A stretch of DNA of 64,000 nucleotides, taken from positions 1 through 64,000 of the forward strand of contig CANIVF010000004.1 in NCBI GenBank assembly GCA_947470895.1, in the 5' to 3' direction. How positions within the stretch are numbered: the first letter of the stretch is position 1; each line of letters opens with the position of its first letter. Below the pieces are notes generated by a model, which was given only the letters and a program-made list of their open reading frames with translations, did no database searches and had not been told where the DNA came from. The translations under genes were made by a program, and so were the position numbers. This DNA is from Bacteroidota bacterium. GTDB taxonomy: Bacteria; Bacteroidota; Bacteroidia; Cytophagales; Cyclobacteriaceae. Positions 1 through 64,000 of this stretch are shown here, piece by piece.

Positions 1-407
1 CACTCTGAATTTGTGCAAATAGCTATTTTAAAAACCTACGGCAACAGCCAATTCCCGGGCGTCTTAAAGCCAGGGGATTCGCAGTCCTTGTGGAAGAAGA
101 TGCCTATGTCGCTGATGAGATTATTGAACTTGGTGATAAATTCTACATCAGCTTGCTGCAGCCGGCTTTTCTGATTATCTAAGCTCAATTTGAACGTTGA
201 ATACGAATGTTCAATTTTAAAATGATTGCCTGTAAAAGCTAAAACGCACAGGGACTCATTAGGTAAAAGCGATTTAAGACCGCGAAACTGCTCGCTAGAT
301 GGAAGGATTTATTAATTTTAGGTTTTACTACAATGCTACTAGGTAGGTAAGCTTTCCGTTAAGTCTTCAATACTTTCTTATCTTAGTTTAGTAAATTATT
401 TGTTCAA
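1..407. other. Left-edge non-coding stretch with a possible gene tail
   Basis: No complete gene is visible before the glycosyltransferase starting at 408. The first 182 bases hold an open frame that looks like the 3' end of a coding sequence and is listed separately. From about 183 to 407 the DNA is AT-rich and I see no coding frame, no hairpin followed by a T-run and no tRNA. The promoter of the 408 gene should lie here, but no good copy of the Bacteroidota -7 box (TAnnTTTG) stands out. Confidence 0.5.
9..182 (+). pseudogene. Possible 3' remnant of an unidentified reading frame
   Basis: After a stop at 6-8 this frame stays open for 57 codons and ends at TAA 180-182. Its second half has a protein-like composition, with stretches such as RLKARGFAVLVEED and ADEIIELGDKFYISLLQ. 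There is no ATG in the frame and I do not recognise the family. It could be the end of a degraded gene whose upstream part lies outside the window, separated by the stop at 6-8, or a chance open frame. Confidence is low because it is short and has no start. Confidence 0.22.
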
Positions 408-1649
408 ATGAAAAGTATCCTAATAGGCGCATATGCCCTCAGCCCAAAACATGGCTCAGAGTATGGTATTGGTTGGAATTTTGTACTAGGGGTAAGCAAA
501 TATTTTCCCGTAAAGGTGATTTATGGCACCTCTGAAGGCAAGATGGGATCAAATGCGACTTTAACTCATTATCTTTTGGAAAATAGCATTCCGAACGTTG
601 AGGTAATTTTTTGTAAAGCTGGAATTCTCACTCAAGCCTTTGATTGGTTAAACCATAACGTGGCTAACCTTTTTTTTATTTTTGCACTTAAAAGTTGGCA
701 TAAAGACGCTCTAAAGCTTGTTCAAAGAAATTTCAATCCTGACGATTTTGAGCTTGTTCATCAAATAACTCCTACGGGCTACAGGTCACCGGGCCAGCTT
801 TGGAAATTTCACAAGAAATTTGTTCTTGGCCCAATTGGTGGTACATCTAGCTTGCCTGTTCAATTTTACAAAATTCTTGCTCTCAAGAGCAAACTGAGTA
901 ATCTGATGCGTGATCTGAGCAATACGTATTATTTGAATGGATATGGCGAGCTTAACAAGCCTTTTCATTATGCGAAGGCAGTTATTTGTGCCACATCAGC
1001 TGATCGAAACCGTATTGAATCCTCATTTCGAATAAAGTGTTATCATATTCGCGAAAACCATACACGGTTTTTCTCTACTTCCGTGTTCACGGATAGTGCC
1101 TTAAGGTTGGTATGGGTTGGTTCAATTGATAGCAGGAAAGCATTAATTATTTTATTGAGGGCTTTAAAGCAATTGGATGTGCCCTTAAATTCATGGAAAC
1201 TTGATATTGTAGGTGAAGGGCCCGAAAAAAAGACACTTCAAGAATTTGCCATTAAAGAAAGTCTGTCAGATCAGATAGTCTGGCACGGGGCAGTGCCGCG
1301 TGATAAAGTCGCTACCATATTTCAAAATTCGGACGTGCATGTCCTTTCCTCATTAATGGATAGTAACCCAACCGTATTGTTAGAGGCATTTGAAAACTGC
1401 GTGCCAACTATTGCGATTAATAAATATGGTGCCAACGATTTATTGTCGAATGGATGTGGGTGGCTTGTTGATGTTTCGAGTGTTGATAACGTAGTAAATC
1501 AATTTTCGGAAATCATTAGAATGCTAATAGACGACAGGAATTATGTGCAAGTTGCCAAACAAAAAATCTTAGAGAATCATAAAGATTTATCGTGGGATAA
1601 AGCAATTGAGGATTTAGTAAAGATCTATAAAACGGTAATCAATGAATAG
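408..1649 (+). CDS. Glycosyltransferase family 4 (GT-B fold)
   Basis: This 413-residue cytoplasmic or membrane-associated enzyme should transfer a sugar from an activated nucleotide donor to a growing lipid-linked glycan. The N-terminal half opens with a strand and a glycine-rich loop (HGSEYGIGWNF), as in GT4 acceptor-binding domains. The C-terminal half has the typical order LRLVWVGSIDSRKALIILL (about 235-255), LDIVGEGPEKK and the donor-binding segment DSNPTVLLEAFENCVP with its EX7E-like spacing. It overlaps the next gene by 8 bp, so the two are probably co-translated. The sugar and linkage cannot be told from the sequence. Confidence 0.9.
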   Translation: MKSILIGAYALSPKHGSEYGIGWNFVLGVSKYFPVKVIYGTSEGKMGSNATLTHYLLENSIPNVEVIFCKAGILTQAFDWLNHNVANLFFIFALKSWHKDALKLVQRNFNPDDFELVHQITPTGYRSPGQLWKFHKKFVLGPIGGTSSLPVQFYKILALKSKLSNLMRDLSNTYYLNGYGELNKPFHYAKAVICATSADRNRIESSFRIKCYHIRENHTRFFSTSVFTDSALRLVWVGSIDSRKALIILLRALKQLDVPLNSWKLDIVGEGPEKKTLQEFAIKESLSDQIVWHGAVPRDKVATIFQNSDVHVLSSLMDSNPTVLLEAFENCVPTIAINKYGANDLLSNGCGWLVDVSSVDNVVNQFSEIIRMLIDDRNYVQVAKQKILENHKDLSWDKAIEDLVKIYKTVINE

Positions 1650-2343
1650 CTTACTAAGTTGGTTATATTCCCTTTTAAGAAAAGAGAGGTTTCAAATTGA
1701 TAAGAGAGTCCCTTCTTCTTATTTACTACATTTCCTTTTCAGTGGACTCGTTGGTATCCTTAGAGGAATGATTCTATTTATGAGAATAAATCCAATAGCT
1801 GTAGCTTCACGAGGAGTAAGAGTAATTGCGCCAAACAGAATAAGGTGGATAGGAACAGCCAAATTTGGAGAATATTCTTATGTCGATGCGATTTCAATAG
1901 AAGGGGTGAGAGCAGGAAGGAGTTTTAGTATTGGTCGATATGTATCCATTGAATGCACAGGTTCCCTTAAAACATTAGGAAAAGGATTATTGGTAGGGAA
2001 TAATGTTGGCATTGGTTCGTTTTCCTTTTTGGGCTGCAATGGAGGCATAGAGATTGGCGATGATACCATTGTCGGCAATTATGTTTCATTTCATTCAGAG
2101 AATCATAATTTTGAAAACAATGAAATACCAATTCGGAGTCAGGGTGTAAATCACATCGGAATTGTAATTGGTAAAAACTGTTGGATAGGAGCTAAGGTGA
2201 CCGTGCTTGACGGAGTAATTATTGAAGATGGGTGTATAATTGCTGCAGGGGCAGTCCTTAAAAAAGGCCGATATATTTCTAATTCGATCTATGCTGGTGT
2301 TCCCGCAAAATTCATTAGATCAAGGATTAATGATATCGTTTGA
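1642..2343 (+). CDS. Hexapeptide-repeat O-acyltransferase (left-handed beta-helix)
   Basis: This 233-residue protein resembles the CysE/LacA/WcaF group that acetylates sugars with acetyl-CoA. From about residue 90 it has irregular hexapeptide repeats (GNNVGIGSFSFLGCNG, IGDDTIVGNYVSFHSENHNF) and then the usual C-terminal pattern with VIGKNCWIGAKVTVLDGV and IYAGVPAKFIR. The H-E-N-H motif is the loop where the catalytic histidine of such enzymes lies. The N-terminal 60 residues include a hydrophobic stretch (FLFSGLVGILRGMILFM) that may attach it to the membrane. It sits between glycosyltransferases and probably decorates the same polysaccharide. Confidence 0.88.
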   Translation: MNSLLSWLYSLLRKERFQIDKRVPSSYLLHFLFSGLVGILRGMILFMRINPIAVASRGVRVIAPNRIRWIGTAKFGEYSYVDAISIEGVRAGRSFSIGRYVSIECTGSLKTLGKGLLVGNNVGIGSFSFLGCNGGIEIGDDTIVGNYVSFHSENHNFENNEIPIRSQGVNHIGIVIGKNCWIGAKVTVLDGVIIEDGCIIAAGAVLKKGRYISNSIYAGVPAKFIRSRINDIV

Positions 2344-2452
2344 TATTAATTTTATCATCTACCGGTTAGTATTACTAGTAATTTTAATTTCCTTTGGCCA
2401 CTGGAACTCGCGATAATTTTCAAAAACAAATCTTAGTAGAAGAAAAAAAGTC

Positions 2453-3565
2453 ATGCGAAAACCAATTCATTATTTTGCTCATTTACTAAATGATTATAGC
2501 GGATCACCGCGAATTACGAATGAGCGTATTCTACAATATCATTCACTTGGTAAAAATGTTTTTATAATAACAAATGATAATCATGGATTTATAGACACTT
2601 CTTCCTATCCGCATCATTTTATACCCTATAAGAAGGATAAAAATAAATTCATTTGGATGTTACGGTTAATCGTATGGTACACTTTAGCGCTGTTATATAT
2701 TTTGAGAAAAGTAAAAAAAAATGATGTATTTCATGCAAGTACATTGTTGACGGCCCCATTATTCATAGCAGCAAAAGTTAAGGGATGCTATTGTGTAAGT
2801 CATATCATGGAAACTTCGATTCGCCCATTTTTCTTTCTCTCATTTTTGAAGGCTTGTCAGAAGTTAGCTGATAAGAATATTTTTTTGTCGCGATATGTAA
2901 GCTCCATGTACCCAAAAAATTCCAGAATGAATTTGGTTACTTATCCCTGCATAAGCCCATTAATTTTTTCGTCTGGCGAAATGTTCTTGAAAGACAAGGT
3001 AATTATCAAACAGGATACTTTCAAAATCGGGTTAATATGTAGCTTATCCGTGTATAAAGGATATCATAATTTTATTAGGCTAGCTACACTATCTTTGGGT
3101 CAGAATCTGGAATATTTCTTAATTATAAATGGGGAAGAAAAGTCATTTTATTCATTGATCGATGGAATGGCAATACCCAACAATTTGAAAGTCTATTTTA
3201 ATATTAAGGATGTGTCATTGAAGTTGCAGCAACTATCTTTACTCATTTCGCTAACCCAAAGAAAAAGTTGGATTGAAACTTTTGGCCTGACCTTAGTAGA
3301 AGCAATGGCTTTTGGAATTCCGGTTATTGCGCCATCTATTGGCGCACCTTTAGAATATATCGAAGCAAATCAAAATGGATTTACCTGCGATGAAGAAAAT
3401 CTTGATCAAATCTTTGGAATAATACAAAAAGTCGCAAACGATCACTCGCTTTATCAAAGTCTTTCCGAAGGTGCAAGGGAAACCGCATTGCGATTTAATC
3501 CCAATAACTGGCAAGCAGAAATAGAAAAGGAAATTTGTTTTATTGAGCAAAGGCAATCACAATAA
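2453..3565 (+). CDS. Glycosyltransferase family 4
   Basis: A 370-residue GT-B type enzyme. The N-terminal domain includes IHYFAHLLNDYSGSPRITNE and an internal hydrophobic segment (WMLRLIVWYTLALLYIL) that could bind the membrane surface. The C-terminal donor domain has FKIGLICSLSVYKGYHNFI, then ESWIETFGLTLVEAM-like spacing (seen as WIETFGLTLVEAMAFGIPVI), which gives the acidic pair of the GT4 nucleotide-sugar site. The gene is visibly richer in A and T than pheS or gmk, as is its downstream neighbour, which fits acquired polysaccharide DNA. Sugar specificity is unknown. Confidence 0.85.
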   Translation: MRKPIHYFAHLLNDYSGSPRITNERILQYHSLGKNVFIITNDNHGFIDTSSYPHHFIPYKKDKNKFIWMLRLIVWYTLALLYILRKVKKNDVFHASTLLTAPLFIAAKVKGCYCVSHIMETSIRPFFFLSFLKACQKLADKNIFLSRYVSSMYPKNSRMNLVTYPCISPLIFSSGEMFLKDKVIIKQDTFKIGLICSLSVYKGYHNFIRLATLSLGQNLEYFLIINGEEKSFYSLIDGMAIPNNLKVYFNIKDVSLKLQQLSLLISLTQRKSWIETFGLTLVEAMAFGIPVIAPSIGAPLEYIEANQNGFTCDEENLDQIFGIIQKVANDHSLYQSLSEGARETALRFNPNNWQAEIEKEICFIEQRQSQ

Positions 3566-3598
3566 AAATTTAATGGCTGCCTAATATTATTATTTGAA

Positions 3599-4720
3599 AT
3601 GAAAAAGAATAGAATTGGAATTGTTGGAACAAGTGGATTGCCCCATCACTATGGAGGTTTTGAACAGTTAGCTAATCAGCTAACGATACACTTAAATCAA
3701 GTATTTAGTTTTATTGTTTATACCCCTAGGGAAAACAGAAAGAATAATATTAAGACAGTTAATGGGGCAACGCTGTGTTTTATTCCTTTCAAATCAAATG
3801 GCATACAAAGTATTCTATATGATATTTCTTCCATGGTTCATGCCTTGTTTTTTTGTGATATTATTTTTGTGTGCGGGGTTTCCGGGTGCCTTTTTTTTCC
3901 TGTCATCAAATTGTTTAGAAAGCCTATTATTTTGAACCCTGACGGCAATGAATGGAAAAGAAATAAATGGTCTAGCTTGGCTAAGGTTTTTTTAAAATGG
4001 TCAGAAAAAGCAGGTATAGGATTTTCAGACGTAATTGTTTCTGACAATGCAGTCATCAGAGATTATATAAAAAGGGTAAGGAAGAAAGATTCCGTACTAA
4101 TCCAATATGGGGGAGATCATGTAATAAAAACTATCTTACAGAACGACACCAAGATAAAATATAATATTAAACAGAATGGTTATGCTTTTAACGTGTGTAG
4201 AATTGAGCCGGAAAATAATATTCATCTAATCCTGGAGGCTTTTAAGAACATACCAGAAATGGATATTCTTATCGTGGGTAATTGGAATTATAGCAGCTAT
4301 GGAAAAAATTTGCGATTAGAATTTTCTAAATATCAAAACATAAAAATGCTTGATTCAATTTATGACCAAGTAGCATTGGATGAGTTGAGAAGTAATTGCG
4401 GAATTTATATTCATGGGCATAGTGTTGGAGGAACAAACCCTTCACTTGTCGAGGCAATGTGTTTGGGGTGTTTTATAATTGCCTTTGATGTTTCATACAA
4501 CATTGTTACCACTGACCATAAGGCTTTGTATTTTAAAAGCACTAATGACTTAATGACTATTTTGAAAAAATATTCGGCTCATGAAATTGATGTTACAGAG
4601 CACCAAAAAAATCTTTTAGAGGTAGGTAATACTTTGTATAAGTGGAAGGATATTTCAGAAAAATATGCTTCCGTTTTTGATTGTTTTAGAATCGGAGTAA
4701 AATCTGGTATTAATGACTGA
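3599..4720 (+). CDS. DUF1972-type glycosyltransferase (rhamnosyltransferase-like)
   Basis: This 373-residue protein starts with RIGIVGTSGLPHHYGGFEQL, the signature of the DUF1972 N-terminal domain found in bacterial rhamnosyl- and related glycosyltransferases. The C-terminal GT1/GT4 part has YAFNVCRIEPENNIHLILEA and GHSVGGTNPSLVEAMCLGCF, which hold the donor-binding residues. An internal segment around residues 80-105 is very hydrophobic. Rhamnose is only the most common substrate for this family and is not proven here. It lies 33 bp after the previous glycosyltransferase on the same strand and shares its high A+T content. Confidence 0.87.
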   Translation: MKKNRIGIVGTSGLPHHYGGFEQLANQLTIHLNQVFSFIVYTPRENRKNNIKTVNGATLCFIPFKSNGIQSILYDISSMVHALFFCDIIFVCGVSGCLFFPVIKLFRKPIILNPDGNEWKRNKWSSLAKVFLKWSEKAGIGFSDVIVSDNAVIRDYIKRVRKKDSVLIQYGGDHVIKTILQNDTKIKYNIKQNGYAFNVCRIEPENNIHLILEAFKNIPEMDILIVGNWNYSSYGKNLRLEFSKYQNIKMLDSIYDQVALDELRSNCGIYIHGHSVGGTNPSLVEAMCLGCFIIAFDVSYNIVTTDHKALYFKSTNDLMTILKKYSAHEIDVTEHQKNLLEVGNTLYKWKDISEKYASVFDCFRIGVKSGIND

Positions 4721-4805
4721 ATGGTATTGTCGACCAGGAGTTGGATGGGACCAGGATTTATTTACAGACAAGTAGTATAAGGATGAAATCGATACCATTA
4801 ATTTC

Positions 4806-6050
4806 ATGAATAGAATATTTGTGCTGCTGCTTTATTTGGTTTCCTTTGGATTGCCGATCCTTATTCCAAATTGGCATGGCAAAATCCTCGTTGGTTTTGG
4901 AGTTGCCTGGATTCTGGCAACACGTGGTAATCAACTTATCCATCAGTTCTTAACCAACAGGCAACTTCAAGTGATTTTGTCAATTGTCACTCTTAGCTTC
5001 TTAGGTCTACTTTTGTCTACGAATACCCAAGCCGGATTAGCCACTATTGAATCGATTGCACCAATATTGGTTCTGCCGCTGATTATCTTTAGTTCTGAGA
5101 CGTTAATTCATAGTAAAGAGATTCGCAATGCACTGGTCAGTTTTGTTGCAGGTGTGATTATTTTAAATCTTGCATCTTTAATTTTTATTTCCTATGAACT
5201 TTGGGATGCAAGAAATCTGCAATCGAATATTGTACTTGCTAATAATAGTATCGTTCAGATCCATCCTGCTTTCGTTTCACTTTACTTGTCTTTTGGTATT
5301 TTCTTCCTAATCGATCAATACTTTCCCCTTCAAACCGCCAACCGCAGTAAATTGGGGTGGGTACTTTTTAGTCTTGTTATTTTAACCACCTATCTGGTGT
5401 GGATTAATTCACGTACCGGAATCATAAGTTTTTCTATCGCTTTTCTGTTTTATTCTTTTTTTCGTTTTACGGCCAAATCGCGGATCATATTGGTGGCCAT
5501 TCTAGCATCCTTTCTTTTTGTAATATTTGTTGTTCCCTTTTCCAGGGATAGATTTTTTAATGCTCCACAACTAGCTTTACTTGATGGGGCATCCATGAAC
5601 TCAACGGATCCCAACCTATATCCCTTGTTAGCGCGCAAGCGTATACTGGAGTGTTCCATCGAGTTATTGAAAGGACCAGAATTTTTTTATGGTTATGGCA
5701 CTGGCGATTTCCGCGATGTGTTACGTGAATGTTATAAAGAGAAGAATTATACTGCACTGTTTGAGGAGGGACTTGACTCCCATAATGAATATCTGGCTCA
5801 AATGCATCGGCATGGCATTATCGGGTTACTTCTTTTCGTAGCCTTATTAATTATTCCATTTCGATATGCCCTGAAATATAGAAGCCCTTTACTGGCCGTG
5901 TTTATAATCCTGTTTGCTATTACGGCTTTGTTCGAAAACGTTTTCAGTGCACAAAAAGGCGTAACCTTTTTCGCGCTTTTTTGTCCGCTTCTCATGCTTT
6001 ATGCCAGGAGGAATTTCGAATCCAACGGCAGCATGAAAGAGGCTATTTGA
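4806..6050 (+). CDS. O-antigen ligase / polymerase family membrane protein (Wzy_C)
   Basis: This 414-residue integral membrane protein has about ten hydrophobic helices and one large extracytoplasmic loop in its second half. It should polymerise or ligate lipid-linked oligosaccharide at the periplasmic face. The loop contains GYGTGDFRDVLRECY and, just before the next helix, LDSHNEYLAQMHRHGIIGLLLF, the H-N-x-(Y/F)-L-x-x-(x)-x-x-x-G pattern of the O-antigen ligase family. Which of the two activities it has cannot be told. The gene follows the glycosyltransferases and precedes the initiating transferase. ATG 4806 is the first start after an in-frame TAG. Confidence 0.88.
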   Translation: MNRIFVLLLYLVSFGLPILIPNWHGKILVGFGVAWILATRGNQLIHQFLTNRQLQVILSIVTLSFLGLLLSTNTQAGLATIESIAPILVLPLIIFSSETLIHSKEIRNALVSFVAGVIILNLASLIFISYELWDARNLQSNIVLANNSIVQIHPAFVSLYLSFGIFFLIDQYFPLQTANRSKLGWVLFSLVILTTYLVWINSRTGIISFSIAFLFYSFFRFTAKSRIILVAILASFLFVIFVVPFSRDRFFNAPQLALLDGASMNSTDPNLYPLLARKRILECSIELLKGPEFFYGYGTGDFRDVLRECYKEKNYTALFEEGLDSHNEYLAQMHRHGIIGLLLFVALLIIPFRYALKYRSPLLAVFIILFAITALFENVFSAQKGVTFFALFCPLLMLYARRNFESNGSMKEAI

Positions 6051-6091
6051 AGAGGCCTTAATTAACCTTAAATTGCTAAAATTTCGTTTCT

Positions 6092-7144
6092 ATGGCAGTT
6101 AATCTGGCAGCTTGTATCACCGCTTTTTTGGTCTCATTTATTGCGCTGCCTGTTATCATTAAATATTTTCTTGAAAAAAACCTGGTGGATGTTCCGGGCA
6201 GGAGAAAGGTTCATAAAAAAATAACTCCTTCGATGGGCGGGATTTCGATTTTCGCTGGCTTTCTGATTGCCAGTTTGATCTGGATGGATTTTAGTGATTG
6301 GCAAATTGCACGCTATGTCATTGCCAGTTTGTTCATTGTCTTTTTATTAGGAGTGCGCGATGATATCGTGCCTTTTCAGGCTACTCAAAAGCTATTGGGT
6401 CAAATGGTGGCAGTAATTATACTTTTATTCTCCACCATTCATATTGGTTCTTTGTATGGATTATTTGGAGTGGTACGAATCCCTGAAATTGTTGGCTATC
6501 TGCTTACAGCTTTTGCGATCGTTGTGATTACCAATTCCTTTAATTTAATTGATGGCCTTGATGGATTAGCCGGCAGTGTTGCTATGGTGGGACTGTCTGC
6601 CTTCGGATTATGGTTTTATTTTGTAGGTGATGAGGTTTTTGCACTTCTTTGCTTTGCTATGATGGGTGGAATACTTGCATTTTTGGTTTTCAATTGGGAT
6701 CCTTCTGAAATTTTTATGGGTGACACCGGAGCGATGGTGATCGGTATGTTTTTGGGCATCTTGCTTATCCACTTTATGAATACTAATTACGGTTTGCCAG
6801 ATGGCCATGCCATGAAGTTTTCGGCCAGCATAGCGACAGCCGCTTGCTTCATCATCATCCCACTGTGTGATACGCCCAGGATAATTATTTTGAGATTATT
6901 ACGAGGGCAATCCCCTTTCAGTCCCGACAAGAGTCACATCCATCATGCTATTATGAGGCTAGGAATGACACACTCACAAACAGCCATTATTTTGGGATCG
7001 GTAAATCTTCTTTTCCTGATGTTGGCTTGGATTTTCAGAGGAGTAAGTGATGTATGGATGTTACCGGGAATAGTGATCTTGGCGTTAACTTTAAGTATTA
7101 TTTTAGATCGATTAATTACTAGAAAGCTTTCTTCGAAGGCATAA
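6092..7144 (+). CDS. MraY/WecA-type polyprenyl-phosphate sugar-1-phosphate transferase
   Basis: A 350-residue membrane enzyme with about ten helices that should transfer a HexNAc-1-phosphate from a UDP-sugar to undecaprenyl phosphate, the first step of lipid-linked glycan assembly. Family motifs are all present: LLGVRDDIVPFQATQKLLGQ (Mg-binding DD), NSFNLIDGLDGLAG, FMGDTGAMVIG and the cytoplasmic loop SPDKSHIHHAIMRLG with the HIHH signature. Length is normal for WecA/TagO/WbpL relatives. It ends the first polysaccharide cluster, 42 bp after the ligase/polymerase gene. A separate WcaJ-type initiator lies at 45282, so the window has two initiation systems. Confidence 0.93.
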   Translation: MAVNLAACITAFLVSFIALPVIIKYFLEKNLVDVPGRRKVHKKITPSMGGISIFAGFLIASLIWMDFSDWQIARYVIASLFIVFLLGVRDDIVPFQATQKLLGQMVAVIILLFSTIHIGSLYGLFGVVRIPEIVGYLLTAFAIVVITNSFNLIDGLDGLAGSVAMVGLSAFGLWFYFVGDEVFALLCFAMMGGILAFLVFNWDPSEIFMGDTGAMVIGMFLGILLIHFMNTNYGLPDGHAMKFSASIATAACFIIIPLCDTPRIIILRLLRGQSPFSPDKSHIHHAIMRLGMTHSQTAIILGSVNLLFLMLAWIFRGVSDVWMLPGIVILALTLSIILDRLITRKLSSKA

Positions 7145-7166
7145 GGGATTTTTGAAAAATTCACTC

Positions 7167-8189
7167 ATGAAGGATCAGATAGAAAAAATTAAAAAGGAAA
7201 TCGAGGAGTTTACTTCTTCAACCAAGCAAAGTGTGGAAGAATTCAGACTTCAGTTTGTAAGCAAGAAGGGAAAGGTATCAACTCTTTTTGATCAGCTAAA
7301 ACTGGTAGCAGCCGAAGAGAAGAAGGAATTGGGTATAGTATTGAATGATTTAAAGAAGTCGGCCGAGAGCAAGTTTGCGGAATTACAAGAGGCTATGGAA
7401 AGCACTTCTTCGAATAATTTGTTCGATGTAGATCTGACGCTTCCAACAACCCCCAACAAAACGGGCAGCCATCACCCTTTGAACTTAACGCGCTACCGCA
7501 TCATTGAAATCTTTGAGCGACTTGGTTTTAATGTAGAAGATGGTCCTGAAATTGAAAGTGATTGGCACAACTTCACAGCTTTAAACTTTCCGGAAAATCA
7601 TCCCGCACGTGAAATGCAGGATACTTTTTTTGTTGAAAAAAATCCAGATGTTTTGTTGCGCACTCATACTTCCAATGTGCAGATACGGTTAATGAAGAAC
7701 AGGAAGCCTCCTTTTCGAGCCATCATGCCAGGTCGGGTGTATCGCAATGAGGCGATATCTGCAAGAGCTCATTGTTTTTTCCATCAGGTAGAAGGTTTAT
7801 ATGTTGATAAGAATGTGGGCTTCTCTGATTTAAAGCAAACGCTTTATCATTTTGCGAAGGAAATGTTTGGTAAGGAAACAAAGATAAGATTGAGGCCATC
7901 ATTTTTTCCGTTTACAGAACCATCAGCAGAGATTGATATCTCTTGTCTAATATGTCATGGTAAGGGTTGCAATGTTTGTAAATACTCTGGCTGGGTAGAA
8001 ATTGCCGGTTCGGGAATGGTTCATCCAAACGTGCTACGAAATTGTGGTATTGATCCGGAAGAGTACACAGGCTTTGCCTTTGGGATGGGGATAGAACGCA
8101 TAACCATGCTTCGCTACAGCATCAATGATCTTCGATTGTTTTCGGAAAATGATATTCGCTTTCTGAAACAATTCAAGCCTGTCATCTAA
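7167..8189 (+). CDS. pheS: Phenylalanyl-tRNA synthetase alpha subunit
   Basis: PheS pairs with PheT to charge tRNA-Phe. I chose ATG 7167, giving 340 residues that begin MKDQIEKIKKEIEEF, the coiled-coil arm usual for the family. A TTG five codons upstream (7152) would only add MKNSL. Class II motifs are clear: FRAIMPGRVYRNE followed by RAHCFFHQVEGLYVD (motif 2) and TGFAFGMGIERITMLRY (motif 3). A Cys cluster (CLICHGKGCNVCKYSGW) is also typical for PheS. pheT is not in the window, so the two subunits are encoded apart. Confidence 0.97.
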   Translation: MKDQIEKIKKEIEEFTSSTKQSVEEFRLQFVSKKGKVSTLFDQLKLVAAEEKKELGIVLNDLKKSAESKFAELQEAMESTSSNNLFDVDLTLPTTPNKTGSHHPLNLTRYRIIEIFERLGFNVEDGPEIESDWHNFTALNFPENHPAREMQDTFFVEKNPDVLLRTHTSNVQIRLMKNRKPPFRAIMPGRVYRNEAISARAHCFFHQVEGLYVDKNVGFSDLKQTLYHFAKEMFGKETKIRLRPSFFPFTEPSAEIDISCLICHGKGCNVCKYSGWVEIAGSGMVHPNVLRNCGIDPEEYTGFAFGMGIERITMLRYSINDLRLFSENDIRFLKQFKPVI

Positions 8190-8200
8190 ATGGTTTTAGC

Positions 8201-9307
8201 ATGAATGTGCCTTTTACGGATCTGGCTATTCAGTATAAAATGATAAAGCCGGAGATAGACAAGGCTATCTCAGAAGTATTCGATTCCGGTTATTTTATTG
8301 GTGGTAAACCTGTAAAGGAGTTTGAGCATGATTTCGCAACGCTCTGCAAAATCAAGAACTGTGTGGCTATCGGCAACGGAACAGACGGACTTTTTCTCTC
8401 GTTGAAAGCGCTTGGCATTGGTTCTGGGGATGAGGTGATCACACCTGCCTGGAGTTGGATATCAACCTCAGAAGTAATTACGCTGGCAGGAGCAAAGCCT
8501 GTATTTGCGGATGTTGATCTGGACTATTTTACAATTACGGAAGAGCATATAAAGAGTAAAATCACCTCCCGAACGAAAGCGGTAATTGTCGTTCATCTTT
8601 ATGGTCAGGTTGCAGACATGAACTCCATAAAATCGTTATGCGATCGCGCAAACCTTTTTCTCATCGAAGACTGCTCGCAAGCTCATCTTTCATCTCAATC
8701 TGGTTTGATCGCGGGAACGACCAGTGATTGTGGTGTGTTCAGTTTTTATCCCACAAAAAATCTTGGCGCATTTGGTGATGCCGGCTGCGTGATAACCAAT
8801 CAAGACTTATTGGCTGAAAAGATAAGACGATTCGCCAATCATGGAGGACTCAGTAAAGATGATCATTTGATTGAAGGCTTTAATAGTCGCATGGATACTA
8901 TACAAGCGGCTATTCTCAATGTGAAATTGAAGTATATAAAAGATTGGAATGCGAAAAGAATTGAAAACGCTCAATTATATTTTGAAAATCTAGCAGCAAT
9001 AGAATCATTGAGCTTACCAAAATTGAGAAATAAAGTGGTACACACATTTCATCAATTTGTTATCAGAGTTGAACAGCGCGATGAATTGAAATTTTTTCTG
9101 GAGAGTAAGGGTGTGCAAACATTAATTCATTATCCTAACGCATTGCCATATGAGCCTGCTTATAATTATCTGTCACATAGCCTGAATGACTTTCCGGTTT
9201 CAGCCTTATTGCAAAACACCGTGTTATCGCTTCCGGTTTCTCCTGAGATTTCACAAGAGCAAATTTTGTATGTGTGCCACATGATCAAATCATTTTATGA
9301 TGAGTGA
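8201..9307 (+). CDS. DegT/DnrJ/EryC1 family sugar aminotransferase
   Basis: A 368-residue PLP enzyme that converts a keto-sugar nucleotide to the amino sugar. The family hallmarks are the N-terminal FTDLAIQYKMIKPEIDKAI, the GNGTDGLFLSLKALGIGSGD phosphate-binding region, the aspartate strand LIEDCSQAH and the PLP lysine in FSFYPTKNLGAFGDAG. The C-terminal HTFHQFVIRV and LIHYPNALPYEPAY are also usual. It starts 11 bp after pheS and probably serves the surrounding polysaccharide loci. The stop overlaps the start of the dehydrogenase relic that follows. Confidence 0.93.
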   Translation: MNVPFTDLAIQYKMIKPEIDKAISEVFDSGYFIGGKPVKEFEHDFATLCKIKNCVAIGNGTDGLFLSLKALGIGSGDEVITPAWSWISTSEVITLAGAKPVFADVDLDYFTITEEHIKSKITSRTKAVIVVHLYGQVADMNSIKSLCDRANLFLIEDCSQAHLSSQSGLIAGTTSDCGVFSFYPTKNLGAFGDAGCVITNQDLLAEKIRRFANHGGLSKDDHLIEGFNSRMDTIQAAILNVKLKYIKDWNAKRIENAQLYFENLAAIESLSLPKLRNKVVHTFHQFVIRVEQRDELKFFLESKGVQTLIHYPNALPYEPAYNYLSHSLNDFPVSALLQNTVLSLPVSPEISQEQILYVCHMIKSFYDE

Positions 9308-9524
9308 GATCAAAACACTAGGTGTGATTGGTGCAGCCACCACCATGGGGCAAGGCATCGCTATTTCGTGTGCCTTGGCGGGCTACAACACACTACTTTT
9401 TGATATCGATGTGGGACTCAGAGCGATGGCGCTGCAACTAATTCAACAACCGATCCAAAAGAAAAAATTTGAACAGGGATTTTTGGGCAGAAAAGCAGGA
9501 AAGGGATTTTATGATTATAAATAG
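9300..9524 (+). pseudogene. Internally deleted 3-hydroxyacyl-CoA dehydrogenase relic
   Basis: This 74-residue frame joins the two ends of a 3-hydroxyacyl-CoA dehydrogenase (normally about 280-320 residues). Residues 1-47 match the NAD-binding start (IKTLGVIGAATTMGQGIAIS, then GYNTLLFDID). The end, FLGRKAGKGFYDYK, is the well-known C-terminal motif. Everything between, including the catalytic His-Glu region, is missing, yet the frame is intact. The glycine loop also has one residue more than the usual GAGTMG. It overlaps the DegT stop. ATG 9297 is an equally possible start. I infer it cannot be an active dehydrogenase. Confidence 0.8.
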
Positions 9525-9601
9525 CTCTGAGTTTTGAGCTGCAAGCCATAATTTTTTTTGGTTATAGACGGCCAATCATGGTCACTACAAATTGAAATGA
9601 T

Positions 9602-10039
9602 ATGAAGATTGGAAATAGTAAGGTTTTGGTTTTGATAGTTTTTATCTCAGCGTGCAGTCCTCAACGGTCTGACGACCCTGTTCCCTTTTTTCCATTCCTC
9701 GATATTGTCATCAATCTGAATTTTCCTGAATTCATTTCTCTGCGATCAGATGGTGGTTATGTTCAGGTTAATGGTGGTGTACGGGGAATTATTGTTTACA
9801 GAGCGAATTCGTCAACCTACTTGGCCTATGAACGCAACTGCTCATTTCGCCCCAACGAGGCATGTGCCACAGTCAATATTCACACTTCAGGATTATTTAT
9901 GATCGACCCTTGCTGCAATTCGAACTTCAATTTTTCAGATGGCAATCCATCCGGAGGACCAGCATGGAGGCCGTTGGCTCAGTATCGCACCCAACTTTCC
10001 GGCCTCACGCTTACGATCAGTAGCGAAGTAATTAATTAA
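9602..10039 (+). CDS. Rieske-fold-like lipoprotein lacking the usual Fe-S ligands
   Basis: A 145-residue predicted lipoprotein: the signal LVLIVFISAC places the lipidated cysteine at residue 18. The mature part looks like the small Rieske-like lipoproteins of Bacteroidota, with GGVRGIIVYRANS, LAYERNCSFRPNEACATVNI, FMIDPCCNSNFNFSDG and PAWRPLAQYRT in the family order. Canonical Rieske proteins have CxH and CxxH. Here Cys80, Cys88 and Cys104-105 are present but the two histidines are not, so a [2Fe-2S] cluster is doubtful and disulfides are possible. The 3' end overlaps the permease on the other strand by 4 bp. Confidence 0.75.
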   Translation: MKIGNSKVLVLIVFISACSPQRSDDPVPFFPFLDIVINLNFPEFISLRSDGGYVQVNGGVRGIIVYRANSSTYLAYERNCSFRPNEACATVNIHTSGLFMIDPCCNSNFNFSDGNPSGGPAWRPLAQYRTQLSGLTLTISSEVIN

Positions 10040-11496
10040 TTATCGTTATTAATTCCCTTTCTCAGGTTGCTGTTTTTCTTGCTGTAGAGGAAATAGATAA
10101 ATAATCCCACCACCATCCAAACCAAGGCAGAGATCAGAGTTTCTTTGCCCAGGGAGACAATCATTCCCGAACATACTATGATGCCGAGAATTGGAATCAG
10201 CGGAACTAGTGGTGTTTTGAAAGGCCTAACTGCCTCAGGATTTTTCACACGCATTACCCAAATGCCTACACATACCAGCACGAAGGCGAACAAAGTTCCG
10301 AAGCTCGTAAGGTCACCGGCAACACTGCCAGGAACAAAGCCCGCAAAGGCGCCTACAAAAATTAATAAAAGCCAGTTTGCTTTAAACGGAGTGCGGAACT
10401 TAGGGTGTAATTCTGAAAATACTTTTGGCACAAGACCATCCTTCGACATAGAATAAAACACACGGGATTGGCCCATGAGCATAACCAATATAACCGAGGA
10501 GAATCCTGCTAAAATAGCAACGGTAATCAATTTAGCCAGCCAGCCATAGCCGTGCATGTAGGTTTGAATAGCGTAGGCTACAGATGCTTCTTTGCCTGCT
10601 GTTTTAAACTCTTCCCAATTGGCAACACCGGTTAAAACATAAGAGAATAAAACATATAGAATGGTACAAATCACCAGCGATCCTAAAATACCTATTGGCA
10701 TATCGCGCTTTGGATTTTTTGCTTCCTGAGCGGCCGTTGATACAGCGTCAAAACCAATGAAGGCAAAGAATACGATGCCTGCGCCACCGAGAACGCCACC
10801 CCATCCGTGTGTATTCCAATCTTCATGACCGGGCATGGTTTCGGGAATCATAAACGGAGTATAGTTTGCCTCGTTGATAAATCCCCAGCCAAGAGCAATA
10901 AACAAGAGAACGATAGCCACCTTTATAAAAACGATAATAGCATTTAGGTTGGCAGATTCTTTTGTTCCTTTGATTAAGATCATCGTGAGAATTACCAAAA
11001 TGAATAAAGCCGGAAAATTAATAATACCACTTACTCCATTCAACGAAGTTTCGAACGGTGAGTGTGACCATTGATAGGGTATGGCACCCCCCAGGAGATT
11101 GTTTAGGTATTCGCTCCATGCAATGGACACCGTGGCTGATGCAAGCGCATATTCCAGTACAAGTGCCCATCCAATGATCCAGGCCATAAACTCACCCATA
11201 GTTACATATGCGTAGGCATAAGCACTTCCAGCAATAGGAATCATCGAGGCGAACTCGGCATAGCATAATCCTGCAAAGGCACAACCGATCGCTGCAATAA
11301 TGAATGAAACCACTACGGCTGGACCTGCGGCCTCACCGGCAGCAGCAGCCGTGCGAACAAAAAGACCGGCTCCTATGATGGCACCTATGCCTAAGGCAAT
11401 CAGGTTTCCAACGCCAAGTGTGCGCTTTAGTCCTGTGTCAGAATCTCCGGCACCCGCCATCAATTGTTCGAGGGGTTTTTTAATGAATAAGCTCAT
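10036..11496 (-). CDS. APC-superfamily cationic amino-acid permease
   Basis: A 486-residue inner-membrane transporter with about 12 helices, resembling the CAT/YfnA branch of the APC superfamily that imports amino acids with protons. The first helix holds LGVGNLIALGIGAIIGAGLF, the unwound substrate-binding helix of the fold, followed by GPAVVVSFIIAAIGCAFAGL and AEFASMIPIAGSAYAYAY. Later helices include FFAFIGFDAVSTAAQEAKNP, also typical. The substrate cannot be read. It is a lone gene, convergent with the Rieske-like lipoprotein with a 4-bp overlap of stops and followed on the other side by an intergenic gap before the anti-sigma gene. Confidence 0.93.
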   Translation of the reverse strand: MSLFIKKPLEQLMAGAGDSDTGLKRTLGVGNLIALGIGAIIGAGLFVRTAAAAGEAAGPAVVVSFIIAAIGCAFAGLCYAEFASMIPIAGSAYAYAYVTMGEFMAWIIGWALVLEYALASATVSIAWSEYLNNLLGGAIPYQWSHSPFETSLNGVSGIINFPALFILVILTMILIKGTKESANLNAIIVFIKVAIVLLFIALGWGFINEANYTPFMIPETMPGHEDWNTHGWGGVLGGAGIVFFAFIGFDAVSTAAQEAKNPKRDMPIGILGSLVICTILYVLFSYVLTGVANWEEFKTAGKEASVAYAIQTYMHGYGWLAKLITVAILAGFSSVILVMLMGQSRVFYSMSKDGLVPKVFSELHPKFRTPFKANWLLLIFVGAFAGFVPGSVAGDLTSFGTLFAFVLVCVGIWVMRVKNPEAVRPFKTPLVPLIPILGIIVCSGMIVSLGKETLISALVWMVVGLFIYFLYSKKNSNLRKGINNDN

Positions 11497-11608
11497 GCGA
11501 TCAGGTTAAATTGGAATTAAAGAATTCCCTAAAAGTAAAAAGAATAATGAATTGCAGAAGTATATTGTCTGACCGCTCGCATAATTTCAGCGAGGTAGTT
11601 TTGCCAGC

Positions 11609-12886
11609 CTAATCAGGCAAAGCGAATTTGACTCGAACCCGAACCTCACTTTCAACCGGCACACTGTCCTCAGTGGTGGGCGACCATTTTGGACCTTCTT
11701 TAACTAAGCGAATGACTTCTTGTTCACATCCATAACCAAGACCTTTCACTACACTAAATTCGTCCAGGCTACCATTTGTTTTTACAGTGAAGCTTATGGT
11801 TACTCTACCTTTGACTTTATTTTCCAATGCTTGCCTGGGATAAACCAAACCGGTTTTTAAATACTTATCGTAAGCTTTTTTTCCCCCAGCTGGTTCGGCC
11901 AATTTAATGACAGGTTCCCGAGCTTCATCGTTGGTGTAAGGGCTATATCCGGTAACGACCACTTCGCTGAGTTGTGAAGCGTCTGTTTGCAGATTTACAT
12001 TAATCTCACTTTGGTCTTTTGCATCAACTTCCTGCGTTTGTAGACCGATGAAAGAATAAATAAGTTTAGCGTCCCCAGCAGTTATCAATTTATAATTTCC
12101 GTTCATGTCAGTTACGGTACCTTGATTCGTTCCCTTTATCACCACGTTTACACCAGGAATAGGAGTATAGTCTTCGGCAGAAAGAACTTTCCCTTGAACA
12201 ACAAGCCTGTTTGGGTTGCTTTGCATCAAAGCTTTCTTTTCGTTTAAGGAAAACTGTTGGGTTTCCGTTTTTGATTTCAGGATTTTTTCTTCTGCGATTG
12301 CCACTTTCTCACTCTCTATCAACGCAAGTGTTAGTTCTTTTCGCGAAATACTATCTTTAATTGGCCCTTCGTTTAATGAAGGGTTACCAACGGGTTGTAG
12401 AGAGGTTATATCCTTCTTATTGATTTCATCGCGTTCATTTGTCAAAGCTGATTTCTGTTTTCCACGATCACTAGATTGCTGATCGATGGTTGGTTTATTT
12501 TTTTCTGACTGTTGTTGTACAGATTCATCGATCGATTCAGTTAGTTGCTGTTTCCCTTCAGGAATTTCTTGTTTCTGCAAGGCTAAATCCTGATTCAGAT
12601 CTCTTTCAAATAGGCGTGTGATGGCGAAGTATGAAAGTATAATCAAAGCCACTGATGCGGCAATGCGCAATGGCCATAGCCAGATCTTCTTTTTTATTTT
12701 TTGTTGAAGTCTTTTATGAATGTCAGCCAGATCATCTGAAAATTCCTGCGATGAGACGAGCGATGATCCCTCGAGTGCTTCGGCCAGAAAAGGATCCTGC
12801 AATGCCCTTTTCTCAAACGCATGCTCTTCCTCAGGGGTCATTTCACCTCGGTGGTATCGTTTAATATCGTTTTCCCAATCAATCAT
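11609..12886 (-). CDS. Anti-sigma-like protein with carboxypeptidase-D-like and TonB C-terminal domains
   Basis: A 425-residue hybrid. Residues 1-65 are acidic and helical with YHRGEMTPEEEHAFEKR, as in the cytoplasmic anti-sigma domains that bind ECF factors. Residues 71-90 form one membrane helix. A Gln/Lys-rich linker (95-225) precedes a carboxypeptidase-D regulatory-like module (about 228-303; IPGVNVVIKGTNQGTVTD) that ends in LSEVVVTGYSPY. Residues 346-425 are a TonB/energy-transducer C-terminal domain (YPRQALENKVKGRVTISFTV). The start overlaps the sigma gene by 8 bp, which supports a sigma/anti-sigma pair. How the periplasmic TonB part controls sigma is unknown. Confidence 0.88.
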   Translation of the reverse strand: MIDWENDIKRYHRGEMTPEEEHAFEKRALQDPFLAEALEGSSLVSSQEFSDDLADIHKRLQQKIKKKIWLWPLRIAASVALIILSYFAITRLFERDLNQDLALQKQEIPEGKQQLTESIDESVQQQSEKNKPTIDQQSSDRGKQKSALTNERDEINKKDITSLQPVGNPSLNEGPIKDSISRKELTLALIESEKVAIAEEKILKSKTETQQFSLNEKKALMQSNPNRLVVQGKVLSAEDYTPIPGVNVVIKGTNQGTVTDMNGNYKLITAGDAKLIYSFIGLQTQEVDAKDQSEINVNLQTDASQLSEVVVTGYSPYTNDEAREPVIKLAEPAGGKKAYDKYLKTGLVYPRQALENKVKGRVTISFTVKTNGSLDEFSVVKGLGYGCEQEVIRLVKEGPKWSPTTEDSVPVESEVRVRVKFALPD

Positions 12887-13415
12887 TACGCTTCATACAA
12901 TTTTTTAAATTTCGTTTTCCGTTCTGAATATAGCTTTTTACCTGGTTCAAATCGAAGCCAGTGTGTTGTGTAATGTCTTTGTAACACTTTTCCTGAAGAT
13001 AAAAGAGTTGCACGCATTGCTTTTGCTCTTCAATCAATTTTTCGATGCATTTTTCTAATTGGGCTAAATTTTCCTCCAATTCAATATCATTTTCCTGATG
13101 CAACAAAAGACTATTTTCCATAAGGGAGGAAGATAATTCTTCCGTTAATTTACCTTTTGCGGCCCTGATCTGCATCAGGCAGTGATTTCGGGTAGTTACA
13201 TAAAGCCAGCTTTTAAAGTTTTCTACATCATGTGTTTTTAGAGTCGTGGAAAGTTTTTCAAAGAGTTGCATCACGGCATCTTTAGCATCATCCCGATCGC
13301 GGAAGTACTTGAGGCAAACGCCATACATCAACGACTGATAGCGCGAAAACAGTTCACCCAAAGGAGTGAGCTCTCCGGTGGTCTTGTAGCGAATAATTAA
13401 TTCCTGGTCAGTCAC
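12879..13415 (-). CDS. ECF-type RNA polymerase sigma factor
   Basis: A 178-residue sigma-70 family protein with regions 2 and 4 only, as in ECF factors. Region 2 reads LFSRYQSLMYGVCLKYFRDR then DDAKDAVMQLFEKL, and region 4 is near EKCYKDITQHTGFDLNQVKS, the helix-turn-helix for the -35-like element. The start is GTG 13415, because no in-frame ATG lies upstream and the protein begins with the usual DQELIIRYK. It is translationally coupled to the anti-sigma/TonB gene by an 8-bp overlap and divergent from the VWA protein gene, which is a likely target. Confidence 0.93.
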   Translation of the reverse strand: MTDQELIIRYKTTGELTPLGELFSRYQSLMYGVCLKYFRDRDDAKDAVMQLFEKLSTTLKTHDVENFKSWLYVTTRNHCLMQIRAAKGKLTEELSSSLMENSLLLHQENDIELEENLAQLEKCIEKLIEEQKQCVQLFYLQEKCYKDITQHTGFDLNQVKSYIQNGKRNLKNCMKRND

Positions 13416-13509
13416 GATGTAAACAATCCCACAAGTTAATTTTTTTTAAATGTTTTTATGGAAATCCTGAAAGGAATGAATCATAGAGAAAAATTTAAAC
13501 ACCACACTT

Positions 13510-15363
13510 ATGAAAAAGATGTTCATGTTTATTGTTCTGGGGCTTTTTGTTTCAGGCGTATCGCTTTCGCAGGATCGAACGATCACGGGAAAAGTAACTG
13601 ATGCGGACGATGGCAATGTATTGCCGGGCGTAAATGTTTTAGTGAAAGGAACGTTAATTGGTACGGTGACTCATTCCAATGGATTTTATTCCATACTAGT
13701 GCCCGAAAATCAGGCCACGTTAATTTTTTCTTTTGTTGGATTTGTAACACGAGAAGTTACCATCGGCACTTCAAGCATACACGATGTATCCATGAGCATG
13801 GATGTAGCTCAATTGAGTGAGGTGGTTGTTACCTCTTATGGAATGCAAGGTAAGGTATCAGGTATTAGGATTAGAGGAAATTCCTCAACCAGGAGAGGAG
13901 TAAAATCTGCTCCTGTAGTGGGCAATTCAAACCAACTAAGCTATCCTACAGAAGAATATAAAGGTATCCAAGAGAATGGTTTTCATGATACAAGAAAAAC
14001 TCCGCTCTCTACTTTTTCTATTGATGTGGATGCGGCTTCTTATAGTAATGTGAGAAGATTTCTTACACAAGGCCAGCGCCCTCCTGCAGATGCCGTTCGC
14101 ATCGAAGAGATGATTAACTACTTTGAATACGACTATGCACAACCAACGGGAGAAGATCCTTTTTCCATCAATACTGAAATCTCAATAGCCCCCTGGAATA
14201 GCAAACACAAATTAGTACACATTGGCCTTCAGGGCAGGAACATACCTCAGGAGAATCTGCCCGCAACAAACCTGGTATTCTTAATTGATGTTTCTGGTTC
14301 CATGGCCGATCCAAACAAATTGCCTTTGTTAAAATCATCATTTCAGTTGTTGGTACAGCAGCTTCGTGAGCAGGATCGAGTAGCTATTGTGGTTTATGCA
14401 GGTGCTGCAGGTTTGGTTTTGCCATCTACTTCAGGTGCGGATAAGAAGATCATTATTGATGCGTTACAAAATCTGGAAGCAGGAGGTTCAACGGCAGGGG
14501 GTGCTGGTATAAAACTGGCTTATTCGATGGCAAAACAAAATTTTTTGGAGCATGGGAACAATCGGGTTGTGTTGGCTACTGATGGGGACTTTAATGTGGG
14601 TGAATCAAGTGATCACGATATGGAGCGTTTGATCGAGCAAAAGAGAAAAGAAGGTATTTTTCTTACTGTCTTAGGATTTGGGATGGGCAACTACAAAGAT
14701 TCAAAAATGGAAACATTAGCCGATAAGGGTAATGGAAACTACTTCTATATTGACTCTATGCTAGAGGCACAGAAGGCTTTAGTGACTGAGTTTGGTGGCA
14801 CCTTATTCACCATTGCAAAAGATGTAAAACTTCAGATTGAATTTAATCCTGCCAAAGTGAAGTCATATCGGTTGATAGGATATGAAAACCGTTTGTTGGA
14901 TGATGAGGATTTTAATGATGATCAGAAAGATGCCGGAGAGTTGGGTTCGGGCCATTCGGTCACCGCACTTTATGAAATTATACCAACGGGCGTTCATAGC
15001 GAGTTTTTAAAGGTGGACGAGTTTAAATATCAAAAATTGAGCAACACCGAATTGGCCACGCATACCGATGAAGTGATGACCGTAAAGTTCCGTTACAAAA
15101 AGCCTGACGGCAATGTGAGTAAATTACTTGTGCATCCGATGATGGACGAAAATATCAGTTTGTCAAAAACCTCTGATAATTTCAGATGGTCAGCGTCTGT
15201 GGCCGCTGTTGGAATGCTTCTTCGCGATTCTGAATATGTAAAAGACTTTTCTTTTCAGGAAGCTATTCAGTTGGCACAAAGCTCCCGTGGGACCGATTTA
15301 AATGGCTATCGAATAGAGTTTATTACTATGATAAAATCAAGTAGTGCGCTGGCAGCCAAATAA
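13510..15363 (+). CDS. Exported VWA-domain protein with carboxypeptidase-D-like module (YfbK-like)
   Basis: A 617-residue protein with a signal peptide (cleavage likely after SLS, leaving Gln21). Residues 23-110 form a carboxypeptidase-D-like module (LPGVNVLVKGTLIGTVTHSN) ending in LSEVVVTSYG. The middle carries the YfbK-type segment TFSIDVDAASYSNVRRFL and then a von Willebrand A domain whose metal site is IDVSGSM (259-265). The C-terminal part matches the DUF3520 region (EFNPAKVKSYRLIGYENR). It is divergent from the sigma gene (95 bp apart) and shares its N-terminal module with the anti-sigma/TonB protein. Function is unknown; an envelope sensing or binding role is an inference. Confidence 0.9.
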   Translation: MKKMFMFIVLGLFVSGVSLSQDRTITGKVTDADDGNVLPGVNVLVKGTLIGTVTHSNGFYSILVPENQATLIFSFVGFVTREVTIGTSSIHDVSMSMDVAQLSEVVVTSYGMQGKVSGIRIRGNSSTRRGVKSAPVVGNSNQLSYPTEEYKGIQENGFHDTRKTPLSTFSIDVDAASYSNVRRFLTQGQRPPADAVRIEEMINYFEYDYAQPTGEDPFSINTEISIAPWNSKHKLVHIGLQGRNIPQENLPATNLVFLIDVSGSMADPNKLPLLKSSFQLLVQQLREQDRVAIVVYAGAAGLVLPSTSGADKKIIIDALQNLEAGGSTAGGAGIKLAYSMAKQNFLEHGNNRVVLATDGDFNVGESSDHDMERLIEQKRKEGIFLTVLGFGMGNYKDSKMETLADKGNGNYFYIDSMLEAQKALVTEFGGTLFTIAKDVKLQIEFNPAKVKSYRLIGYENRLLDDEDFNDDQKDAGELGSGHSVTALYEIIPTGVHSEFLKVDEFKYQKLSNTELATHTDEVMTVKFRYKKPDGNVSKLLVHPMMDENISLSKTSDNFRWSASVAAVGMLLRDSEYVKDFSFQEAIQLAQSSRGTDLNGYRIEFITMIKSSSALAAK

Positions 15364-15485
15364 TGCACCCTGTTTCATCAAAGGAATGATCCGCATGGTA
15401 AAAAATGTTGGGTTTTTCTTTTAAAACTCATTTTTGGTAAGAAGTATAATTAAGCAGAAATTTGTGGTTGATTGAAAAAAACAGC

Positions 15486-17267
15486 ATGGTTAAGATCAGT
15501 GCAGTCATCATCACCTATAATGAAGAACGCAATATTGCTCGCTGTATTGATTCGATTGTTTCCGTAGTAGATGAAATTGTATTAATCGACTCATACTCTA
15601 CTGACCGAACCTGCGACATCGCATTGGAGAATGGCGCACGAGTAGTGAAGCATCCCTTTAAGAGCCACATTGATCAGAAAAATTATGCAGTAACCCAGGC
15701 TTCATTTGACATAGTTCTTTCGTTGGATGCCGATGAATATCTTTCGGAAGAGTTAACCAAGTCAATTCTTGCCGTTAAGGAGAGTTGGTTATTTGAAGCG
15801 TATCGGATGAATAGGCTCTCGAATTATGGGGGTAAATGGATACGTCATGGCAGCTGGTATCCCGATCAAAAAATAAGGTTGTGGAATAAACGAAAAGGAT
15901 TGTGGGGCGGAGAGAATCCGCATGATAAAGTGGTATTGAAAAGAGGTGTTAAGGCCATGCACCTTAAAGGTGATTTACTGCATCGTGCCTATGTGGATGC
16001 ATCAGAAACGTTATCCAAAATTCAGGGCTACTCCAACATATTTGCAGGAGAAAACGTAGGCAGAAGATCAAGTTCTGCTTTGCGCATCATGGCCCACACA
16101 TCCTTTGCTTTCCTTAAGAGCTACTTCCTTAAACGTGGATTGCTTGATGGCTTTGAAGGGTTAATGGTTGCCATGGCTGTTGCCAATCATGTTTTTTATA
16201 AATACGCCAAATTATACGAAGCCAATCACAAACAGGCTATTGGAAAACGACTGATTATAAGTAGAACCGATAACCTTGGTGATGTAATTCTTACGTTTCC
16301 TTTGGCGGGATATTTAAAATCAATGATACCGGATTTAAAGATCACGTTCATTGGAAAAAAATATACCCAGCCGATCATTGCCAATTGCGAGTTTGTCGAC
16401 CATTTTTTGGATAGAGAAGAAGTGCTTCAAGATCCTCATTTGCTCGCCATGGTAAGAGCAGATACCATCATATTTGTATATCCGGATAAGGAGCTAGCCA
16501 AAATGGCTAAGGCTGTGCAGATTAAGCGAAGAGTATCTACTGCACATCGATGGTATAACTGGCTTTATTGCAATCATTTGGTAGATTTTAGCCGATTTAA
16601 GTCAACTCTGCATGAAAGCCAATTAAACTTCAAGTTGCTGAAGCCATTTAAGCTGAATAGGGATTTAAGCGCCAGCGAGATGATTCCTTTTTATGGATTG
16701 AAGGATGCGGAGTTTGATTTTTCATCCTTGATCAGTAAGGGAAAATTTAATCTTATCATACATCCCAAGTCCAAGGGTCATGCACGAGAGTGGGATCTTG
16801 AAAATTACCTGCAGTTAATAAAAAGCTTGCCATCAGAAGAATTTTCAGTTTTCATTACAGGGTTAAAAGAGGAAGAGGATTTGATAAAAAAAGCTTTCCC
16901 TCAATTATTGGCTGCGCCAGGTATAACTAATCTTATGGGAAAGCTTAGCCTGCAAGAACTTAACGCTTTCATCAGGCAGGCCGATGGTTTGGTAGCCTCA
17001 AGCACAGGAGTATTACACCTTGCTTCGGCATTAGGTAAATATACGGTAGGGTTATTTCCTCCTATTAAACCCTTACATCCCGGACGATGGGGACCAGTGG
17101 GAAAAAACGCATCACACCTGGTCCATGATATTGAGTGCAATAGTTGCCGAGGTGGCGCACCCTGTTTGTGCATGAAAGCTATAACCGTGGATCAGGTTAA
17201 GCAGCGAGTTGATCAATTTTACAGTAAGAAATTTAAAAAAATGAAAACTGCAGTAAACAGTTTTTGA
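15486..17267 (+). CDS. GT2 glycosyltransferase fused to GT9 heptosyltransferase-like domain
   Basis: I chose ATG 15486, giving 593 residues beginning MVKISAVIITYNEERNI. A TTG at 15462 would add eight residues unlike the family. Residues 1 to about 245 are a WaaE/KdtX-like GT2 domain (VVDEIVLIDSYSTDRT, LSLDADEYLSEEL, RLWNKRKGLWGGENPHDKV). From about 250 on is a GT9 domain of the ADP-heptose LPS transferase group (RLIISRTDNLGDVILTFPLA, LIIHPKSKGHAREWDLENY, LVASSTGVLHLASALGKY). The two activities normally sit on separate proteins, so this may add two sugars of an LPS core. It begins a three-gene unit. Confidence 0.9.
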   Translation: MVKISAVIITYNEERNIARCIDSIVSVVDEIVLIDSYSTDRTCDIALENGARVVKHPFKSHIDQKNYAVTQASFDIVLSLDADEYLSEELTKSILAVKESWLFEAYRMNRLSNYGGKWIRHGSWYPDQKIRLWNKRKGLWGGENPHDKVVLKRGVKAMHLKGDLLHRAYVDASETLSKIQGYSNIFAGENVGRRSSSALRIMAHTSFAFLKSYFLKRGLLDGFEGLMVAMAVANHVFYKYAKLYEANHKQAIGKRLIISRTDNLGDVILTFPLAGYLKSMIPDLKITFIGKKYTQPIIANCEFVDHFLDREEVLQDPHLLAMVRADTIIFVYPDKELAKMAKAVQIKRRVSTAHRWYNWLYCNHLVDFSRFKSTLHESQLNFKLLKPFKLNRDLSASEMIPFYGLKDAEFDFSSLISKGKFNLIIHPKSKGHAREWDLENYLQLIKSLPSEEFSVFITGLKEEEDLIKKAFPQLLAAPGITNLMGKLSLQELNAFIRQADGLVASSTGVLHLASALGKYTVGLFPPIKPLHPGRWGPVGKNASHLVHDIECNSCRGGAPCLCMKAITVDQVKQRVDQFYSKKFKKMKTAVNSF

Positions 17268-17277
17268 AGGTTTTCAT

Positions 17278-18150
17278 ATGAAAGTCAGTGGTTTTACCAT
17301 CATTAGAAATGCGGTCAACAACGATTATCCCGTGGTGGAGGCGATCACCTCTGTATTGCCTGTTTGTGATGAGTTTGTGGTGGCCGTTGGCAAATCGGAT
17401 GATGCTACCCTTGAGCTCATACAAAATATTCCATCCGATAAAATACGAATCATTGAAACCGTGTGGGATGATACTCTTCGCGAAGGAGGAAGAACCTTTG
17501 CGTTAGAGACTGACAAAGCATTCCAGGCCATATCTACTGATTCAGACTGGTGTTTTTATATTCAGGCAGACGAGGTTTTGCATGAAAAATATTACGAAAT
17601 CGTTCGTGATGCCATGATTCGTTTCAAAGATGACAAATCAGTGGATGGCCTGTTGTTTAATTACAAACATTTTTACGGTTCCTATGATTATGTCGGAGAA
17701 TCCTGGCGGTGGTATAGGAGAGAGATCAGAGTGATCAAAAACAATAAGCATATTTTTTCCTACAAGGATGCGCAGGGTTTCAGAAAAAAACCAAACGTAA
17801 AGCTGTGGGTCAAATTAATTGACGCGTACATTTATCACTATGGGTGGGTCAAGGACCCTCGTCTTATGCAAAAGAAAATTAATAATTGGTATACGTTCTA
17901 TCGGAATGATTTATGGATAAATAATAACGTGGTTGCCGATCAGGAATTTGATTATGGAAATTCAAGTTCTTTAGAACGGTTTGAAGAAAGTCATCCCAAA
18001 GTAATGTTGCCACGTATTGAAAGAAAGAACTGGAAATTTGATCACGATATCTCACGAAAAAAATATTCAACCAAAGAGAAGGTTAAGAGATTGATTAGTT
18101 CTCTTATTGGTTATCGCATCGGTGAATACAAAAATTATAAGATCATTTAG
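17278..18150 (+). CDS. Glycosyltransferase family 2
   Basis: A 290-residue GT-A type enzyme. The start KVSGFTIIRNAVNNDYPVVE and the nucleotide-binding strand CDEFVVAVGKSDDATLELI fit a GT2 fold, with WCFYIQADEVLHEKYY in place of the usual DXD strand. The second half is rich in Trp and Tyr (YVGESWRWYRREIRV) and has a short basic C-terminus. It starts 10 bp after the GT2-GT9 fusion gene and ends 6 bp before the methyltransferase, so the three are probably one operon for a surface glycan. Donor and acceptor are unknown. Confidence 0.85.
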   Translation: MKVSGFTIIRNAVNNDYPVVEAITSVLPVCDEFVVAVGKSDDATLELIQNIPSDKIRIIETVWDDTLREGGRTFALETDKAFQAISTDSDWCFYIQADEVLHEKYYEIVRDAMIRFKDDKSVDGLLFNYKHFYGSYDYVGESWRWYRREIRVIKNNKHIFSYKDAQGFRKKPNVKLWVKLIDAYIYHYGWVKDPRLMQKKINNWYTFYRNDLWINNNVVADQEFDYGNSSSLERFEESHPKVMLPRIERKNWKFDHDISRKKYSTKEKVKRLISSLIGYRIGEYKNYKII

Positions 18151-18156
18151 AGAACC

Positions 18157-18837
18157 ATGAATACCAGGGAAAACAAGTTAATATACGCACGACTAAAAAA
18201 GAGAAACGTACCATTTAAACATGTGTGCGAAGTGGGAGTATACTTGCCAGAAACATCTAACATTATCGATTTTATAAAAGACGGTGTAAAAGCAACGCTG
18301 GTAGAAGCTGATCCGGACACGGTGAAAAAGATTAATGAATATTTTTCGGGATACTCCATAAAAGTGTGGCCTGTTGCTGTTTGGGATGAAAGTGGTGTAA
18401 TTAAATTGTCAAAGGCAGCAGCGTCAACTTTTGTCACGCAATTGCCATCAAGCCCAGCGATTGTGAATGATCAATATAAAGTGAGTGAAGAGAATACCTT
18501 TGAGGTGCCCTGCCTCAAGTTTTCTGAAATTGATGATGGAACCATTGATTTACTTAGCGTGGATATTGAGGGTGGTGAGTGGTATGTTATAAAACACCTG
18601 ATCAGCAGGCCTAATGTAATATCCATTGAAACTCATGGTAAGTATTACACCAATCCATTTATAAAGGAGATTGAGTCGTGGATGTTGAGTGAAAATTATG
18701 TTACCTGGTACAAAGATCTAAGCGATACAGTTTTTATTAAGAAGGACTTCCTCCAGCCAGTTTTTTCAGAAGCGCTAGGCACTCGGCTGGCTACTTTAAA
18801 ATTAAGTTGGAAAAAGTTTAAACGCATTTTCAAATAA
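18157..18837 (+). CDS. FkbM-family methyltransferase
   Basis: A 226-residue SAM-dependent enzyme of the FkbM type, which O-methylates sugars or small molecules. The SAM-binding start is seen in HVCEVGVYLPETSNIIDF, motif II acid in ATLVEADPDTVKKI, and the family signature near the end of the fold in IDLLSVDIEGGEWYVI (usual form: K/D-I-D-V-E-G-x-E). Length is at the short end of the family. It is the last gene of the run starting at 15486 and so probably methylates a sugar added by those transferases. Confidence 0.87.
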   Translation: MNTRENKLIYARLKKRNVPFKHVCEVGVYLPETSNIIDFIKDGVKATLVEADPDTVKKINEYFSGYSIKVWPVAVWDESGVIKLSKAAASTFVTQLPSSPAIVNDQYKVSEENTFEVPCLKFSEIDDGTIDLLSVDIEGGEWYVIKHLISRPNVISIETHGKYYTNPFIKEIESWMLSENYVTWYKDLSDTVFIKKDFLQPVFSEALGTRLATLKLSWKKFKRIFK

Positions 18838-18902
18838 GCCCTTATCCCCCATACACCTAAGATTGAATGCGATTTACCAGACTATTATCTCACTTCTTTT
18901 AC

Positions 18903-18910
18903 TATTTTTG
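18903..18910 (+). promoter_or_regulatory. Possible Bacteroidota -7 promoter element
   Basis: TATTTTTG fits the Bacteroidota housekeeping -7 consensus TAnnTTTG exactly and lies 11 bases before ATG 18922, which would give a very short leader. I see no convincing TTTG -33 box at the expected spacing, so this is a weak call. Confidence 0.3.
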
Positions 18911-18921
18911 ACTTTTGCACG

Positions 18922-19506
18922 ATGGAAGAAACTCCAAAACAGCACTATTCGGAAAAAGAGAAGAACGAGGTCTTCCATGGAGAGTTCCTGCCTCACATCA
19001 GCTCCATGTACAACTTTGGTTATCGCCTTACCTTAGATCGCGATGATGCCAAAGATTTAGTTCAGGATACCTATCTTAAGGCTTATCGCTTTATAGCATC
19101 ATTCCAAAAAGGAACTAATGCGAAAGCATGGCTGTTTCGGATTTTGAAAAACAGTTTTATCAATGATTACCGCAAGAAGACCAAAGAGCCTTCGAAGGTG
19201 GATTATCAGGAGGTAGAGACCTACTACAACTCAGAAGAGTTCGATCGGCAGATCACCCCTGATTTGAGAGTGGAGTCATTGAAGGATATGATTGGTGATG
19301 AAATTTCCAATGCATTAAACTCATTGGATGTTGATTTTCGCACCGTCATTATTTTATGCGATCTGGAAGGATTCAAATATGAGGAAATGGCCAAGATTCT
19401 GGATATACCGATTGGCACCGTGCGAAGCAGACTTCATCGCGCCAGGAATTTGCTCAAAGAAAAACTGACTCACTATGCAAAATCGATGGGTTACAAAAAT
19501 GTTTAG
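18922..19506 (+). CDS. ECF-type RNA polymerase sigma factor (RpoE/SigR-like)
   Basis: A 194-residue sigma factor with region 2 (YNFGYRLTLDRDDAKDLVQD, then TYLKAYRFIASF and AKAWLFRILKNSFINDYRKK) and region 4 (VIILCDLEGFKYEEMAKIL, then IPIGTVRSRLHRARNLLKE). These match the RpoE/SigR branch closely. The next gene, starting 3 bp after the stop, encodes a small Cys/His protein that is probably its anti-sigma factor, as in redox-responsive SigR/RsrA pairs. Confidence 0.95.
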   Translation: MEETPKQHYSEKEKNEVFHGEFLPHISSMYNFGYRLTLDRDDAKDLVQDTYLKAYRFIASFQKGTNAKAWLFRILKNSFINDYRKKTKEPSKVDYQEVETYYNSEEFDRQITPDLRVESLKDMIGDEISNALNSLDVDFRTVIILCDLEGFKYEEMAKILDIPIGTVRSRLHRARNLLKEKLTHYAKSMGYKNV

Positions 19507-19509
19507 CCG

Positions 19510-19779
19510 ATGACACCAAGTTCCAACCCCTTCATTCTTGCAGATGGGCGTAAACCCAACTGCATGGAAATGCTCCAATTAATTCTTGACGGAGAAGCTT
19601 CTGCAAAACAGCAGGATTATTTCAAAAGTCACATGGATACGTGCATGCCATGTTTTAAATCCTTCCATCTTGATATGTCAATAAAAGAATTAGTGAAGAC
19701 AAGATGTTGTGGTGATCAAGCTCCACAAAGTTTGGTTGACCAAATTAAGATGCAGATCAGTCAAAACAACCCTTCTTAA
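19510..19779 (+). CDS. Small zinc-finger-type anti-sigma factor
   Basis: An 89-residue soluble protein with no membrane helix. It has the ZAS-like arrangement C-x(n)-DGEA-x(n)-H-x3-C-x2-C, seen as NCMEMLQLILDGEAS and FKSHMDTCMPCF, followed by a short helical tail with a second Cys pair (RCCGDQ). In this family the Cys and His bind zinc and can respond to thiol oxidation. It directly follows the sigma gene and overlaps gmk by one base (TAATG), so its translation may be coupled to gmk. A redox role is an inference. Confidence 0.85.
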   Translation: MTPSSNPFILADGRKPNCMEMLQLILDGEASAKQQDYFKSHMDTCMPCFKSFHLDMSIKELVKTRCCGDQAPQSLVDQIKMQISQNNPS

Positions 19780-20351
19780 TGGCCGGTAAAGCACTTATTT
19801 TTTCAGCACCTTCAGGTTCAGGAAAGACCACTATTGTAAAACATTTGCTTGAAAATAATAAAGACCTGGGTTTTTCAATTTCAGCATCTACCCGCGACAG
19901 ACGCGGGCGCACGGAACAAGATGGAAAGGACTACCACTTTTTAACGCCCGAAGATTTCAAGAACAAAATTGATCACCATGAATTTATCGAATGGGAGGAG
20001 GTTTATGCTGGTAATTTCTATGGAACACTGAAAACAGAAATTGAACGCATCTGGAACGAAGGCAAAAATGTAATTTTTGATGTGGATGTAAAAGGCGGTA
20101 TTAACCTAAAGAAATATTTTGGAGACAAAGCTTTGGCGATTTTTGTAAAAGTGCCTTCCATCGAAGTTTTAAAAGAGAGATTACAGGAGCGAGGAACCGA
20201 AAGCGAGGAAAGTCTGTCGCGCAGGTTATTCAAAGCAAAGTTTGAAATGACTTTTGCCGATAAATTTGATGTGGTGCTGGTGAATGAAGAGTTGAAGACA
20301 TCGCTGAAGGAAGCTCAAAAACTGTACGAGCAGTTTAAGGCACAACCTTAA
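19779..20351 (+). CDS. gmk: Guanylate kinase
   Basis: A 190-residue cytosolic enzyme that phosphorylates GMP to GDP using ATP. The P-loop is near the N-terminus (IFSAPSGSGKTTIVKHLL), followed by the GMP-binding stretch SISASTRDRRGRTEQDGKDY and HEFIEWEEVYAGNFYGT, and then NVIFDVDVKGGINLK and the lid-arginine region ERLQERGTESEESLSRRL. Length is normal. The start overlaps the anti-sigma stop and the stop overlaps nadD, each by one base. Confidence 0.97.
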   Translation: MAGKALIFSAPSGSGKTTIVKHLLENNKDLGFSISASTRDRRGRTEQDGKDYHFLTPEDFKNKIDHHEFIEWEEVYAGNFYGTLKTEIERIWNEGKNVIFDVDVKGGINLKKYFGDKALAIFVKVPSIEVLKERLQERGTESEESLSRRLFKAKFEMTFADKFDVVLVNEELKTSLKEAQKLYEQFKAQP

Positions 20352-20935
20352 TGAATACAAATCAGAAAATCGGTCTCTTCTTCGGGTCGTTCAATCCGAT
20401 TCACACCGGGCACATGATTATCGCTAATATCATGGCCGAAAATACTGATTTGAATAAAGTCTGGTTTGTAGTTTCCCCTCAAAACCCATTCAAGCCCAGT
20501 AAAGGACTGTTGCACGAATTTGATCGCTACGACATGGTAAAGGCTGCCATTGCAGATCATTACAAACTGGAAGTTTCTGATGTTGAATTTAGCCTACCTA
20601 AGCCAAGTTTTACCATACATACTCTGGCATACCTTACCGAAAAATTTCCCAGCAAGGAGTTTAAAGTTATTATAGGCGAAGACAACCTCGAGACTTTTGT
20701 CAAGTGGAAGAATCACGAACAGATTTTGGACCAGTTCGGATTATATGTTTATCCCAGGCCGCATGTAACAAATTCAGAATTGAAACGTCATCAAAACGTA
20801 AAAATGATTGAGGCTCCGCTGTTGGACATATCGGCTACTTATGTCAGGAATTGCATAAGGAACAATAAGTCTATCCGCTACCTCGTTCCAGAACCGGTAG
20901 AACAATTGATTCGGCTAAAGCATTTTTATCTGTAA
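20351..20935 (+). CDS. nadD: Nicotinate-nucleotide adenylyltransferase
   Basis: A 194-residue enzyme of NAD synthesis that adenylates nicotinate mononucleotide. The nucleotidyltransferase HxGH motif is seen in IGLFFGSFNPIHTGHMIIAN, and the second motif in ISATYVRNCIRNNKSIRYLV (ISxTxxR). NadD-type contacts in FVVSPQNPFKPSKGLL and VIIGEDNLETFVKWKN are also clear. It overlaps gmk by one base and is probably translated with it. Confidence 0.96.
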   Translation: MNTNQKIGLFFGSFNPIHTGHMIIANIMAENTDLNKVWFVVSPQNPFKPSKGLLHEFDRYDMVKAAIADHYKLEVSDVEFSLPKPSFTIHTLAYLTEKFPSKEFKVIIGEDNLETFVKWKNHEQILDQFGLYVYPRPHVTNSELKRHQNVKMIEAPLLDISATYVRNCIRNNKSIRYLVPEPVEQLIRLKHFYL

Positions 20936-20978
20936 TTTATTTTTGAGAATTACAACTTCGGTCAGCTTCCTGACGTCT

Positions 20979-23624
20979 ATGAGGATAATGAGATTTATTT
21001 TACTCCTGAGTTTATTCATTTCTGCTTCTGCTTCTGCCTCGCTCCATGCAGGCGGTATTCGCGGAACAATAAAAGCGGATGATGGTTCACCATTGGCTTT
21101 CGCCTCCATTTTTGTTAAACAAACGGGCACGGGCAGCGCCACCGATTTCGAAGGGAAGTACGAAGTTATTCTGCCTTCCGGACGCTATGATGTTCTGTTC
21201 CAGTATTTGGGATATGAATCGGTAAGCCGTGTGGTAGACGTAGGTGACAATTTTATCGAAATCAATCTTACGATGAAAACACACGTCATGATGTTGCAAA
21301 ATGTAGTGGTCAGGGCTGGTAACGAAGACCCGGCATATACCATTATGCGAAAGGCTATGTCAAAAGCTAAGTATCACACACAACAAGTTGACCAATATTC
21401 TGCGAAGGTTTATATCAAGGGAAAAGGTCAGCTAAAGGATTTTCCGTGGTTGGCGAAGAAGACCCTTGAAAAGGAGGGGATCACCAAAGACCGTGTTTTT
21501 ATTTCTGAGTCCGTAAGTGAAATCAAATACACAAGGCCAAATAAGTTTGAGGAAAAAGTGATCGCAGTGTATAGCAATGGTGGTAATAAAAACACCGCTC
21601 CTAATGCTTATGTATTTGGAAGTTTCTACCAACCTGAAATTGCTGAAACGGTTTCTCCGCTTTCGCCAAAATCGTTTTCTTATTACCGGTTTGAATATCT
21701 CGGATCATTCAAAGATCAAAAGTATGAGATCAGTAAAATTAAAGTAACACCTCGCTCGCGTGGCGATAATGTTTTTGAGGGCATGATCTATATCGTGGAG
21801 GACTGGTGGAGCATACACAGTTTGGAAATGAAAGCCAGCAAGATGGGAGTCCATTTTAATATCAAGCAATTATATAATCCTATTGAAGACAAAGCGTGGC
21901 TGCCGGTGGCTCAGCAATTTGTTGTAGATGGTAAAGTGTTCGGGTTTGAGTTTGAAGGACAATACCTGGCCACTGTGAAGGAATATAAGATTAAACTAAA
22001 TCCTGAACTGATTGTAGAGATGACGGTCGTTGACGAAAAGGTTCAAAAGGAGGAGGCGAAAAAAGTAGAGCAGAAGTTCAGCAAGAAAAATCAGGAATTG
22101 CAGCAACGACTTAATGAGGGTAAGGAGATAACGAGTAAAGAACTCAATCAGCTCGTGAAGGAATATGAAAAGGCGGAGATCAAGGAGCAAAAAGAGCCAG
22201 ATGTCATTATGGAAACTAATTACACCGTTGATTCGCTGGCCTACAAAAAAGATTCAACGTTTTGGGTGGACATGCGCCCTACACCACTGAGTAAAGAAGA
22301 GGAGCGGGGTTATCATGTTAACGATAGTATCACGGAAGTAGAAAAAAAACGTGACGAGGGTGATACACTACGATCATCAAAAAAAGGAAAGAAGGGATTT
22401 CAGGTGTTTGATATCGTAACCGGTGATACGTATAAGATGGGCAAGACATCGGACTTTCGAATACATATGCCCTATGGCGGATTCAACACGGTGGAAGGAT
22501 TCAATCTGATCTATCGTGTGAGCTTCTATAAGAGGTGGGTAAAGCGAGATACACTAGATAGAAGTAGGAAACCTGAGACTTCGCGCTTGGAGATTAGTCC
22601 CATTGCACGCTATGCTTTTTCGCGTGAATTGTTAACGGGTAAACTTAGGGTAGATTATCGATTCAAAAATCAACGACTCACTCTGGAGAGCGGTCGATAC
22701 GTGGAGCAGTTTAATTCAGGAGTTCCTGTTCATCCCATCATCAACACATTTTCATCGTTGCTGTTGGGTAACAACTGGATGAAGCTATATGAGCGTAATT
22801 TTGTTGACTTGAATTATTCCATCCGTTTCAATGATAGATACACTTTTAGAACCAATTGGACATGGGCCAGACGATCGGAGTTATTCAACACCACAGACTA
22901 TACCCTCTTTAAGACAAGTAAAGAAAATTATACACTTAACGCTCCGGTAAATTCTGAATTACTATCCACTAGTTTTGATCCAAACAGCGCGTTTATAGGA
23001 TCTGTAACTTTTGAAGCAAGACCTTGGCAAAAGTATCGTATTCGGAATGGAAATAAATCGCGGGTGGAAGGTTCATCGCCACTAATAACTTTTAATTATC
23101 GGAAAGGTATAAGAGGGGTAGCCGATAGCGAAGTTGATTTTGATCAGGTTCAGGTTGGGTTTAAACACATGGTGAAGATGGGAATCCGTGGAAATCTGGA
23201 TGTGGCATTCCAGGCAGGTAAGTTTCTCAACAAAGACAACATGTATTTTATGGACTACAAGCATTTCAATGGTAATCGTACCTATTTCATTACATCCGAT
23301 CCTGTGGGTAGTTTCAGGCTTCTGGACTATTATCAAAACAGCACAGCTGACCAATATTTTTCGGCCAACATGCATTATCATTTTCGTAAATTTTTAGTCA
23401 CACGAATACCAAAAGTGCGGATGCTTGGAGTTACGGAAAATGTTTTCCTGAATTACCTGGCCACCCCATCATCTCAAAATTATACTGAAGTGGGTTATGG
23501 TCTTGAAGGTATTCTTCGCATTTTCCGCTTGGAATTTGCTGCTGCTTTCCGCGATGGCAGGTATGTTGAAAATGGTTTACGTGTAGGAATTGCGACCAGC
23601 GTGACAATTAATTTTAATGATTAA
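20979..23624 (+). CDS. DUF5686 outer-membrane protein with carboxypeptidase-D-like N-terminus
   Basis: I chose ATG 20979 (881 residues). A TTG at 20943 would place extra residues before the signal peptide MRFILLLSLFISASASASL; ATG 20988 is also possible. After the signal come a carboxypeptidase-D-like module (GTIKADDGSPLAFASIFVKQ), the DUF5686 region (EDPAYTIMRKAMSKAKYHTQ), a Lys/Glu-rich probably helical insertion at roughly residues 350-405, and a C-terminal part rich in aromatic beta strands (GYGLEGILRIFRLEFAAAF). This order is typical of a Bacteroidota outer-membrane beta-barrel family of unknown function. It follows nadD by 43 bp. Confidence 0.88.
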   Translation: MRIMRFILLLSLFISASASASLHAGGIRGTIKADDGSPLAFASIFVKQTGTGSATDFEGKYEVILPSGRYDVLFQYLGYESVSRVVDVGDNFIEINLTMKTHVMMLQNVVVRAGNEDPAYTIMRKAMSKAKYHTQQVDQYSAKVYIKGKGQLKDFPWLAKKTLEKEGITKDRVFISESVSEIKYTRPNKFEEKVIAVYSNGGNKNTAPNAYVFGSFYQPEIAETVSPLSPKSFSYYRFEYLGSFKDQKYEISKIKVTPRSRGDNVFEGMIYIVEDWWSIHSLEMKASKMGVHFNIKQLYNPIEDKAWLPVAQQFVVDGKVFGFEFEGQYLATVKEYKIKLNPELIVEMTVVDEKVQKEEAKKVEQKFSKKNQELQQRLNEGKEITSKELNQLVKEYEKAEIKEQKEPDVIMETNYTVDSLAYKKDSTFWVDMRPTPLSKEEERGYHVNDSITEVEKKRDEGDTLRSSKKGKKGFQVFDIVTGDTYKMGKTSDFRIHMPYGGFNTVEGFNLIYRVSFYKRWVKRDTLDRSRKPETSRLEISPIARYAFSRELLTGKLRVDYRFKNQRLTLESGRYVEQFNSGVPVHPIINTFSSLLLGNNWMKLYERNFVDLNYSIRFNDRYTFRTNWTWARRSELFNTTDYTLFKTSKENYTLNAPVNSELLSTSFDPNSAFIGSVTFEARPWQKYRIRNGNKSRVEGSSPLITFNYRKGIRGVADSEVDFDQVQVGFKHMVKMGIRGNLDVAFQAGKFLNKDNMYFMDYKHFNGNRTYFITSDPVGSFRLLDYYQNSTADQYFSANMHYHFRKFLVTRIPKVRMLGVTENVFLNYLATPSSQNYTEVGYGLEGILRIFRLEFAAAFRDGRYVENGLRVGIATSVTINFND

Positions 23625-23645
23625 GCCGGTCATGGTTAGTTAACC

Positions 23646-23678
23646 TGATCATCGTTCGCGAAATTTGAACGATGATCA
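23646..23678 (+). promoter_or_regulatory. 12-bp inverted repeat covering the mnmH start codon
   Basis: TGATCATCGTTC (23646-23657) pairs perfectly with GAACGATGATCA (23667-23678) around a nine-base loop. The mnmH ATG (23672-23674) lies inside the second arm. There is no T-run after it, so a rho-independent terminator for the DUF5686 gene is less likely than an RNA hairpin that could hide the start. The regulatory role is an inference. Confidence 0.45.
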
Positions 23679-24685
23679 TCTCCATTGAAGATTTCCTTTC
23701 GTTACGTAAGCAACTATCCGTTATTGATGTGCGTTCTCAGGGTGAATTTCAAGACGGTCATATCCGGAATGCGATCAATATTCCATTGCTAAATAATGAA
23801 GAACGTGTGCAGGTAGGTACAGATTATAAGCAGAAGGGACAGAGAGAAGCTATCAAAACTGGGTTTAGATTGGTTGGCCCGAGGCTGTTGGATATTGTAA
23901 ATGAAGCCGAGCAGGTTGCTCAGGGATCAGAATTGCTCGTGCATTGCTGGCGCGGTGGTATGCGCTCGAATAACTTTAGCCAGTTTGTAAGTATGGCGGG
24001 TGTAAAGTCGCATACCTTGAAGGGCGGCTATAAAGAATATAGGAGCAGGTCTTTAGAGTCCTTCAAAAAACCCTTTCAGGTCATTTTGCTGACAGGCTGC
24101 ACCGGGAGCGGAAAAAGTGAAATACTAAGAGCGTTAAAAGAACATGGTGAGCAAGTTCTCGATCTGGAAGATTTAGCTTGCCACAAGGGTTCGGCATTTG
24201 GAGGTTTATTAATGCCGCCTCAACCCACATCCGAACAATTTCAAAACGAATTGTTTGAGGAGATATTAACACTTGATCTTTCTAAACGAGTTTGGGTGGA
24301 GGACGAATCCATAGCGATTGGGAAAATATTTCTACCCGCAGATTTCTGGAAAACAATGCATCAAAGTCCTTTGGTACAAATGGAGGTTTCAAAAGAAATT
24401 CGTATTCAGCGATTGGTAAATGAGTATGGACCCGCTGACCGTGAAGCGTTTTTAGAGATTATGGGTAAAATTGTGAAACGACTTGGTGGACAGCACTATA
24501 ATACGGCCAAAGAAAAACTTCTTCAAGGCGATATGGCTGCTACCATTGATATACTGCTCACCTACTACGACAAAGCATATTTGCAAAGTATCGATAAGAG
24601 AAGGGATAAGGTTAAACTTGCTCTTCCCTGGAATGGAGAAAGTGTGCAGGATTGCATCAGGGAAATCCTTGATCAGATTAAATGA
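23672..24685 (+). CDS. mnmH: tRNA 2-selenouridine synthase
   Basis: A 337-residue MnmH (SelU/YbbB) enzyme that replaces sulfur by selenium at the wobble uridine of certain tRNAs, using selenophosphate. The N-terminal rhodanese domain has SVIDVRSQGEFQDGHIRNAI and the active-site loop HCWRGGMRS with Cys92. The P-loop of the C-terminal domain is GCTGSGKS (142-149), followed by VLDLEDLACHKGSAFG and VWVEDESIAIGKIFLP, all typical. Its selenium donor SelD is encoded at 50133 in this window. A hairpin overlaps the start codon. Confidence 0.96.
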   Translation: MIISIEDFLSLRKQLSVIDVRSQGEFQDGHIRNAINIPLLNNEERVQVGTDYKQKGQREAIKTGFRLVGPRLLDIVNEAEQVAQGSELLVHCWRGGMRSNNFSQFVSMAGVKSHTLKGGYKEYRSRSLESFKKPFQVILLTGCTGSGKSEILRALKEHGEQVLDLEDLACHKGSAFGGLLMPPQPTSEQFQNELFEEILTLDLSKRVWVEDESIAIGKIFLPADFWKTMHQSPLVQMEVSKEIRIQRLVNEYGPADREAFLEIMGKIVKRLGGQHYNTAKEKLLQGDMAATIDILLTYYDKAYLQSIDKRRDKVKLALPWNGESVQDCIREILDQIK

Positions 24686-24725
24686 TGATTTGTTCGTTGA
24701 TTGGAACCATCAACGAACAAATCAT
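24685..24725. terminator. Perfect 17-bp inverted repeat between convergent genes
   Basis: ATGATTTGTTCGTTGAT (24685-24701) and its exact reverse complement (24709-24725) flank a seven-base loop. The first base is the last base of the mnmH stop codon, and the small - strand ORF ends at 24737. The position between two convergent genes fits a bidirectional terminator, although no long T-run follows on either strand. Confidence 0.65.
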
Positions 24726-24736
24726 ATTCAAATTAA

Positions 24737-24883
24737 TCAGGCTAAACTAAAGATGGCAATTAGGGCAGTGTAGAAGAGAGCCATAACAGTTATAACTCCG
24801 AAAGATCTGGCTCGCTCAAAATACTGACTAATAAGGTCATTGGATTCAGTGTCAACTATAGACGTAGCTTTACTTTTTTCCAT
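24737..24883 (-). CDS. Small single-helix membrane protein (48 residues)
   Basis: Reading the - strand from ATG at 24883 gives 48 residues: a polar N-terminal half with SNDLISQYFERARSFG and a hydrophobic C-terminal helix VITVMALFYTALIAIFSLA. I do not recognise the family. The amphipathic-then-hydrophobic layout, a proper start and a perfect inverted repeat just beyond its stop suggest a real small gene. It could be a small regulatory or stress membrane peptide, but nothing in the sequence names its role. Convergent with mnmH. Confidence 0.5.
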   Translation of the reverse strand: MEKSKATSIVDTESNDLISQYFERARSFGVITVMALFYTALIAIFSLA

Positions 24884-25563
24884 GATTTTTATTGTTTTCA
24901 ATAATTTATGGTTCAAAGAAATGGAAAAAATATATCTAAAGACTTGCTAAATCGATGATTAACCTATTGACGTAAGATTTTCGCGCATTTTGTCGTTAAA
25001 GTATATTTTCACACAACTAAGCACCATTAACAGCGACTTTAAAGAATTTCTAAATGCCTTTTTTATGGTTTTCATTCCCAAAATAAGAAGTAAGTTTCTG
25101 TAAATCATTGTTTTATGTCGGATTTAGACCGAAGTTGTAGTGGCATAAAATTTCCGACAGGGTTGCATTCACACTAAAAAATGCCTCAAATGGAAAATAA
25201 CCTATCTTCTAAATTAGTCAAGCAACCGATCTCCTTGCTTACTTCATCCAAGCAAAGTAAGATAATAGGAAGGTTTTATGTTCAATTTCCGGAAATGTTA
25301 TCGAGAAAAACAGAAGCTGAAAAAAGGATTGGACTTTATAGCAAAGACCCTTTTAAATAGTTTGCAGATTCCTTTGTTAAAAAGCATTAAAGGATTGAAA
25401 TGCAGAAGCCGGGAGTAACTTGAGTATAAAGTAAGGCCCGTGAAAGGGATATTATGTTAACAGAGATTAAATTAATGTAATATGTTTAAGAGAAGTAAAC
25501 TTAAAACGCTAGTTTTATGAACACTTGTTGACAAACTGAATTTTGACTAAAATTCCAAAAAAG
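24884..25563. other. Long intergenic region before the giant secreted protein
   Basis: About 680 AT-rich bases upstream of the T9SS protein gene. Apart from one possible 59-residue ORF at 25181-25360, I see no coding frame, repeat or T-tailed hairpin. The region must hold the promoters for the divergent small membrane ORF and the giant gene. No exact TAnnTTTG box at a convincing distance was found. Confidence 0.5.
25181..25360 (+). CDS. Possible small protein, 59 residues
   Basis: ATG 25181 to TAG 25360 encodes 59 mostly polar residues (for example SSKQSKIIGRFYVQFPEML and RKTEAEKRIGLYSKDPFK) with balanced charge and no membrane segment. I do not recognise it. It is the only protein-like frame in a 680-base gap. 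It may equally be chance, since AT-rich gaps often contain frames of this length. Confidence 0.3.
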   Translation: MPQMENNLSSKLVKQPISLLTSSKQSKIIGRFYVQFPEMLSRKTEAEKRIGLYSKDPFK

Positions 25564-28500
25564 ATGACAATTTTATCTACTCTTTTAAAACAAAAGAAAG
25601 TTGTCTTACCCCCCTACTTTTCACGGGAAATAAGGCTTCCCTTAACGATCTTCTTATTTTTATTAGCCCATTTTTCAATTGCGCAAATTAGCAGTACCTC
25701 CATAGGAGGTGATTGGAGCTCACCATCAACGTGGGTTGGAGGTGTACTTCCTACTTCGGCTGATGACGTTGTTATTGCTGCCGGGTCTAATGTAGTCATA
25801 AGAAGTCCGTATGTTTTGGTATCCCCTGCATTAAGCCATTCCTTAACTTTAAACGGAACTCTGACTATGGGAAGTGGATCTTCCTCAGACAGAGCATTGG
25901 TAATATCAAACTTCTTATTAATTAATTCCGGGGGAATTTTAACCAATGATGGTACCGCACTTCACAGCATTAGTATCGGAGGAGATTTTACCAATAATGG
26001 TACCTTCAACGCTATAGTTGCTTCAGGCAGAATTCAAATTTCTTTTAATGGAGCCGGGGCACAGGTAATTGATGGAAGTTCATCCACTCAAAACTTTCAG
26101 GGGCTAATCATTAATAAACCGACAGGCCAATCCGTAACAACAGCAGGAGGCGTTACGTCTATTAATGCCTCAGCATTTACTCAAACTTCAGGTGACTTTG
26201 TTGCACCATCTTCATTTACTGTTTCAGGTAACATGACCTTAACATCCGGAGTTTATACGGCAGGTACCAATACGTCTATCGGAGGGAACTTTACACGCAA
26301 TGGATCAACCGCAACATTTACGGCTGGTTCTGGCACTGTAACTTTCAATGGCACATCGCAGACCATTTCAGGAACAGTATCACCTGTTGGTTTCAATAAT
26401 TTAGTTACAAGTGCAAGCGCCAACGTGTTGGCTAACTATGATTTAGCAGTCGGTGGTAATTTATCCATTGGCAGTGGAACTTCGTTCACGGTAATTGGGT
26501 ATAATTTAACGGTAACAGGAACAACAACGATAGCGGGTAATTTTATTTTCTCAACCTCTACTGCGGGCACCAAAACATTTGGTGGGCTTCTTACCATTGC
26601 ATCAGGAGGAACATGGAATAACTCCTTTGGTGAAAATGCACGGATAGTTGCTGGCATAACGAATAATGGCACATTTACATCTGGTACTGGTCAGTATCTA
26701 TTTGTGAACGATTCGCAGATTAATGGAACTTTTGACATATCCAATGTGTCAGTTGAAAGCACCTTTATCCTCACTAATAATGGCACCCTCAACGTTTCTA
26801 CGGACCTTGGCGGTGGAGGGACCTTACAACAAGGTTTGAATTCAACACTTAATGTAAGTGGAACCACATCGATCGCGGTAATCAGCGCTTCCTCTTCCAC
26901 TAATACTGTGAATTATTCAGGAGGTAATCAAGCCATAAAAGGTGCAAATTATTCAAACTTGATTTTATCCGGGAGTGGTGTAAAATCTCTGAACACTTCA
27001 ACCTCTGCCATTTCAGGAGACCTTACTCTAAGTGGTACTGTATCCACTACAACCACTACGACTAATTTAACCATTGGAGGTAATCTTTCGATCGGTGATA
27101 ACTCATTACTTACCAATGGAAATGGGATCAATACAATTACCCTTACTGTTGGAAATTCTCTTTTAGGCGGTGGTACACTATCCCAAACCACTAATTCCAT
27201 TTTAACTATTAATGGCGGATCAACGTCAACACTTGCCCAGATCAATGCTGCGGCAACACCTAACACGGTCAATTATAATGGTGCGTCACCTAAGGTTACA
27301 CCAGGTACTTACCGCAATCTGTTCCTGAATCAACCTACAGGAAACGCATTACTATATGGAAACACTTCAGTTGCAGGAAACCTTACATTAAATAGTGGTA
27401 ATCTTGATTTGGCGAATAACAACCTTACTTTAGATGCTGCATCCAATCTTGTTATCGCTAGCCCATCAGCAACAAAAATGATCATTACTTCGGGTAGTGG
27501 GGAATTAAGAAAGAATTTCAATGCGGTTGGGAGTTTTACATTTCCAATTGGAGATGCTAGCGGAACTGTAGAGTATACTCCTGTTACTGTTAATGTTACA
27601 GCAGCGAGTGCTTTTTCAGGCTCTTATATTGGCGCATCTGTGGTGGATGATAAATTCCACTCAAATAGTTCAACTACTGATTACTTGACACGCTATTGGA
27701 ATATTTCGCAAAGTGGAATATCAAACTGCGTGGCTACCGTTACCGCAAGCTACGTTGCCCAAGACTTGATTGGAATTGTAGGTAATACCGTTGCCGGCCA
27801 ACTAACCGGAACATTCAATCAAGTTACTAATGGCTGGAAAAAGTTCACCGCTCTTAATGGTTCTCTTACCGCAGCAGGAGCCATTCTTGCCACTGGTGAA
27901 CCATCTGTGTTTACCGGTATTACTGGAGCAAATCCTACCGTTATCATTACCGGAGGTGGGGTATCAGTTTGCTCTGGCACGGATGTACCACTCTCGACTA
28001 CCGCAACAGGAACATCGACAATTGTATACACATGGAGTCCAGCTACGGGGCTGAGTGCAATTAACGTGGCCAATCCAATAGCTTCTCCAGCCACCACAAC
28101 CACCTACACCGTTACTATCTATGATGGTAATGGAGGTTCAGCGTTTACTAACACAATAATAACCGCTAATGCGTTGCCAGCTGAAAAAGTGGTGACTGAC
28201 CCAAGTACATGTCTGGGTACGTCTGTCAATATTACCTTAGTGGGATCTGTATCCGGAGTTAATTATCAATTACGTGCAGATAATGATGACTCGCTGGTAG
28301 GTACAGCAGTGGCAGGCACTGGAAGTGATATTAAATTCCCTGTAAATCCATCATTTACCACGACTTATAATGTGTTAGCTACCTTGGCTGCAACGTCATG
28401 CAGTTTAGAGATGGCAGATAAGTCAACCGTAACCGTAAATACATTGCCGTCTGCCCCAATAGCGAGTGCAACATCACAGCCATCATGTTCTGTGGCAACG

Positions 28501-31500
28501 GGTGAAATTACGGTCAGCTCCAACATAACCGATTTAACATTCAGTATTGATGGATCGGATTACACGAATACTACGGGTTTATTCACAGGATTGGTTTCTG
28601 GCGATTATACGGTAACGGCAAAAAGTGTGGCAGGATGTATTTCACTGGGTTCAGCTATGATAACAATAAATCCTGCTACGGGTGGGGCACCATCAGTCCC
28701 TGTAGCGAGTGCAACACTTCAGCCAACTTGCTCGGATTCCACAGGAACGATTACCGTAAGTTCGGATATCACCGGATTATCATTCAGCATTGATGGATCG
28801 GATTATTCAAATACTACGGGTATATTCACAGGATTAGTACCAAATGATTATACTGTAACGGCAAAGAGCGCAGCTGGATGTATATCAGCACCATCTTCTT
28901 CGATAGCAATAGATTTAGCCGTTGACGCACCGTCATCCCCAATCGCGAGCGCCACGCTTCAGCCTACCTGTTCTGTTTCCACGGGAACGATTACCATAAG
29001 TTCAAGTCTTACCGGGTTAACCTTTAGTGTTGATGGATCTGATTATACTAACACCACAGGAGTGTTTACAGGGTTGGCTGCCGGCACGTATACGGTCACT
29101 GCAAAGAATGTCGCAGGCTGCATTTCACCGGCTTCATCGGGTATTACCATCACTGCTCAACCGGCCACGCCTTCTGCTCCAACAGCAACGGTGACGGCCC
29201 AGCCAACATGTTCACTGGAAACCGGAACGCTTACGGTAAGTTCAACTCTTACCGGGTTAACATTTAGTGTCGATGGATCTGCTTATACCAACACCACAGG
29301 AGTGTTTACAGGGTTGACTGCCGGCACGTATACGGTCACTGCGAAGAATGGTGCAGGCTGTATTTCACTGGCTTCATCGGATCTTACCATCAATGCTCAA
29401 CCGGCAACACCGGTAGCCCCTGCCGCGAGTGCAACAGCCCAGCCGACATGTTCAGTAGCCACAGGAACGATTACCGTAAGTTCAAGTCTTACCGGGTTAA
29501 CCTTTAGTGTTGATGGATCTGATTATACTAACACCACAGGAGTGTTTACAGGGTTGTCTGCCGGCACGTATACGGTCACTGCGAAGAATGGAGCAGGCTG
29601 TATTTCACAGGCTTCATCGGATCTTACGATGACTGCTCAACCGGCCACGCCATCTGCTCCAACAGCAACGGTGACGGCCCAGCCGACATGTTCAGTAACC
29701 ACGGGAACGCTTACGGTAAGTTCAAGTCTTACCGGGTTAACCTTTAGTGTCGATGGATCTGCTTATACCAACACCACAGGAGTGTTTACAGGGTTGACTG
29801 CCGGCACGTATACGGTTACCGCGAAGAATGGTGCGGGCTGTATTTCACAGGCTTCATCGGATCTTACGATCACGGCTCAACCGGCCGCGCCTTCCGCTCC
29901 AACTGCAACGGTGACGGCCCAGCCTACCTGTTCTGTTTCCACAGGAACGCTTACCGTCAGTTCAAGTCTTACCGGATTAACATTTAGTGTCGATGGATCT
30001 GATTATACTAACACCACAGGAGTGTTTACAGGGTTGTTTGACGGCACGTATACGGTTACTGCGAAGAACGATGCAGGCTGTATTTCACAGGCTTCATCTG
30101 ATATTACCATCATTGCGCAACCGGCCACACCGGTAGCTCCAGTAGCAAGTGCAACAGCCCAGCCAACATGTTCCGTAGCCACAGGAACGATTACCGTAAG
30201 TTCGGATGTCACCGGATTAACGTTCAGTATTGATGGATCAGATTATTCAAATACTACGGGTGTATTTACAGGATTAGTACCAAATGATTATACCGTAACG
30301 GCAAAGAGCGCAGCTGGATGTATATCAGCACCATCTTCTTCGATAGCAATAGATTTAGCCGTTGGCGCACCGTCATCCCCAATCGCGAGCGCCACGCTTC
30401 AGCCTACCTGTTCTGTTTCCACAGGAACGATTACCGTAAGCTCAGATCTTACAGATTTGTCATTCAGCTTAGATGGATCTGACTTTACCAATACGACAGG
30501 AGTGTTTACTGAATTAATCGCTGGCAATTATACCATAACAGCGAAAAATGGTTCGGGTTGTGTTTCTCCGATTTCATCGATCATTACAATCAATGCTCAA
30601 CCGGATGTTCCGTCTGTGAGTTTACCATCAGCTTCATTGTGCATAGGTGCAACGATGACTGCAAGCCCGACTACAAACGGTACGTGGGTGAGCAACGATC
30701 CAAGTATAGCCACAATCGATAACGCTGGATTAATCACCGGGATTTCAGCAGGCGCTGTTACTTTCACGTTTACATTGACCGTATCCGGTTGCAGCGTTAC
30801 CACATCATCCATTACAGTACATGCACTTCCAACAGTGACTACATCATTAGCGACAATGTGCTCAGGCACCACGATGACTTCCAGCCCAGCTGGTGGTACA
30901 TGGGTTAGCAACACACCGGGTGTAGCAACTATTAACAGTACTACCGGATTAATCACCGGTGTTTCGGCCGGTACAGTAACATTCACTTTTACATCAACAG
31001 CAACTGGATGCAGCAATACCACAGCTACAGTAACGGTATCTCCTTCTCCAGAGAAGCCTGTGATCACGGTATCAAATGTATCTACGGATACGCCAACACT
31101 TACCTCCAGTAGTAACATCGGCAATCAATGGTTCAAGGATAATGTAGTAATTACGGGTGTAACTGGTAAAACGCTCACGGTATCTGCAAGTGGTTCATAC
31201 ACTGTTCAGGTAACTTCGAATGGATGTGTAAGTGCTGTTTCAGAAGCATCGGCCATTGTGATTACCGGGATTGAGCAACGAATCATGTCTGGTCGTTCAG
31301 CTATCTATCCTAACCCAGCTAAGGAAGTTATTCAAATCGATTGGAGTGATTTTGCCTCAGAGTCTCTGATTGAAGTAAAGATTTATGATCAGCTAGGTCG
31401 ATTGATAACTTCAAAAGTAGTGACGAGCTCCGATAACTCACTAGATGTGAGAAGTCTTGTACAAGGGCCATACGTACTCCTGGCAAGACAAAACACTTTG

Positions 31501-31530
31501 CTGATGGTTCAACGATTTATAAAAGAATAA
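25564..31530 (+). CDS. Giant secreted adhesin-like protein with nine 80-residue repeats and T9SS sorting domain
   Basis: ATG 25564 gives 1988 residues; a TTG at 25543 would only lengthen the signal region. The signal peptide ends near LAHFSIA, leaving Gln first. Residues about 50-770 are serine/threonine/glycine-rich beta-strand repeats starting with GGDWSSPSTWVGGVLPTSAD, as in surface passenger proteins. A gene part with ICSGTDVPLS-like Ig motifs follows, then nine 80-residue repeats (965-1685; TGLTFSVDGSDYTNTTGVFT), two Ig/BIG2-like domains (GTWVSNDPSIATIDNAGLIT) and a type IX secretion sorting domain (1912-1988; SAIYPNPAKEVIQID). It is probably a cell-surface or released adhesin. It stands alone with a terminator after it. 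Confidence 0.93.
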   Translation: MTILSTLLKQKKVVLPPYFSREIRLPLTIFLFLLAHFSIAQISSTSIGGDWSSPSTWVGGVLPTSADDVVIAAGSNVVIRSPYVLVSPALSHSLTLNGTLTMGSGSSSDRALVISNFLLINSGGILTNDGTALHSISIGGDFTNNGTFNAIVASGRIQISFNGAGAQVIDGSSSTQNFQGLIINKPTGQSVTTAGGVTSINASAFTQTSGDFVAPSSFTVSGNMTLTSGVYTAGTNTSIGGNFTRNGSTATFTAGSGTVTFNGTSQTISGTVSPVGFNNLVTSASANVLANYDLAVGGNLSIGSGTSFTVIGYNLTVTGTTTIAGNFIFSTSTAGTKTFGGLLTIASGGTWNNSFGENARIVAGITNNGTFTSGTGQYLFVNDSQINGTFDISNVSVESTFILTNNGTLNVSTDLGGGGTLQQGLNSTLNVSGTTSIAVISASSSTNTVNYSGGNQAIKGANYSNLILSGSGVKSLNTSTSAISGDLTLSGTVSTTTTTTNLTIGGNLSIGDNSLLTNGNGINTITLTVGNSLLGGGTLSQTTNSILTINGGSTSTLAQINAAATPNTVNYNGASPKVTPGTYRNLFLNQPTGNALLYGNTSVAGNLTLNSGNLDLANNNLTLDAASNLVIASPSATKMIITSGSGELRKNFNAVGSFTFPIGDASGTVEYTPVTVNVTAASAFSGSYIGASVVDDKFHSNSSTTDYLTRYWNISQSGISNCVATVTASYVAQDLIGIVGNTVAGQLTGTFNQVTNGWKKFTALNGSLTAAGAILATGEPSVFTGITGANPTVIITGGGVSVCSGTDVPLSTTATGTSTIVYTWSPATGLSAINVANPIASPATTTTYTVTIYDGNGGSAFTNTIITANALPAEKVVTDPSTCLGTSVNITLVGSVSGVNYQLRADNDDSLVGTAVAGTGSDIKFPVNPSFTTTYNVLATLAATSCSLEMADKSTVTVNTLPSAPIASATSQPSCSVATGEITVSSNITDLTFSIDGSDYTNTTGLFTGLVSGDYTVTAKSVAGCISLGSAMITINPATGGAPSVPVASATLQPTCSDSTGTITVSSDITGLSFSIDGSDYSNTTGIFTGLVPNDYTVTAKSAAGCISAPSSSIAIDLAVDAPSSPIASATLQPTCSVSTGTITISSSLTGLTFSVDGSDYTNTTGVFTGLAAGTYTVTAKNVAGCISPASSGITITAQPATPSAPTATVTAQPTCSLETGTLTVSSTLTGLTFSVDGSAYTNTTGVFTGLTAGTYTVTAKNGAGCISLASSDLTINAQPATPVAPAASATAQPTCSVATGTITVSSSLTGLTFSVDGSDYTNTTGVFTGLSAGTYTVTAKNGAGCISQASSDLTMTAQPATPSAPTATVTAQPTCSVTTGTLTVSSSLTGLTFSVDGSAYTNTTGVFTGLTAGTYTVTAKNGAGCISQASSDLTITAQPAAPSAPTATVTAQPTCSVSTGTLTVSSSLTGLTFSVDGSDYTNTTGVFTGLFDGTYTVTAKNDAGCISQASSDITIIAQPATPVAPVASATAQPTCSVATGTITVSSDVTGLTFSIDGSDYSNTTGVFTGLVPNDYTVTAKSAAGCISAPSSSIAIDLAVGAPSSPIASATLQPTCSVSTGTITVSSDLTDLSFSLDGSDFTNTTGVFTELIAGNYTITAKNGSGCVSPISSIITINAQPDVPSVSLPSASLCIGATMTASPTTNGTWVSNDPSIATIDNAGLITGISAGAVTFTFTLTVSGCSVTTSSITVHALPTVTTSLATMCSGTTMTSSPAGGTWVSNTPGVATINSTTGLITGVSAGTVTFTFTSTATGCSNTTATVTVSPSPEKPVITVSNVSTDTPTLTSSSNIGNQWFKDNVVITGVTGKTLTVSASGSYTVQVTSNGCVSAVSEASAIVITGIEQRIMSGRSAIYPNPAKEVIQIDWSDFASESLIEVKIYDQLGRLITSKVVTSSDNSLDVRSLVQGPYVLLARQNTLLMVQRFIKE
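28456..30618 (+). repeat. Nine tandem 240-bp in-frame repeats
   Basis: Units start at 28456 (243 bp), then 28699, 28939, 29179, 29419, 29659, 29899, 30139 and 30379, each exactly 240 bp. Each encodes about 80 residues with one conserved pattern from QPTCS through SVDGSDYTNTTGVFTGL to TVTAKNGAGCIS. Central units are nearly identical in DNA, and units 3 to 7 alternate between a GSDYT and a GSAYT form. The unit starting 30139 is close to a copy of the unit at 28699. Confidence 0.95.
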
Positions 31531-31971
31531 TTGGCTGATAGGGTCCAAGATTCAGGCACATCTTTAGTTTACAATAACATCAACCGTTTAGTGAAATGTA
31601 TTTCACTAAACTCTTTTTTATTTTTAGCACCTGAGAAAATGGTGAGCCTCAGAAAGTCTTGAATACTTTGGACTTGATCGCGAAGCCTATTCAACACCAC
31701 TACTTATGGTAATGGAAATCAGGATCTAACTTGTTGTTGTATACGATTAGATCTTATATTATTAGTGTGATCAGTCGTTGAATGACCCGCTCATAAAATG
31801 AAGTCCTTTGATATGCTTGAAGCTTTTTAAGTTCAGTAGATTCAGTACGCTCATTTAATACTAAGGTAAATCAGCTACCATCGTTCAGTGTTTGTTCCTA
31901 GGGCGATTTAGGAAAATTGAATGGAATATGAAATCTATTCTCTACTCATTCATCGATTGATGAAAGTTACA
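31531..31971. other. Intergenic region between convergent genes
   Basis: This stretch lies between the T9SS protein gene and the ATP-grasp gene on the other strand. It contains one clear terminator (31586-31625). The rest is AT-rich with no coding frame that I can support; a 76-codon + strand frame at 31921 mostly overlaps the ATP-grasp gene in antisense and is not convincing. Confidence 0.5.
31586..31625 (+). terminator. Rho-independent terminator of the T9SS protein gene
   Basis: An 11-bp perfect stem, GTTTAGTGAAA (31586-31596) and TTTCACTAAAC (31601-31611), with a TGTA loop is followed by a T-rich run to about 31625. It lies 56 bases after the stop of the giant gene. Confidence 0.88.
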
Positions 31972-33015
31972 TTACTTGGCAAATTTCTGAAGATACTTAA
32001 CTTGATCATTGATTATCGAAAAAACGATATCAACAAATCTGTTGGTATACGAATCACGGAAGAGCAATTTATCCTTATACTCAGCGTAAGACATATTTCT
32101 CTTACTCAAATCAACACCTGGGTTGGGTTGATAGTTAGGGCTAACCTCTAAGATTAAAGGGGTTGTAGAAAGGTCATCGTTTTTCCAGGCAATATCAAAC
32201 GCACCGGTGGTCATATTTAATCGTTGAAATTGCTCGATAATAAATTCTCTCCATTGCTCAGGAAAGGAACCAAAATCGATATCGTTACCAAAAGATGATG
32301 CTGTGGGTCTCCATTTGTCTGATCGGTTTATACGCCAGTAGAAGTGGGCCACCTTATCGCCTACCAGAATTACGCGCAGATCCCGTCTCATTTCCAAAAG
32401 TTCCTGAGCAATTAGGAATTTACTTCCTGAGAAATAATCATTCCCTGCAAAGAATTTGTCTATATCTTCTTTACTAGTGATTTTATGAAGGCCATCAGAC
32501 GAAGATGAATGCTCTTCTTTAATTAAGTAGGGATACGATAAATCTATAGTGTTAACTTCATCGGTGCTGGTAATTAAGAATGTTTTTGGGGTAGATATAT
32601 TGTGTTCAAAAAATTTCTGTGTCATGAACCCTTTATTTTCCCAATACAATACTTCGCTTGATCCCGGGTAAACTTTACATTTCTGATCCTCTAGCTGTTT
32701 GCAAACAAAATGCAGGGTTTGAGTGTAGTTACTAAATTCAAATGGATCCAGGCCTCTGGAGTAGCGTAAATAAATATTTTTATTGGAGAAATGACCGATC
32801 TTACTTGTAATGCTGATGTTAAACTTTATTCCATTATTCGAAAGAGCATCCATCACCCCCATGTAATCGACAAACTCGTCTTCTTTAAAAAACTTGATGC
32901 CCCAGATTTTCATCCATACGATGTTGTCTGTTTTCTTAAATGTTAAACCTTTTAAATTTGTTTTCTTAAAAAGGTAAATTAACATCAAAGAATACTTAAT
33001 TAACTTAGAGAACAT
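31972..33015 (-). CDS. ATP-grasp (RimK-like) ligase in polysaccharide locus
   Basis: A 347-residue protein with an ATP-grasp fold, whose members join a carboxylate to an amine or thiol through an acyl phosphate. Seen motifs are the ATP-binding strand LSYPYLIKEEHSSSSDGLHK, the region DLRVILVGDKVAHFYWRI and the Mg-binding end GAFDIAWKND with LILEVSPNYQPNPG (Asp, Glu and Asn in the usual order). The N-terminal 120 residues resemble the pre-ATP-grasp domain. It follows a PLP aminotransferase on the same strand in a Wzx/Wzy locus, so it may attach an amino acid or similar group to a sugar. The substrate is unknown. Confidence 0.82.
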   Translation of the reverse strand: MFSKLIKYSLMLIYLFKKTNLKGLTFKKTDNIVWMKIWGIKFFKEDEFVDYMGVMDALSNNGIKFNISITSKIGHFSNKNIYLRYSRGLDPFEFSNYTQTLHFVCKQLEDQKCKVYPGSSEVLYWENKGFMTQKFFEHNISTPKTFLITSTDEVNTIDLSYPYLIKEEHSSSSDGLHKITSKEDIDKFFAGNDYFSGSKFLIAQELLEMRRDLRVILVGDKVAHFYWRINRSDKWRPTASSFGNDIDFGSFPEQWREFIIEQFQRLNMTTGAFDIAWKNDDLSTTPLILEVSPNYQPNPGVDLSKRNMSYAEYKDKLLFRDSYTNRFVDIVFSIINDQVKYLQKFAK

Positions 33016-33070
33016 ATTTCAGAGTTATTATGTGGCCGTGATTGACAAAAGGAATAATACCGACTTGATA

Positions 33071-34228
33071 TTATTTAAAAATATCTCTTAATGAGCTAAT
33101 GATGTATTCATTTTCTTCTTTGTAGCGCGTTGCCACCCTGATGAACTGGCCATGTAAACCTATTTTATCAGAACAGTTTCTTGCATAGATGCCATAGTTT
33201 AACAATAGTTCAGTGGCGATTTCATCGGAAGTCTGTCCGTTAAGAATTTCAACGAGTACGAAATTTGCTTTTGTGGGATACACTTTAATCTTTGGTATTC
33301 GATTAAGTTCGGTAACAAAAAACAGTGATTCAGTAATGTATTTCTTTCTTACCTCTTCGTATTCCACAATAAAATCTTTGCGAGTGTATAATCGGAAGAA
33401 GTATTCAGCTAAGCCGCTTGAATTCCATAAATACCCTGTGTTGAGGAGGTGCGTAACTTTTTCTGCTGGTAAAATCGCGTAGCCACAACGAATGCCCGCG
33501 ATGCCGAAGTCCTTGGACATACTTTTGACGATATGAACATTGGGATACTTATCAAGCAGACTTGCAATGGAAGGTAACTTTAAGCTACTGTTTTCAAAAG
33601 CAAAATGGATAAAACTCTCATCAATAATGATGGTAGGAACCCACGATAACTCTTCAATGATTCTTATTATTTCTTGATGAGGAATATAGCCACCATCGGG
33701 ATTGTTAGGATTGATGAGGACCAGTGAATCAGGTTTGTTTTTTGTTACAAACGCAATATAATCATCCGGATCAACCCTGAAATTGTCTTCTTTTTTTAAT
33801 TCGTAATAGACAACTTCAGTACCCGGAAGGGCGAAAGAATAATACGGTGAGAATGTTGGAATGTTAACAATCAATTTATCCTTTACGAAATGATGGATAA
33901 TCGCCTGTATAACTTCGGTTGCTCCATTGCCAATGAATATCCTGGAGGGGTCAATCTGCAAGTGACGGCCAACGAGATTGGCTATCTCATTGTTCTGCGA
34001 AGGATAAAACTCCAACACATTGTTGATCTCTCCCGTGTCTAATAGTTCTTTCTTGAAATACTTAAGGAACAACTCGGTGGCGTATGGATTAGACAGAAAA
34101 CAAGCATCCACTTTGATTTCAATTTCTGGCATCTCTGCCTTCAGCGTTGTAAGGCTGGGGGAGTGATTCCCTGCACTTATTTTGAGCTTATTGAATTTTT
34201 CAAAGAGAGCAGCGCTTGATGCGTTCAT
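33071..34228 (-). CDS. HisC/CobD-like PLP-dependent aminotransferase or decarboxylase
   Basis: A 385-residue class I/II fold-type I PLP enzyme. It has IFIGNGATEVIQAIIHHFV, the cofactor contacts LVLINPNNPDGGYIP and PTIIIDESFIHFAF, and the Schiff-base lysine in HIVKSMSKDFGIAGIRCGY. These are closest to histidinol-phosphate aminotransferase and threonine-phosphate decarboxylase. No histidine or cobalamin genes are nearby. The gene sits 55 bp upstream of the ATP-grasp gene, within a surface polysaccharide locus, so it more likely makes a small amine or amino acid for decoration. This role is inferred from context. Confidence 0.85.
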   Translation of the reverse strand: MNASSAALFEKFNKLKISAGNHSPSLTTLKAEMPEIEIKVDACFLSNPYATELFLKYFKKELLDTGEINNVLEFYPSQNNEIANLVGRHLQIDPSRIFIGNGATEVIQAIIHHFVKDKLIVNIPTFSPYYSFALPGTEVVYYELKKEDNFRVDPDDYIAFVTKNKPDSLVLINPNNPDGGYIPHQEIIRIIEELSWVPTIIIDESFIHFAFENSSLKLPSIASLLDKYPNVHIVKSMSKDFGIAGIRCGYAILPAEKVTHLLNTGYLWNSSGLAEYFFRLYTRKDFIVEYEEVRKKYITESLFFVTELNRIPKIKVYPTKANFVLVEILNGQTSDEIATELLLNYGIYARNCSDKIGLHGQFIRVATRYKEENEYIISSLRDIFK

Positions 34229-34324
34229 ATAGTATTTTTTGATTTAAGTGGCAAATGAAACGAAATATTTTATCTTATTCAAGAATCGAAAATAGGTTCA
34301 GGGTAACCGTTTGCTTACCTGGTC

Positions 34325-34332
34325 CAAATTTA
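34325..34332 (-). promoter_or_regulatory. Possible -7 promoter element for the aminotransferase/ATP-grasp pair
   Basis: On the - strand this reads TAAATTTG, an exact TAnnTTTG match, about 97 bases upstream of the aminotransferase start in a 141-base gap. A TTTC lies further upstream at a somewhat long spacing, so the -33 box is uncertain. Confidence 0.3.
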
Positions 34333-34369
34333 TTTCGGTGTTTTTAATTCATATTGAAAGCGTTTTAAC

Positions 34370-35563
34370 CTAGGTATGCACTCCTGAAATCAATTTCGTT
34401 AATGCTGTTGAGTAGCTTTTATAATTGAAATGCTGAAGTCCTAGCTCGTGACCATTCCTCCCAATTTGTTCAGATTTTTCTGGGTTTTCGAGGACAAAAC
34501 TGAGTTTGGCTGAGAAATCATTAATGTCACCAGTCTTTGCCACTAAGGCGGTTTCTCCATCCTTAAAATAGTCAATAACTGCCCCAAAATCGGAAGTTAT
34601 AATCGGCCGGCCAGCGGCTGTATACTCGCTGATTTTAAAAGGGAAGCGGGCTTTGTCTTGCAGATTGTCTTGCAAGGGTATAAGAAGTGCCTTTGCGTTC
34701 TTGTAGTAACCTATTAAATCTTCATAGGATAGCCGCGAAAGAAGTTTGATGGTCGTGTTTTCCTTTATAGAGTCCTGAATTTTAGCTCTTACCTCTGCTG
34801 AACCGTTTACTATTAAAAATAATGAAACGCCCTGGTCGCGACTATTAGTTTTGCGGTAGGCTTCCATGATAAACTCAACCACATCTAGATAATAAGTAGA
34901 ACCACAATACAGAAAGTAGTCAGATTCCTTGGGTTTGTTATCGATTATTGAAAACTTCTCAAAATCAATAATGGGGGGCACCATGATATAGGGTTTTTTA
35001 GATTTCATCCTATTCACATGTTGCTCCAGATAGGTACTAATGATGATTAGTGCATCCGTATATTTATAAAATTCAGTATCAAATGTTTTTCCACTATCCA
35101 CAGTTTTTATTGAACGATTCTCTAGTGACGAAAAGTACTCTACGTAATCATACACAAGCCTCGTATTGGTGATGCGGGTTAAACACCAAAAATATTTTAG
35201 CTTAGATAAGCTGGATGTGCAGACAACGACACAGGTTAAATTCTTAAATAATCCGTGATACAGAATAGTAACTAGTTCACGAAACCATCCAATGAATTTT
35301 AAGAAATTTCTAGTGATAAAGTGATCAGGATATAAAGGCGTTCCGGATGCATAGAAGTAATCAATGCCCTCGAAAGTACCTGATGCATGAATCTTTTCTC
35401 TTATGATCACATTCGAAGAATGGATACCCTTTTCGTTTACGACCAAAACCCGGGTATCATCTATTGCAATAGCTTTAGAAATCTGAAGTTGACGCTGAAC
35501 GGCTGCCATTCCAAACGGAAAGCCATTCTGCCCCAGGTATAAAACTGTTTTATTTTTTTTCAA
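34370..35563 (-). CDS. Glycosyltransferase family 4
   Basis: A 397-residue GT-B enzyme. The N-terminal strand VLYLGQNGFPFGMAAVQRQL has the glycine-rich acceptor loop, and the donor domain contains SDYFLYCGSTYYLDVVEFIM, then LLSRLSYEDLIGYYKNAKALL and PFKISEYTAAGRPIITSDFG, the position of the GT4 EX7E region. It lies 12 bp after the Wzy-like gene and so is probably in the same transcript. Donor sugar and linkage cannot be told. Confidence 0.87.
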   Translation of the reverse strand: MKKNKTVLYLGQNGFPFGMAAVQRQLQISKAIAIDDTRVLVVNEKGIHSSNVIIREKIHASGTFEGIDYFYASGTPLYPDHFITRNFLKFIGWFRELVTILYHGLFKNLTCVVVCTSSLSKLKYFWCLTRITNTRLVYDYVEYFSSLENRSIKTVDSGKTFDTEFYKYTDALIIISTYLEQHVNRMKSKKPYIMVPPIIDFEKFSIIDNKPKESDYFLYCGSTYYLDVVEFIMEAYRKTNSRDQGVSLFLIVNGSAEVRAKIQDSIKENTTIKLLSRLSYEDLIGYYKNAKALLIPLQDNLQDKARFPFKISEYTAAGRPIITSDFGAVIDYFKDGETALVAKTGDINDFSAKLSFVLENPEKSEQIGRNGHELGLQHFNYKSYSTALTKLISGVHT

Positions 35564-35575
35564 GGAGTTATAATA

Positions 35576-36931
35576 TTAGAGAGGTCTGCTTGTGGGGTTA
35601 AGTTGAAAGGGATTTTTAAAAGGTTCCTTACCAAGCTTATCTTTTAATGGGATGTATGCAGTAGATAGAAACATCAGTGACTTTAAAAAAGCTAAATCAA
35701 AAATCACTTCTGAAAAGCTAATTAAACACAATAGAAATACGCCAAACATTGGCACGTACGCATTATAGGAGTGATTGTGATAGATGTAGATATTTTTAAA
35801 AGAGTAGAATACAAGAGCGAAATAAAACGAAAAATAGACCAACCCGTAGTTGCGCAGAAAATTGGTAAATCCATTCGGTCGATGCGTCTTTGCGCTATAG
35901 ACTGTTGTGTTAAAAACCACTTCAATTCGTCTGCTCCAACCCAACAAAGGACGTTCAGCAATATTCTCAAAGTCCTTAAGGGCCGACCCAAATCTATTGT
36001 TAGTGACCTTACTCTGGTTTAGTTCCCGGTTAATTTTCTCGCCTAAAAAGTCGACCGTTGTAAATGCCAGGTAGGCAGAGAATATAATGATAATCAACAA
36101 CGCGTATTTCAAGGCTGATTTTAATTGGGCTGAAAAGAACGAGAGAATGATCATAAGCGACAAAGCCCCCATGGTTGAGGTGGTTGAGGCAAGAGCAATG
36201 ATCAGAATGGTAGACTCCTTATTAAAAAGATCTTTTACTGATTTAATTGATTTTGTGCTGTAATGCAAAAACAGAGTAATGTTGAGAAACACAGCAAAGG
36301 CACCGCTCTCCCAGAAAATTCCCGCATTGCGAACGTAGGGAAGTTGACCAACGAAATATTCATAGCAAAAGGTATAGATGATAACAGTAGGTGTGTGATA
36401 GCCATTATAATCATTCAGAGGTAGCAATTTATCTGCAAGCCTATATAAAGGGCTATGTAAAGGCGTGTATGAGATTAAAACAAAAACAAATGAAACAAGG
36501 CTGATAAGAACCATGGTCTTTGTGAGTACATCAATAAACTTATGTTTTAATATGTCGACTGAGGCAGTACTCAATAAAAGAATAATGGCGAGCTTGAAAA
36601 AAGTAAAGGTGTAGTCCAGCTTGAAAAGAATGGCATGCATGATTTCATAGCCAAGCAAGAAAACGAAAATAATAATAGTGCGGTACGATACTGATTTTTT
36701 ATAATTTCTAAGGATATGCGCAACCGTAATCAGTACAGAAGCAACAGTAAACAGTTCGAATTGCTTAATGCCAATGTAAGGATTGCCCGAAATGGCGAGC
36801 AAAAAGAACATGAGCATTAATTCCCACCAAACAACCTTGTCTGATTCCTCAGAAACACTTTTGCTTATCTCTACCCTTTTTAGGTTATCGACTTTTAGTG
36901 TTGTGTCCCTATAGGTTAGGAAGTGGTTCAT
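35576..36931 (-). CDS. Wzy-type O-antigen/capsule polymerase (membrane protein)
   Basis: I chose ATG 36931 (451 residues). A TTG at 37006 would add 25 residues, but a promoter-like TAAATTTG lies between the two. The protein is strongly hydrophobic with about ten to twelve helices (for example YRTIIIFVFLLGYEIMHAIL and ALLIIIIFSAYLAF) and one large loop near residues 310-370 carrying ERPLLGWSRRIEVVFNTTVY, with HRPNGFTNFLRNYGLVYFSF just after it. This layout and its place with Wzx suggest a repeat-unit polymerase. Wzy proteins share little sequence, so the call rests on topology, the loop and context. Confidence 0.78.
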   Translation of the reverse strand: MNHFLTYRDTTLKVDNLKRVEISKSVSEESDKVVWWELMLMFFLLAISGNPYIGIKQFELFTVASVLITVAHILRNYKKSVSYRTIIIFVFLLGYEIMHAILFKLDYTFTFFKLAIILLLSTASVDILKHKFIDVLTKTMVLISLVSFVFVLISYTPLHSPLYRLADKLLPLNDYNGYHTPTVIIYTFCYEYFVGQLPYVRNAGIFWESGAFAVFLNITLFLHYSTKSIKSVKDLFNKESTILIIALASTTSTMGALSLMIILSFFSAQLKSALKYALLIIIIFSAYLAFTTVDFLGEKINRELNQSKVTNNRFGSALKDFENIAERPLLGWSRRIEVVFNTTVYSAKTHRPNGFTNFLRNYGLVYFSFYFALVFYSFKNIYIYHNHSYNAYVPMFGVFLLCLISFSEVIFDLAFLKSLMFLSTAYIPLKDKLGKEPFKNPFQLNPTSRPL

Positions 36932-36969
36932 AGTTGGATTTCTGGAGATGAATGGTTTTATGTTAAGGC

Positions 36970-36977
36970 CAAATTTA
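36970..36977 (-). promoter_or_regulatory. Possible promoter -7 box for the Wzy-GT4 transcript
   Basis: The - strand reads TAAATTTG (exact TAnnTTTG), with a TTTC 19 bases upstream as a near-match to the -33 TTTG box. It lies about 40 bases before ATG 36931 and inside the longer TTG-started frame, which supports the shorter start. Confidence 0.4.
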
Positions 36978-37196
36978 TTCAAAGTTAAGGGTATGCGAAA
37001 CCACAATCAAGCGAGATAGTATTTCAATTGTTCTCGAGTTTTATGTGCTCGGGATACATCATTCGAAGTTTGGTCTGGTGAAAATGGTTTGAGGTCTATA
37101 GTTTTCTGGTCACTATCCGAATACTGGTTTCGGCATGAATAGATAATAGTGCGTCAATACTGAAATAATACTTAATTTTATTTTTTTAGCGTTTAC

Positions 37197-38555
37197 ATGA
37201 AGTATTTAGATTCTATCAAAGGTTATTTCTTTGGCGACCAACGATCTGCCAAGGTAGCCTGGAATATCCTGTTTTCCTTTTTCATTAAAGGGTATGCCAT
37301 GCTTATTCAATTTGCTCTTGTGCCAATCACACTCGGCTACCTTGATAAATTTCATTACGGGATCTGGCTTATTTTATCTTCTATTCTGGAATGGTTTTCA
37401 TATTTTGATATAGGGGTGGGGCATGGACTTAGAAATAAACTAGCGGAGGCGATTGCGCTTGACGATCTTAAAACGGCCAAAGTTTTTACCAGTACGGCAT
37501 ATGCTCTTAGTACTATAATATTTTGTGGGTTCATCTTCATTTTCACAATAGTTAACCCATTTTTGGATTGGGGTGCTATACTAAATGTTTCCCCCACCGA
37601 AAGCGCAGAACTCGGCAAAGTGGCTTATATGGTCTTCGCGTTTTTCTGCATCAGGTTTATTTTAAGCCTTATCACTTCCGTGATTTTTGCCAACCAAGAC
37701 CCAGCTATAAGAAATTTTATGGGGCCTTTGGGAAGCACCATCTCGTTGATTGCCATCGTATTGCTGTCAAAACATGTAGCAGGATCGTTGTTCTGGATAG
37801 CGTTAATTTTCAGTGGTGCTCCGTTGCTGGTATTTTTGGTGGCTAGTTTGATCCTATTTAATACCCGTTATAAGGCCATTAAACCGAGCATTAAGTTCGT
37901 TGACTTAAGTTATTCGGGCAAATTGATGGGACTTGGTGTTGGCTTTTTTATAATTCAGGTTTCCATGCTGGTTTTGTTTTCAAGTGCCAATATGGTGTTG
38001 ACCCAATTATATGGACCTGAAGAGGTAACGGTTTATAATATTGCCAACAAGTATTTTACGATAGGCATACTGATTAACGGTATTATAACACTACCCTATT
38101 GGTCATCATTCACAGAAGCGTACTTTAAGAAGGATACCCAGTGGATAAAAGCTTCCATCAAAAAGTTAAGTCTTATTTCTCTGGTGTTAGTTGGTGGCCA
38201 ATTGATATTACTGCTGATCGCAGATCTGGTTATCGATTTTTGGGTAGGAAAAGACATTGTTGTACCGCTCATGATGAAGGTCATGTTTACACTTTATGTG
38301 GTTATTCAGTTACTCGCAGTTCCTTATAATATTTTTATTAATGGGGTAAGTAAAATCAGGTTGCAATTATATGTGGCCATACTATCTATTGTTATCACCA
38401 TTCCATTGGCCATTTTCTTTGCAAAGACATTGAATATAGGGCCTTCGGGTGTTGTTTTGGCCATGATATGTTCAACATTACCCGGGGGGATTTTATGGCG
38501 GATTCAATATCAAAAACTGATCGATGGTAAGGCAACTGGTATCTGGAATGCTTAG
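37197..38555 (+). CDS. Wzx-type polysaccharide flippase (PST/MATE family)
   Basis: A 452-residue inner-membrane protein with about 12 to 14 hydrophobic helices. The start VAWNILFSFFIKGYAMLIQF and the early LIQFALVPITLGYLDKFHYG are typical of oligosaccharide flippases, as are GLRNKLAEAIALDDLKTAKV and the central ANMVLTQLYGPEEVTVYNIA. Its job is to flip lipid-linked repeat units to the periplasmic side. It is divergent from the Wzy gene with 265 bp between the chosen starts, and convergent with the formyltransferase-like gene. Confidence 0.92.
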   Translation: MKYLDSIKGYFFGDQRSAKVAWNILFSFFIKGYAMLIQFALVPITLGYLDKFHYGIWLILSSILEWFSYFDIGVGHGLRNKLAEAIALDDLKTAKVFTSTAYALSTIIFCGFIFIFTIVNPFLDWGAILNVSPTESAELGKVAYMVFAFFCIRFILSLITSVIFANQDPAIRNFMGPLGSTISLIAIVLLSKHVAGSLFWIALIFSGAPLLVFLVASLILFNTRYKAIKPSIKFVDLSYSGKLMGLGVGFFIIQVSMLVLFSSANMVLTQLYGPEEVTVYNIANKYFTIGILINGIITLPYWSSFTEAYFKKDTQWIKASIKKLSLISLVLVGGQLILLLIADLVIDFWVGKDIVVPLMMKVMFTLYVVIQLLAVPYNIFINGVSKIRLQLYVAILSIVITIPLAIFFAKTLNIGPSGVVLAMICSTLPGGILWRIQYQKLIDGKATGIWNA

Positions 38556-38590
38556 CAGATTTAGCCTTGCATATCAAAATAGGAAAGAAC

Positions 38591-40186
38591 TTAAATTTTT
38601 AGTCTCTTCAATTGGCCGTCAATGACCATCATGCTTTCTGAAAAATTGAGCGTATGAACGCTTAGTAAGTTTCTTCTCCATTGGGGTAATGCGCGGCTAA
38701 CTACTTCTTCTTCATATCGCGAATCGCTCAGTTCAACAATTTTATTCAAAGCCAGTCCATAACCGTAGCGAGGCACGCATATTTGTGAGGGTCGATACCA
38801 TGAATTTTGGTGAAAAAATATCCGGCCGGCCGGTCTGGCGCTTGATGGGTTTGAAACCACGGGATTTTTAGGATGCTGTTTCCAATCACCATTCAACAAA
38901 TCATGAGAATAGTATAAATACAAATCATCATCGGTGGAAGCGCCCTGGCTTTTCTTGATGGTGCAAAAAAGCCAAACCTTTTCTTCGTGAAAATGAAGAG
39001 TTGAGTCAAATGCTTCTATATCAGTAAGTAAAGACTTTTTAAACTTCCATTGAAAGGGAAATTCTGTGCATTCAAACAGGTCTACCGTTTTATTCTCACC
39101 CGATTCGGGTATCATATACCATCTATCGTTATGTTGAAATACATAAGGATAGGATAGATGGTAGGGCCTTTCAATGATTATTCTCGATTCTTCCACATTA
39201 CCTGCCTGATTGAGCACCAGGCAGCTAATATGACCTCTGTTTGTTTTTCTAAAAAGTTCTTCGATGAATACATAATGAAACCCATTTTTGGATATCACAA
39301 ATGGATCGGCCCATATTCTATCTTTTGGTGGAATTAGTGCCTTAACCTCTTGAAAGTTTAGCTGTGGAAATTTTTGAGGATTAAAGGAAAAAAAGAGAAC
39401 CCATTGTTCGAGAAAAAGCAATTTATTGATCGACTTTATGAATGCTCGGGATAATAACTTCACAGAAGCATCTAGCGAATTCCAAAAATCCGGACTTTCT
39501 TCGAGTCCGTGATTATTTAATTGTACTGCATCCATGGGTTCCATTTGAATTCCAGAGTCGGCTAATCGTAAAACCATATTTGTTAGCAGATCGACACCTT
39601 TTGAAAAAAGGGCGGTCTCATTTCTACTAAATGATAAGTACTCTGTTCGTGTGGTTGTGCTTATCAGGCATTCACTTTCTAATGGCACATTGTTATGACG
39701 CAATATGGATACTACTGAAACCGGCACGTTGTGGTACCATTCCCAAAATCCTGCTGGCGACATGCCGAATCGATTAATATCCCCAAAATGTAAACTGCAA
39801 ACGCCAAATTTTGGCAACTCCAATATTTCGCCATGGAAAGATTTTGAGCTGAAGTTCAATATCAAATCAGGTTGACTTTTGATGATCATGGCCAAATCTT
39901 CGGCACCCATGGAGTTCTTATTTTCATTTCCCAACGGAGTAGCTAAGATCACCGGAGTTTCGGCTGTTAGATTTACTTTTACCCGTTCAAATAAATTGGG
40001 TTTGCCAGGTAAAAGTGTACTATCAAATTTTCGGAATAATTTAAATGGAGTGTTTTCTTGTTCAGGATCAGAAGCAAGTTGGATTACCATTGCCAACTGA
40101 ACATTTGAATAGTTGTTAATATTTTTGACCAACTCACCAACCCATGCCGGCACCTCTTCACTTTCTACAATAATTCCAACACGCAT
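38591..40186 (-). CDS. Formyltransferase-like domain fused to a GINT1-type beta-propeller
   Basis: A 531-residue two-part protein. Residues 1 to about 235 resemble a formyl-transferase N-terminal fold (VGIIVESEEVPAWVGELVKN, DLILNFSSKSFHGEIL, GVCSLHFGDINRFGMSPAGF), but I see no clean N-x-H-x-S catalytic trio. From about 270 on, repeated W-A-D-P-F/Y-P-Y blades (RIWADPFVISKNGFHYVFIE, YHLSYPYVFQHNDRWYMIPE) match the five-bladed propeller next to the GINT1 glycosyltransferase domain and in bacterial sugar-modifying proteins. It may modify an amino sugar. It is convergent with Wzx (36 bp) and divergent from the GT4 at 40451. Confidence 0.75.
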   Translation of the reverse strand: MRVGIIVESEEVPAWVGELVKNINNYSNVQLAMVIQLASDPEQENTPFKLFRKFDSTLLPGKPNLFERVKVNLTAETPVILATPLGNENKNSMGAEDLAMIIKSQPDLILNFSSKSFHGEILELPKFGVCSLHFGDINRFGMSPAGFWEWYHNVPVSVVSILRHNNVPLESECLISTTTRTEYLSFSRNETALFSKGVDLLTNMVLRLADSGIQMEPMDAVQLNNHGLEESPDFWNSLDASVKLLSRAFIKSINKLLFLEQWVLFFSFNPQKFPQLNFQEVKALIPPKDRIWADPFVISKNGFHYVFIEELFRKTNRGHISCLVLNQAGNVEESRIIIERPYHLSYPYVFQHNDRWYMIPESGENKTVDLFECTEFPFQWKFKKSLLTDIEAFDSTLHFHEEKVWLFCTIKKSQGASTDDDLYLYYSHDLLNGDWKQHPKNPVVSNPSSARPAGRIFFHQNSWYRPSQICVPRYGYGLALNKIVELSDSRYEEEVVSRALPQWRRNLLSVHTLNFSESMMVIDGQLKRLKI

Positions 40187-40405
40187 CAGAATGTTTCTAT
40201 TTTGAATTTGCAGTTTACTTATTTATTCATGCCTAAGCAAGCGGTAGTAAATTCTCGTCAGATGGCTCTCAAGTTCAGCAGTAAATTTCCCAGGATACAT
40301 GAAGTCAATTAAACCAACTTATTCAATAAGTAGATTAAAGCGATGTGTTTTACTAATGGCTCTTAAGCTGTTTGATTGCCAGCTTACAATTTTTACATAG
40401 ATTTA

Positions 40406-40413
40406 TATTTTTG
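40406..40413 (+). promoter_or_regulatory. Possible -7 promoter element for the 40451 glycosyltransferase run
   Basis: TATTTTTG fits TAnnTTTG exactly and lies 37 bases before ATG 40451 in the 264-base divergent gap. A TTTG at 40371 is too far upstream (31 bases) to be a good -33 box, so the call is weak. Confidence 0.3.
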
Positions 40414-40450
40414 TTAGTCGAAATGGCATCTTTAATCTTCTATTCATAAA

Positions 40451-41536
40451 ATGAGAATTCTGTTTTTTACTGAAAATCTTAGAGCCGGAGGTAAAGAGAG
40501 ACGAATAATTGAATTGCTTAAGAATTTAAAATCTTCTGGTGATGTTGAAATTGAGTTGGTGCTCACTAAAAATTTAATTCATTACGAGGAAATTTATGGA
40601 CTCAATATTCCGATTCATATCATTGAGAGAAAATTCTTAAAAAAAGATCCCAGGCTTTTCTTTAAATTTTTCAAGATAGCCAAGGCGTTTAAACCCGATA
40701 TCATTCACGTTTGGGGCCATATGGTTGCCGTTTATGCGGTTCCGACAAAACTACTTTTGGGCGTTCCGCTGGTAAATAATGAAATAGTTGATTCAACGCA
40801 GAACACCAGGTTGATTGGTAAGAATATCGTATTTACAGTATCTGATCGCATTATAGCAAACACCTATGCAGGGTTAAAAGCCTATGATGCTCCCATGGAA
40901 AAAAGCGGGGTTATTTATAACGGCTTTAGCTTTGATCGACTCAAGCATATTGGAACAGCGGAGGAAGTAAGAGAAAGATTTGGTGTTAAGTCACCGTTTG
41001 TCGTTGGCATGGTTGCATCATTCTTAAATTATAAGGACTACGCCACGTATATCAAGGCAGCTTTGATGATTTTGAAAAACCGCAGAGATATTTCGTTTTT
41101 ATGTATTGGTGATGGAGACGACTCTGAGTATAAAAAAATGGTTCCTGATGATTTAAAGAGCAATGTTCTGTTCCTGGGCAGGCAAAGCAAAGTAGAATCC
41201 ATTATGAATATTTGTGATATAGGGGTGCTGACCACCAACATAAATTTTCATGGCGAAGGAATTTCCAATGCGCTGATGGAATTTATGTCGTTGGGAAAGC
41301 CAGCGATAACAACAAACTTTGGAGGTTCCGTGGAGTTGATTGATGAAGATGAAACAGGCTTCCTGATTGAAGCTTTCAATCCTGCACAGTTAGCCGAAAA
41401 AATAACGTATTTGATTGATCACGAGCAAGAGCGCCATCGCATGGGACAAAATGCTCATCGTGTTGTAGAAAAGAAGTTCAGTTTAGACAATATGGTGAGG
41501 TTGTTTAGAGAAGAATACGCCAATTTGTTAAAGTAG
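40451..41536 (+). CDS. Glycosyltransferase family 4
   Basis: A 361-residue GT-B enzyme. It starts ILFFTENLRAGGKERRIIEL with the usual GG(K/A)ER loop, has FKPDIIHVWGHMVAVYAV in the acceptor domain and, in the donor domain, PFVVGMVASFLNYKDYATYI, FLCIGDGDDSEYKKMV and HGEGISNALMEFMSLGKPAI with the acidic pair. It is the first gene of a + strand run of polysaccharide genes extending to 49914. The sugar is unknown. Confidence 0.9.
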   Translation: MRILFFTENLRAGGKERRIIELLKNLKSSGDVEIELVLTKNLIHYEEIYGLNIPIHIIERKFLKKDPRLFFKFFKIAKAFKPDIIHVWGHMVAVYAVPTKLLLGVPLVNNEIVDSTQNTRLIGKNIVFTVSDRIIANTYAGLKAYDAPMEKSGVIYNGFSFDRLKHIGTAEEVRERFGVKSPFVVGMVASFLNYKDYATYIKAALMILKNRRDISFLCIGDGDDSEYKKMVPDDLKSNVLFLGRQSKVESIMNICDIGVLTTNINFHGEGISNALMEFMSLGKPAITTNFGGSVELIDEDETGFLIEAFNPAQLAEKITYLIDHEQERHRMGQNAHRVVEKKFSLDNMVRLFREEYANLLK

Positions 41537-41556
41537 TTTTTGCCTAAATACCGATC

Positions 41557-42714
41557 ATGAATAAAAAAATGAAAGTGTTAATGGTTGGCCTGCTTCCATC
41601 GGATATTGAAAAAATTGATGGTGGTGTGGTGGCTGTCATTTTGAATTTACTTTCCAGTTTCAGCAAAATGGAAAGTGTTGAAATCATTTTTGTATCCTTT
41701 AACCAGGAGATTGATCAGGAAATCGTAAAGGAATACTCCACAAATATCAAACTACATTATATTCCATACATGGTTCCTTATAAGTTGATCGATTATTTTG
41801 TGAACAGGAAGAAGTTAAATGCGATCATCAGTAATGAGAAGCCCGATATCATTCATATTCAGGAAGTAACTCCACACATTCTGCGCTTTGTGCATTTTCC
41901 CAAGGATAAGATTGTACTTACACAGCACGGTATTATGAGTGAGGAATATAAATATGCTAAGGGCGTGCGAGAGAAGCTTCAATGTTTGTTTAAGGGCTTT
42001 GTTGAGCAACATGTGTTTCCGATTTTTAAAAACGTAATCTTCATCTCGGAATACAACCGAAACATCTTTCCCAAGAAGAATATCTTTAGCGAAAAGATTT
42101 ATAATCCGGTTAATCCCATATTTTTTTCAAAGACTCAAGTCACGGGTCAATTTGATTCAATTAGCTATGTGGGCAGGATCAACACCAACAAGAATTTGAC
42201 TATTGTATTGCGCGCCCTCGCACTGCTAAAGAGGGAAAATATTATTTTCAATCTGCATGTGGTGGGTGGTTATAAGGATAAATATTACGAACATGAAGTT
42301 AATGAACTTGTTCAGGAAGGCAGCCTTTCACAGCAAGTGATCTTTTATGGCTGGCAAACACAGGAACAAATTTTTCAGGTTCACGAAAAATGCCGCATTT
42401 TTATATTGCCATCTCAGCAGGAAACAATGCCCGTTGTTATTGGTGAAGCCATGGCCTTGGGAAAAGTGGTGGTTGCATCCAATGTAGGAGCCGTTTCAGA
42501 AATGATTACTGATAAGTCTTCAGGATTTCTGTTCGAAAGAAATAATGTTGATCAGTTGTGCAACTTGCTACGACTCTTGCATAAGAATAACACATTGATC
42601 GAAAGCGTTTCTGGAAATGCTATGCGTGAAGCACGAGAGAAATTTCATCCCGACTCCATTGCTTCCAAGACTCATGAGTTTTATTTGAAAGTGCTCAAAA
42701 ATGCTTCGACTTAG
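41557..42714 (+). CDS. Glycosyltransferase family 4
   Basis: A 385-residue GT-B enzyme. The N-terminus reads MKVLMVGLLPSDIEKIDGGV, with IVLTQHGIMSEEYKYAKGVR in the acceptor domain. The donor domain has FDSISYVGRINTNKNLTIVL, FNLHVVGGYKDKYYEHEV and PSQQETMPVVIGEAMALGKV, covering the usual GT4 donor and EX7E sites. It starts 20 bp after the previous glycosyltransferase and is surely in the same operon. Specificity is not readable. Confidence 0.9.
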   Translation: MNKKMKVLMVGLLPSDIEKIDGGVVAVILNLLSSFSKMESVEIIFVSFNQEIDQEIVKEYSTNIKLHYIPYMVPYKLIDYFVNRKKLNAIISNEKPDIIHIQEVTPHILRFVHFPKDKIVLTQHGIMSEEYKYAKGVREKLQCLFKGFVEQHVFPIFKNVIFISEYNRNIFPKKNIFSEKIYNPVNPIFFSKTQVTGQFDSISYVGRINTNKNLTIVLRALALLKRENIIFNLHVVGGYKDKYYEHEVNELVQEGSLSQQVIFYGWQTQEQIFQVHEKCRIFILPSQQETMPVVIGEAMALGKVVVASNVGAVSEMITDKSSGFLFERNNVDQLCNLLRLLHKNNTLIESVSGNAMREAREKFHPDSIASKTHEFYLKVLKNAST

Positions 42715-42786
42715 CCAGCCTGATTTCGATCTTCGTTTTTATTACTTTACTGAATATTAATTTTTTAAAGATTTACATAGTGTAAA

Positions 42787-43839
42787 ATGAATAAATACTA
42801 TCTGGAAAAGGCGGCCGGGATACTATCGACCCCGCTTTACTACAGTCAATTGCATTTGCTTACCAAGCCGATTTATGGAGGAATGGGACATATTCTCATG
42901 TTCCATCGTGTGTTGCCTGTTAGTGAAAAACTCAGAATACATAACCATAAGAGTTTAGAGATATCTCCCGATCGCCTGGAAGGTATTATTGAGTTTTTTA
43001 AAAAGCGTAACTATGATTTTATTTCTTTAGATGATTTAGTTGCATTAAAGAATTCGCCATCAAAAAAAAGTGAGCGAAAATTTGTTGTTTTTACTTTTGA
43101 CGATGGCTATGTAGATAATTATTTATATGCCTATCCCATTTTCAGAAAGTACCATGTTCCTTTTACTATTTATGTAGCCACCAATTTGCCCGATTCTACA
43201 GCTACATTATGGTGGTATTTGCTGGAGGACATTGTGGTGAAACGAACCTCGTTGCGGGTGGATGTTGAGGGTACGGAAATGACATTTCGCACTGAAACAG
43301 TTAAGGAGAAGGAAATGGTTTTTAATAAGATCAGAAATTGGCTTGCGGTGGCTGATGAAAAATCTCTCTCGACACTTTTAAGCAGTTTGTTTCGAGGTAG
43401 TGAAGACGAGATTGCCGCAAAGACTAAAGAACTTTCTTTAACATGGCAACAGATTCAAGAGTTGAGTCAGGATTCGCTGGTAACTATTGGTTCTCATACT
43501 GTAAATCACTTCCCATTGAACTCTCTCACAGCTGAAAAATCCACCTACGAGATTTTAGAATCCAAGAAGATCATTGAATCACAGATAGCGAGGGAAGTAA
43601 AGCATTTTTGTTATCCACTCGGTTCGTATGGTACCAAAGAAATTGAGATTTTGGGGAAAACAAGCTATGCAACGGCCACAACGATAAAAATGGCAAATAT
43701 TTTTGCTGAGAATCTACAACACCCTCTCGCACTACCCCGAATTATGATCAACACATTAACAACCGATAAGATTTTAAGTCTTCAGGTTAATGGATTTCTT
43801 CCTGCTTTGCGTAATAAATTCAAAAGAGTTGTGATTTAA
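42787..43839 (+). CDS. Polysaccharide deacetylase (NodB fold, CE4)
   Basis: A 350-residue enzyme with the NodB homology domain that removes acetyl groups from N-acetylated sugars with a metal. Seen are GHILMFHRVLP, the catalytic-base and metal Asp in FVVFTFDDGYVDNYLYAYPI (FDDG), the metal His pair in TIGSHTVNHFPLNSL (SHTxxH) and REVKHFCYPLGSYGTKEIEI. There is no clear signal peptide, so it may act on the lipid-linked precursor at the cytoplasmic face or be anchored otherwise. It follows the two GT4 genes and probably trims the same polysaccharide. Confidence 0.92.
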   Translation: MNKYYLEKAAGILSTPLYYSQLHLLTKPIYGGMGHILMFHRVLPVSEKLRIHNHKSLEISPDRLEGIIEFFKKRNYDFISLDDLVALKNSPSKKSERKFVVFTFDDGYVDNYLYAYPIFRKYHVPFTIYVATNLPDSTATLWWYLLEDIVVKRTSLRVDVEGTEMTFRTETVKEKEMVFNKIRNWLAVADEKSLSTLLSSLFRGSEDEIAAKTKELSLTWQQIQELSQDSLVTIGSHTVNHFPLNSLTAEKSTYEILESKKIIESQIAREVKHFCYPLGSYGTKEIEILGKTSYATATTIKMANIFAENLQHPLALPRIMINTLTTDKILSLQVNGFLPALRNKFKRVVI

Positions 43840-43884
43840 CTATTTGTACTCGCTAAATTTGTGGGTCTAGTTGGCTCAATAATC

Positions 43885-44112
43885 ATGATTCGCACACCGG
43901 TATTTAGGGTTAGTTCTTTACCTCCTGTCATTAAATTTTTAAGGTGGGGTACCAAAGCATATATTAAAAGCGCCTCCAACATTAAAATTCGATATCTTTC
44001 GTATGAAAACAAAGCCAAATTAGGCTACCAATTGTTTTATGGATTTCCTTTTTCTGGAATCATGGAGCAAGTTGGTGTTGGATTTTCCGGTCAACTCTTT
44101 TACCTAGGTTAA
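43885..44112 (+). CDS. Doubtful small ORF, about 75 residues
   Basis: In the 274-base gap before the next glycosyltransferase, a + strand frame from ATG 43885 (or GTG 43861) runs to TAA 44112, one base before the next start. The product has protein-like parts (LPPVIKFLRWGTKAYIKS, GYQLFYGFPFSGIM) but no motif that I know. A competing - strand frame of similar size overlaps it. It may be a small gene, a remnant of an acyl- or glycosyltransferase, or chance. Confidence 0.22.
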   Translation: MIRTPVFRVSSLPPVIKFLRWGTKAYIKSASNIKIRYLSYENKAKLGYQLFYGFPFSGIMEQVGVGFSGQLFYLG

Positions 44113-44113
44113 A

Positions 44114-45235
44114 ATGATAAAGAAAAAGATCGCATTTTTCGGGATCAAGACATTCCCTTCGCGGGGAGGAACAGACCGTGTAGCGGAGAATCTGATTCTT
44201 CAATTGAAGGATCAATTCGAAATCACAGTATACTGTTTCAAAGATTCGGCCGCTCAGAATAATATTCCGGGGGTAACGGTAAAGCAATATACTCAGTGGG
44301 TCCCTGGCGCCTCCGGTTCTTTTATCTATTTCTTCTTTTCTGCTCTAGACTTATTCTTTCTCAATAAAGTAGATCTTGTGCACCTGCATAAAACGGAGAG
44401 TACTTTTTTTGCTCCGCTCTTTAGGTTGCGTTACAAAGTAATTTCTACTTCTCATGAAGCTCAATACAGGTCGGACAAATGGAATTGGTTTGCCAAGCAG
44501 TTTTTTTATTTGGTAGAGCGTATCTATATCAACTCTTCTGATGTCTGTACTTGTATTTCAAGACCCTTGTCAGAATACTATGAGAATAAATATGGTAAGC
44601 AGGTAAGGTTTATTCCCAATGGTATAAATCAGATTAAGCGCGAGGAGTTTAATTCAGCAGGAGCTAAATCCTTTCTACCGAAAGAGGCAGATTGGAATGC
44701 TCCATTTGTGCTTTTTGCTGCGCGAAGGCTGATGGGCATCAAAGGTGTTCATACTATGTTGGAGGCGCTTCAAAAAATAAATTATCCAGGGCAGGTATTC
44801 ATTACAGGAGATCTTCATACAAGCGATGACTATCTGGAAAGACTGAAAAAGCTATCTGTTGGTTTGAATGTCTATTTTCTGGGATTTGTCAATCCGCTAA
44901 CCACATTATTAGCCCTTATCGACAAGGCCGATCTATTTATATTTCCGTCCGAAACCGAAGGCATGTCAATTATGCTGCTGGAGGTAGCATCCGTGGGCAC
45001 ACCGGTTGTGGCGAGTGATATTCCTGAAAACAAGCAGGTGTTTAACGAAGGTGAGGTGCTGTTTTTCAGAAACAAGGATTCTGATGATTTGGCTGAAAAA
45101 TTAAGGTTTGCACTGTTGAATCCTGAAAAAATGAAGAAAATAGGATTAGATTGCCAAGGAAGAGTCTTTTCGGACTATTTATGGTCAAATGTTGCAAAGT
45201 CATATGCTGGGTTATATAATGAAGTATTAGTATAA
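44114..45235 (+). CDS. Glycosyltransferase family 4, DUF1972-like N-terminus
   Basis: A 373-residue GT-B enzyme. It starts KIAFFGIKTFPSRGGTDRVA, which resembles the DUF1972 opening seen in the gene at 3599, and has VDLVHLHKTESTFFAPLFRL and YKVISTSHEAQYRSDKWNWF in the acceptor domain. The donor domain has PFVLFAARRLMGIKGVHTML, GQVFITGDLHTSDDY and FPSETEGMSIMLLEVASVGT. It precedes the initiating transferase by 46 bp. The sugar is not known. Confidence 0.9.
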   Translation: MIKKKIAFFGIKTFPSRGGTDRVAENLILQLKDQFEITVYCFKDSAAQNNIPGVTVKQYTQWVPGASGSFIYFFFSALDLFFLNKVDLVHLHKTESTFFAPLFRLRYKVISTSHEAQYRSDKWNWFAKQFFYLVERIYINSSDVCTCISRPLSEYYENKYGKQVRFIPNGINQIKREEFNSAGAKSFLPKEADWNAPFVLFAARRLMGIKGVHTMLEALQKINYPGQVFITGDLHTSDDYLERLKKLSVGLNVYFLGFVNPLTTLLALIDKADLFIFPSETEGMSIMLLEVASVGTPVVASDIPENKQVFNEGEVLFFRNKDSDDLAEKLRFALLNPEKMKKIGLDCQGRVFSDYLWSNVAKSYAGLYNEVLV

Positions 45236-45281
45236 TGTTAAGCAGGAGAATTATTATCTACAATTACAAATCAAGATACTA

Positions 45282-46640
45282 ATGAGGCTTGGAAATAGTG
45301 CGTTAATAGTTTTGTTTCTATTTTTAGATCTATTTCTGATCAGCCTTTCTTTAGCGATTGTTGCGAAGCTTCATTACGATGAATGGTTGCAGATTAATGA
45401 TTTATTTTATCTGCTCAATGGAATCTGGATTGTTACCTATGTATTTTTCCTGGATTTAGCTTTTTTTGATATTCAAAACACGGGCAAACGCACTAAGAGT
45501 CTTTTAATTAAATTCTTTGTTTATATTTCATTAGGGGCGATTTTAATTGTTCTTTTTAACCTGGACGATGTATCCAGAACCATGTTTCTTGGATCCAGTC
45601 TATGTTTCCTTATTCTGAAGTTTCCGGCAACTTTTTTTTATACTTACTTAATTTCTACCCGGAAGGACGGCCCCTCCTATAAAAAAGTTCTGGTGATCGG
45701 TGCCGGAAAAGTTGGGGCAGCAATCCATACATTCTATAAATTAAATCCAAGTCAGGGCAACCTGATTGGATTTCTTGACGACTTTAAGGCCAGCACAGAA
45801 AGATTTCGTGTACTTGGTGGTCTTACGGATTTTCAAAAAATTTTCAATAGTACACCATTCAATGAAGTGATTATCACCATTGATTTAGGCGAGGAGAAAA
45901 AAATTAAAGATCTGGTTAACCTTGCCGAGTATAATGGGGTAAGGCCAGCCATTGTGGCAAATTATTATTCATTGTTCAATAGGAATTTTGAGATAAAAAG
46001 TCTTGCCGGCATTCCTTTGGTAAATATTCGTGAGGTACCGTTAGACTTTTACATTCCCCGATTCTGGAAACGAATTTTTGATTTGGCATTTTCAAGTTTT
46101 GCCTTGTTGATAACATCGCCCATTTTCTTTTTCATTGCTATAGCAATAAAACTTGATAGTAAGGGCCCTGTTTTTTACAGGCCGATACGAATAGGTAAAA
46201 ATGGTGCTCAGATATTGATTTATAAGTTCCGATCTATGAGGAATAGTAAAGCGACTTCCACTCAGTCTACCAAAGTAAATGATGACAGGATCACGCGGGT
46301 TGGTAAGTTTATCAGAAAATACAGCCTTGATGAGCTCCCCCAGTTTCTCAATGTATTTAATGGTGATATGTCTGTGGTAGGCCCTAGGCCTCACCGGGTT
46401 GATTTGGATAAACAGTTCCAGCAAATTGTACCAAGCTATATGGTAAGGCAATACATAAAGCCAGGTATTACGGGTTGGGCTCAGGTAAATGGATGGCGAG
46501 GTCCTACGGAAACCAAATACCAGTACATCGCCCGCACCTTGCACGATCTATGGTATATTGAGCATTGGAATTTTGCCTTAGATATATACATTATTTTTCT
46601 GACGCTTTTCGGAAAGAATACACATAAAAACGCTTTTTGA
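45282..46640 (+). CDS. WcaJ-type polyprenyl glycosylphosphotransferase
   Basis: A 452-residue membrane enzyme that puts the first sugar-1-phosphate on undecaprenyl phosphate. Residues 1-125 hold four hydrophobic helices. A Rossmann-like region follows (KKVLVIGAGKVGAAIHTFYK), then the catalytic bacterial sugar transferase domain after one more helix: FYRPIRIGKNGAQILIYKFR, SLDELPQFLNVFNGDMSVVG, PRPHRVDLD and the QYIKPGITGWAQVNGWRG signature. Length and order are those of undecaprenyl-phosphate glucose phosphotransferases. It directly precedes the export genes, so it probably starts the polysaccharide made by this locus. Confidence 0.95.
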   Translation: MRLGNSALIVLFLFLDLFLISLSLAIVAKLHYDEWLQINDLFYLLNGIWIVTYVFFLDLAFFDIQNTGKRTKSLLIKFFVYISLGAILIVLFNLDDVSRTMFLGSSLCFLILKFPATFFYTYLISTRKDGPSYKKVLVIGAGKVGAAIHTFYKLNPSQGNLIGFLDDFKASTERFRVLGGLTDFQKIFNSTPFNEVIITIDLGEEKKIKDLVNLAEYNGVRPAIVANYYSLFNRNFEIKSLAGIPLVNIREVPLDFYIPRFWKRIFDLAFSSFALLITSPIFFFIAIAIKLDSKGPVFYRPIRIGKNGAQILIYKFRSMRNSKATSTQSTKVNDDRITRVGKFIRKYSLDELPQFLNVFNGDMSVVGPRPHRVDLDKQFQQIVPSYMVRQYIKPGITGWAQVNGWRGPTETKYQYIARTLHDLWYIEHWNFALDIYIIFLTLFGKNTHKNAF

Positions 46641-46724
46641 CGATAAACGTAAAATCGATTTACCTGGCTGCGAAAAATTGTATTTTCGCATTTGGAAAAA
46701 AAATCTTAGGATCACCTGTATAAC

Positions 46725-47555
46725 ATGCCACTAATGAGTCATTCGAAAAAAAATATTTTGACCTTTCTGAGAGGGCAAATCGTAGTGTTGCTTACCTTCC
46801 TGATTATCTTCAATTCGTGCCGATCATCCAAAGACGTAAGTTTGTTTAATGATTTGAAAGGAGATGCTAATCTAGTTCCCAGATCTGTTCTAGATTATCG
46901 CTACCGGATTAAAATAAATGATAACCTCTTTGTTAGTGTAGTAACACCGAATGTTGAGCTTAATCAAACCTATAACCCGTCCACCGCGGGTAGCGGAAGT
47001 CAGGGAGCGAATGCCGCTAATATTTGGGGCACACAATCCGGTCAGTTTATCTATGGTTATATGGTTGATGTTGATGGCTATATTACATTACCCTCTTTGG
47101 GAAAAATTCATGTAGTAGGTATGACCATACCCGAGTGTGAGTTTGAAATTGAAGCCCGAGCTAAGCAGTATTTAAAGGATGTGACTGCTAAGGTCAGACT
47201 TCTCAATTATAAAGTAACCATTTTAGGTGAGGTGATTAATCCGGGAGTCTATTTTAATTACAATCCTGATTTTACAATCCTGGATTTAATAGGCATGGCT
47301 CACGGAACCAAAAACACATCGGCTTTAGACAATGTTTTAGTAGTGAGACAATTTGGAAACAAGAGTCAAACGTATAAATTGAATTTAAACAATGCGAATG
47401 CTTTAAATTCGGAGGCATACAATATTCTGCCGAATGATATCGTAATTGTGCAACCCGCAAAATTTAAAAACCTTGAATTAAGGTTGCCCATTTATACACT
47501 AATACTAACATCCATTACCACATTTGTTTTAGTACTCAATTTTATCCAAAATTAA
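46725..47555 (+). CDS. Wza-like polysaccharide export lipoprotein
   Basis: A 276-residue outer-membrane export protein. The signal VVLLTFLIIFNSC gives a lipidated Cys, and the mature part has the polysaccharide export domain (DYRYRIKINDNLFVSVVTPN, VDVDGYITLPSLGKIHVVGM) followed by a SLBB/soluble ligand-binding segment (KVTILGEVINPGVYFNYNPD). A final hydrophobic helix (IYTLILTSITTFVLVLNFI) is typical of the Bacteroidota type of this family. Start 46725 or a Met four residues on would serve. It lies 13 bp before the Wzc-like kinase. Confidence 0.93.
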   Translation: MPLMSHSKKNILTFLRGQIVVLLTFLIIFNSCRSSKDVSLFNDLKGDANLVPRSVLDYRYRIKINDNLFVSVVTPNVELNQTYNPSTAGSGSQGANAANIWGTQSGQFIYGYMVDVDGYITLPSLGKIHVVGMTIPECEFEIEARAKQYLKDVTAKVRLLNYKVTILGEVINPGVYFNYNPDFTILDLIGMAHGTKNTSALDNVLVVRQFGNKSQTYKLNLNNANALNSEAYNILPNDIVIVQPAKFKNLELRLPIYTLILTSITTFVLVLNFIQN

Positions 47556-47568
47556 TTAACACAAATCG

Positions 47569-49914
47569 ATGGAAGTAAATAAAGTTGCAGAAAGACGTTT
47601 GCTACAAACCGAGCCAGAGGGCTTGACACTCAAAGCATTAAAATCGAAAGTACTTAGGAACTGGTATTTATTTGTTGTTTTCTGTGTCATTGGATTAGCG
47701 ATCGCATTGATTTATAAAAAAATTGTACTGCCTTATTACCGAATTTCGATAACCATTCTGATCAAGAGTGATAATTCATCCGAACTTAATAATGTTTTCA
47801 GGCAATTAAATCCCAATTCCAATAATGCTGCTATTCAAGACCAGGTGGGAGTATTGAAATCCTATAATCTTAATTTGAAAGCAGTTCAATATCTTAATTG
47901 GAGATATTCCTGGGTAGAAAAGAGTTTGTTTACGAGCAAAGATATTTATGGTAATGACCCATTTTCAATCGAATTGCTCAATGAAAGCTCGCAACTGGAA
48001 CATGTTCCTTTAATTGTTGAGGCTGTATCCGAATCTTCTTACACAATTGAATGTGATCAAACGATTACTTTAAAAAATGGCAGTAAGTCAGATTTGAAAT
48101 TCAAGGAAGAAGTGAAGTTTGGAGAGCCATTCGAGAATGAGTTTTTTCACTTTTCGCTTGTAAAAAGAGCCGAGAGACCAGTTAATGTGGGAGATAAATT
48201 TCAATTGGTATTTAATAATCTGGGTGATATAGCGTTGAGTTATAAAAACAAATTAGTCGTAAAGCAGCCAGAAGATGGTCAATCAAATCTCATCAGCGTT
48301 GAGTTAAAGACCAACACCTTGCAGCGGGATGTTGATTATTTAAACCAATTGGGTAAAGTATATATTCAATTTGGTTTAGATGAGAAAAACCGGATGGCAA
48401 ACAATACGATTAAATTTATTGATGACCAGATCACCGGAGTAAATCAATCTTTGCAAATAGCTGGTGATAAGTTTACAAGCTTTAGAGCGCAAAATAAAAC
48501 CGTTGATCTAGGTCAGGAGGCAAGTTCGGTGGTTGAAAAACTAAAGCAAATTGAAACAGAAAGGGCCAATGTTGATTTAAAACTTGAATACTATAAAAAT
48601 TTAAAGTACTATTTAGAAAACCGTAATGAGAATAAGGATCTCATGGCTCCTTCTTTGGTAGGTGTGACAGATGAGGCTCTCAATCAAAAGGTTATTCTCC
48701 TCAACGAATTATATGTAAAGCGAGAAGTGCTTTCCTATACAGCTCAGGAAAAGAACCCTCAGTTGATCTCATTAACAGATCAAATTGAATACACACAAAA
48801 GAGCTTGAGAGAGAACGTAGAAAACCTGATTTCTAATTCTAAGGTAGAGCTTCAGAATCTCAACCTTCGCCAGCAGACTGTGAATTCACAGTTATCTAAA
48901 CTTCCTAAGACGGAGCAGGATTTAATTGGTATTAAAAGAAATTTTGATTTAAATAATGAGTTATATACGTTCTTGCTGCAGCGAAGAGCTGAAGCGGAAA
49001 TAGCAAAAGCATCCAATAATCCAGATGCCCAAATTTTAGATCCATCGGATAAAGGTATCGCTGTTCTGCTCGGACCTATCTTGTTTTTCGACTTGTTAGT
49101 CGGTTTCGTTGGCGGCTTGTTTGTTTCCTTCGTGGTAGTTCTGGTGAAAGAGCTTGCTATGGGAGTACTTACAGAGGTTGAAGAAATCACTAATCTTCTT
49201 CATGTTCCTATGGTTGGCGCCATCACCCTAAATAGGTATAAAACAGAACAAGTTGTGCTGAATTATCCAAGGTCTGCATTAACGGAATCGTTTAGAGGAT
49301 TACGATTGAACCTTGAATATTTTTTCCAGAACACTAACGGAAAAATATTGGCTGTTCATTCGTATGTTTCGGGTGAGGGTAAATCTTTTGTGACTTTTAA
49401 TTTGGCATTGATATTTGCAATGGGCAAAAAGAAGGTGTTGTTGGTTGACGGTGATCTAAGAAAGTCGAGGTTGCACGAAATTTTAAATCTAGATGTTGAA
49501 AAGGGATTAAGTGACTATTTGCAAGGAGATAGTTCATTGAAAGATATAGTGAGACCAACAGACATACCAAACTTGAGTTTTGTTTCATCAGGATCACTTT
49601 ATGAGAATTCGTCTGAGTTATTAAATAATGGAGCTTTGCGTGATTTTATTACTCAAGTCAGAGAGCAATTTGATTATGTAATTATTGATAATGCACCCTT
49701 TGGTGTAGTGTATGATCCAGTAATTGTTGGAATATACGCTGACTTTAATTTGCTTTTGATCCGATTGAATAAAAGTGACGGAGAGGAAATTGATGCCATT
49801 AATAAAGTTGCTCAGGATGGTATTTTAAAGAATGTGATGGTGGCTATAAATGGTAAGAAACAAATTAGAGGTCACGGTTATTACACAGAAGATACCAAAG
49901 CCGAAAAGGGTTGA
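47569..49914 (+). CDS. Wzc-like polysaccharide co-polymerase and tyrosine autokinase
   Basis: A 781-residue inner-membrane protein. It has a first helix (NWYLFVVFCVIGLAIALIYK), a periplasmic coiled-coil domain with Wzz features to about residue 500, a second helix (ILFFDLLVGFVGGLFVSFVV) and a C-terminal BY-kinase domain: Walker A VSGEGKSFVTFNLAL, Walker A' VLLVDGDLRKSRL and Walker B YVIIDNAPFG. It should control chain length and export together with the Wza-like protein 13 bp upstream. The C-terminal tyrosine cluster is short: only a YY pair (about 771-772) before the end, fewer than the usual cluster. Confidence 0.94.
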   Translation: MEVNKVAERRLLQTEPEGLTLKALKSKVLRNWYLFVVFCVIGLAIALIYKKIVLPYYRISITILIKSDNSSELNNVFRQLNPNSNNAAIQDQVGVLKSYNLNLKAVQYLNWRYSWVEKSLFTSKDIYGNDPFSIELLNESSQLEHVPLIVEAVSESSYTIECDQTITLKNGSKSDLKFKEEVKFGEPFENEFFHFSLVKRAERPVNVGDKFQLVFNNLGDIALSYKNKLVVKQPEDGQSNLISVELKTNTLQRDVDYLNQLGKVYIQFGLDEKNRMANNTIKFIDDQITGVNQSLQIAGDKFTSFRAQNKTVDLGQEASSVVEKLKQIETERANVDLKLEYYKNLKYYLENRNENKDLMAPSLVGVTDEALNQKVILLNELYVKREVLSYTAQEKNPQLISLTDQIEYTQKSLRENVENLISNSKVELQNLNLRQQTVNSQLSKLPKTEQDLIGIKRNFDLNNELYTFLLQRRAEAEIAKASNNPDAQILDPSDKGIAVLLGPILFFDLLVGFVGGLFVSFVVVLVKELAMGVLTEVEEITNLLHVPMVGAITLNRYKTEQVVLNYPRSALTESFRGLRLNLEYFFQNTNGKILAVHSYVSGEGKSFVTFNLALIFAMGKKKVLLVDGDLRKSRLHEILNLDVEKGLSDYLQGDSSLKDIVRPTDIPNLSFVSSGSLYENSSELLNNGALRDFITQVREQFDYVIIDNAPFGVVYDPVIVGIYADFNLLLIRLNKSDGEEIDAINKVAQDGILKNVMVAINGKKQIRGHGYYTEDTKAEKG

Positions 49915-50132
49915 TTTAGTAAACTCGGATCACGGCACCGGTAAATGTACACCTTGTTAATTCTTCATAGCAATGAATTTCAATCGCATTGGATTTTTAA
50001 GTTCTGTTAATTTATCAGCTGCATAAAAATTGAATCGTTTTCTTTTGTTGAATATCAATTAGCCTGTGTAATACCCATCCAGATACCAGGTAGAATATTA
50101 TTGAAATTTGCAGAAAGACTTTATATTCAAGC

Positions 50133-51164
50133 ATGAATTCAATTAAGCTTACCCAATATTCACATGGTGCAGGTTGTGGCTGCAAAATTTCTCCAGCCGT
50201 ACTCGATACAATTCTTCATTCAGATCTGGTAAAGTCTCAATTCCCAAACCTCCTTGTCGGGAATGAATCGAAGGATGATGCTGCCGTTTTTGATCTGGGA
50301 GACGGAACATGCGTGATCAGCACCACTGATTTCTTTATGCCAATTGTTGACGATCCTTTTACCTTTGGATCGATCGCCTCGGTAAATGCTATTAGCGACA
50401 TCTATGCCATGGGGGGTTCTCCATTGATGGCCGTTGCAATCTTAGGTTGGCCTATTAACAAGATACCAGCCGAAGTAGCAAAACAAGTGTTAGAGGGTAG
50501 TCGTCATGTTTGTGCAGAGGCCGGTATTCCGCTGGCTGGGGGTCATAGTATTGATAGCCCCGAACCTATTTTTGGCTTGGCTGTAACGGGTATTGTTCGA
50601 AAGGTAAATCTAAAGAAGAATAGTACAGCAACAGAGGGCAACCTTCTTTATCTGACCAAGCCAATTGGAGTGGGTATGATCACCACTGCACTCAAGCGAG
50701 GCCTTGCACTTCCTGAGGACTTTGAAGAAGCGGTTCAGGTGATGTCGCGACTCAATGACCTGGGAAAGGATTTAGGTATGTTAGACTATGTAAGAGCCCT
50801 CACCGATGTAACTGGCTTTGGCTTGTTAGGACATTTAGTGGAGGTGTGTGAAGGTAGTGACCTTTCTGCGCAAATTGAATATGCTAAGATTCCAATGCTG
50901 AAAAATATTTCACATTACGCATCTAAAATGATTTATCCAGATAATACCATGCGTAACTGGAGTAGCTATCAGAGTAAAGTAATTGGTATTGGAGCAGAAT
51001 CATTATTGACGTTATGCGACCCTCAAACGAGTGGAGGTTTATTGGTTTGCGTTGATGCTACTCAGGCCTCATCTTTTGAAAGTTTTGCAAAACAAAAAGG
51101 ATATGTTCTGGAGCCTTTTGGTAAATTGATAAAGCGAAGTGAACCGTTAATTACAATTCAATGA
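50133..51164 (+). CDS. selD: Selenide, water dikinase (selenophosphate synthetase)
   Basis: A 343-residue enzyme that makes selenophosphate from selenide and ATP. The N-terminus KLTQYSHGAGCGCKISPAVL aligns with E. coli SelD, giving Cys15 and Lys18 as the catalytic pair; position 15 is a normal TGT Cys, not selenocysteine. ATP-site motifs AAVFDLGDGTCVISTTDFFM and SVNAISDIYAMGGSPLMAVA and the later TDVTGFGLLGHLVEVC are all present. It can supply MnmH encoded at 23672. It overlaps the cyclotransferase gene by 4 bp (ATGA). Confidence 0.97.
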   Translation: MNSIKLTQYSHGAGCGCKISPAVLDTILHSDLVKSQFPNLLVGNESKDDAAVFDLGDGTCVISTTDFFMPIVDDPFTFGSIASVNAISDIYAMGGSPLMAVAILGWPINKIPAEVAKQVLEGSRHVCAEAGIPLAGGHSIDSPEPIFGLAVTGIVRKVNLKKNSTATEGNLLYLTKPIGVGMITTALKRGLALPEDFEEAVQVMSRLNDLGKDLGMLDYVRALTDVTGFGLLGHLVEVCEGSDLSAQIEYAKIPMLKNISHYASKMIYPDNTMRNWSSYQSKVIGIGAESLLTLCDPQTSGGLLVCVDATQASSFESFAKQKGYVLEPFGKLIKRSEPLITIQ

Positions 51165-51958
51165 TTGATTCAACTCATGATAGGAGCATGCCCTTGTTCC
51201 TACTTTCAATTCTTTTTCTAGTTGCTTCCTGCAAACCAGACAATAGGGAAATTACCAATATCGCTTATACAGTGGTCAAAGCTTTTCCTCATGATCATGC
51301 AGCCTTTACACAAGGACTCGTCATTGAGTATGGAAGATTGTTTGAAAGCACAGGGCAAGAAGGAGCATCGTGGATTGCCGAAGTGAATCTGTCCACGGGT
51401 GTACAGGACAAAAAAGTAACGCTTGATTCGATGTACTTTGGTGAAGGCATCACGATTCTAGGTAATAAAATCTATCAGCTCACCTGGAAAAGTAAAACGG
51501 GATTTGTCTACGATGTTAACACCTTTCAAAAACTAAGCACATTTTCTTATGATCATGAAGGATGGGGAATAACTCATAACGGGAAGAATCTTATAGTAAG
51601 TGATGGCACCAACAAAATTCATTTTCTGGATACGGCTACGTTAAATGAGGTCAGTGCGATAGAAGTAAAAGAGCGCGAAGTGGCGGTTGATAAACTTAAC
51701 GAATTAGAATTCATAGATGGATACCTCTTTGCCAACCGGTGGATGACGAATGAAGTACTGAAAATAGATTTATCAAATGGCAATGTGGTCGGAAAGTTAG
51801 ATTTGACTGAATTAGCCAGAGAATCCAATCAAACTAATCCTTCTGCCGATGTACTCAATGGTATTGCTTACGAAAAGAAAAGCGGTTTGCTTTTAGTCAC
51901 CGGAAAGTGGTGGCCATTTTTGTTTGCATTGCGATTGGATAAAGAAGTTAAGGAGTAA
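51161..51958 (+). CDS. Glutaminyl-peptide cyclotransferase (plant-type, lipoprotein)
   Basis: A 265-residue protein of the beta-propeller (plant/papaya type) glutaminyl cyclase family, which converts N-terminal Gln of proteins to pyroglutamate. Its signal LLSILFLVASC makes it a lipoprotein facing the periplasm. The propeller shows KAFPHDHAAFTQGLVIEYGR, LFESTGQEGASWIAEVNL, WGITHNGKNLIVSDGTNKIH, LNELEFIDGYLFANRWMTNE and VLNGIAYEKKSGLLLVTGKW, all hallmarks. It is coupled to selD by a 4-bp overlap and is 17 bp before an exported protein whose mature end is Gln. Confidence 0.93.
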   Translation: MIDSTHDRSMPLFLLSILFLVASCKPDNREITNIAYTVVKAFPHDHAAFTQGLVIEYGRLFESTGQEGASWIAEVNLSTGVQDKKVTLDSMYFGEGITILGNKIYQLTWKSKTGFVYDVNTFQKLSTFSYDHEGWGITHNGKNLIVSDGTNKIHFLDTATLNEVSAIEVKEREVAVDKLNELEFIDGYLFANRWMTNEVLKIDLSNGNVVGKLDLTELARESNQTNPSADVLNGIAYEKKSGLLLVTGKWWPFLFALRLDKEVKE

Positions 51959-51975
51959 TACACCCACGATTATCT

Positions 51976-54900
51976 ATGAGAAATACATCGATACTCAGTG
52001 TAATAGTTTTCCTATCGCTTTTATTTATTGACTTTCAACTCACAGCTCAACAGCTAGACCTAAAGCAAATTCGTAATCTGAAAATTCGAAGTGTGGGCCC
52101 AGCGAATATGAGTGGGCGTATTACTGCGATTGATGTAGTGCAAAGCAATACTAAAATTATGTACATCGGTGCCGCTTCCGGTGGAGTATGGAAATCTGAA
52201 AATGGTGGCAGCGCCTGGCAAAGTATTTTTGATGACAATACTACGATTAATGTTGGGTCGATAGCGATACAACAGAGTAATCCATCTGTGATTTGGGTTG
52301 GAACAGGTGAAGGAAATCCACGCAACTCTATCAATATGGGATTGGGTTTATTCAAAAGCCTTGATGCGGGAAAAACATGGAAGCGTGTTGGACTAGAAAA
52401 TTCAAAAGCGATTCATCGCATCATCGTTGATCCTTCAAATCCCAATACAGTGTATGCGGGTGAGATGGGCGATCCTTTTACTCCAGGCAATCAGCGTGGG
52501 GTTTATAAGACTACAGATGGAGGAAATTCATGGTCACAGATTTTGTTTACCAATAATCAAACGGGTGTGGGTGACATGGTGATGGATCCGTTCAATCCAA
52601 ACAAGATTTTTGCTGCGATGTACGAGCACCATCGCACGCCTTACAGTTTTACTTCGGGTGGCCCCGGATCGGGATTGTATCTCACCTATGATGGTGGCAA
52701 GAGCTGGAAGAAATTGGGTGTTGAAAATGGATTGCCTGCCGGAGAACTCGGCCGCATTGGTATCGCTATCGCGAGGAGTAATTCAGACCGCGTCTATGCA
52801 AAAGTAGAAGCGACTAAGAATGCACTTTATCGAAGTGAGGATGGTGGACTTCATTGGACGATGATCAATGATAATCCAAGATTCACGAATAATCGTCCTT
52901 TCTATTTTCAGGATATTGCGGTTGACACAAAAGATGAAAACCGACTTTATAATATTTATCAGCCACTTTCTGTCAGTGATGATGGAGGAAAAACGTTTGA
53001 TCCAACGCCCATGATTTCGGCAGATGAAACCAAAGGTATTCATGCCGATTTTCATTCATTCTGGATTGATTCTCATGATCCAACTTTCTTCATCATTGGT
53101 GGCGATGGCGGCATTGGCATCACCCACGACAAAGGAAAGAGTTGGTATTTTCCTGAATCGATTCCAGTAGGACAATTCTATCATATCAATGTGGATAATG
53201 ATAGACCCTACAATGTGTATGGTGGTTTACAAGATAACGGCAACTGGTCGGGGCCAGGTTATGTGTGGAAGCGTGGTGGCATCCGCACACTGTATTGGCA
53301 ATATTTAGTGGGTGGTGATGGATTTTATATTTCACCGGATTCTGCCAATTCGCGTTTTGGTTATGGCACTTCACAAAATGGTGATCTCTATCGCTATGAT
53401 AAATTGACAGGATACTACCTTAGCATCAGCCCTCCAGCTCCTGATATAAAAACCCGTTTACGTTTTAATTGGAACGCAGGCTTTGCTCAAGATCCTTCCA
53501 ATAGTAAAATTGCCTATTATGGAAGTCAGTTTCTTCATAAGACTACCGATAAAGGTGCTACCTGGCAAATCGTTTCTCCTGATCTTACAACAAACAATAT
53601 CAACCATCAGAAACAAGATTATGGTGGCTTAACGATTGATGCTTCGGGCGCAGAGATTTATAATTCTATTTTAAGCATTGCACCGAGCACATTAGATAAT
53701 CAAATCGTTTGGGTGGGCACCGATGATGGTAGCGTTCAACTCACACAAAACGGAGGGAAGATCTGGACTAATCTCACATTGAACATCAAAGGACTGCCTA
53801 AAGAAAGTTGGATTGCACAGATCAAAGCGTCACGTTACCATAAAGCAGAAGCGTGGGTAGTGGCCAACAATTATCGTCAGGGAGATTTTAATCCGTACAT
53901 CTACCGCACAAAAGATTTTGGTAAAACATGGGATCGAGTTGTCGATGCTAGTAAGGTGAAGGGATATGCACTCACGATTATTCAGGATCCTATTGAGCCC
54001 AAACTTATTTTTGCTGGAACAGAAAATGGTTTGTGGATCAGCATCGATGAAGGAAAAAGTTGGGTTCAGATGAAAAATGGATTTCCATCCGTTTCTACAA
54101 TGGACTTGGCTATTCAGGAACGTGAGTCGGCACTAATCATCGGAACATTTGGTCGCGCGATTTGGATCTTGGATGATCTTATTTCACTTCGCAAAATAGC
54201 CGGATCATCAACAATAAAAGACTTCGCTGTATTTCCAACGAATGATGCCGTACAGGTCAAGGGAATTTTTATTAACCCGCCCGGAAACATATGGACAGGT
54301 TTTAATACCACGTTTGAAGGAGAGAATCGTCCGTTTGGTGAATCATCGATCCCCTTCTATGTGAAGTCATCTGCATTGGATAAAGAAAAGAAAGTGGTGA
54401 CCGGTTATGTGTTCAATGAAACGAATGAAATGATTCAAACCATCACATCGGCAAAAATTGATTCCGGATTAAATTACGTCTCATGGCGATTGGACGAAAA
54501 GATAGCTAAGCTACCCGGTGGTTGGGATGATCCCGATGCAAAAGGAATTTTAGCATTGCCAGGTAAGTATAAGGTTGTATTGAATTATCAGGGAATGAAA
54601 GATTCCACGTATGTGAATGTTATTCCTGATCCTCGGTTTGACTATTCAAACGAAATTGAAGTGGCCAATCATGATATCCTTAAACGGTTGGATAAAACCA
54701 CAGAAAAACTTTCTATTGCCCTCAGTAGAGTGAAAGAAAGCAATGAGGTAGTTGATAAAATTTTGCTTCAGCTGAATGATGTTAAAACTCATGAGGGTGG
54801 GGCCTTGAGCAAGACTTCATATGGAATGAAGGAATCACTTAAGAAATTAAATGAGTCTGCTACCGGCTCGCGTCCTGCCAGACAAGTAGGAGCTTGGAGT

Positions 54901-55110
54901 TCTTTCCAGGTAACCCCACAATCCAAAATCTCAGAAGCGCATCAGGCATTGAGAGCCCGCTTATCAAATCCATCAATACAAGATGTGCAGCGTGTGGAAG
55001 TAGCGGAGCAACTTACCAGAGAGTTTATAAAGCAAGTGGATGCTTTCTTCTTAAAAGATTGGAATGACTATCGCACTCAAGTAGAAGCGGCACGGCTCAG
55101 TTGGTTCTAA
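51976..55110 (+). CDS. Exported Asp-box/VPS10-like beta-propeller protein
   Basis: A 1044-residue secreted or outer-membrane-associated protein. The signal peptide ends near QLTA, leaving Gln. About residues 30-740 carry many BNR/Asp-box turns (ASGGVWKSENGGSAWQSIF, GLFKSLDAGKTWKRVGL, GVYKTTDGGNSWSQI), the sortilin/VPS10-type propeller often labelled glycosyl hydrolase in Bacteroidota. A C-terminal part without repeats (GKYKVVLNYQGMKDSTYVNV, then helices) follows. I see no catalytic residues to name and no T9SS sorting domain at the end. It may bind or process glycans or peptides. A relative lies at 61824. Confidence 0.88.
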   Translation: MRNTSILSVIVFLSLLFIDFQLTAQQLDLKQIRNLKIRSVGPANMSGRITAIDVVQSNTKIMYIGAASGGVWKSENGGSAWQSIFDDNTTINVGSIAIQQSNPSVIWVGTGEGNPRNSINMGLGLFKSLDAGKTWKRVGLENSKAIHRIIVDPSNPNTVYAGEMGDPFTPGNQRGVYKTTDGGNSWSQILFTNNQTGVGDMVMDPFNPNKIFAAMYEHHRTPYSFTSGGPGSGLYLTYDGGKSWKKLGVENGLPAGELGRIGIAIARSNSDRVYAKVEATKNALYRSEDGGLHWTMINDNPRFTNNRPFYFQDIAVDTKDENRLYNIYQPLSVSDDGGKTFDPTPMISADETKGIHADFHSFWIDSHDPTFFIIGGDGGIGITHDKGKSWYFPESIPVGQFYHINVDNDRPYNVYGGLQDNGNWSGPGYVWKRGGIRTLYWQYLVGGDGFYISPDSANSRFGYGTSQNGDLYRYDKLTGYYLSISPPAPDIKTRLRFNWNAGFAQDPSNSKIAYYGSQFLHKTTDKGATWQIVSPDLTTNNINHQKQDYGGLTIDASGAEIYNSILSIAPSTLDNQIVWVGTDDGSVQLTQNGGKIWTNLTLNIKGLPKESWIAQIKASRYHKAEAWVVANNYRQGDFNPYIYRTKDFGKTWDRVVDASKVKGYALTIIQDPIEPKLIFAGTENGLWISIDEGKSWVQMKNGFPSVSTMDLAIQERESALIIGTFGRAIWILDDLISLRKIAGSSTIKDFAVFPTNDAVQVKGIFINPPGNIWTGFNTTFEGENRPFGESSIPFYVKSSALDKEKKVVTGYVFNETNEMIQTITSAKIDSGLNYVSWRLDEKIAKLPGGWDDPDAKGILALPGKYKVVLNYQGMKDSTYVNVIPDPRFDYSNEIEVANHDILKRLDKTTEKLSIALSRVKESNEVVDKILLQLNDVKTHEGGALSKTSYGMKESLKKLNESATGSRPARQVGAWSSFQVTPQSKISEAHQALRARLSNPSIQDVQRVEVAEQLTREFIKQVDAFFLKDWNDYRTQVEAARLSWF

Positions 55111-55456
55111 TAAAAGAGGATATTGACTATTGAAGAAACCACTAAGCAATTTTCGCTCGCCTCTGAAAAGAAGCGTGCTTGACGTGTGGTATTAGAGCGA
55201 GAACCGCTTCCTAGAATCGTTTGGCCTTTAGGAATATCGAGCACATCGAAAAATCACATTGTATTAGTTTGCTAGCAAACTGCAGACTTTACCAAATTAC
55301 GAGTTTAAAGCCGGATATCGCAACCTGCAATTAGACACGGTTATAGAAATTGAAAGGTTAGATATTCATTTTCAAACGCCAACTGAATTTAACCCGATGG
55401 ACGGACAATTCAAGGATTGGGTTTATCATGGTTGAGTGATTGCGACTAATCGCGGA
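55111..55456. other. Intergenic region with a coding-like fragment
   Basis: The gap between the convergent Asp-box protein and saccharopine-dehydrogenase-like genes is 346 bases. It holds one open, protein-like stretch at 55268-55435, listed as a possible remnant. I see no T-tailed hairpin here. Confidence 0.45.
55268..55435 (+). pseudogene. Possible remnant of an unidentified gene
   Basis: After a TAG at 55265 the frame stays open for 55 codons to TGA 55433-55435. The product is strongly protein-like, with YEFKAGYRNLQLDTVIEIER and DIHFQTPTEFNPMDGQFKDW. The only ATG comes near the end, so it has no usable start. I infer the tail of a decayed gene. I do not recognise the family. Confidence 0.35.
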
Positions 55457-56509
55457 TCAGCAATCTTTTCTTTTAGTTTGATCAATCTCCATGATCAGAT
55501 CGGCACCATAGACCATAGCGGGGGTTTGATAACCTGCTTTGAAATTTCCACTCATGATTTTTTCTGCAATGAGCACGGCTGTTTTTGCTGTGAGCGTGTA
55601 ACCACTCACAGTTTCCAAGTTACTTAAACATTCTTTACCGCTGCTATCCCAAACTTTTCCCCACAGAAAACTGCGCCCTGAATTTCTTTTTTCTTCACTG
55701 GGGCCTGCGGGTTTTTGATCAATTTTTTTGAGCATGTAGTTTTTCACCCAACGCATGCGCAGGAACCAATTGAGGTACTTACTCATTTTGGCATTCTTGA
55801 TCATGCCCGGAGTTGCTCCGGTATATACTTCAATGTTTGGAATACCAGTGCTGCGCCATGCCGTAGAAATATCTCCCCAAGGAATATTTAAGGTGGGCGC
55901 CTTGAACGATCCAAAATCAACATCCAACACTTTTTCTCCGAGATTGATTGGTGTGAGCTTACCGTCTTTGCGGACCAAACTTCCATTGCCAAGTCCTTCG
56001 GTCATGGTCTTCGATGTGCCACGGGATAACCCTCCTTTTGACATGGTGAAGGCCAGTTGTAAATGGGTAGCCGATGGTAAACGATTTTTTAAATGGAGCG
56101 CAAGACAATCTGAAGGCACCACATCAAAGCCAGTGCCTGGCATAATCATGATACCTGCATCTTTTCCTTTTTGATCATAGCCGGCCAGCAATTCAAATAC
56201 CTGGTGCTCACCAGTAATATCCGTATAATGTGTTTTTGTTTCGAGGCATGCATCGGCCATGGTTCTGGCTGTGTATTGAAATGGGCCACCGCAGTGAATA
56301 ACTACAGCACCTTTCTTTAAAATATTTTTTAATGCTGTGGTGTCAGCAATGTCAACGACTTCAAACGGGTAGCCAGTTTCTTCACTTTGTTTTTGGAGCG
56401 ATTCTTTCTTGCGACCGGAAAGAATGACGTTCAGATTTTTTGCTTTGCACTCCTGCGCAATGATTTTTCCGGTATAGCCGTAAGATCCGTAAAGAATAAT
56501 GGTTGACAT
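55457..56509 (-). CDS. Saccharopine-dehydrogenase-like NAD(P)-binding protein
   Basis: A 350-residue oxidoreductase of the saccharopine dehydrogenase NADP-binding family (trans-acting enoyl reductase-like). It opens TIILYGSYGYTGKIIAQECK with a GxxGxxG dinucleotide loop, then VILSGRKKESLQKQ, AVVIHCGGPFQYTARTMADA and HYTDITGEHQVFELL, all typical. Later GIMIMPGTGFDVVPSDCLAL is also a family block. Substrate unknown. It starts 6 bp after the previous - strand gene, so it is probably the last gene of the pyrH-frr operon. Confidence 0.88.
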   Translation of the reverse strand: MSTIILYGSYGYTGKIIAQECKAKNLNVILSGRKKESLQKQSEETGYPFEVVDIADTTALKNILKKGAVVIHCGGPFQYTARTMADACLETKTHYTDITGEHQVFELLAGYDQKGKDAGIMIMPGTGFDVVPSDCLALHLKNRLPSATHLQLAFTMSKGGLSRGTSKTMTEGLGNGSLVRKDGKLTPINLGEKVLDVDFGSFKAPTLNIPWGDISTAWRSTGIPNIEVYTGATPGMIKNAKMSKYLNWFLRMRWVKNYMLKKIDQKPAGPSEEKRNSGRSFLWGKVWDSSGKECLSNLETVSGYTLTAKTAVLIAEKIMSGNFKAGYQTPAMVYGADLIMEIDQTKRKDC

Positions 56510-56515
56510 GAGGTG

Positions 56516-56932
56516 TTATTTAATGCGTTCAACCTCTGTGACAAAGTACTTCGTTTCACCGCGCCATGGGAATTTTACTAAGCGCTCTACGTACTTCAAA
56601 CTTACTCGTTCTCCGCTTAGAGAAGCTTCTTCCAGTGTTTTAACAACATCTTCTCTATCGCCAGCAACAGAAAACTCAAAGGATTCTGATACCAGATTAG
56701 GTGACTTATTGGCACCAAACGTCTGGAGGTTCAGTTGACCTTCATACGTTTTAAAAATGAATCCTTTTTTGCTAATCTTTACCACCATGCCCGAGCGAAC
56801 TCCCTCAGAGTAAGATCCCCAATAGGAGAAACTAAACAATGCAATTGCCGCCAAAAGTAGGGTGATAAAAACCCTCTTGATCCACTTCGTGGATGTTGTT
56901 TTTAAATTTTGAAGCCAGTTTGTCTTTTCCAT
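56516..56932 (-). CDS. Conserved membrane-anchored protein, function unknown
   Basis: A 138-residue protein with one N-terminal helix (VFITLLLAAIALFSFSYWG) and a soluble domain with GVRSGMVVKISKKGFIFKTY, GQLNLQTFGANKSPNLV and FPWRGETKYFVTEVERIK. I recall this as a small Bacteroidota protein sometimes mislabelled as 6-phosphogluconate dehydrogenase, but nothing in it resembles that enzyme. The soluble part is likely beta-rich and placed outside the membrane. It is 13 bp after the Lgt-family gene on the same strand. Confidence 0.7.
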   Translation of the reverse strand: MEKTNWLQNLKTTSTKWIKRVFITLLLAAIALFSFSYWGSYSEGVRSGMVVKISKKGFIFKTYEGQLNLQTFGANKSPNLVSESFEFSVAGDREDVVKTLEEASLSGERVSLKYVERLVKFPWRGETKYFVTEVERIK

Positions 56933-56945
56933 AATTTCAACGTGT

Positions 56946-57713
56946 TTACAAATTAGCTTTTCTATTTAATTTAACATAGAAATAAGCAGAAAGGCATATG
57001 ATACAAAGGGATATAAATTGTGAGTTCGAAAGAATGCCATCAATGATAAACCCCCTCTGAATATCGCCCCGGAACAGTTCTAACACTCCGCGACCCAAGG
57101 CATACGCCATTAGGTAAAGCAAAAAAAGTTGACCGTTAAATTTCTTTTTGGATTTGAATAGCCAAAGGGTTGTCATGATCACCAGGATCAAAGTAGCTTC
57201 ATAAAGTTGAGTAGGGTGTAACGATGCGTTCAATGGCTCCGCCTGACATTTGCCATCCGTAAAGATGACACCCAAAAAGCTATCAGTAGGAATTCCATAA
57301 CAGCAGCCGGCCATAAAACAGCCGATGCGACCAAAGCCATGAACAATGCAGGTTACTATGGCCATCACATCCAGCATACCAAGAACGGGCACTTTTATTT
57401 TTTTGAAATACCAGAGCATGATCGGAATAGCCAGCAACAACGATCCGTAAAACACAAAGCCACTTCCCGAAATCAGTTTCTTCGGTTGATGTAAATACAA
57501 CGAAGGATCTTCAAAAATGAGGAATAATTTGCCGCCAATAACTCCGGCCAGCACGAGTATAATAAACAAGTTGTTGCTTTGATCGAAGGTTAAGGAGAAT
57601 TCCTTTTTTCCTTGCTTGTACATGTAGAGGAATCCAAGCAGCGCACCGATAGCAATACAAAATCCATACGAATAGATAGTAAAGGAGCCGGATTCAAACA
57701 GGATAGGATGCAT
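56946..57713 (-). CDS. lgt: Prolipoprotein diacylglyceryl transferase family protein
   Basis: A 255-residue membrane protein with about seven helices of the Lgt fold. Seen are the opening FTIYSYGFCIAIGALLGFLY, IHP-L-E-like contacts, GVIGGKLFLIFEDPSLYL, HGFGRIGCFMAGCCYGIPTD and ASLHPTQLYEATL. The core motif of classical Lgt is GRIGNFINGELYGR; here Asn and Glu are replaced and three Cys appear. This variant is frequent in Bacteroidota. It may be the true enzyme or a paralogue, so the symbol is tentative. It sits downstream of frr. Confidence 0.8.
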   Translation of the reverse strand: MHPILFESGSFTIYSYGFCIAIGALLGFLYMYKQGKKEFSLTFDQSNNLFIILVLAGVIGGKLFLIFEDPSLYLHQPKKLISGSGFVFYGSLLLAIPIMLWYFKKIKVPVLGMLDVMAIVTCIVHGFGRIGCFMAGCCYGIPTDSFLGVIFTDGKCQAEPLNASLHPTQLYEATLILVIMTTLWLFKSKKKFNGQLFLLYLMAYALGRGVLELFRGDIQRGFIIDGILSNSQFISLCIICLSAYFYVKLNRKANL

Positions 57714-57736
57714 ATTAATTGACCGTGGACAATTTT

Positions 57737-57803
57737 ACAATGGACAATATAAAATGGTCGCAACCCAGTAGTCTTTTTGTATTCATTGGCAACTGTCCAT
57801 TGT
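57737..57803. repeat. Intergenic inverted repeat ACAATGGACA / TGTCCATTGT
   Basis: Two perfect 10-bp arms (57737-57746 and 57794-57803) lie 47 bases apart in the frr-lgt gap, with a related GGACAATTTT just upstream. The pattern resembles the GGACAAT-type intergenic repeats seen in many Bacteroidota genomes. Origin unknown. Confidence 0.5.
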
Positions 57804-57806
57804 TAA

Positions 57807-58361
57807 TTATACCGTCATGATCTCTACTTCTTTCTTCTTCAACAGCGTTTCAATTTTGGTGATAGAATCGTTTGTAAGGGTTTGCACGATTTCTTCGGCA
57901 TTCTTAACATCATCTTCCGATACGCCTTTTACTTTCTTCAGTTGTTCGTTGGTTTCTTTGCGGATGCTGCGCACACTTACTTTGCAGTGCTCGCATTCAT
58001 GACTCGCCTGTTTCACCAACTGCTTTCTTCTTTCTTCCGTAAGCATCGGTATATTGATGATCACCTGAAGTCCATCATTTTGAGGAGTGAGGCCTATGTT
58101 GGCCACCATGATGGCTTTTTCAATTTCCTGGATTAATCCTTTTTCCCAGGGCTTGATAAATAATGTTCTTGCATCGGGTGATGTAATGGATGATATTTGA
58201 GATAATGGACTTATCACGCCATAATAAGAAACCTGAATGCTATCGAGCATTGAAGGATTTGCCTTGCCTGCACGGATCTTGGCCAACTCCTGACCTACGT
58301 GCACGATGGCCTTATTCATTTGTTCTTTTGCGTCTTCCAGGTATAATTCAAGTTCCTCCAT
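57807..58361 (-). CDS. frr: Ribosome recycling factor
   Basis: A 184-residue factor that frees ribosomes from mRNA after termination together with EF-G. Family blocks are AIVHVGQELAKIRAGKANPS, IKPWEKGLIQEIEKAIMVAN, IGLTPQNDGLQVIINIPMLT, TEERRKQLVKQASHECEHCK and SIRKETNEQLKKVKGVSEDD. Length is standard. It lies 20 bp downstream of pyrH, the usual bacterial order, on the - strand. Confidence 0.97.
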   Translation of the reverse strand: MEELELYLEDAKEQMNKAIVHVGQELAKIRAGKANPSMLDSIQVSYYGVISPLSQISSITSPDARTLFIKPWEKGLIQEIEKAIMVANIGLTPQNDGLQVIINIPMLTEERRKQLVKQASHECEHCKVSVRSIRKETNEQLKKVKGVSEDDVKNAEEIVQTLTNDSITKIETLLKKKEVEIMTV

Positions 58362-58381
58362 AAGAATGAAATTTATAATGA

Positions 58382-59086
58382 TTAGCTGATTAACGTTCCG
58401 GCATCTTCACCGTGCACCACTTTCAGCAGGTTGCCTTTCTTGTTCATATCAAAAACAATGATTGGCAACTTGTTTTCCTGGCAAAGGGTGAATGCCGTCA
58501 TGTCCATAATGTTGAGTTTCTTCTGGTAAGCTTCCTGAAAACTCAGTTGGTGATAGCGCACTGCATCCGAATGTTTTTCAGGATCTTTATCATATACACC
58601 ATCTACACGAGTTCCTTTCAATACTACACCAGCCTGAATTTCAATGGCACGTAAACTGGCGGTGGAGTCGGTGGTGAAATAAGGATTTCCAATACCGGCA
58701 CCAAAAATTACAATTCTTCCTTTTTCAAGGTGACGAATGGCCCTGCGCCTGATGAAGGGCTCACATACTTGTTCCATTTTTATTCCTGCCATCAATCGCG
58801 TATACATCCCGTGTCTTTCCAACGCACTTTGTAGTGCCATGGCGTTGATTACTGTGGCCAGCATTCCCATGTAATCTCCCTGCACGCGATCAATACCTAA
58901 TGCTTCTGCCTGTCCGCCACGGAAAATATTACCGCCTCCGATCACGATCGCAATTTCCACTCCCTGCTCTTTTATCGTCTTGATTTCGGCCGAGTACTGT
59001 TCGAGCACTGCCGGATCAATATTGCTATTTTTGGAACCCATCAGGGCTTCACCGCTGAGTTTGAGGAGGATGCGTTTATACTTCAT
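58382..59086 (-). CDS. pyrH: UMP kinase
   Basis: A 234-residue enzyme that phosphorylates UMP to UDP. I chose ATG 59086 ([16 protein letters not shown]), the standard PyrH start; a longer frame from 59119 would add eleven residues not seen in the family. Blocks [60 protein letters not shown] and [16 protein letters not shown] cover the ATP and UMP sites. It heads the operon pyrH-frr-lgt and is 99 bp after the threonine dehydrogenase gene. Confidence 0.97.
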
Positions 59087-59185
59087 GTGTGGGCTTGGTT
59101 CGCTTTTATAACCCCGCAAATATGGTCATGATTGCGCAATTTTCGAGGGTTAATTTTGATTTTCAGGTCAGAAGGTTCACTCTTT

Positions 59186-60148
59186 TTACCAGCCCAATAA
59201 TTCCGGATATTTCTTTAAATTCATTAAGATATCATTTGTCATCTCCTCCAATCCAAACTGATGTTTCCAACCCCAATCCTGCCGGGCAGCATTATCATCA
59301 ATTGACTTAGGCCATGAATCGGCTATCGGTTGCCTGAAGTCTGGCTTATAAGTAATGGTAAAATCGTGAATATGTTTTTTGATTGTTGATGCTACCTGTG
59401 CCGGACAAAAACTCATCGCACTAATGTTGTAACTGGATCGGATCTTAACGTTCTCAGCCGGTGCTTCCATTAAGTCAATCGTAGCTTTCACTGCGTCATC
59501 CATATACATCATGGGCAGGTAGGTATCTGGTGCTAAAAAGCATTCGAATTTTTTTTCTTTCAATGCCTTGAAATAAATATCCACAGCATAATCGGTTGTG
59601 CCGCCTCCGGGAGGAGTTTTGTAGCCGATCAAACCAGGGTAACGAAGGCTACGCACATCCACACCATATCTTCTGAAATAATATTCGCACCAACGTTCAC
59701 CGGCCAGTTTGGTAATGCCATACACCGTGGTGGGATCCATGATCGTGTCTTGCGGTGTATTTTGTTTGGGAGTTGTTGGCCCAAAGGCTGCGATAGAACT
59801 GGGCCAATACACTTTATGAAGTTTTAATTCGTGAGCAGCCTCCAATACAAAAAGAAGACTTTCCATGTTCAGCTTCCACGCCCACCGTGGATCTTTTTCG
59901 CCTGTGGCGGATAGCAGGGCTGCGAGGTGATAGATTTGAGTTACTTCATGCTTGCGGATGAGTTCGAATAACTTATCGCGCTGCATGACATCAAATTTTT
60001 CGTAAGGCCCTTCTCTCAATATTCCCTTGGCATCTTTTACATCAGAGGCGATCACATTTTCCTGACCGTATATTTTCCAGAGCCCCTGGGTGAGCTCGGA
60101 CCCTAACTGACCGCCAGCGCCTATGAGTAATATCTTCGTTTTGTTCAT
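59186..60148 (-). CDS. L-threonine 3-dehydrogenase, short-chain (SDR) type
   Basis: A 320-residue NAD-dependent extended SDR. It has the dinucleotide loop ILLIGAGGQLGSELTQGLW, YHLAALLSATGEKDPRWAWK, the catalytic WPSSIAAFG and YGITKLAGERW (YxxxK), and RYPGLIGYKTPPGGGTTDYA with LPMMYMDDAVKATIDLM. These match the UDP-galactose-epimerase-like threonine dehydrogenases of Flavobacterium and relatives. Its divergent neighbour kbl uses the product 2-amino-3-ketobutyrate, which strongly supports this role. The two act in threonine breakdown to glycine and acetyl-CoA. Confidence 0.93.
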   Translation of the reverse strand: MNKTKILLIGAGGQLGSELTQGLWKIYGQENVIASDVKDAKGILREGPYEKFDVMQRDKLFELIRKHEVTQIYHLAALLSATGEKDPRWAWKLNMESLLFVLEAAHELKLHKVYWPSSIAAFGPTTPKQNTPQDTIMDPTTVYGITKLAGERWCEYYFRRYGVDVRSLRYPGLIGYKTPPGGGTTDYAVDIYFKALKEKKFECFLAPDTYLPMMYMDDAVKATIDLMEAPAENVKIRSSYNISAMSFCPAQVASTIKKHIHDFTITYKPDFRQPIADSWPKSIDDNAARQDWGWKHQFGLEEMTNDILMNLKKYPELLGW

Positions 60149-60191
60149 TTATTCAATCGGATGCATGGGCGAAGGTAGATAAAATTACCAT

Positions 60192-60212
60192 TTACGAATT
60201 ACGAATTACGAT
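60192..60212. repeat. Three tandem TTACGAA-type heptamers
   Basis: Three copies of TTACGA(A/T) run head to tail in the 78-base gap between the divergent threonine dehydrogenase gene and the ORF at 60227. Such runs are common in Bacteroidota intergenic DNA. The site could also serve as an operator. Confidence 0.5.
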
Positions 60213-60226
60213 TGTAGATTTGCCCG

Positions 60227-60484
60227 ATGAATTTTGAAGAATATCTGGTCAGCAAAAAGATAGATAGTGAGGCTTTTCGTGTCGCGGAACCTGCCCTTTG
60301 GAATGAATGGAATGGATTGTTTGAAGCCATGAGTCCGGCAAGTTTCACAGCTCAGAAACTCTACCTCATCAACCCTTTACGCAGAAAGTATTTATTGATA
60401 GTAACAGAAGTTGCTGCCGCGCCTAAGGTGAGCGCGGCTGCTGCCGCACGACCCGTCATGAAACCCAAACCAAAAATCGACTAA
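60227..60484 (+). CDS. Small conserved-looking protein upstream of kbl
   Basis: An 85-residue soluble protein. The first 65 residues look folded and helical (FEEYLVSKKIDSEAFRVAEP, WNEWNGLFEAMSPASFTAQK, LYLINPLRRKYLL), and the tail is Ala- and Lys/Pro-rich (SAAAAARPVMKPKPKID), as in flexible linkers. I do not know its function. It begins 3 bp before the kbl start in operon terms (stop 60484, kbl ATG 60488), so it is probably co-translated with kbl. Confidence 0.75.
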   Translation: MNFEEYLVSKKIDSEAFRVAEPALWNEWNGLFEAMSPASFTAQKLYLINPLRRKYLLIVTEVAAAPKVSAAAAARPVMKPKPKID

Positions 60485-60487
60485 GCC

Positions 60488-61684
60488 ATGTATAAAAGAC
60501 TTCAACCTGTTTTGCAGAAAGAATTGGATTCCATCCGCGAAGCCGGATTATTTAAGAAAGAAAGGATCATCATTACCCCACAAGGTGCCGACATCAAAAC
60601 GCAGGATGGAAAAGAAGTAGTCAATTTTTGTGCGAACAATTATCTGGGCTTGTCATCGCACCCACGCGTGATTGAAGCCGCCAAACGTGCCATCGATACG
60701 CATGGATTTGGAATGTCGTCCGTTCGGTTCATCTGCGGAACACAAGACATTCATAAAGAGCTTGAAAAAAGGATTTCTGAATTTTTAGGTACTGAGGATA
60801 CTATATTATATGCAGCAGCTTTCGATGCTAACGGAGGCGTATTCGAACCTTTGCTTGGAGAAAAAGATGCCATCATATCAGACGAATTGAATCACGCCTC
60901 GATCATCGATGGAGTTCGTTTGTGCAAAGCCATGCGCTATCGTTACAAACACAACGACATGGAAGACTTGAAAGTGCAACTGGAAGAAGCCAGAAAAGCA
61001 GGAGCATATCAGATCATTGTGGTTACGGATGGAGCATTCTCCATGGATGGCACAATTGCTCAGTTGGATAAGATTTGTAATTTGGCCGATCAGTTCGAAG
61101 CCCTGGTAATGACGGATGAGTGTCACTCATCTGGATTTATTGGTAAGACAGGCCGTGGTGTTCCAGAACATTGTGGTGTGATAGGCCGAGTAGATATTAT
61201 TACGGGCACATTGGGTAAAGCATTGGGTGGTGCTTCCGGAGGTTTCACATCGGGTCGTAAAGAAATTATAGAATTGTTGCGTCAGCGCTCACGGCCTTAT
61301 TTGTTTTCCAACACGTTGGCACCTTCTATTACGGGCGCTTCGATTGAAGTGTTCAATATGCTTTCAGAAACGACCGAGCTGCGTGATAAGTTGGAACAGA
61401 ATACAACATACTTCCGCGATAAAATGACCGCAGCAGGTTTTGACATTAAACCCGGTGTGCATCCTATTGTGCCGATCATGTTATACGAAGCACCACTCGC
61501 TCAAAAATTTGCAGAGCGTTTACTTGAAAAAGGAATTTATGTGATTGGATTCTTCTTTCCGGTAGTTGCCAAAGGCATGGCAAGAATTCGTGTTCAGATT
61601 TCAGCCGCGCACGATCGTCATCATTTGGATAAAGCGATTCTGGCATTTACTGAAGTAGGAAAAGAGCTTGGTGTGTTGAAGTAA
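60488..61684 (+). CDS. kbl: Glycine C-acetyltransferase (2-amino-3-ketobutyrate CoA ligase)
   Basis: A 398-residue PLP enzyme of the alpha-oxoamine synthase family. It cleaves 2-amino-3-ketobutyrate with CoA to glycine and acetyl-CoA. Typical blocks are VVNFCANNYLGLSSHPRVIE, GFGMSSVRFICGTQDIHKEL, TDECHSSGFIGKTGRG and the PLP lysine in IITGTLGKALGGASGGFTSG. The C-terminal FFFPVVAKGMARIRVQISAA is also diagnostic. It is divergent from the L-threonine dehydrogenase gene, so the two form a complete threonine-to-glycine path. Confidence 0.97.
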   Translation: MYKRLQPVLQKELDSIREAGLFKKERIIITPQGADIKTQDGKEVVNFCANNYLGLSSHPRVIEAAKRAIDTHGFGMSSVRFICGTQDIHKELEKRISEFLGTEDTILYAAAFDANGGVFEPLLGEKDAIISDELNHASIIDGVRLCKAMRYRYKHNDMEDLKVQLEEARKAGAYQIIVVTDGAFSMDGTIAQLDKICNLADQFEALVMTDECHSSGFIGKTGRGVPEHCGVIGRVDIITGTLGKALGGASGGFTSGRKEIIELLRQRSRPYLFSNTLAPSITGASIEVFNMLSETTELRDKLEQNTTYFRDKMTAAGFDIKPGVHPIVPIMLYEAPLAQKFAERLLEKGIYVIGFFFPVVAKGMARIRVQISAAHDRHHLDKAILAFTEVGKELGVLK

Positions 61685-61823
61685 TGAAATGGCAACGAGG
61701 TTGTTCGTTGCAACCTTTTAGATTAACCGGATGCCGATCAAACAGAATCCAGCGAAATGGTTTTACTGAAACATTCGGCAGAACAAATATTACCTATCTT
61801 ACAGCTATAATTCTCTTGCATCC

Positions 61824-64000
61824 ATGATTAAGAAAGTCATCTTTTCCATGCTGTCATTGATGTTGTTTTTCACAACCAATGCACAGCGCAAAAAAACGCA
61901 AACAGCAACCACAACTCCTTCGGCAACAGCCACTGATCTTAATGATTATTTCAAAGAGGTAAAGTGGAGAAGTATTGGTCCATTCCGAGGAGGTCGATCG
62001 AATACTGCAACCGGTGTGGTTGGAGATATCACTACCTACTACATGGGCACTACTGGTGGCGGTCTTTGGAAAACGGAAGACATGGGCCTTACCTGGAATA
62101 ATATTTCCGATGGATTTTTTAAGAAAGGATCTGTTGGCGCGGTAGCTGTTTCAGAAAGTGACCCTAACGTAGTTTATGTAGGCATGGGCGAGCATGCCAT
62201 TCGCGGGGTGATGACACATCATGGTGATGGTGTTTACAAATCTACCGATGCCGGCAAAACCTGGAAGAAAATGGGATTGGATGTGACACAGCAAATTTCG
62301 CGCATTGCTATTCATCCCAAAGATCCAAACATCGTTTATGTTGCGGCACAAGGCGCTATTTATGGAAACTCAGATCGTGGTGTATTCAAATCGGTGGATG
62401 GCGGTACTACCTGGAAAAGAACTTTGTATGTTGATGATAAAACAGGATGTGTTGAGATATCGATGGACATGAATAACCCACGGGTTCTTTATGCTGCCAT
62501 GAACGAATATGGTCGTTTGCCATGGAAAGTAATCAGTGGAGGTGCAGGCAGTGGTCTTTATAAATCAACGGATAGTGGTGAGACCTGGGGAAAAATTCAC
62601 AACGGCTTGCCAAAGGAATTAGGTAAGATGGCGGTATCGGTAAGTCGTGCTAATTCAAACAAAGTGTACCTTCTTTTAGAAAGTGATTCTGATAAAGAAT
62701 TGGGCGGCTTGTTTGTTTCCAACGATGCAGGCGCGAACTGGACACGGGTTACCAACGATCACCGATTGATTCAAAGAGCGTGGTACTATATAGAGTTATT
62801 CACCGATCCAAAAGATGAGAATACCATTTATGTATTGAGTGCCCCCGCCATGCGCTCCATGGACGGTGGAAAAACCTGGGAGAATCTTTATGGAACACAT
62901 GGAGATTATCACGACTTATGGATTAACCCAGATAATCCAAAGAACATGGTTATTGCTAATGATGGTGGAGCCAGTGTTTCGGTAAACTTTGGTAAAACCT
63001 GGTCTGCGCAAAGCAACATGCCGACTGCACAATTCTATCGCATCAATGTGGATAATAGCTTTCCCTATAATATATATGCTGGCCAGCAGGATAATACTTC
63101 TGTTAAAATTGCCAGTCAGGAATTAGGTAGTGGTGGAATTACTAATGCAAGTTGGACTTCTTCTGCAGGAGGCGAGAGTGCGTTCCTAGCTTTCAATCCG
63201 GATGATCCACGGTATGTTATGGGAGGAAGTTATCAGGGAACGATTGAACTATTAGATACGAAAGCACAAGCAGGAACAAGCGTGATGGCAGCACCCATTC
63301 AATATTTGGGAATGGATGCCAAGGATATCAAATATCGTTACAATTGGAACGCGCCCATCATCTGGTCGAAGCATGAGCCAAACACATTCTATCATGGCTC
63401 ACAATACTTGTTGCGCACGAGAGATATGGGTGTAACCTGGATTGAAGCCTCGCCTGATCTTACACGCAATGAAAAAGAGAAGCAAGGCAAAGGCGGTGGC
63501 CCTTACACCAACGAAGCCGTAGGTGCTGAAAATTATGGAACATTAAGTTATGTTATTGAATCGCCACATGAAAAAGGAGTGATCTGGACAGGCAGTGATG
63601 ATGGATTAGTTCATGTAACCAGAGATAATGGAGCAAGTTGGCAAAATGTTACTCCTGCAGGCTTACAAGAGTGTTTGATCAACGCGATTGAAGTTTCTCC
63701 GCATGACCCTGCCATGGCCTATATAGCCACTACCCGTTATAAGTTTAACGATTACACTCCAGCACTGTATAAGACAACGGATTATGGTAAGACGTGGTCA
63801 AGAATCAATACTGGCATTCCTCAGGGGGCTTTCACCCGTGTAGTGAGAGAAGATGATAAGCGTAAAGATTTACTTTATGCAGGAACCGAAACCGGAGTTT
63901 ATCTTTCGTGGAATGGTGGTAAAGAGTGGACGCCACTTCAACTTAATTTGCCATTAACACCGATTACTGATTTACGCGTTCATCAGGGTGATCTTATCGC
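61824..64000 (+). CDS. Exported Asp-box/VPS10-like beta-propeller protein (3' end beyond window)
   Basis: From ATG 61824 the frame is open to the window edge (725 codons). A signal peptide ends near FFTTNA, leaving Gln first. Asp-box repeats fill the rest: [78 protein letters not shown]. The mature start ([19 protein letters not shown]) resembles the start of the protein at 51976 (RSVGPANMSGR), so the two are paralogues. Ligand and enzymatic activity are unknown. The C-terminal end, and any T9SS sorting domain, is not visible. Confidence 0.9.

Follow-up and report, generated by a model that had tools for sequence, protein, structure and literature searches.

A predicted plant-type lipoprotein glutaminyl cyclase encoded behind selD and N-terminal glutamine on exported proteins of a Cyclobacteriaceae bacterium

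A type I glutaminyl cyclase gene beside selD

The Q-rule, by which exported proteins carry Gln at the first residue after signal cleavage (position +1), has already been described for Bacteroidetes together with cyclisation and lipoprotein glutaminyl cyclases (QCs) of two types; that study counts 574 species with animal-type QC, 507 with plant-type QC and 63 with both among 1540 and describes the existence of two QC lineages as surprising (PMC5837995). The closest characterized system is that of Porphyromonas gingivalis, where PgQC (PG2157) is likewise a lipoprotein QC accompanied by many signal peptidase I substrates with Gln at +1; its essentiality (PMC5837995, PMC10653852) and an effect of QC on protein stability (PMC10653852) are reported. 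PgQC is, however, a type II (M28, animal-type) enzyme, whereas the QC described below belongs to the unrelated type I propeller family. The gene partners differ as well: PgQC is encoded in the PG_2157-PG_2159 operon (QC, an Fe-S protein and hemG), beside genes without any evident link to it that are reported to be dispensable for viability (PMC10653852), whereas the present gene adjoins selD, plus selU in relatives. Our searches of the open-licence literature returned nothing on a QC together with selD (the term is weak and also matches 'seldom'), and for glutaminyl cyclase and Cytophaga they returned the Q-rule paper alone and nothing on a selD-QC locus.

The window, that is, the whole stretch of 64,000 nucleotides analysed, holds the following genes around this locus:

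50133-51164, + strand: selD, selenide water dikinase (NF002098, 494.5 bits, cut-off 299)
51161-51958, + strand: type I (plant-type) QC, predicted lipoprotein (PF05096, E 2.4e-85; 265 aa, intact)
51976-55110, + strand: Vps10/sortilin-like Asp-box protein (PF15902, E 8.1e-30); signal ends LTA/Q (LTA/QQL; slash, cut site), Gln codon 52048-52050
55457-56509, - strand: saccharopine-dehydrogenase-like gene (PF03435), convergent; in relatives it often closes the selD locus on the far side

The original prediction placed a lipoprotein glutaminyl cyclase gene 17 bp upstream of the Asp-box gene, and profile match, lipobox and coordinates all agree with it. The first 4 bp of the QC gene (ATGA) also belong to selD, and 17 bp separate the QC stop from the start of the Asp-box gene at 51976, both on the + strand. 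In the profile search the QC scores 286.4 bits against PF05096 (curated cut-off 22.3) with almost the full profile aligned; PF05096 is the gene's sole match, with PF04389 (type II, animal-type, M28) not among its assignments, and the gene is also the only PF05096 match in the genome (4.92 Mb, 167 contigs). Its nearest QC relatives come from Bacteroidetes, Flammeovirgaceae, Cyclobacteriaceae or Cytophagales. Judged by eye, the signal ends in the lipobox LVAS/C, with the lipid-bearing position at Cys24 (codon 51230-51232).

The residues Q24, E69, N155 and K225, listed as catalytic for papaya QC (CpQC) in PMC5837995, align with Q51, E95, N180 and K249 of the window QC, so that all four are unchanged in this comparison, made with papaya QC (2faw) alone. 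Type I QCs with solved structures (2faw from papaya, 3mbr, 3nol/3nom and 3nok) resemble the window QC over the roughly 225 residues across which it matches 3nol, 3mbr, 2faw and 3nok, and a five-bladed beta-propeller fold is predicted for it by homology to these solved relatives only. It differs from them in being a predicted lipoprotein whose gene adjoins selD.

Family, catalytic residues and lipobox are read from the sequence, whereas the activity and location of the enzyme, and cyclisation by it, are inferred. The QC would be a lipoprotein held on the periplasmic face by its lipid anchor; N-terminal Gln would be exposed on many exported proteins by signal peptidase I, and the QC would cyclise the exposed residue to pyroglutamate. 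In Porphyromonas, pyroglutamate apparently stabilises exported proteins (PMC10653852). We propose, with high confidence, that the window QC acts as a plant-type lipoprotein cyclase for the exported proteome at large, and that its Asp-box neighbour would be one ordinary substrate among many.

Glutamine at position +1 of exported proteins

Besides the Asp-box protein at 51976, four further window proteins bear on the +1 position:

13510-15363, + strand: VWA/YfbK protein; signal ends SLS/Q (SLS/QDR), Gln codon 13570-13572
20943-23624, + strand: DUF5686 protein; type I-like signal whose cut and its surroundings are free of Gln, an exception
25543-31530, + strand: giant protein with a Por secretion tail (T9SS); signal ends SIA/Q (SIA/QIS), Gln codon 25684-25686 if numbering begins at the listed TTG, which is uncertain as the true start
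61824-63998, + strand: Asp-box paralogue; signal ends TNA/Q (TNA/QRK), Gln codon 61884-61886; runs past the window end

All four signals first proposed to precede Gln do so by eye, but the DUF5686 protein had been omitted; because it has a signal without Gln, the window count is four of five proteins with a signal-peptidase-I-type signal (p about 1.2e-5 against a background of 4.0% Gln in mature regions). Both the cut sites and the set of five were judged by eye, and the reading of the sites was not blind to Gln. The translation of the giant T9SS-tailed protein (25543-31530) also displays, by eye, a repeat unit of roughly 80 residues in many near-identical copies.

A fixed-rule caller of signal cut sites, crude and blind to the +1 residue, was applied to the window plus 20 stretches of this genome, 464 kb in all, and to 450 kb of E. 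coli K-12. It placed Gln at +1 in 32 of 72 sites of this genome and in 3 of 35 E. coli sites (Fisher p 1.5e-4). In a 400 kb sample the Gln count peaks at +1 (32/68); the remaining offsets between -5 and +8 have counts of 0 to 10, with -3 and -1 being zero by construction. Relative to the same E. coli sample the share is raised in genomes G047 (10/19, p 5.9e-4) and G064 (16/34, p 4.0e-4), and is not significantly higher in G012 (6/21, p 0.066). Restricted to the window, this caller named four sites, and Gln followed none of them. It placed the VWA cut four residues too early and overlooked the remaining three Gln cases, and two of its four calls are proteins not counted as exported by eye. A second, self-training caller proved unstable, giving 31/92 in this genome against 2/18 in E. 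coli at one setting (p 0.089), 14/92 against 3/37 at another (p 0.39), and 6/92 for this genome when trained on all sets pooled; because its self-training drifted, it was not used as main evidence. The check suggested at the outset, a count of +1 Gln over exported proteins, was carried out on a sample of the genome with a divided outcome, positive with the fixed-rule caller and not significant with the unstable one.

The Gln excess at +1 is a habit of the sampled genome and matches the published Bacteroidetes Q-rule, as the original prediction had it. The rule itself is known; what is added is its extension to one more lineage. That Gln after Ala, Ser or Gly might be a mere habit of cleavage sites or composition, with no cyclisation by the window QC, draws on two observations: E. 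coli too has Ala-Gln junctions, and the two genomes are not told apart by a looser measure that accepts Gln after any valid site of a protein (49/92 here, 8/18 in E. coli), and G064 retains its +1 Gln with no QC found. We nevertheless regard this explanation as very unlikely, given the difference between the two genomes at called sites and the detection of pyroglutamate by mass spectrometry in five Bacteroidetes species (PMC5837995).

The same N-terminal pattern recurs across the Asp-box family. This genome has 16 Asp-box matches, 14 of them long (L153-L162, for example), the window gene at 51976 included. The starts of 11 of the long ones were read, two in the window and nine elsewhere, and in all 11 Gln comes directly after a small residue, a pattern also present in five of five copies from relatives. 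The QC adjoins only one of these 11 Gln-bearing paralogues.

Gene neighbours of the cyclase

A dedicated enzyme-substrate pair, the QC and the adjacent Asp-box protein being held together by selection, would account for the 17 bp spacing on one strand, and it could draw on the fact that QC and Asp-box genes can each occur at a selD locus. The adjacency is nonetheless absent from 80 QC loci taken from named contigs (one of them, L048, is uninformative, as it ends 49 bp past the QC match), from 20 further loci of the genus (L094, L268-L286) and from 20 stretches representing 19 of the 21 other type I-bearing genomes of the family (G019 and G029 excluded); two of the family stretches have an Asp-box gene 2.5-3.5 kb from the QC, on the opposite strand. 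Approached from the Asp-box side, with the best 13 or fewer candidates per genome scored, 24 of 57 other genus genomes hold a relative at E<=1e-200, and by coordinates none of these lies beside a QC.

Close Asp-box orthologues (74-76%) occur in four members of the 58-genome genus sample, again among the best 13 or fewer candidates per genome. Those of G105, G087 and G085 lie on contigs other than that of the QC, with no selD or QC match within 1.5 kb on each side. In G065 selD is followed by the Asp-box orthologue and then by the saccharopine-dehydrogenase-like gene, with no QC between them, and no type I QC was found in this assembly, which is 87% complete. The presence of the orthologue at the selD locus of G065 also led us to drop the idea that the Asp-box gene is a fresh insert behind the QC.

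Elsewhere, selD and QC are followed by the saccharopine-dehydrogenase-like gene in L002, L005, L008, L011, L324, L332, L334 and L340. Among the 30 best-scored selD loci from the 52 genomes with selD, QC and Asp-box genes occur together in one (the window's own), QC with no Asp-box gene in view in 10, selD followed by the dehydrogenase gene in five, and neither QC nor dehydrogenase gene within about 1.5 kb in 14. These gene orders indicate that the QC and Asp-box genes are separable occupants of one variable place. The dedicated pair is thus largely refuted as an account of the locus, and we consider it extremely improbable; the pairing is most likely an accident of gene order, in which a lineage-specific arrangement at the variable spot between selD and the saccharopine-dehydrogenase-like gene would have brought an ordinary substrate gene next to that of its presumed enzyme. 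The 'clear genetic link' between enzyme and substrate that had been claimed for the locus accordingly falls away: the pair was found in none of the relatives examined, G065 has the Asp-box gene without the QC, Gln is found in all the Asp-box paralogues read irrespective of a neighbouring QC, and the recurrent neighbour of the QC is selD.

Indeed, of 122 loci tested, representing 117 distinct rows and with 3 too short to judge, 20 have selD adjoining the QC, and on the tree this adjacency requires two changes, compared with 18.8 on average for shuffled labels. By coordinates, 15 of the 40 type I-bearing genus genomes have selD beside the QC; in the other 25 it was not found there, although contig breaks may hide some cases. 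In 8 of 11 QC-bearing selD loci selD is preceded by selU, which lies further off in the window:

23672-24685, + strand: selU/mnmH, tRNA 2-selenouridine synthase (NF008750 and TIGR03167, above cut-off)

The two sel genes, adjacent in many relatives, are about 25 kb apart in the window, with the gene of the giant T9SS protein and a polysaccharide cluster between them. A polysaccharide-kinase (Wzc) gene before selD is common to L002 and L324.

2-Selenouridine tRNAs read Gln codons, and selU, selD and QC could conceivably form a functional unit in which these tRNAs and Gln cyclisation are coordinated. The adjacency is nearly confined to one clade and recurs in over a third of the type I-bearing genus genomes, as such a unit would suggest; against this stand the 25 of 40 genus genomes in which selD was not found beside the QC and the lack of a paper linking the two genes in our search with its weak term. 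A coupling through codon bias of the +1 Gln was discarded, as these residues are encoded by 18 CAA and 13 CAG, compared with 748 and 492 in the rest of the same proteins (p 0.85, with sites taken from the unstable second caller). We attach a very low probability to the functional unit, and the recurrent selD-QC neighbourhood is read as inherited co-transcription, not joint function.

Type I and type II cyclases among relatives

With type I called by PF05096 and type II by M28 matches to the query L183 at E<=1e-30, the 60 genomes surveyed in the family comprise 16 with type I only, 6 with both, 38 with type II only and none with neither, and absence of type II goes with presence of type I (Fisher p 5e-10, relatedness ignored). 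The 58 genus genomes comprise 15 with type I only, 25 with both, 14 with type II only and 4 with neither; here the types are not exclusive, and their association is not significant (p 0.37). Of these four, G111 carries a fragment of a type II gene close to where a contig begins, and no QC of either type was found in G064 (97% complete), G089 and G106. Because the +1 Gln persists in G064, where no QC was found, QC and Q-rule are not perfectly tied in these assemblies. Loss of a G064 QC at a contig edge beside cysS was considered and rejected, cysS being mid-contig in that genome; the position of cysS is in any case uninformative for the type II QC because the present genome has cysS on contig C63 and the type II gene on C90.

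That type II gene, at L088:1471-2503 on contig C90 and so not part of the window, has its reading frame broken by a frameshift within a tract of short repeats. Its C-terminal piece still matches 6qro best, and the genus also has intact copies of the gene. The frameshift marks either a pseudogene or an assembly error, and the genome was counted as having both types despite it. If the frameshift is real, type I may therefore be the sole working cyclase of this genome. Other short type II frames occur in G051, G088 and G107 and may be cut by contig ends; the G107 piece and one of the two G051 pieces start within 20 bases of a contig start.

Behind selD, the type I gene occupies a variable place; the type II gene, commoner in the family, appears to have lost its frame, and relatives show three states (type I only, both, type II only). 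Tentatively, this pattern could reflect an ongoing replacement, in this lineage, of one enzyme by an unrelated one with the same and probably indispensable function, a possibility we consider rather doubtful as things stand. If true, it would provide a natural series for the non-homologous displacement of an essential enzyme and bear on why Bacteroidetes have two QC lineages; with family genomes holding type I, type II or both, that puzzle would become approachable over short distances.

A longer form of type I QC, with open frames of 356-380 aa, was also noticed in genomes of the family (L090, L091, L093, L095, L096, L099, L100, L102, L105, L106, L110 and L111). These sequences fall outside the main Bacteroidota QC clade, among or near those of other phyla, and are possibly separate acquisitions.
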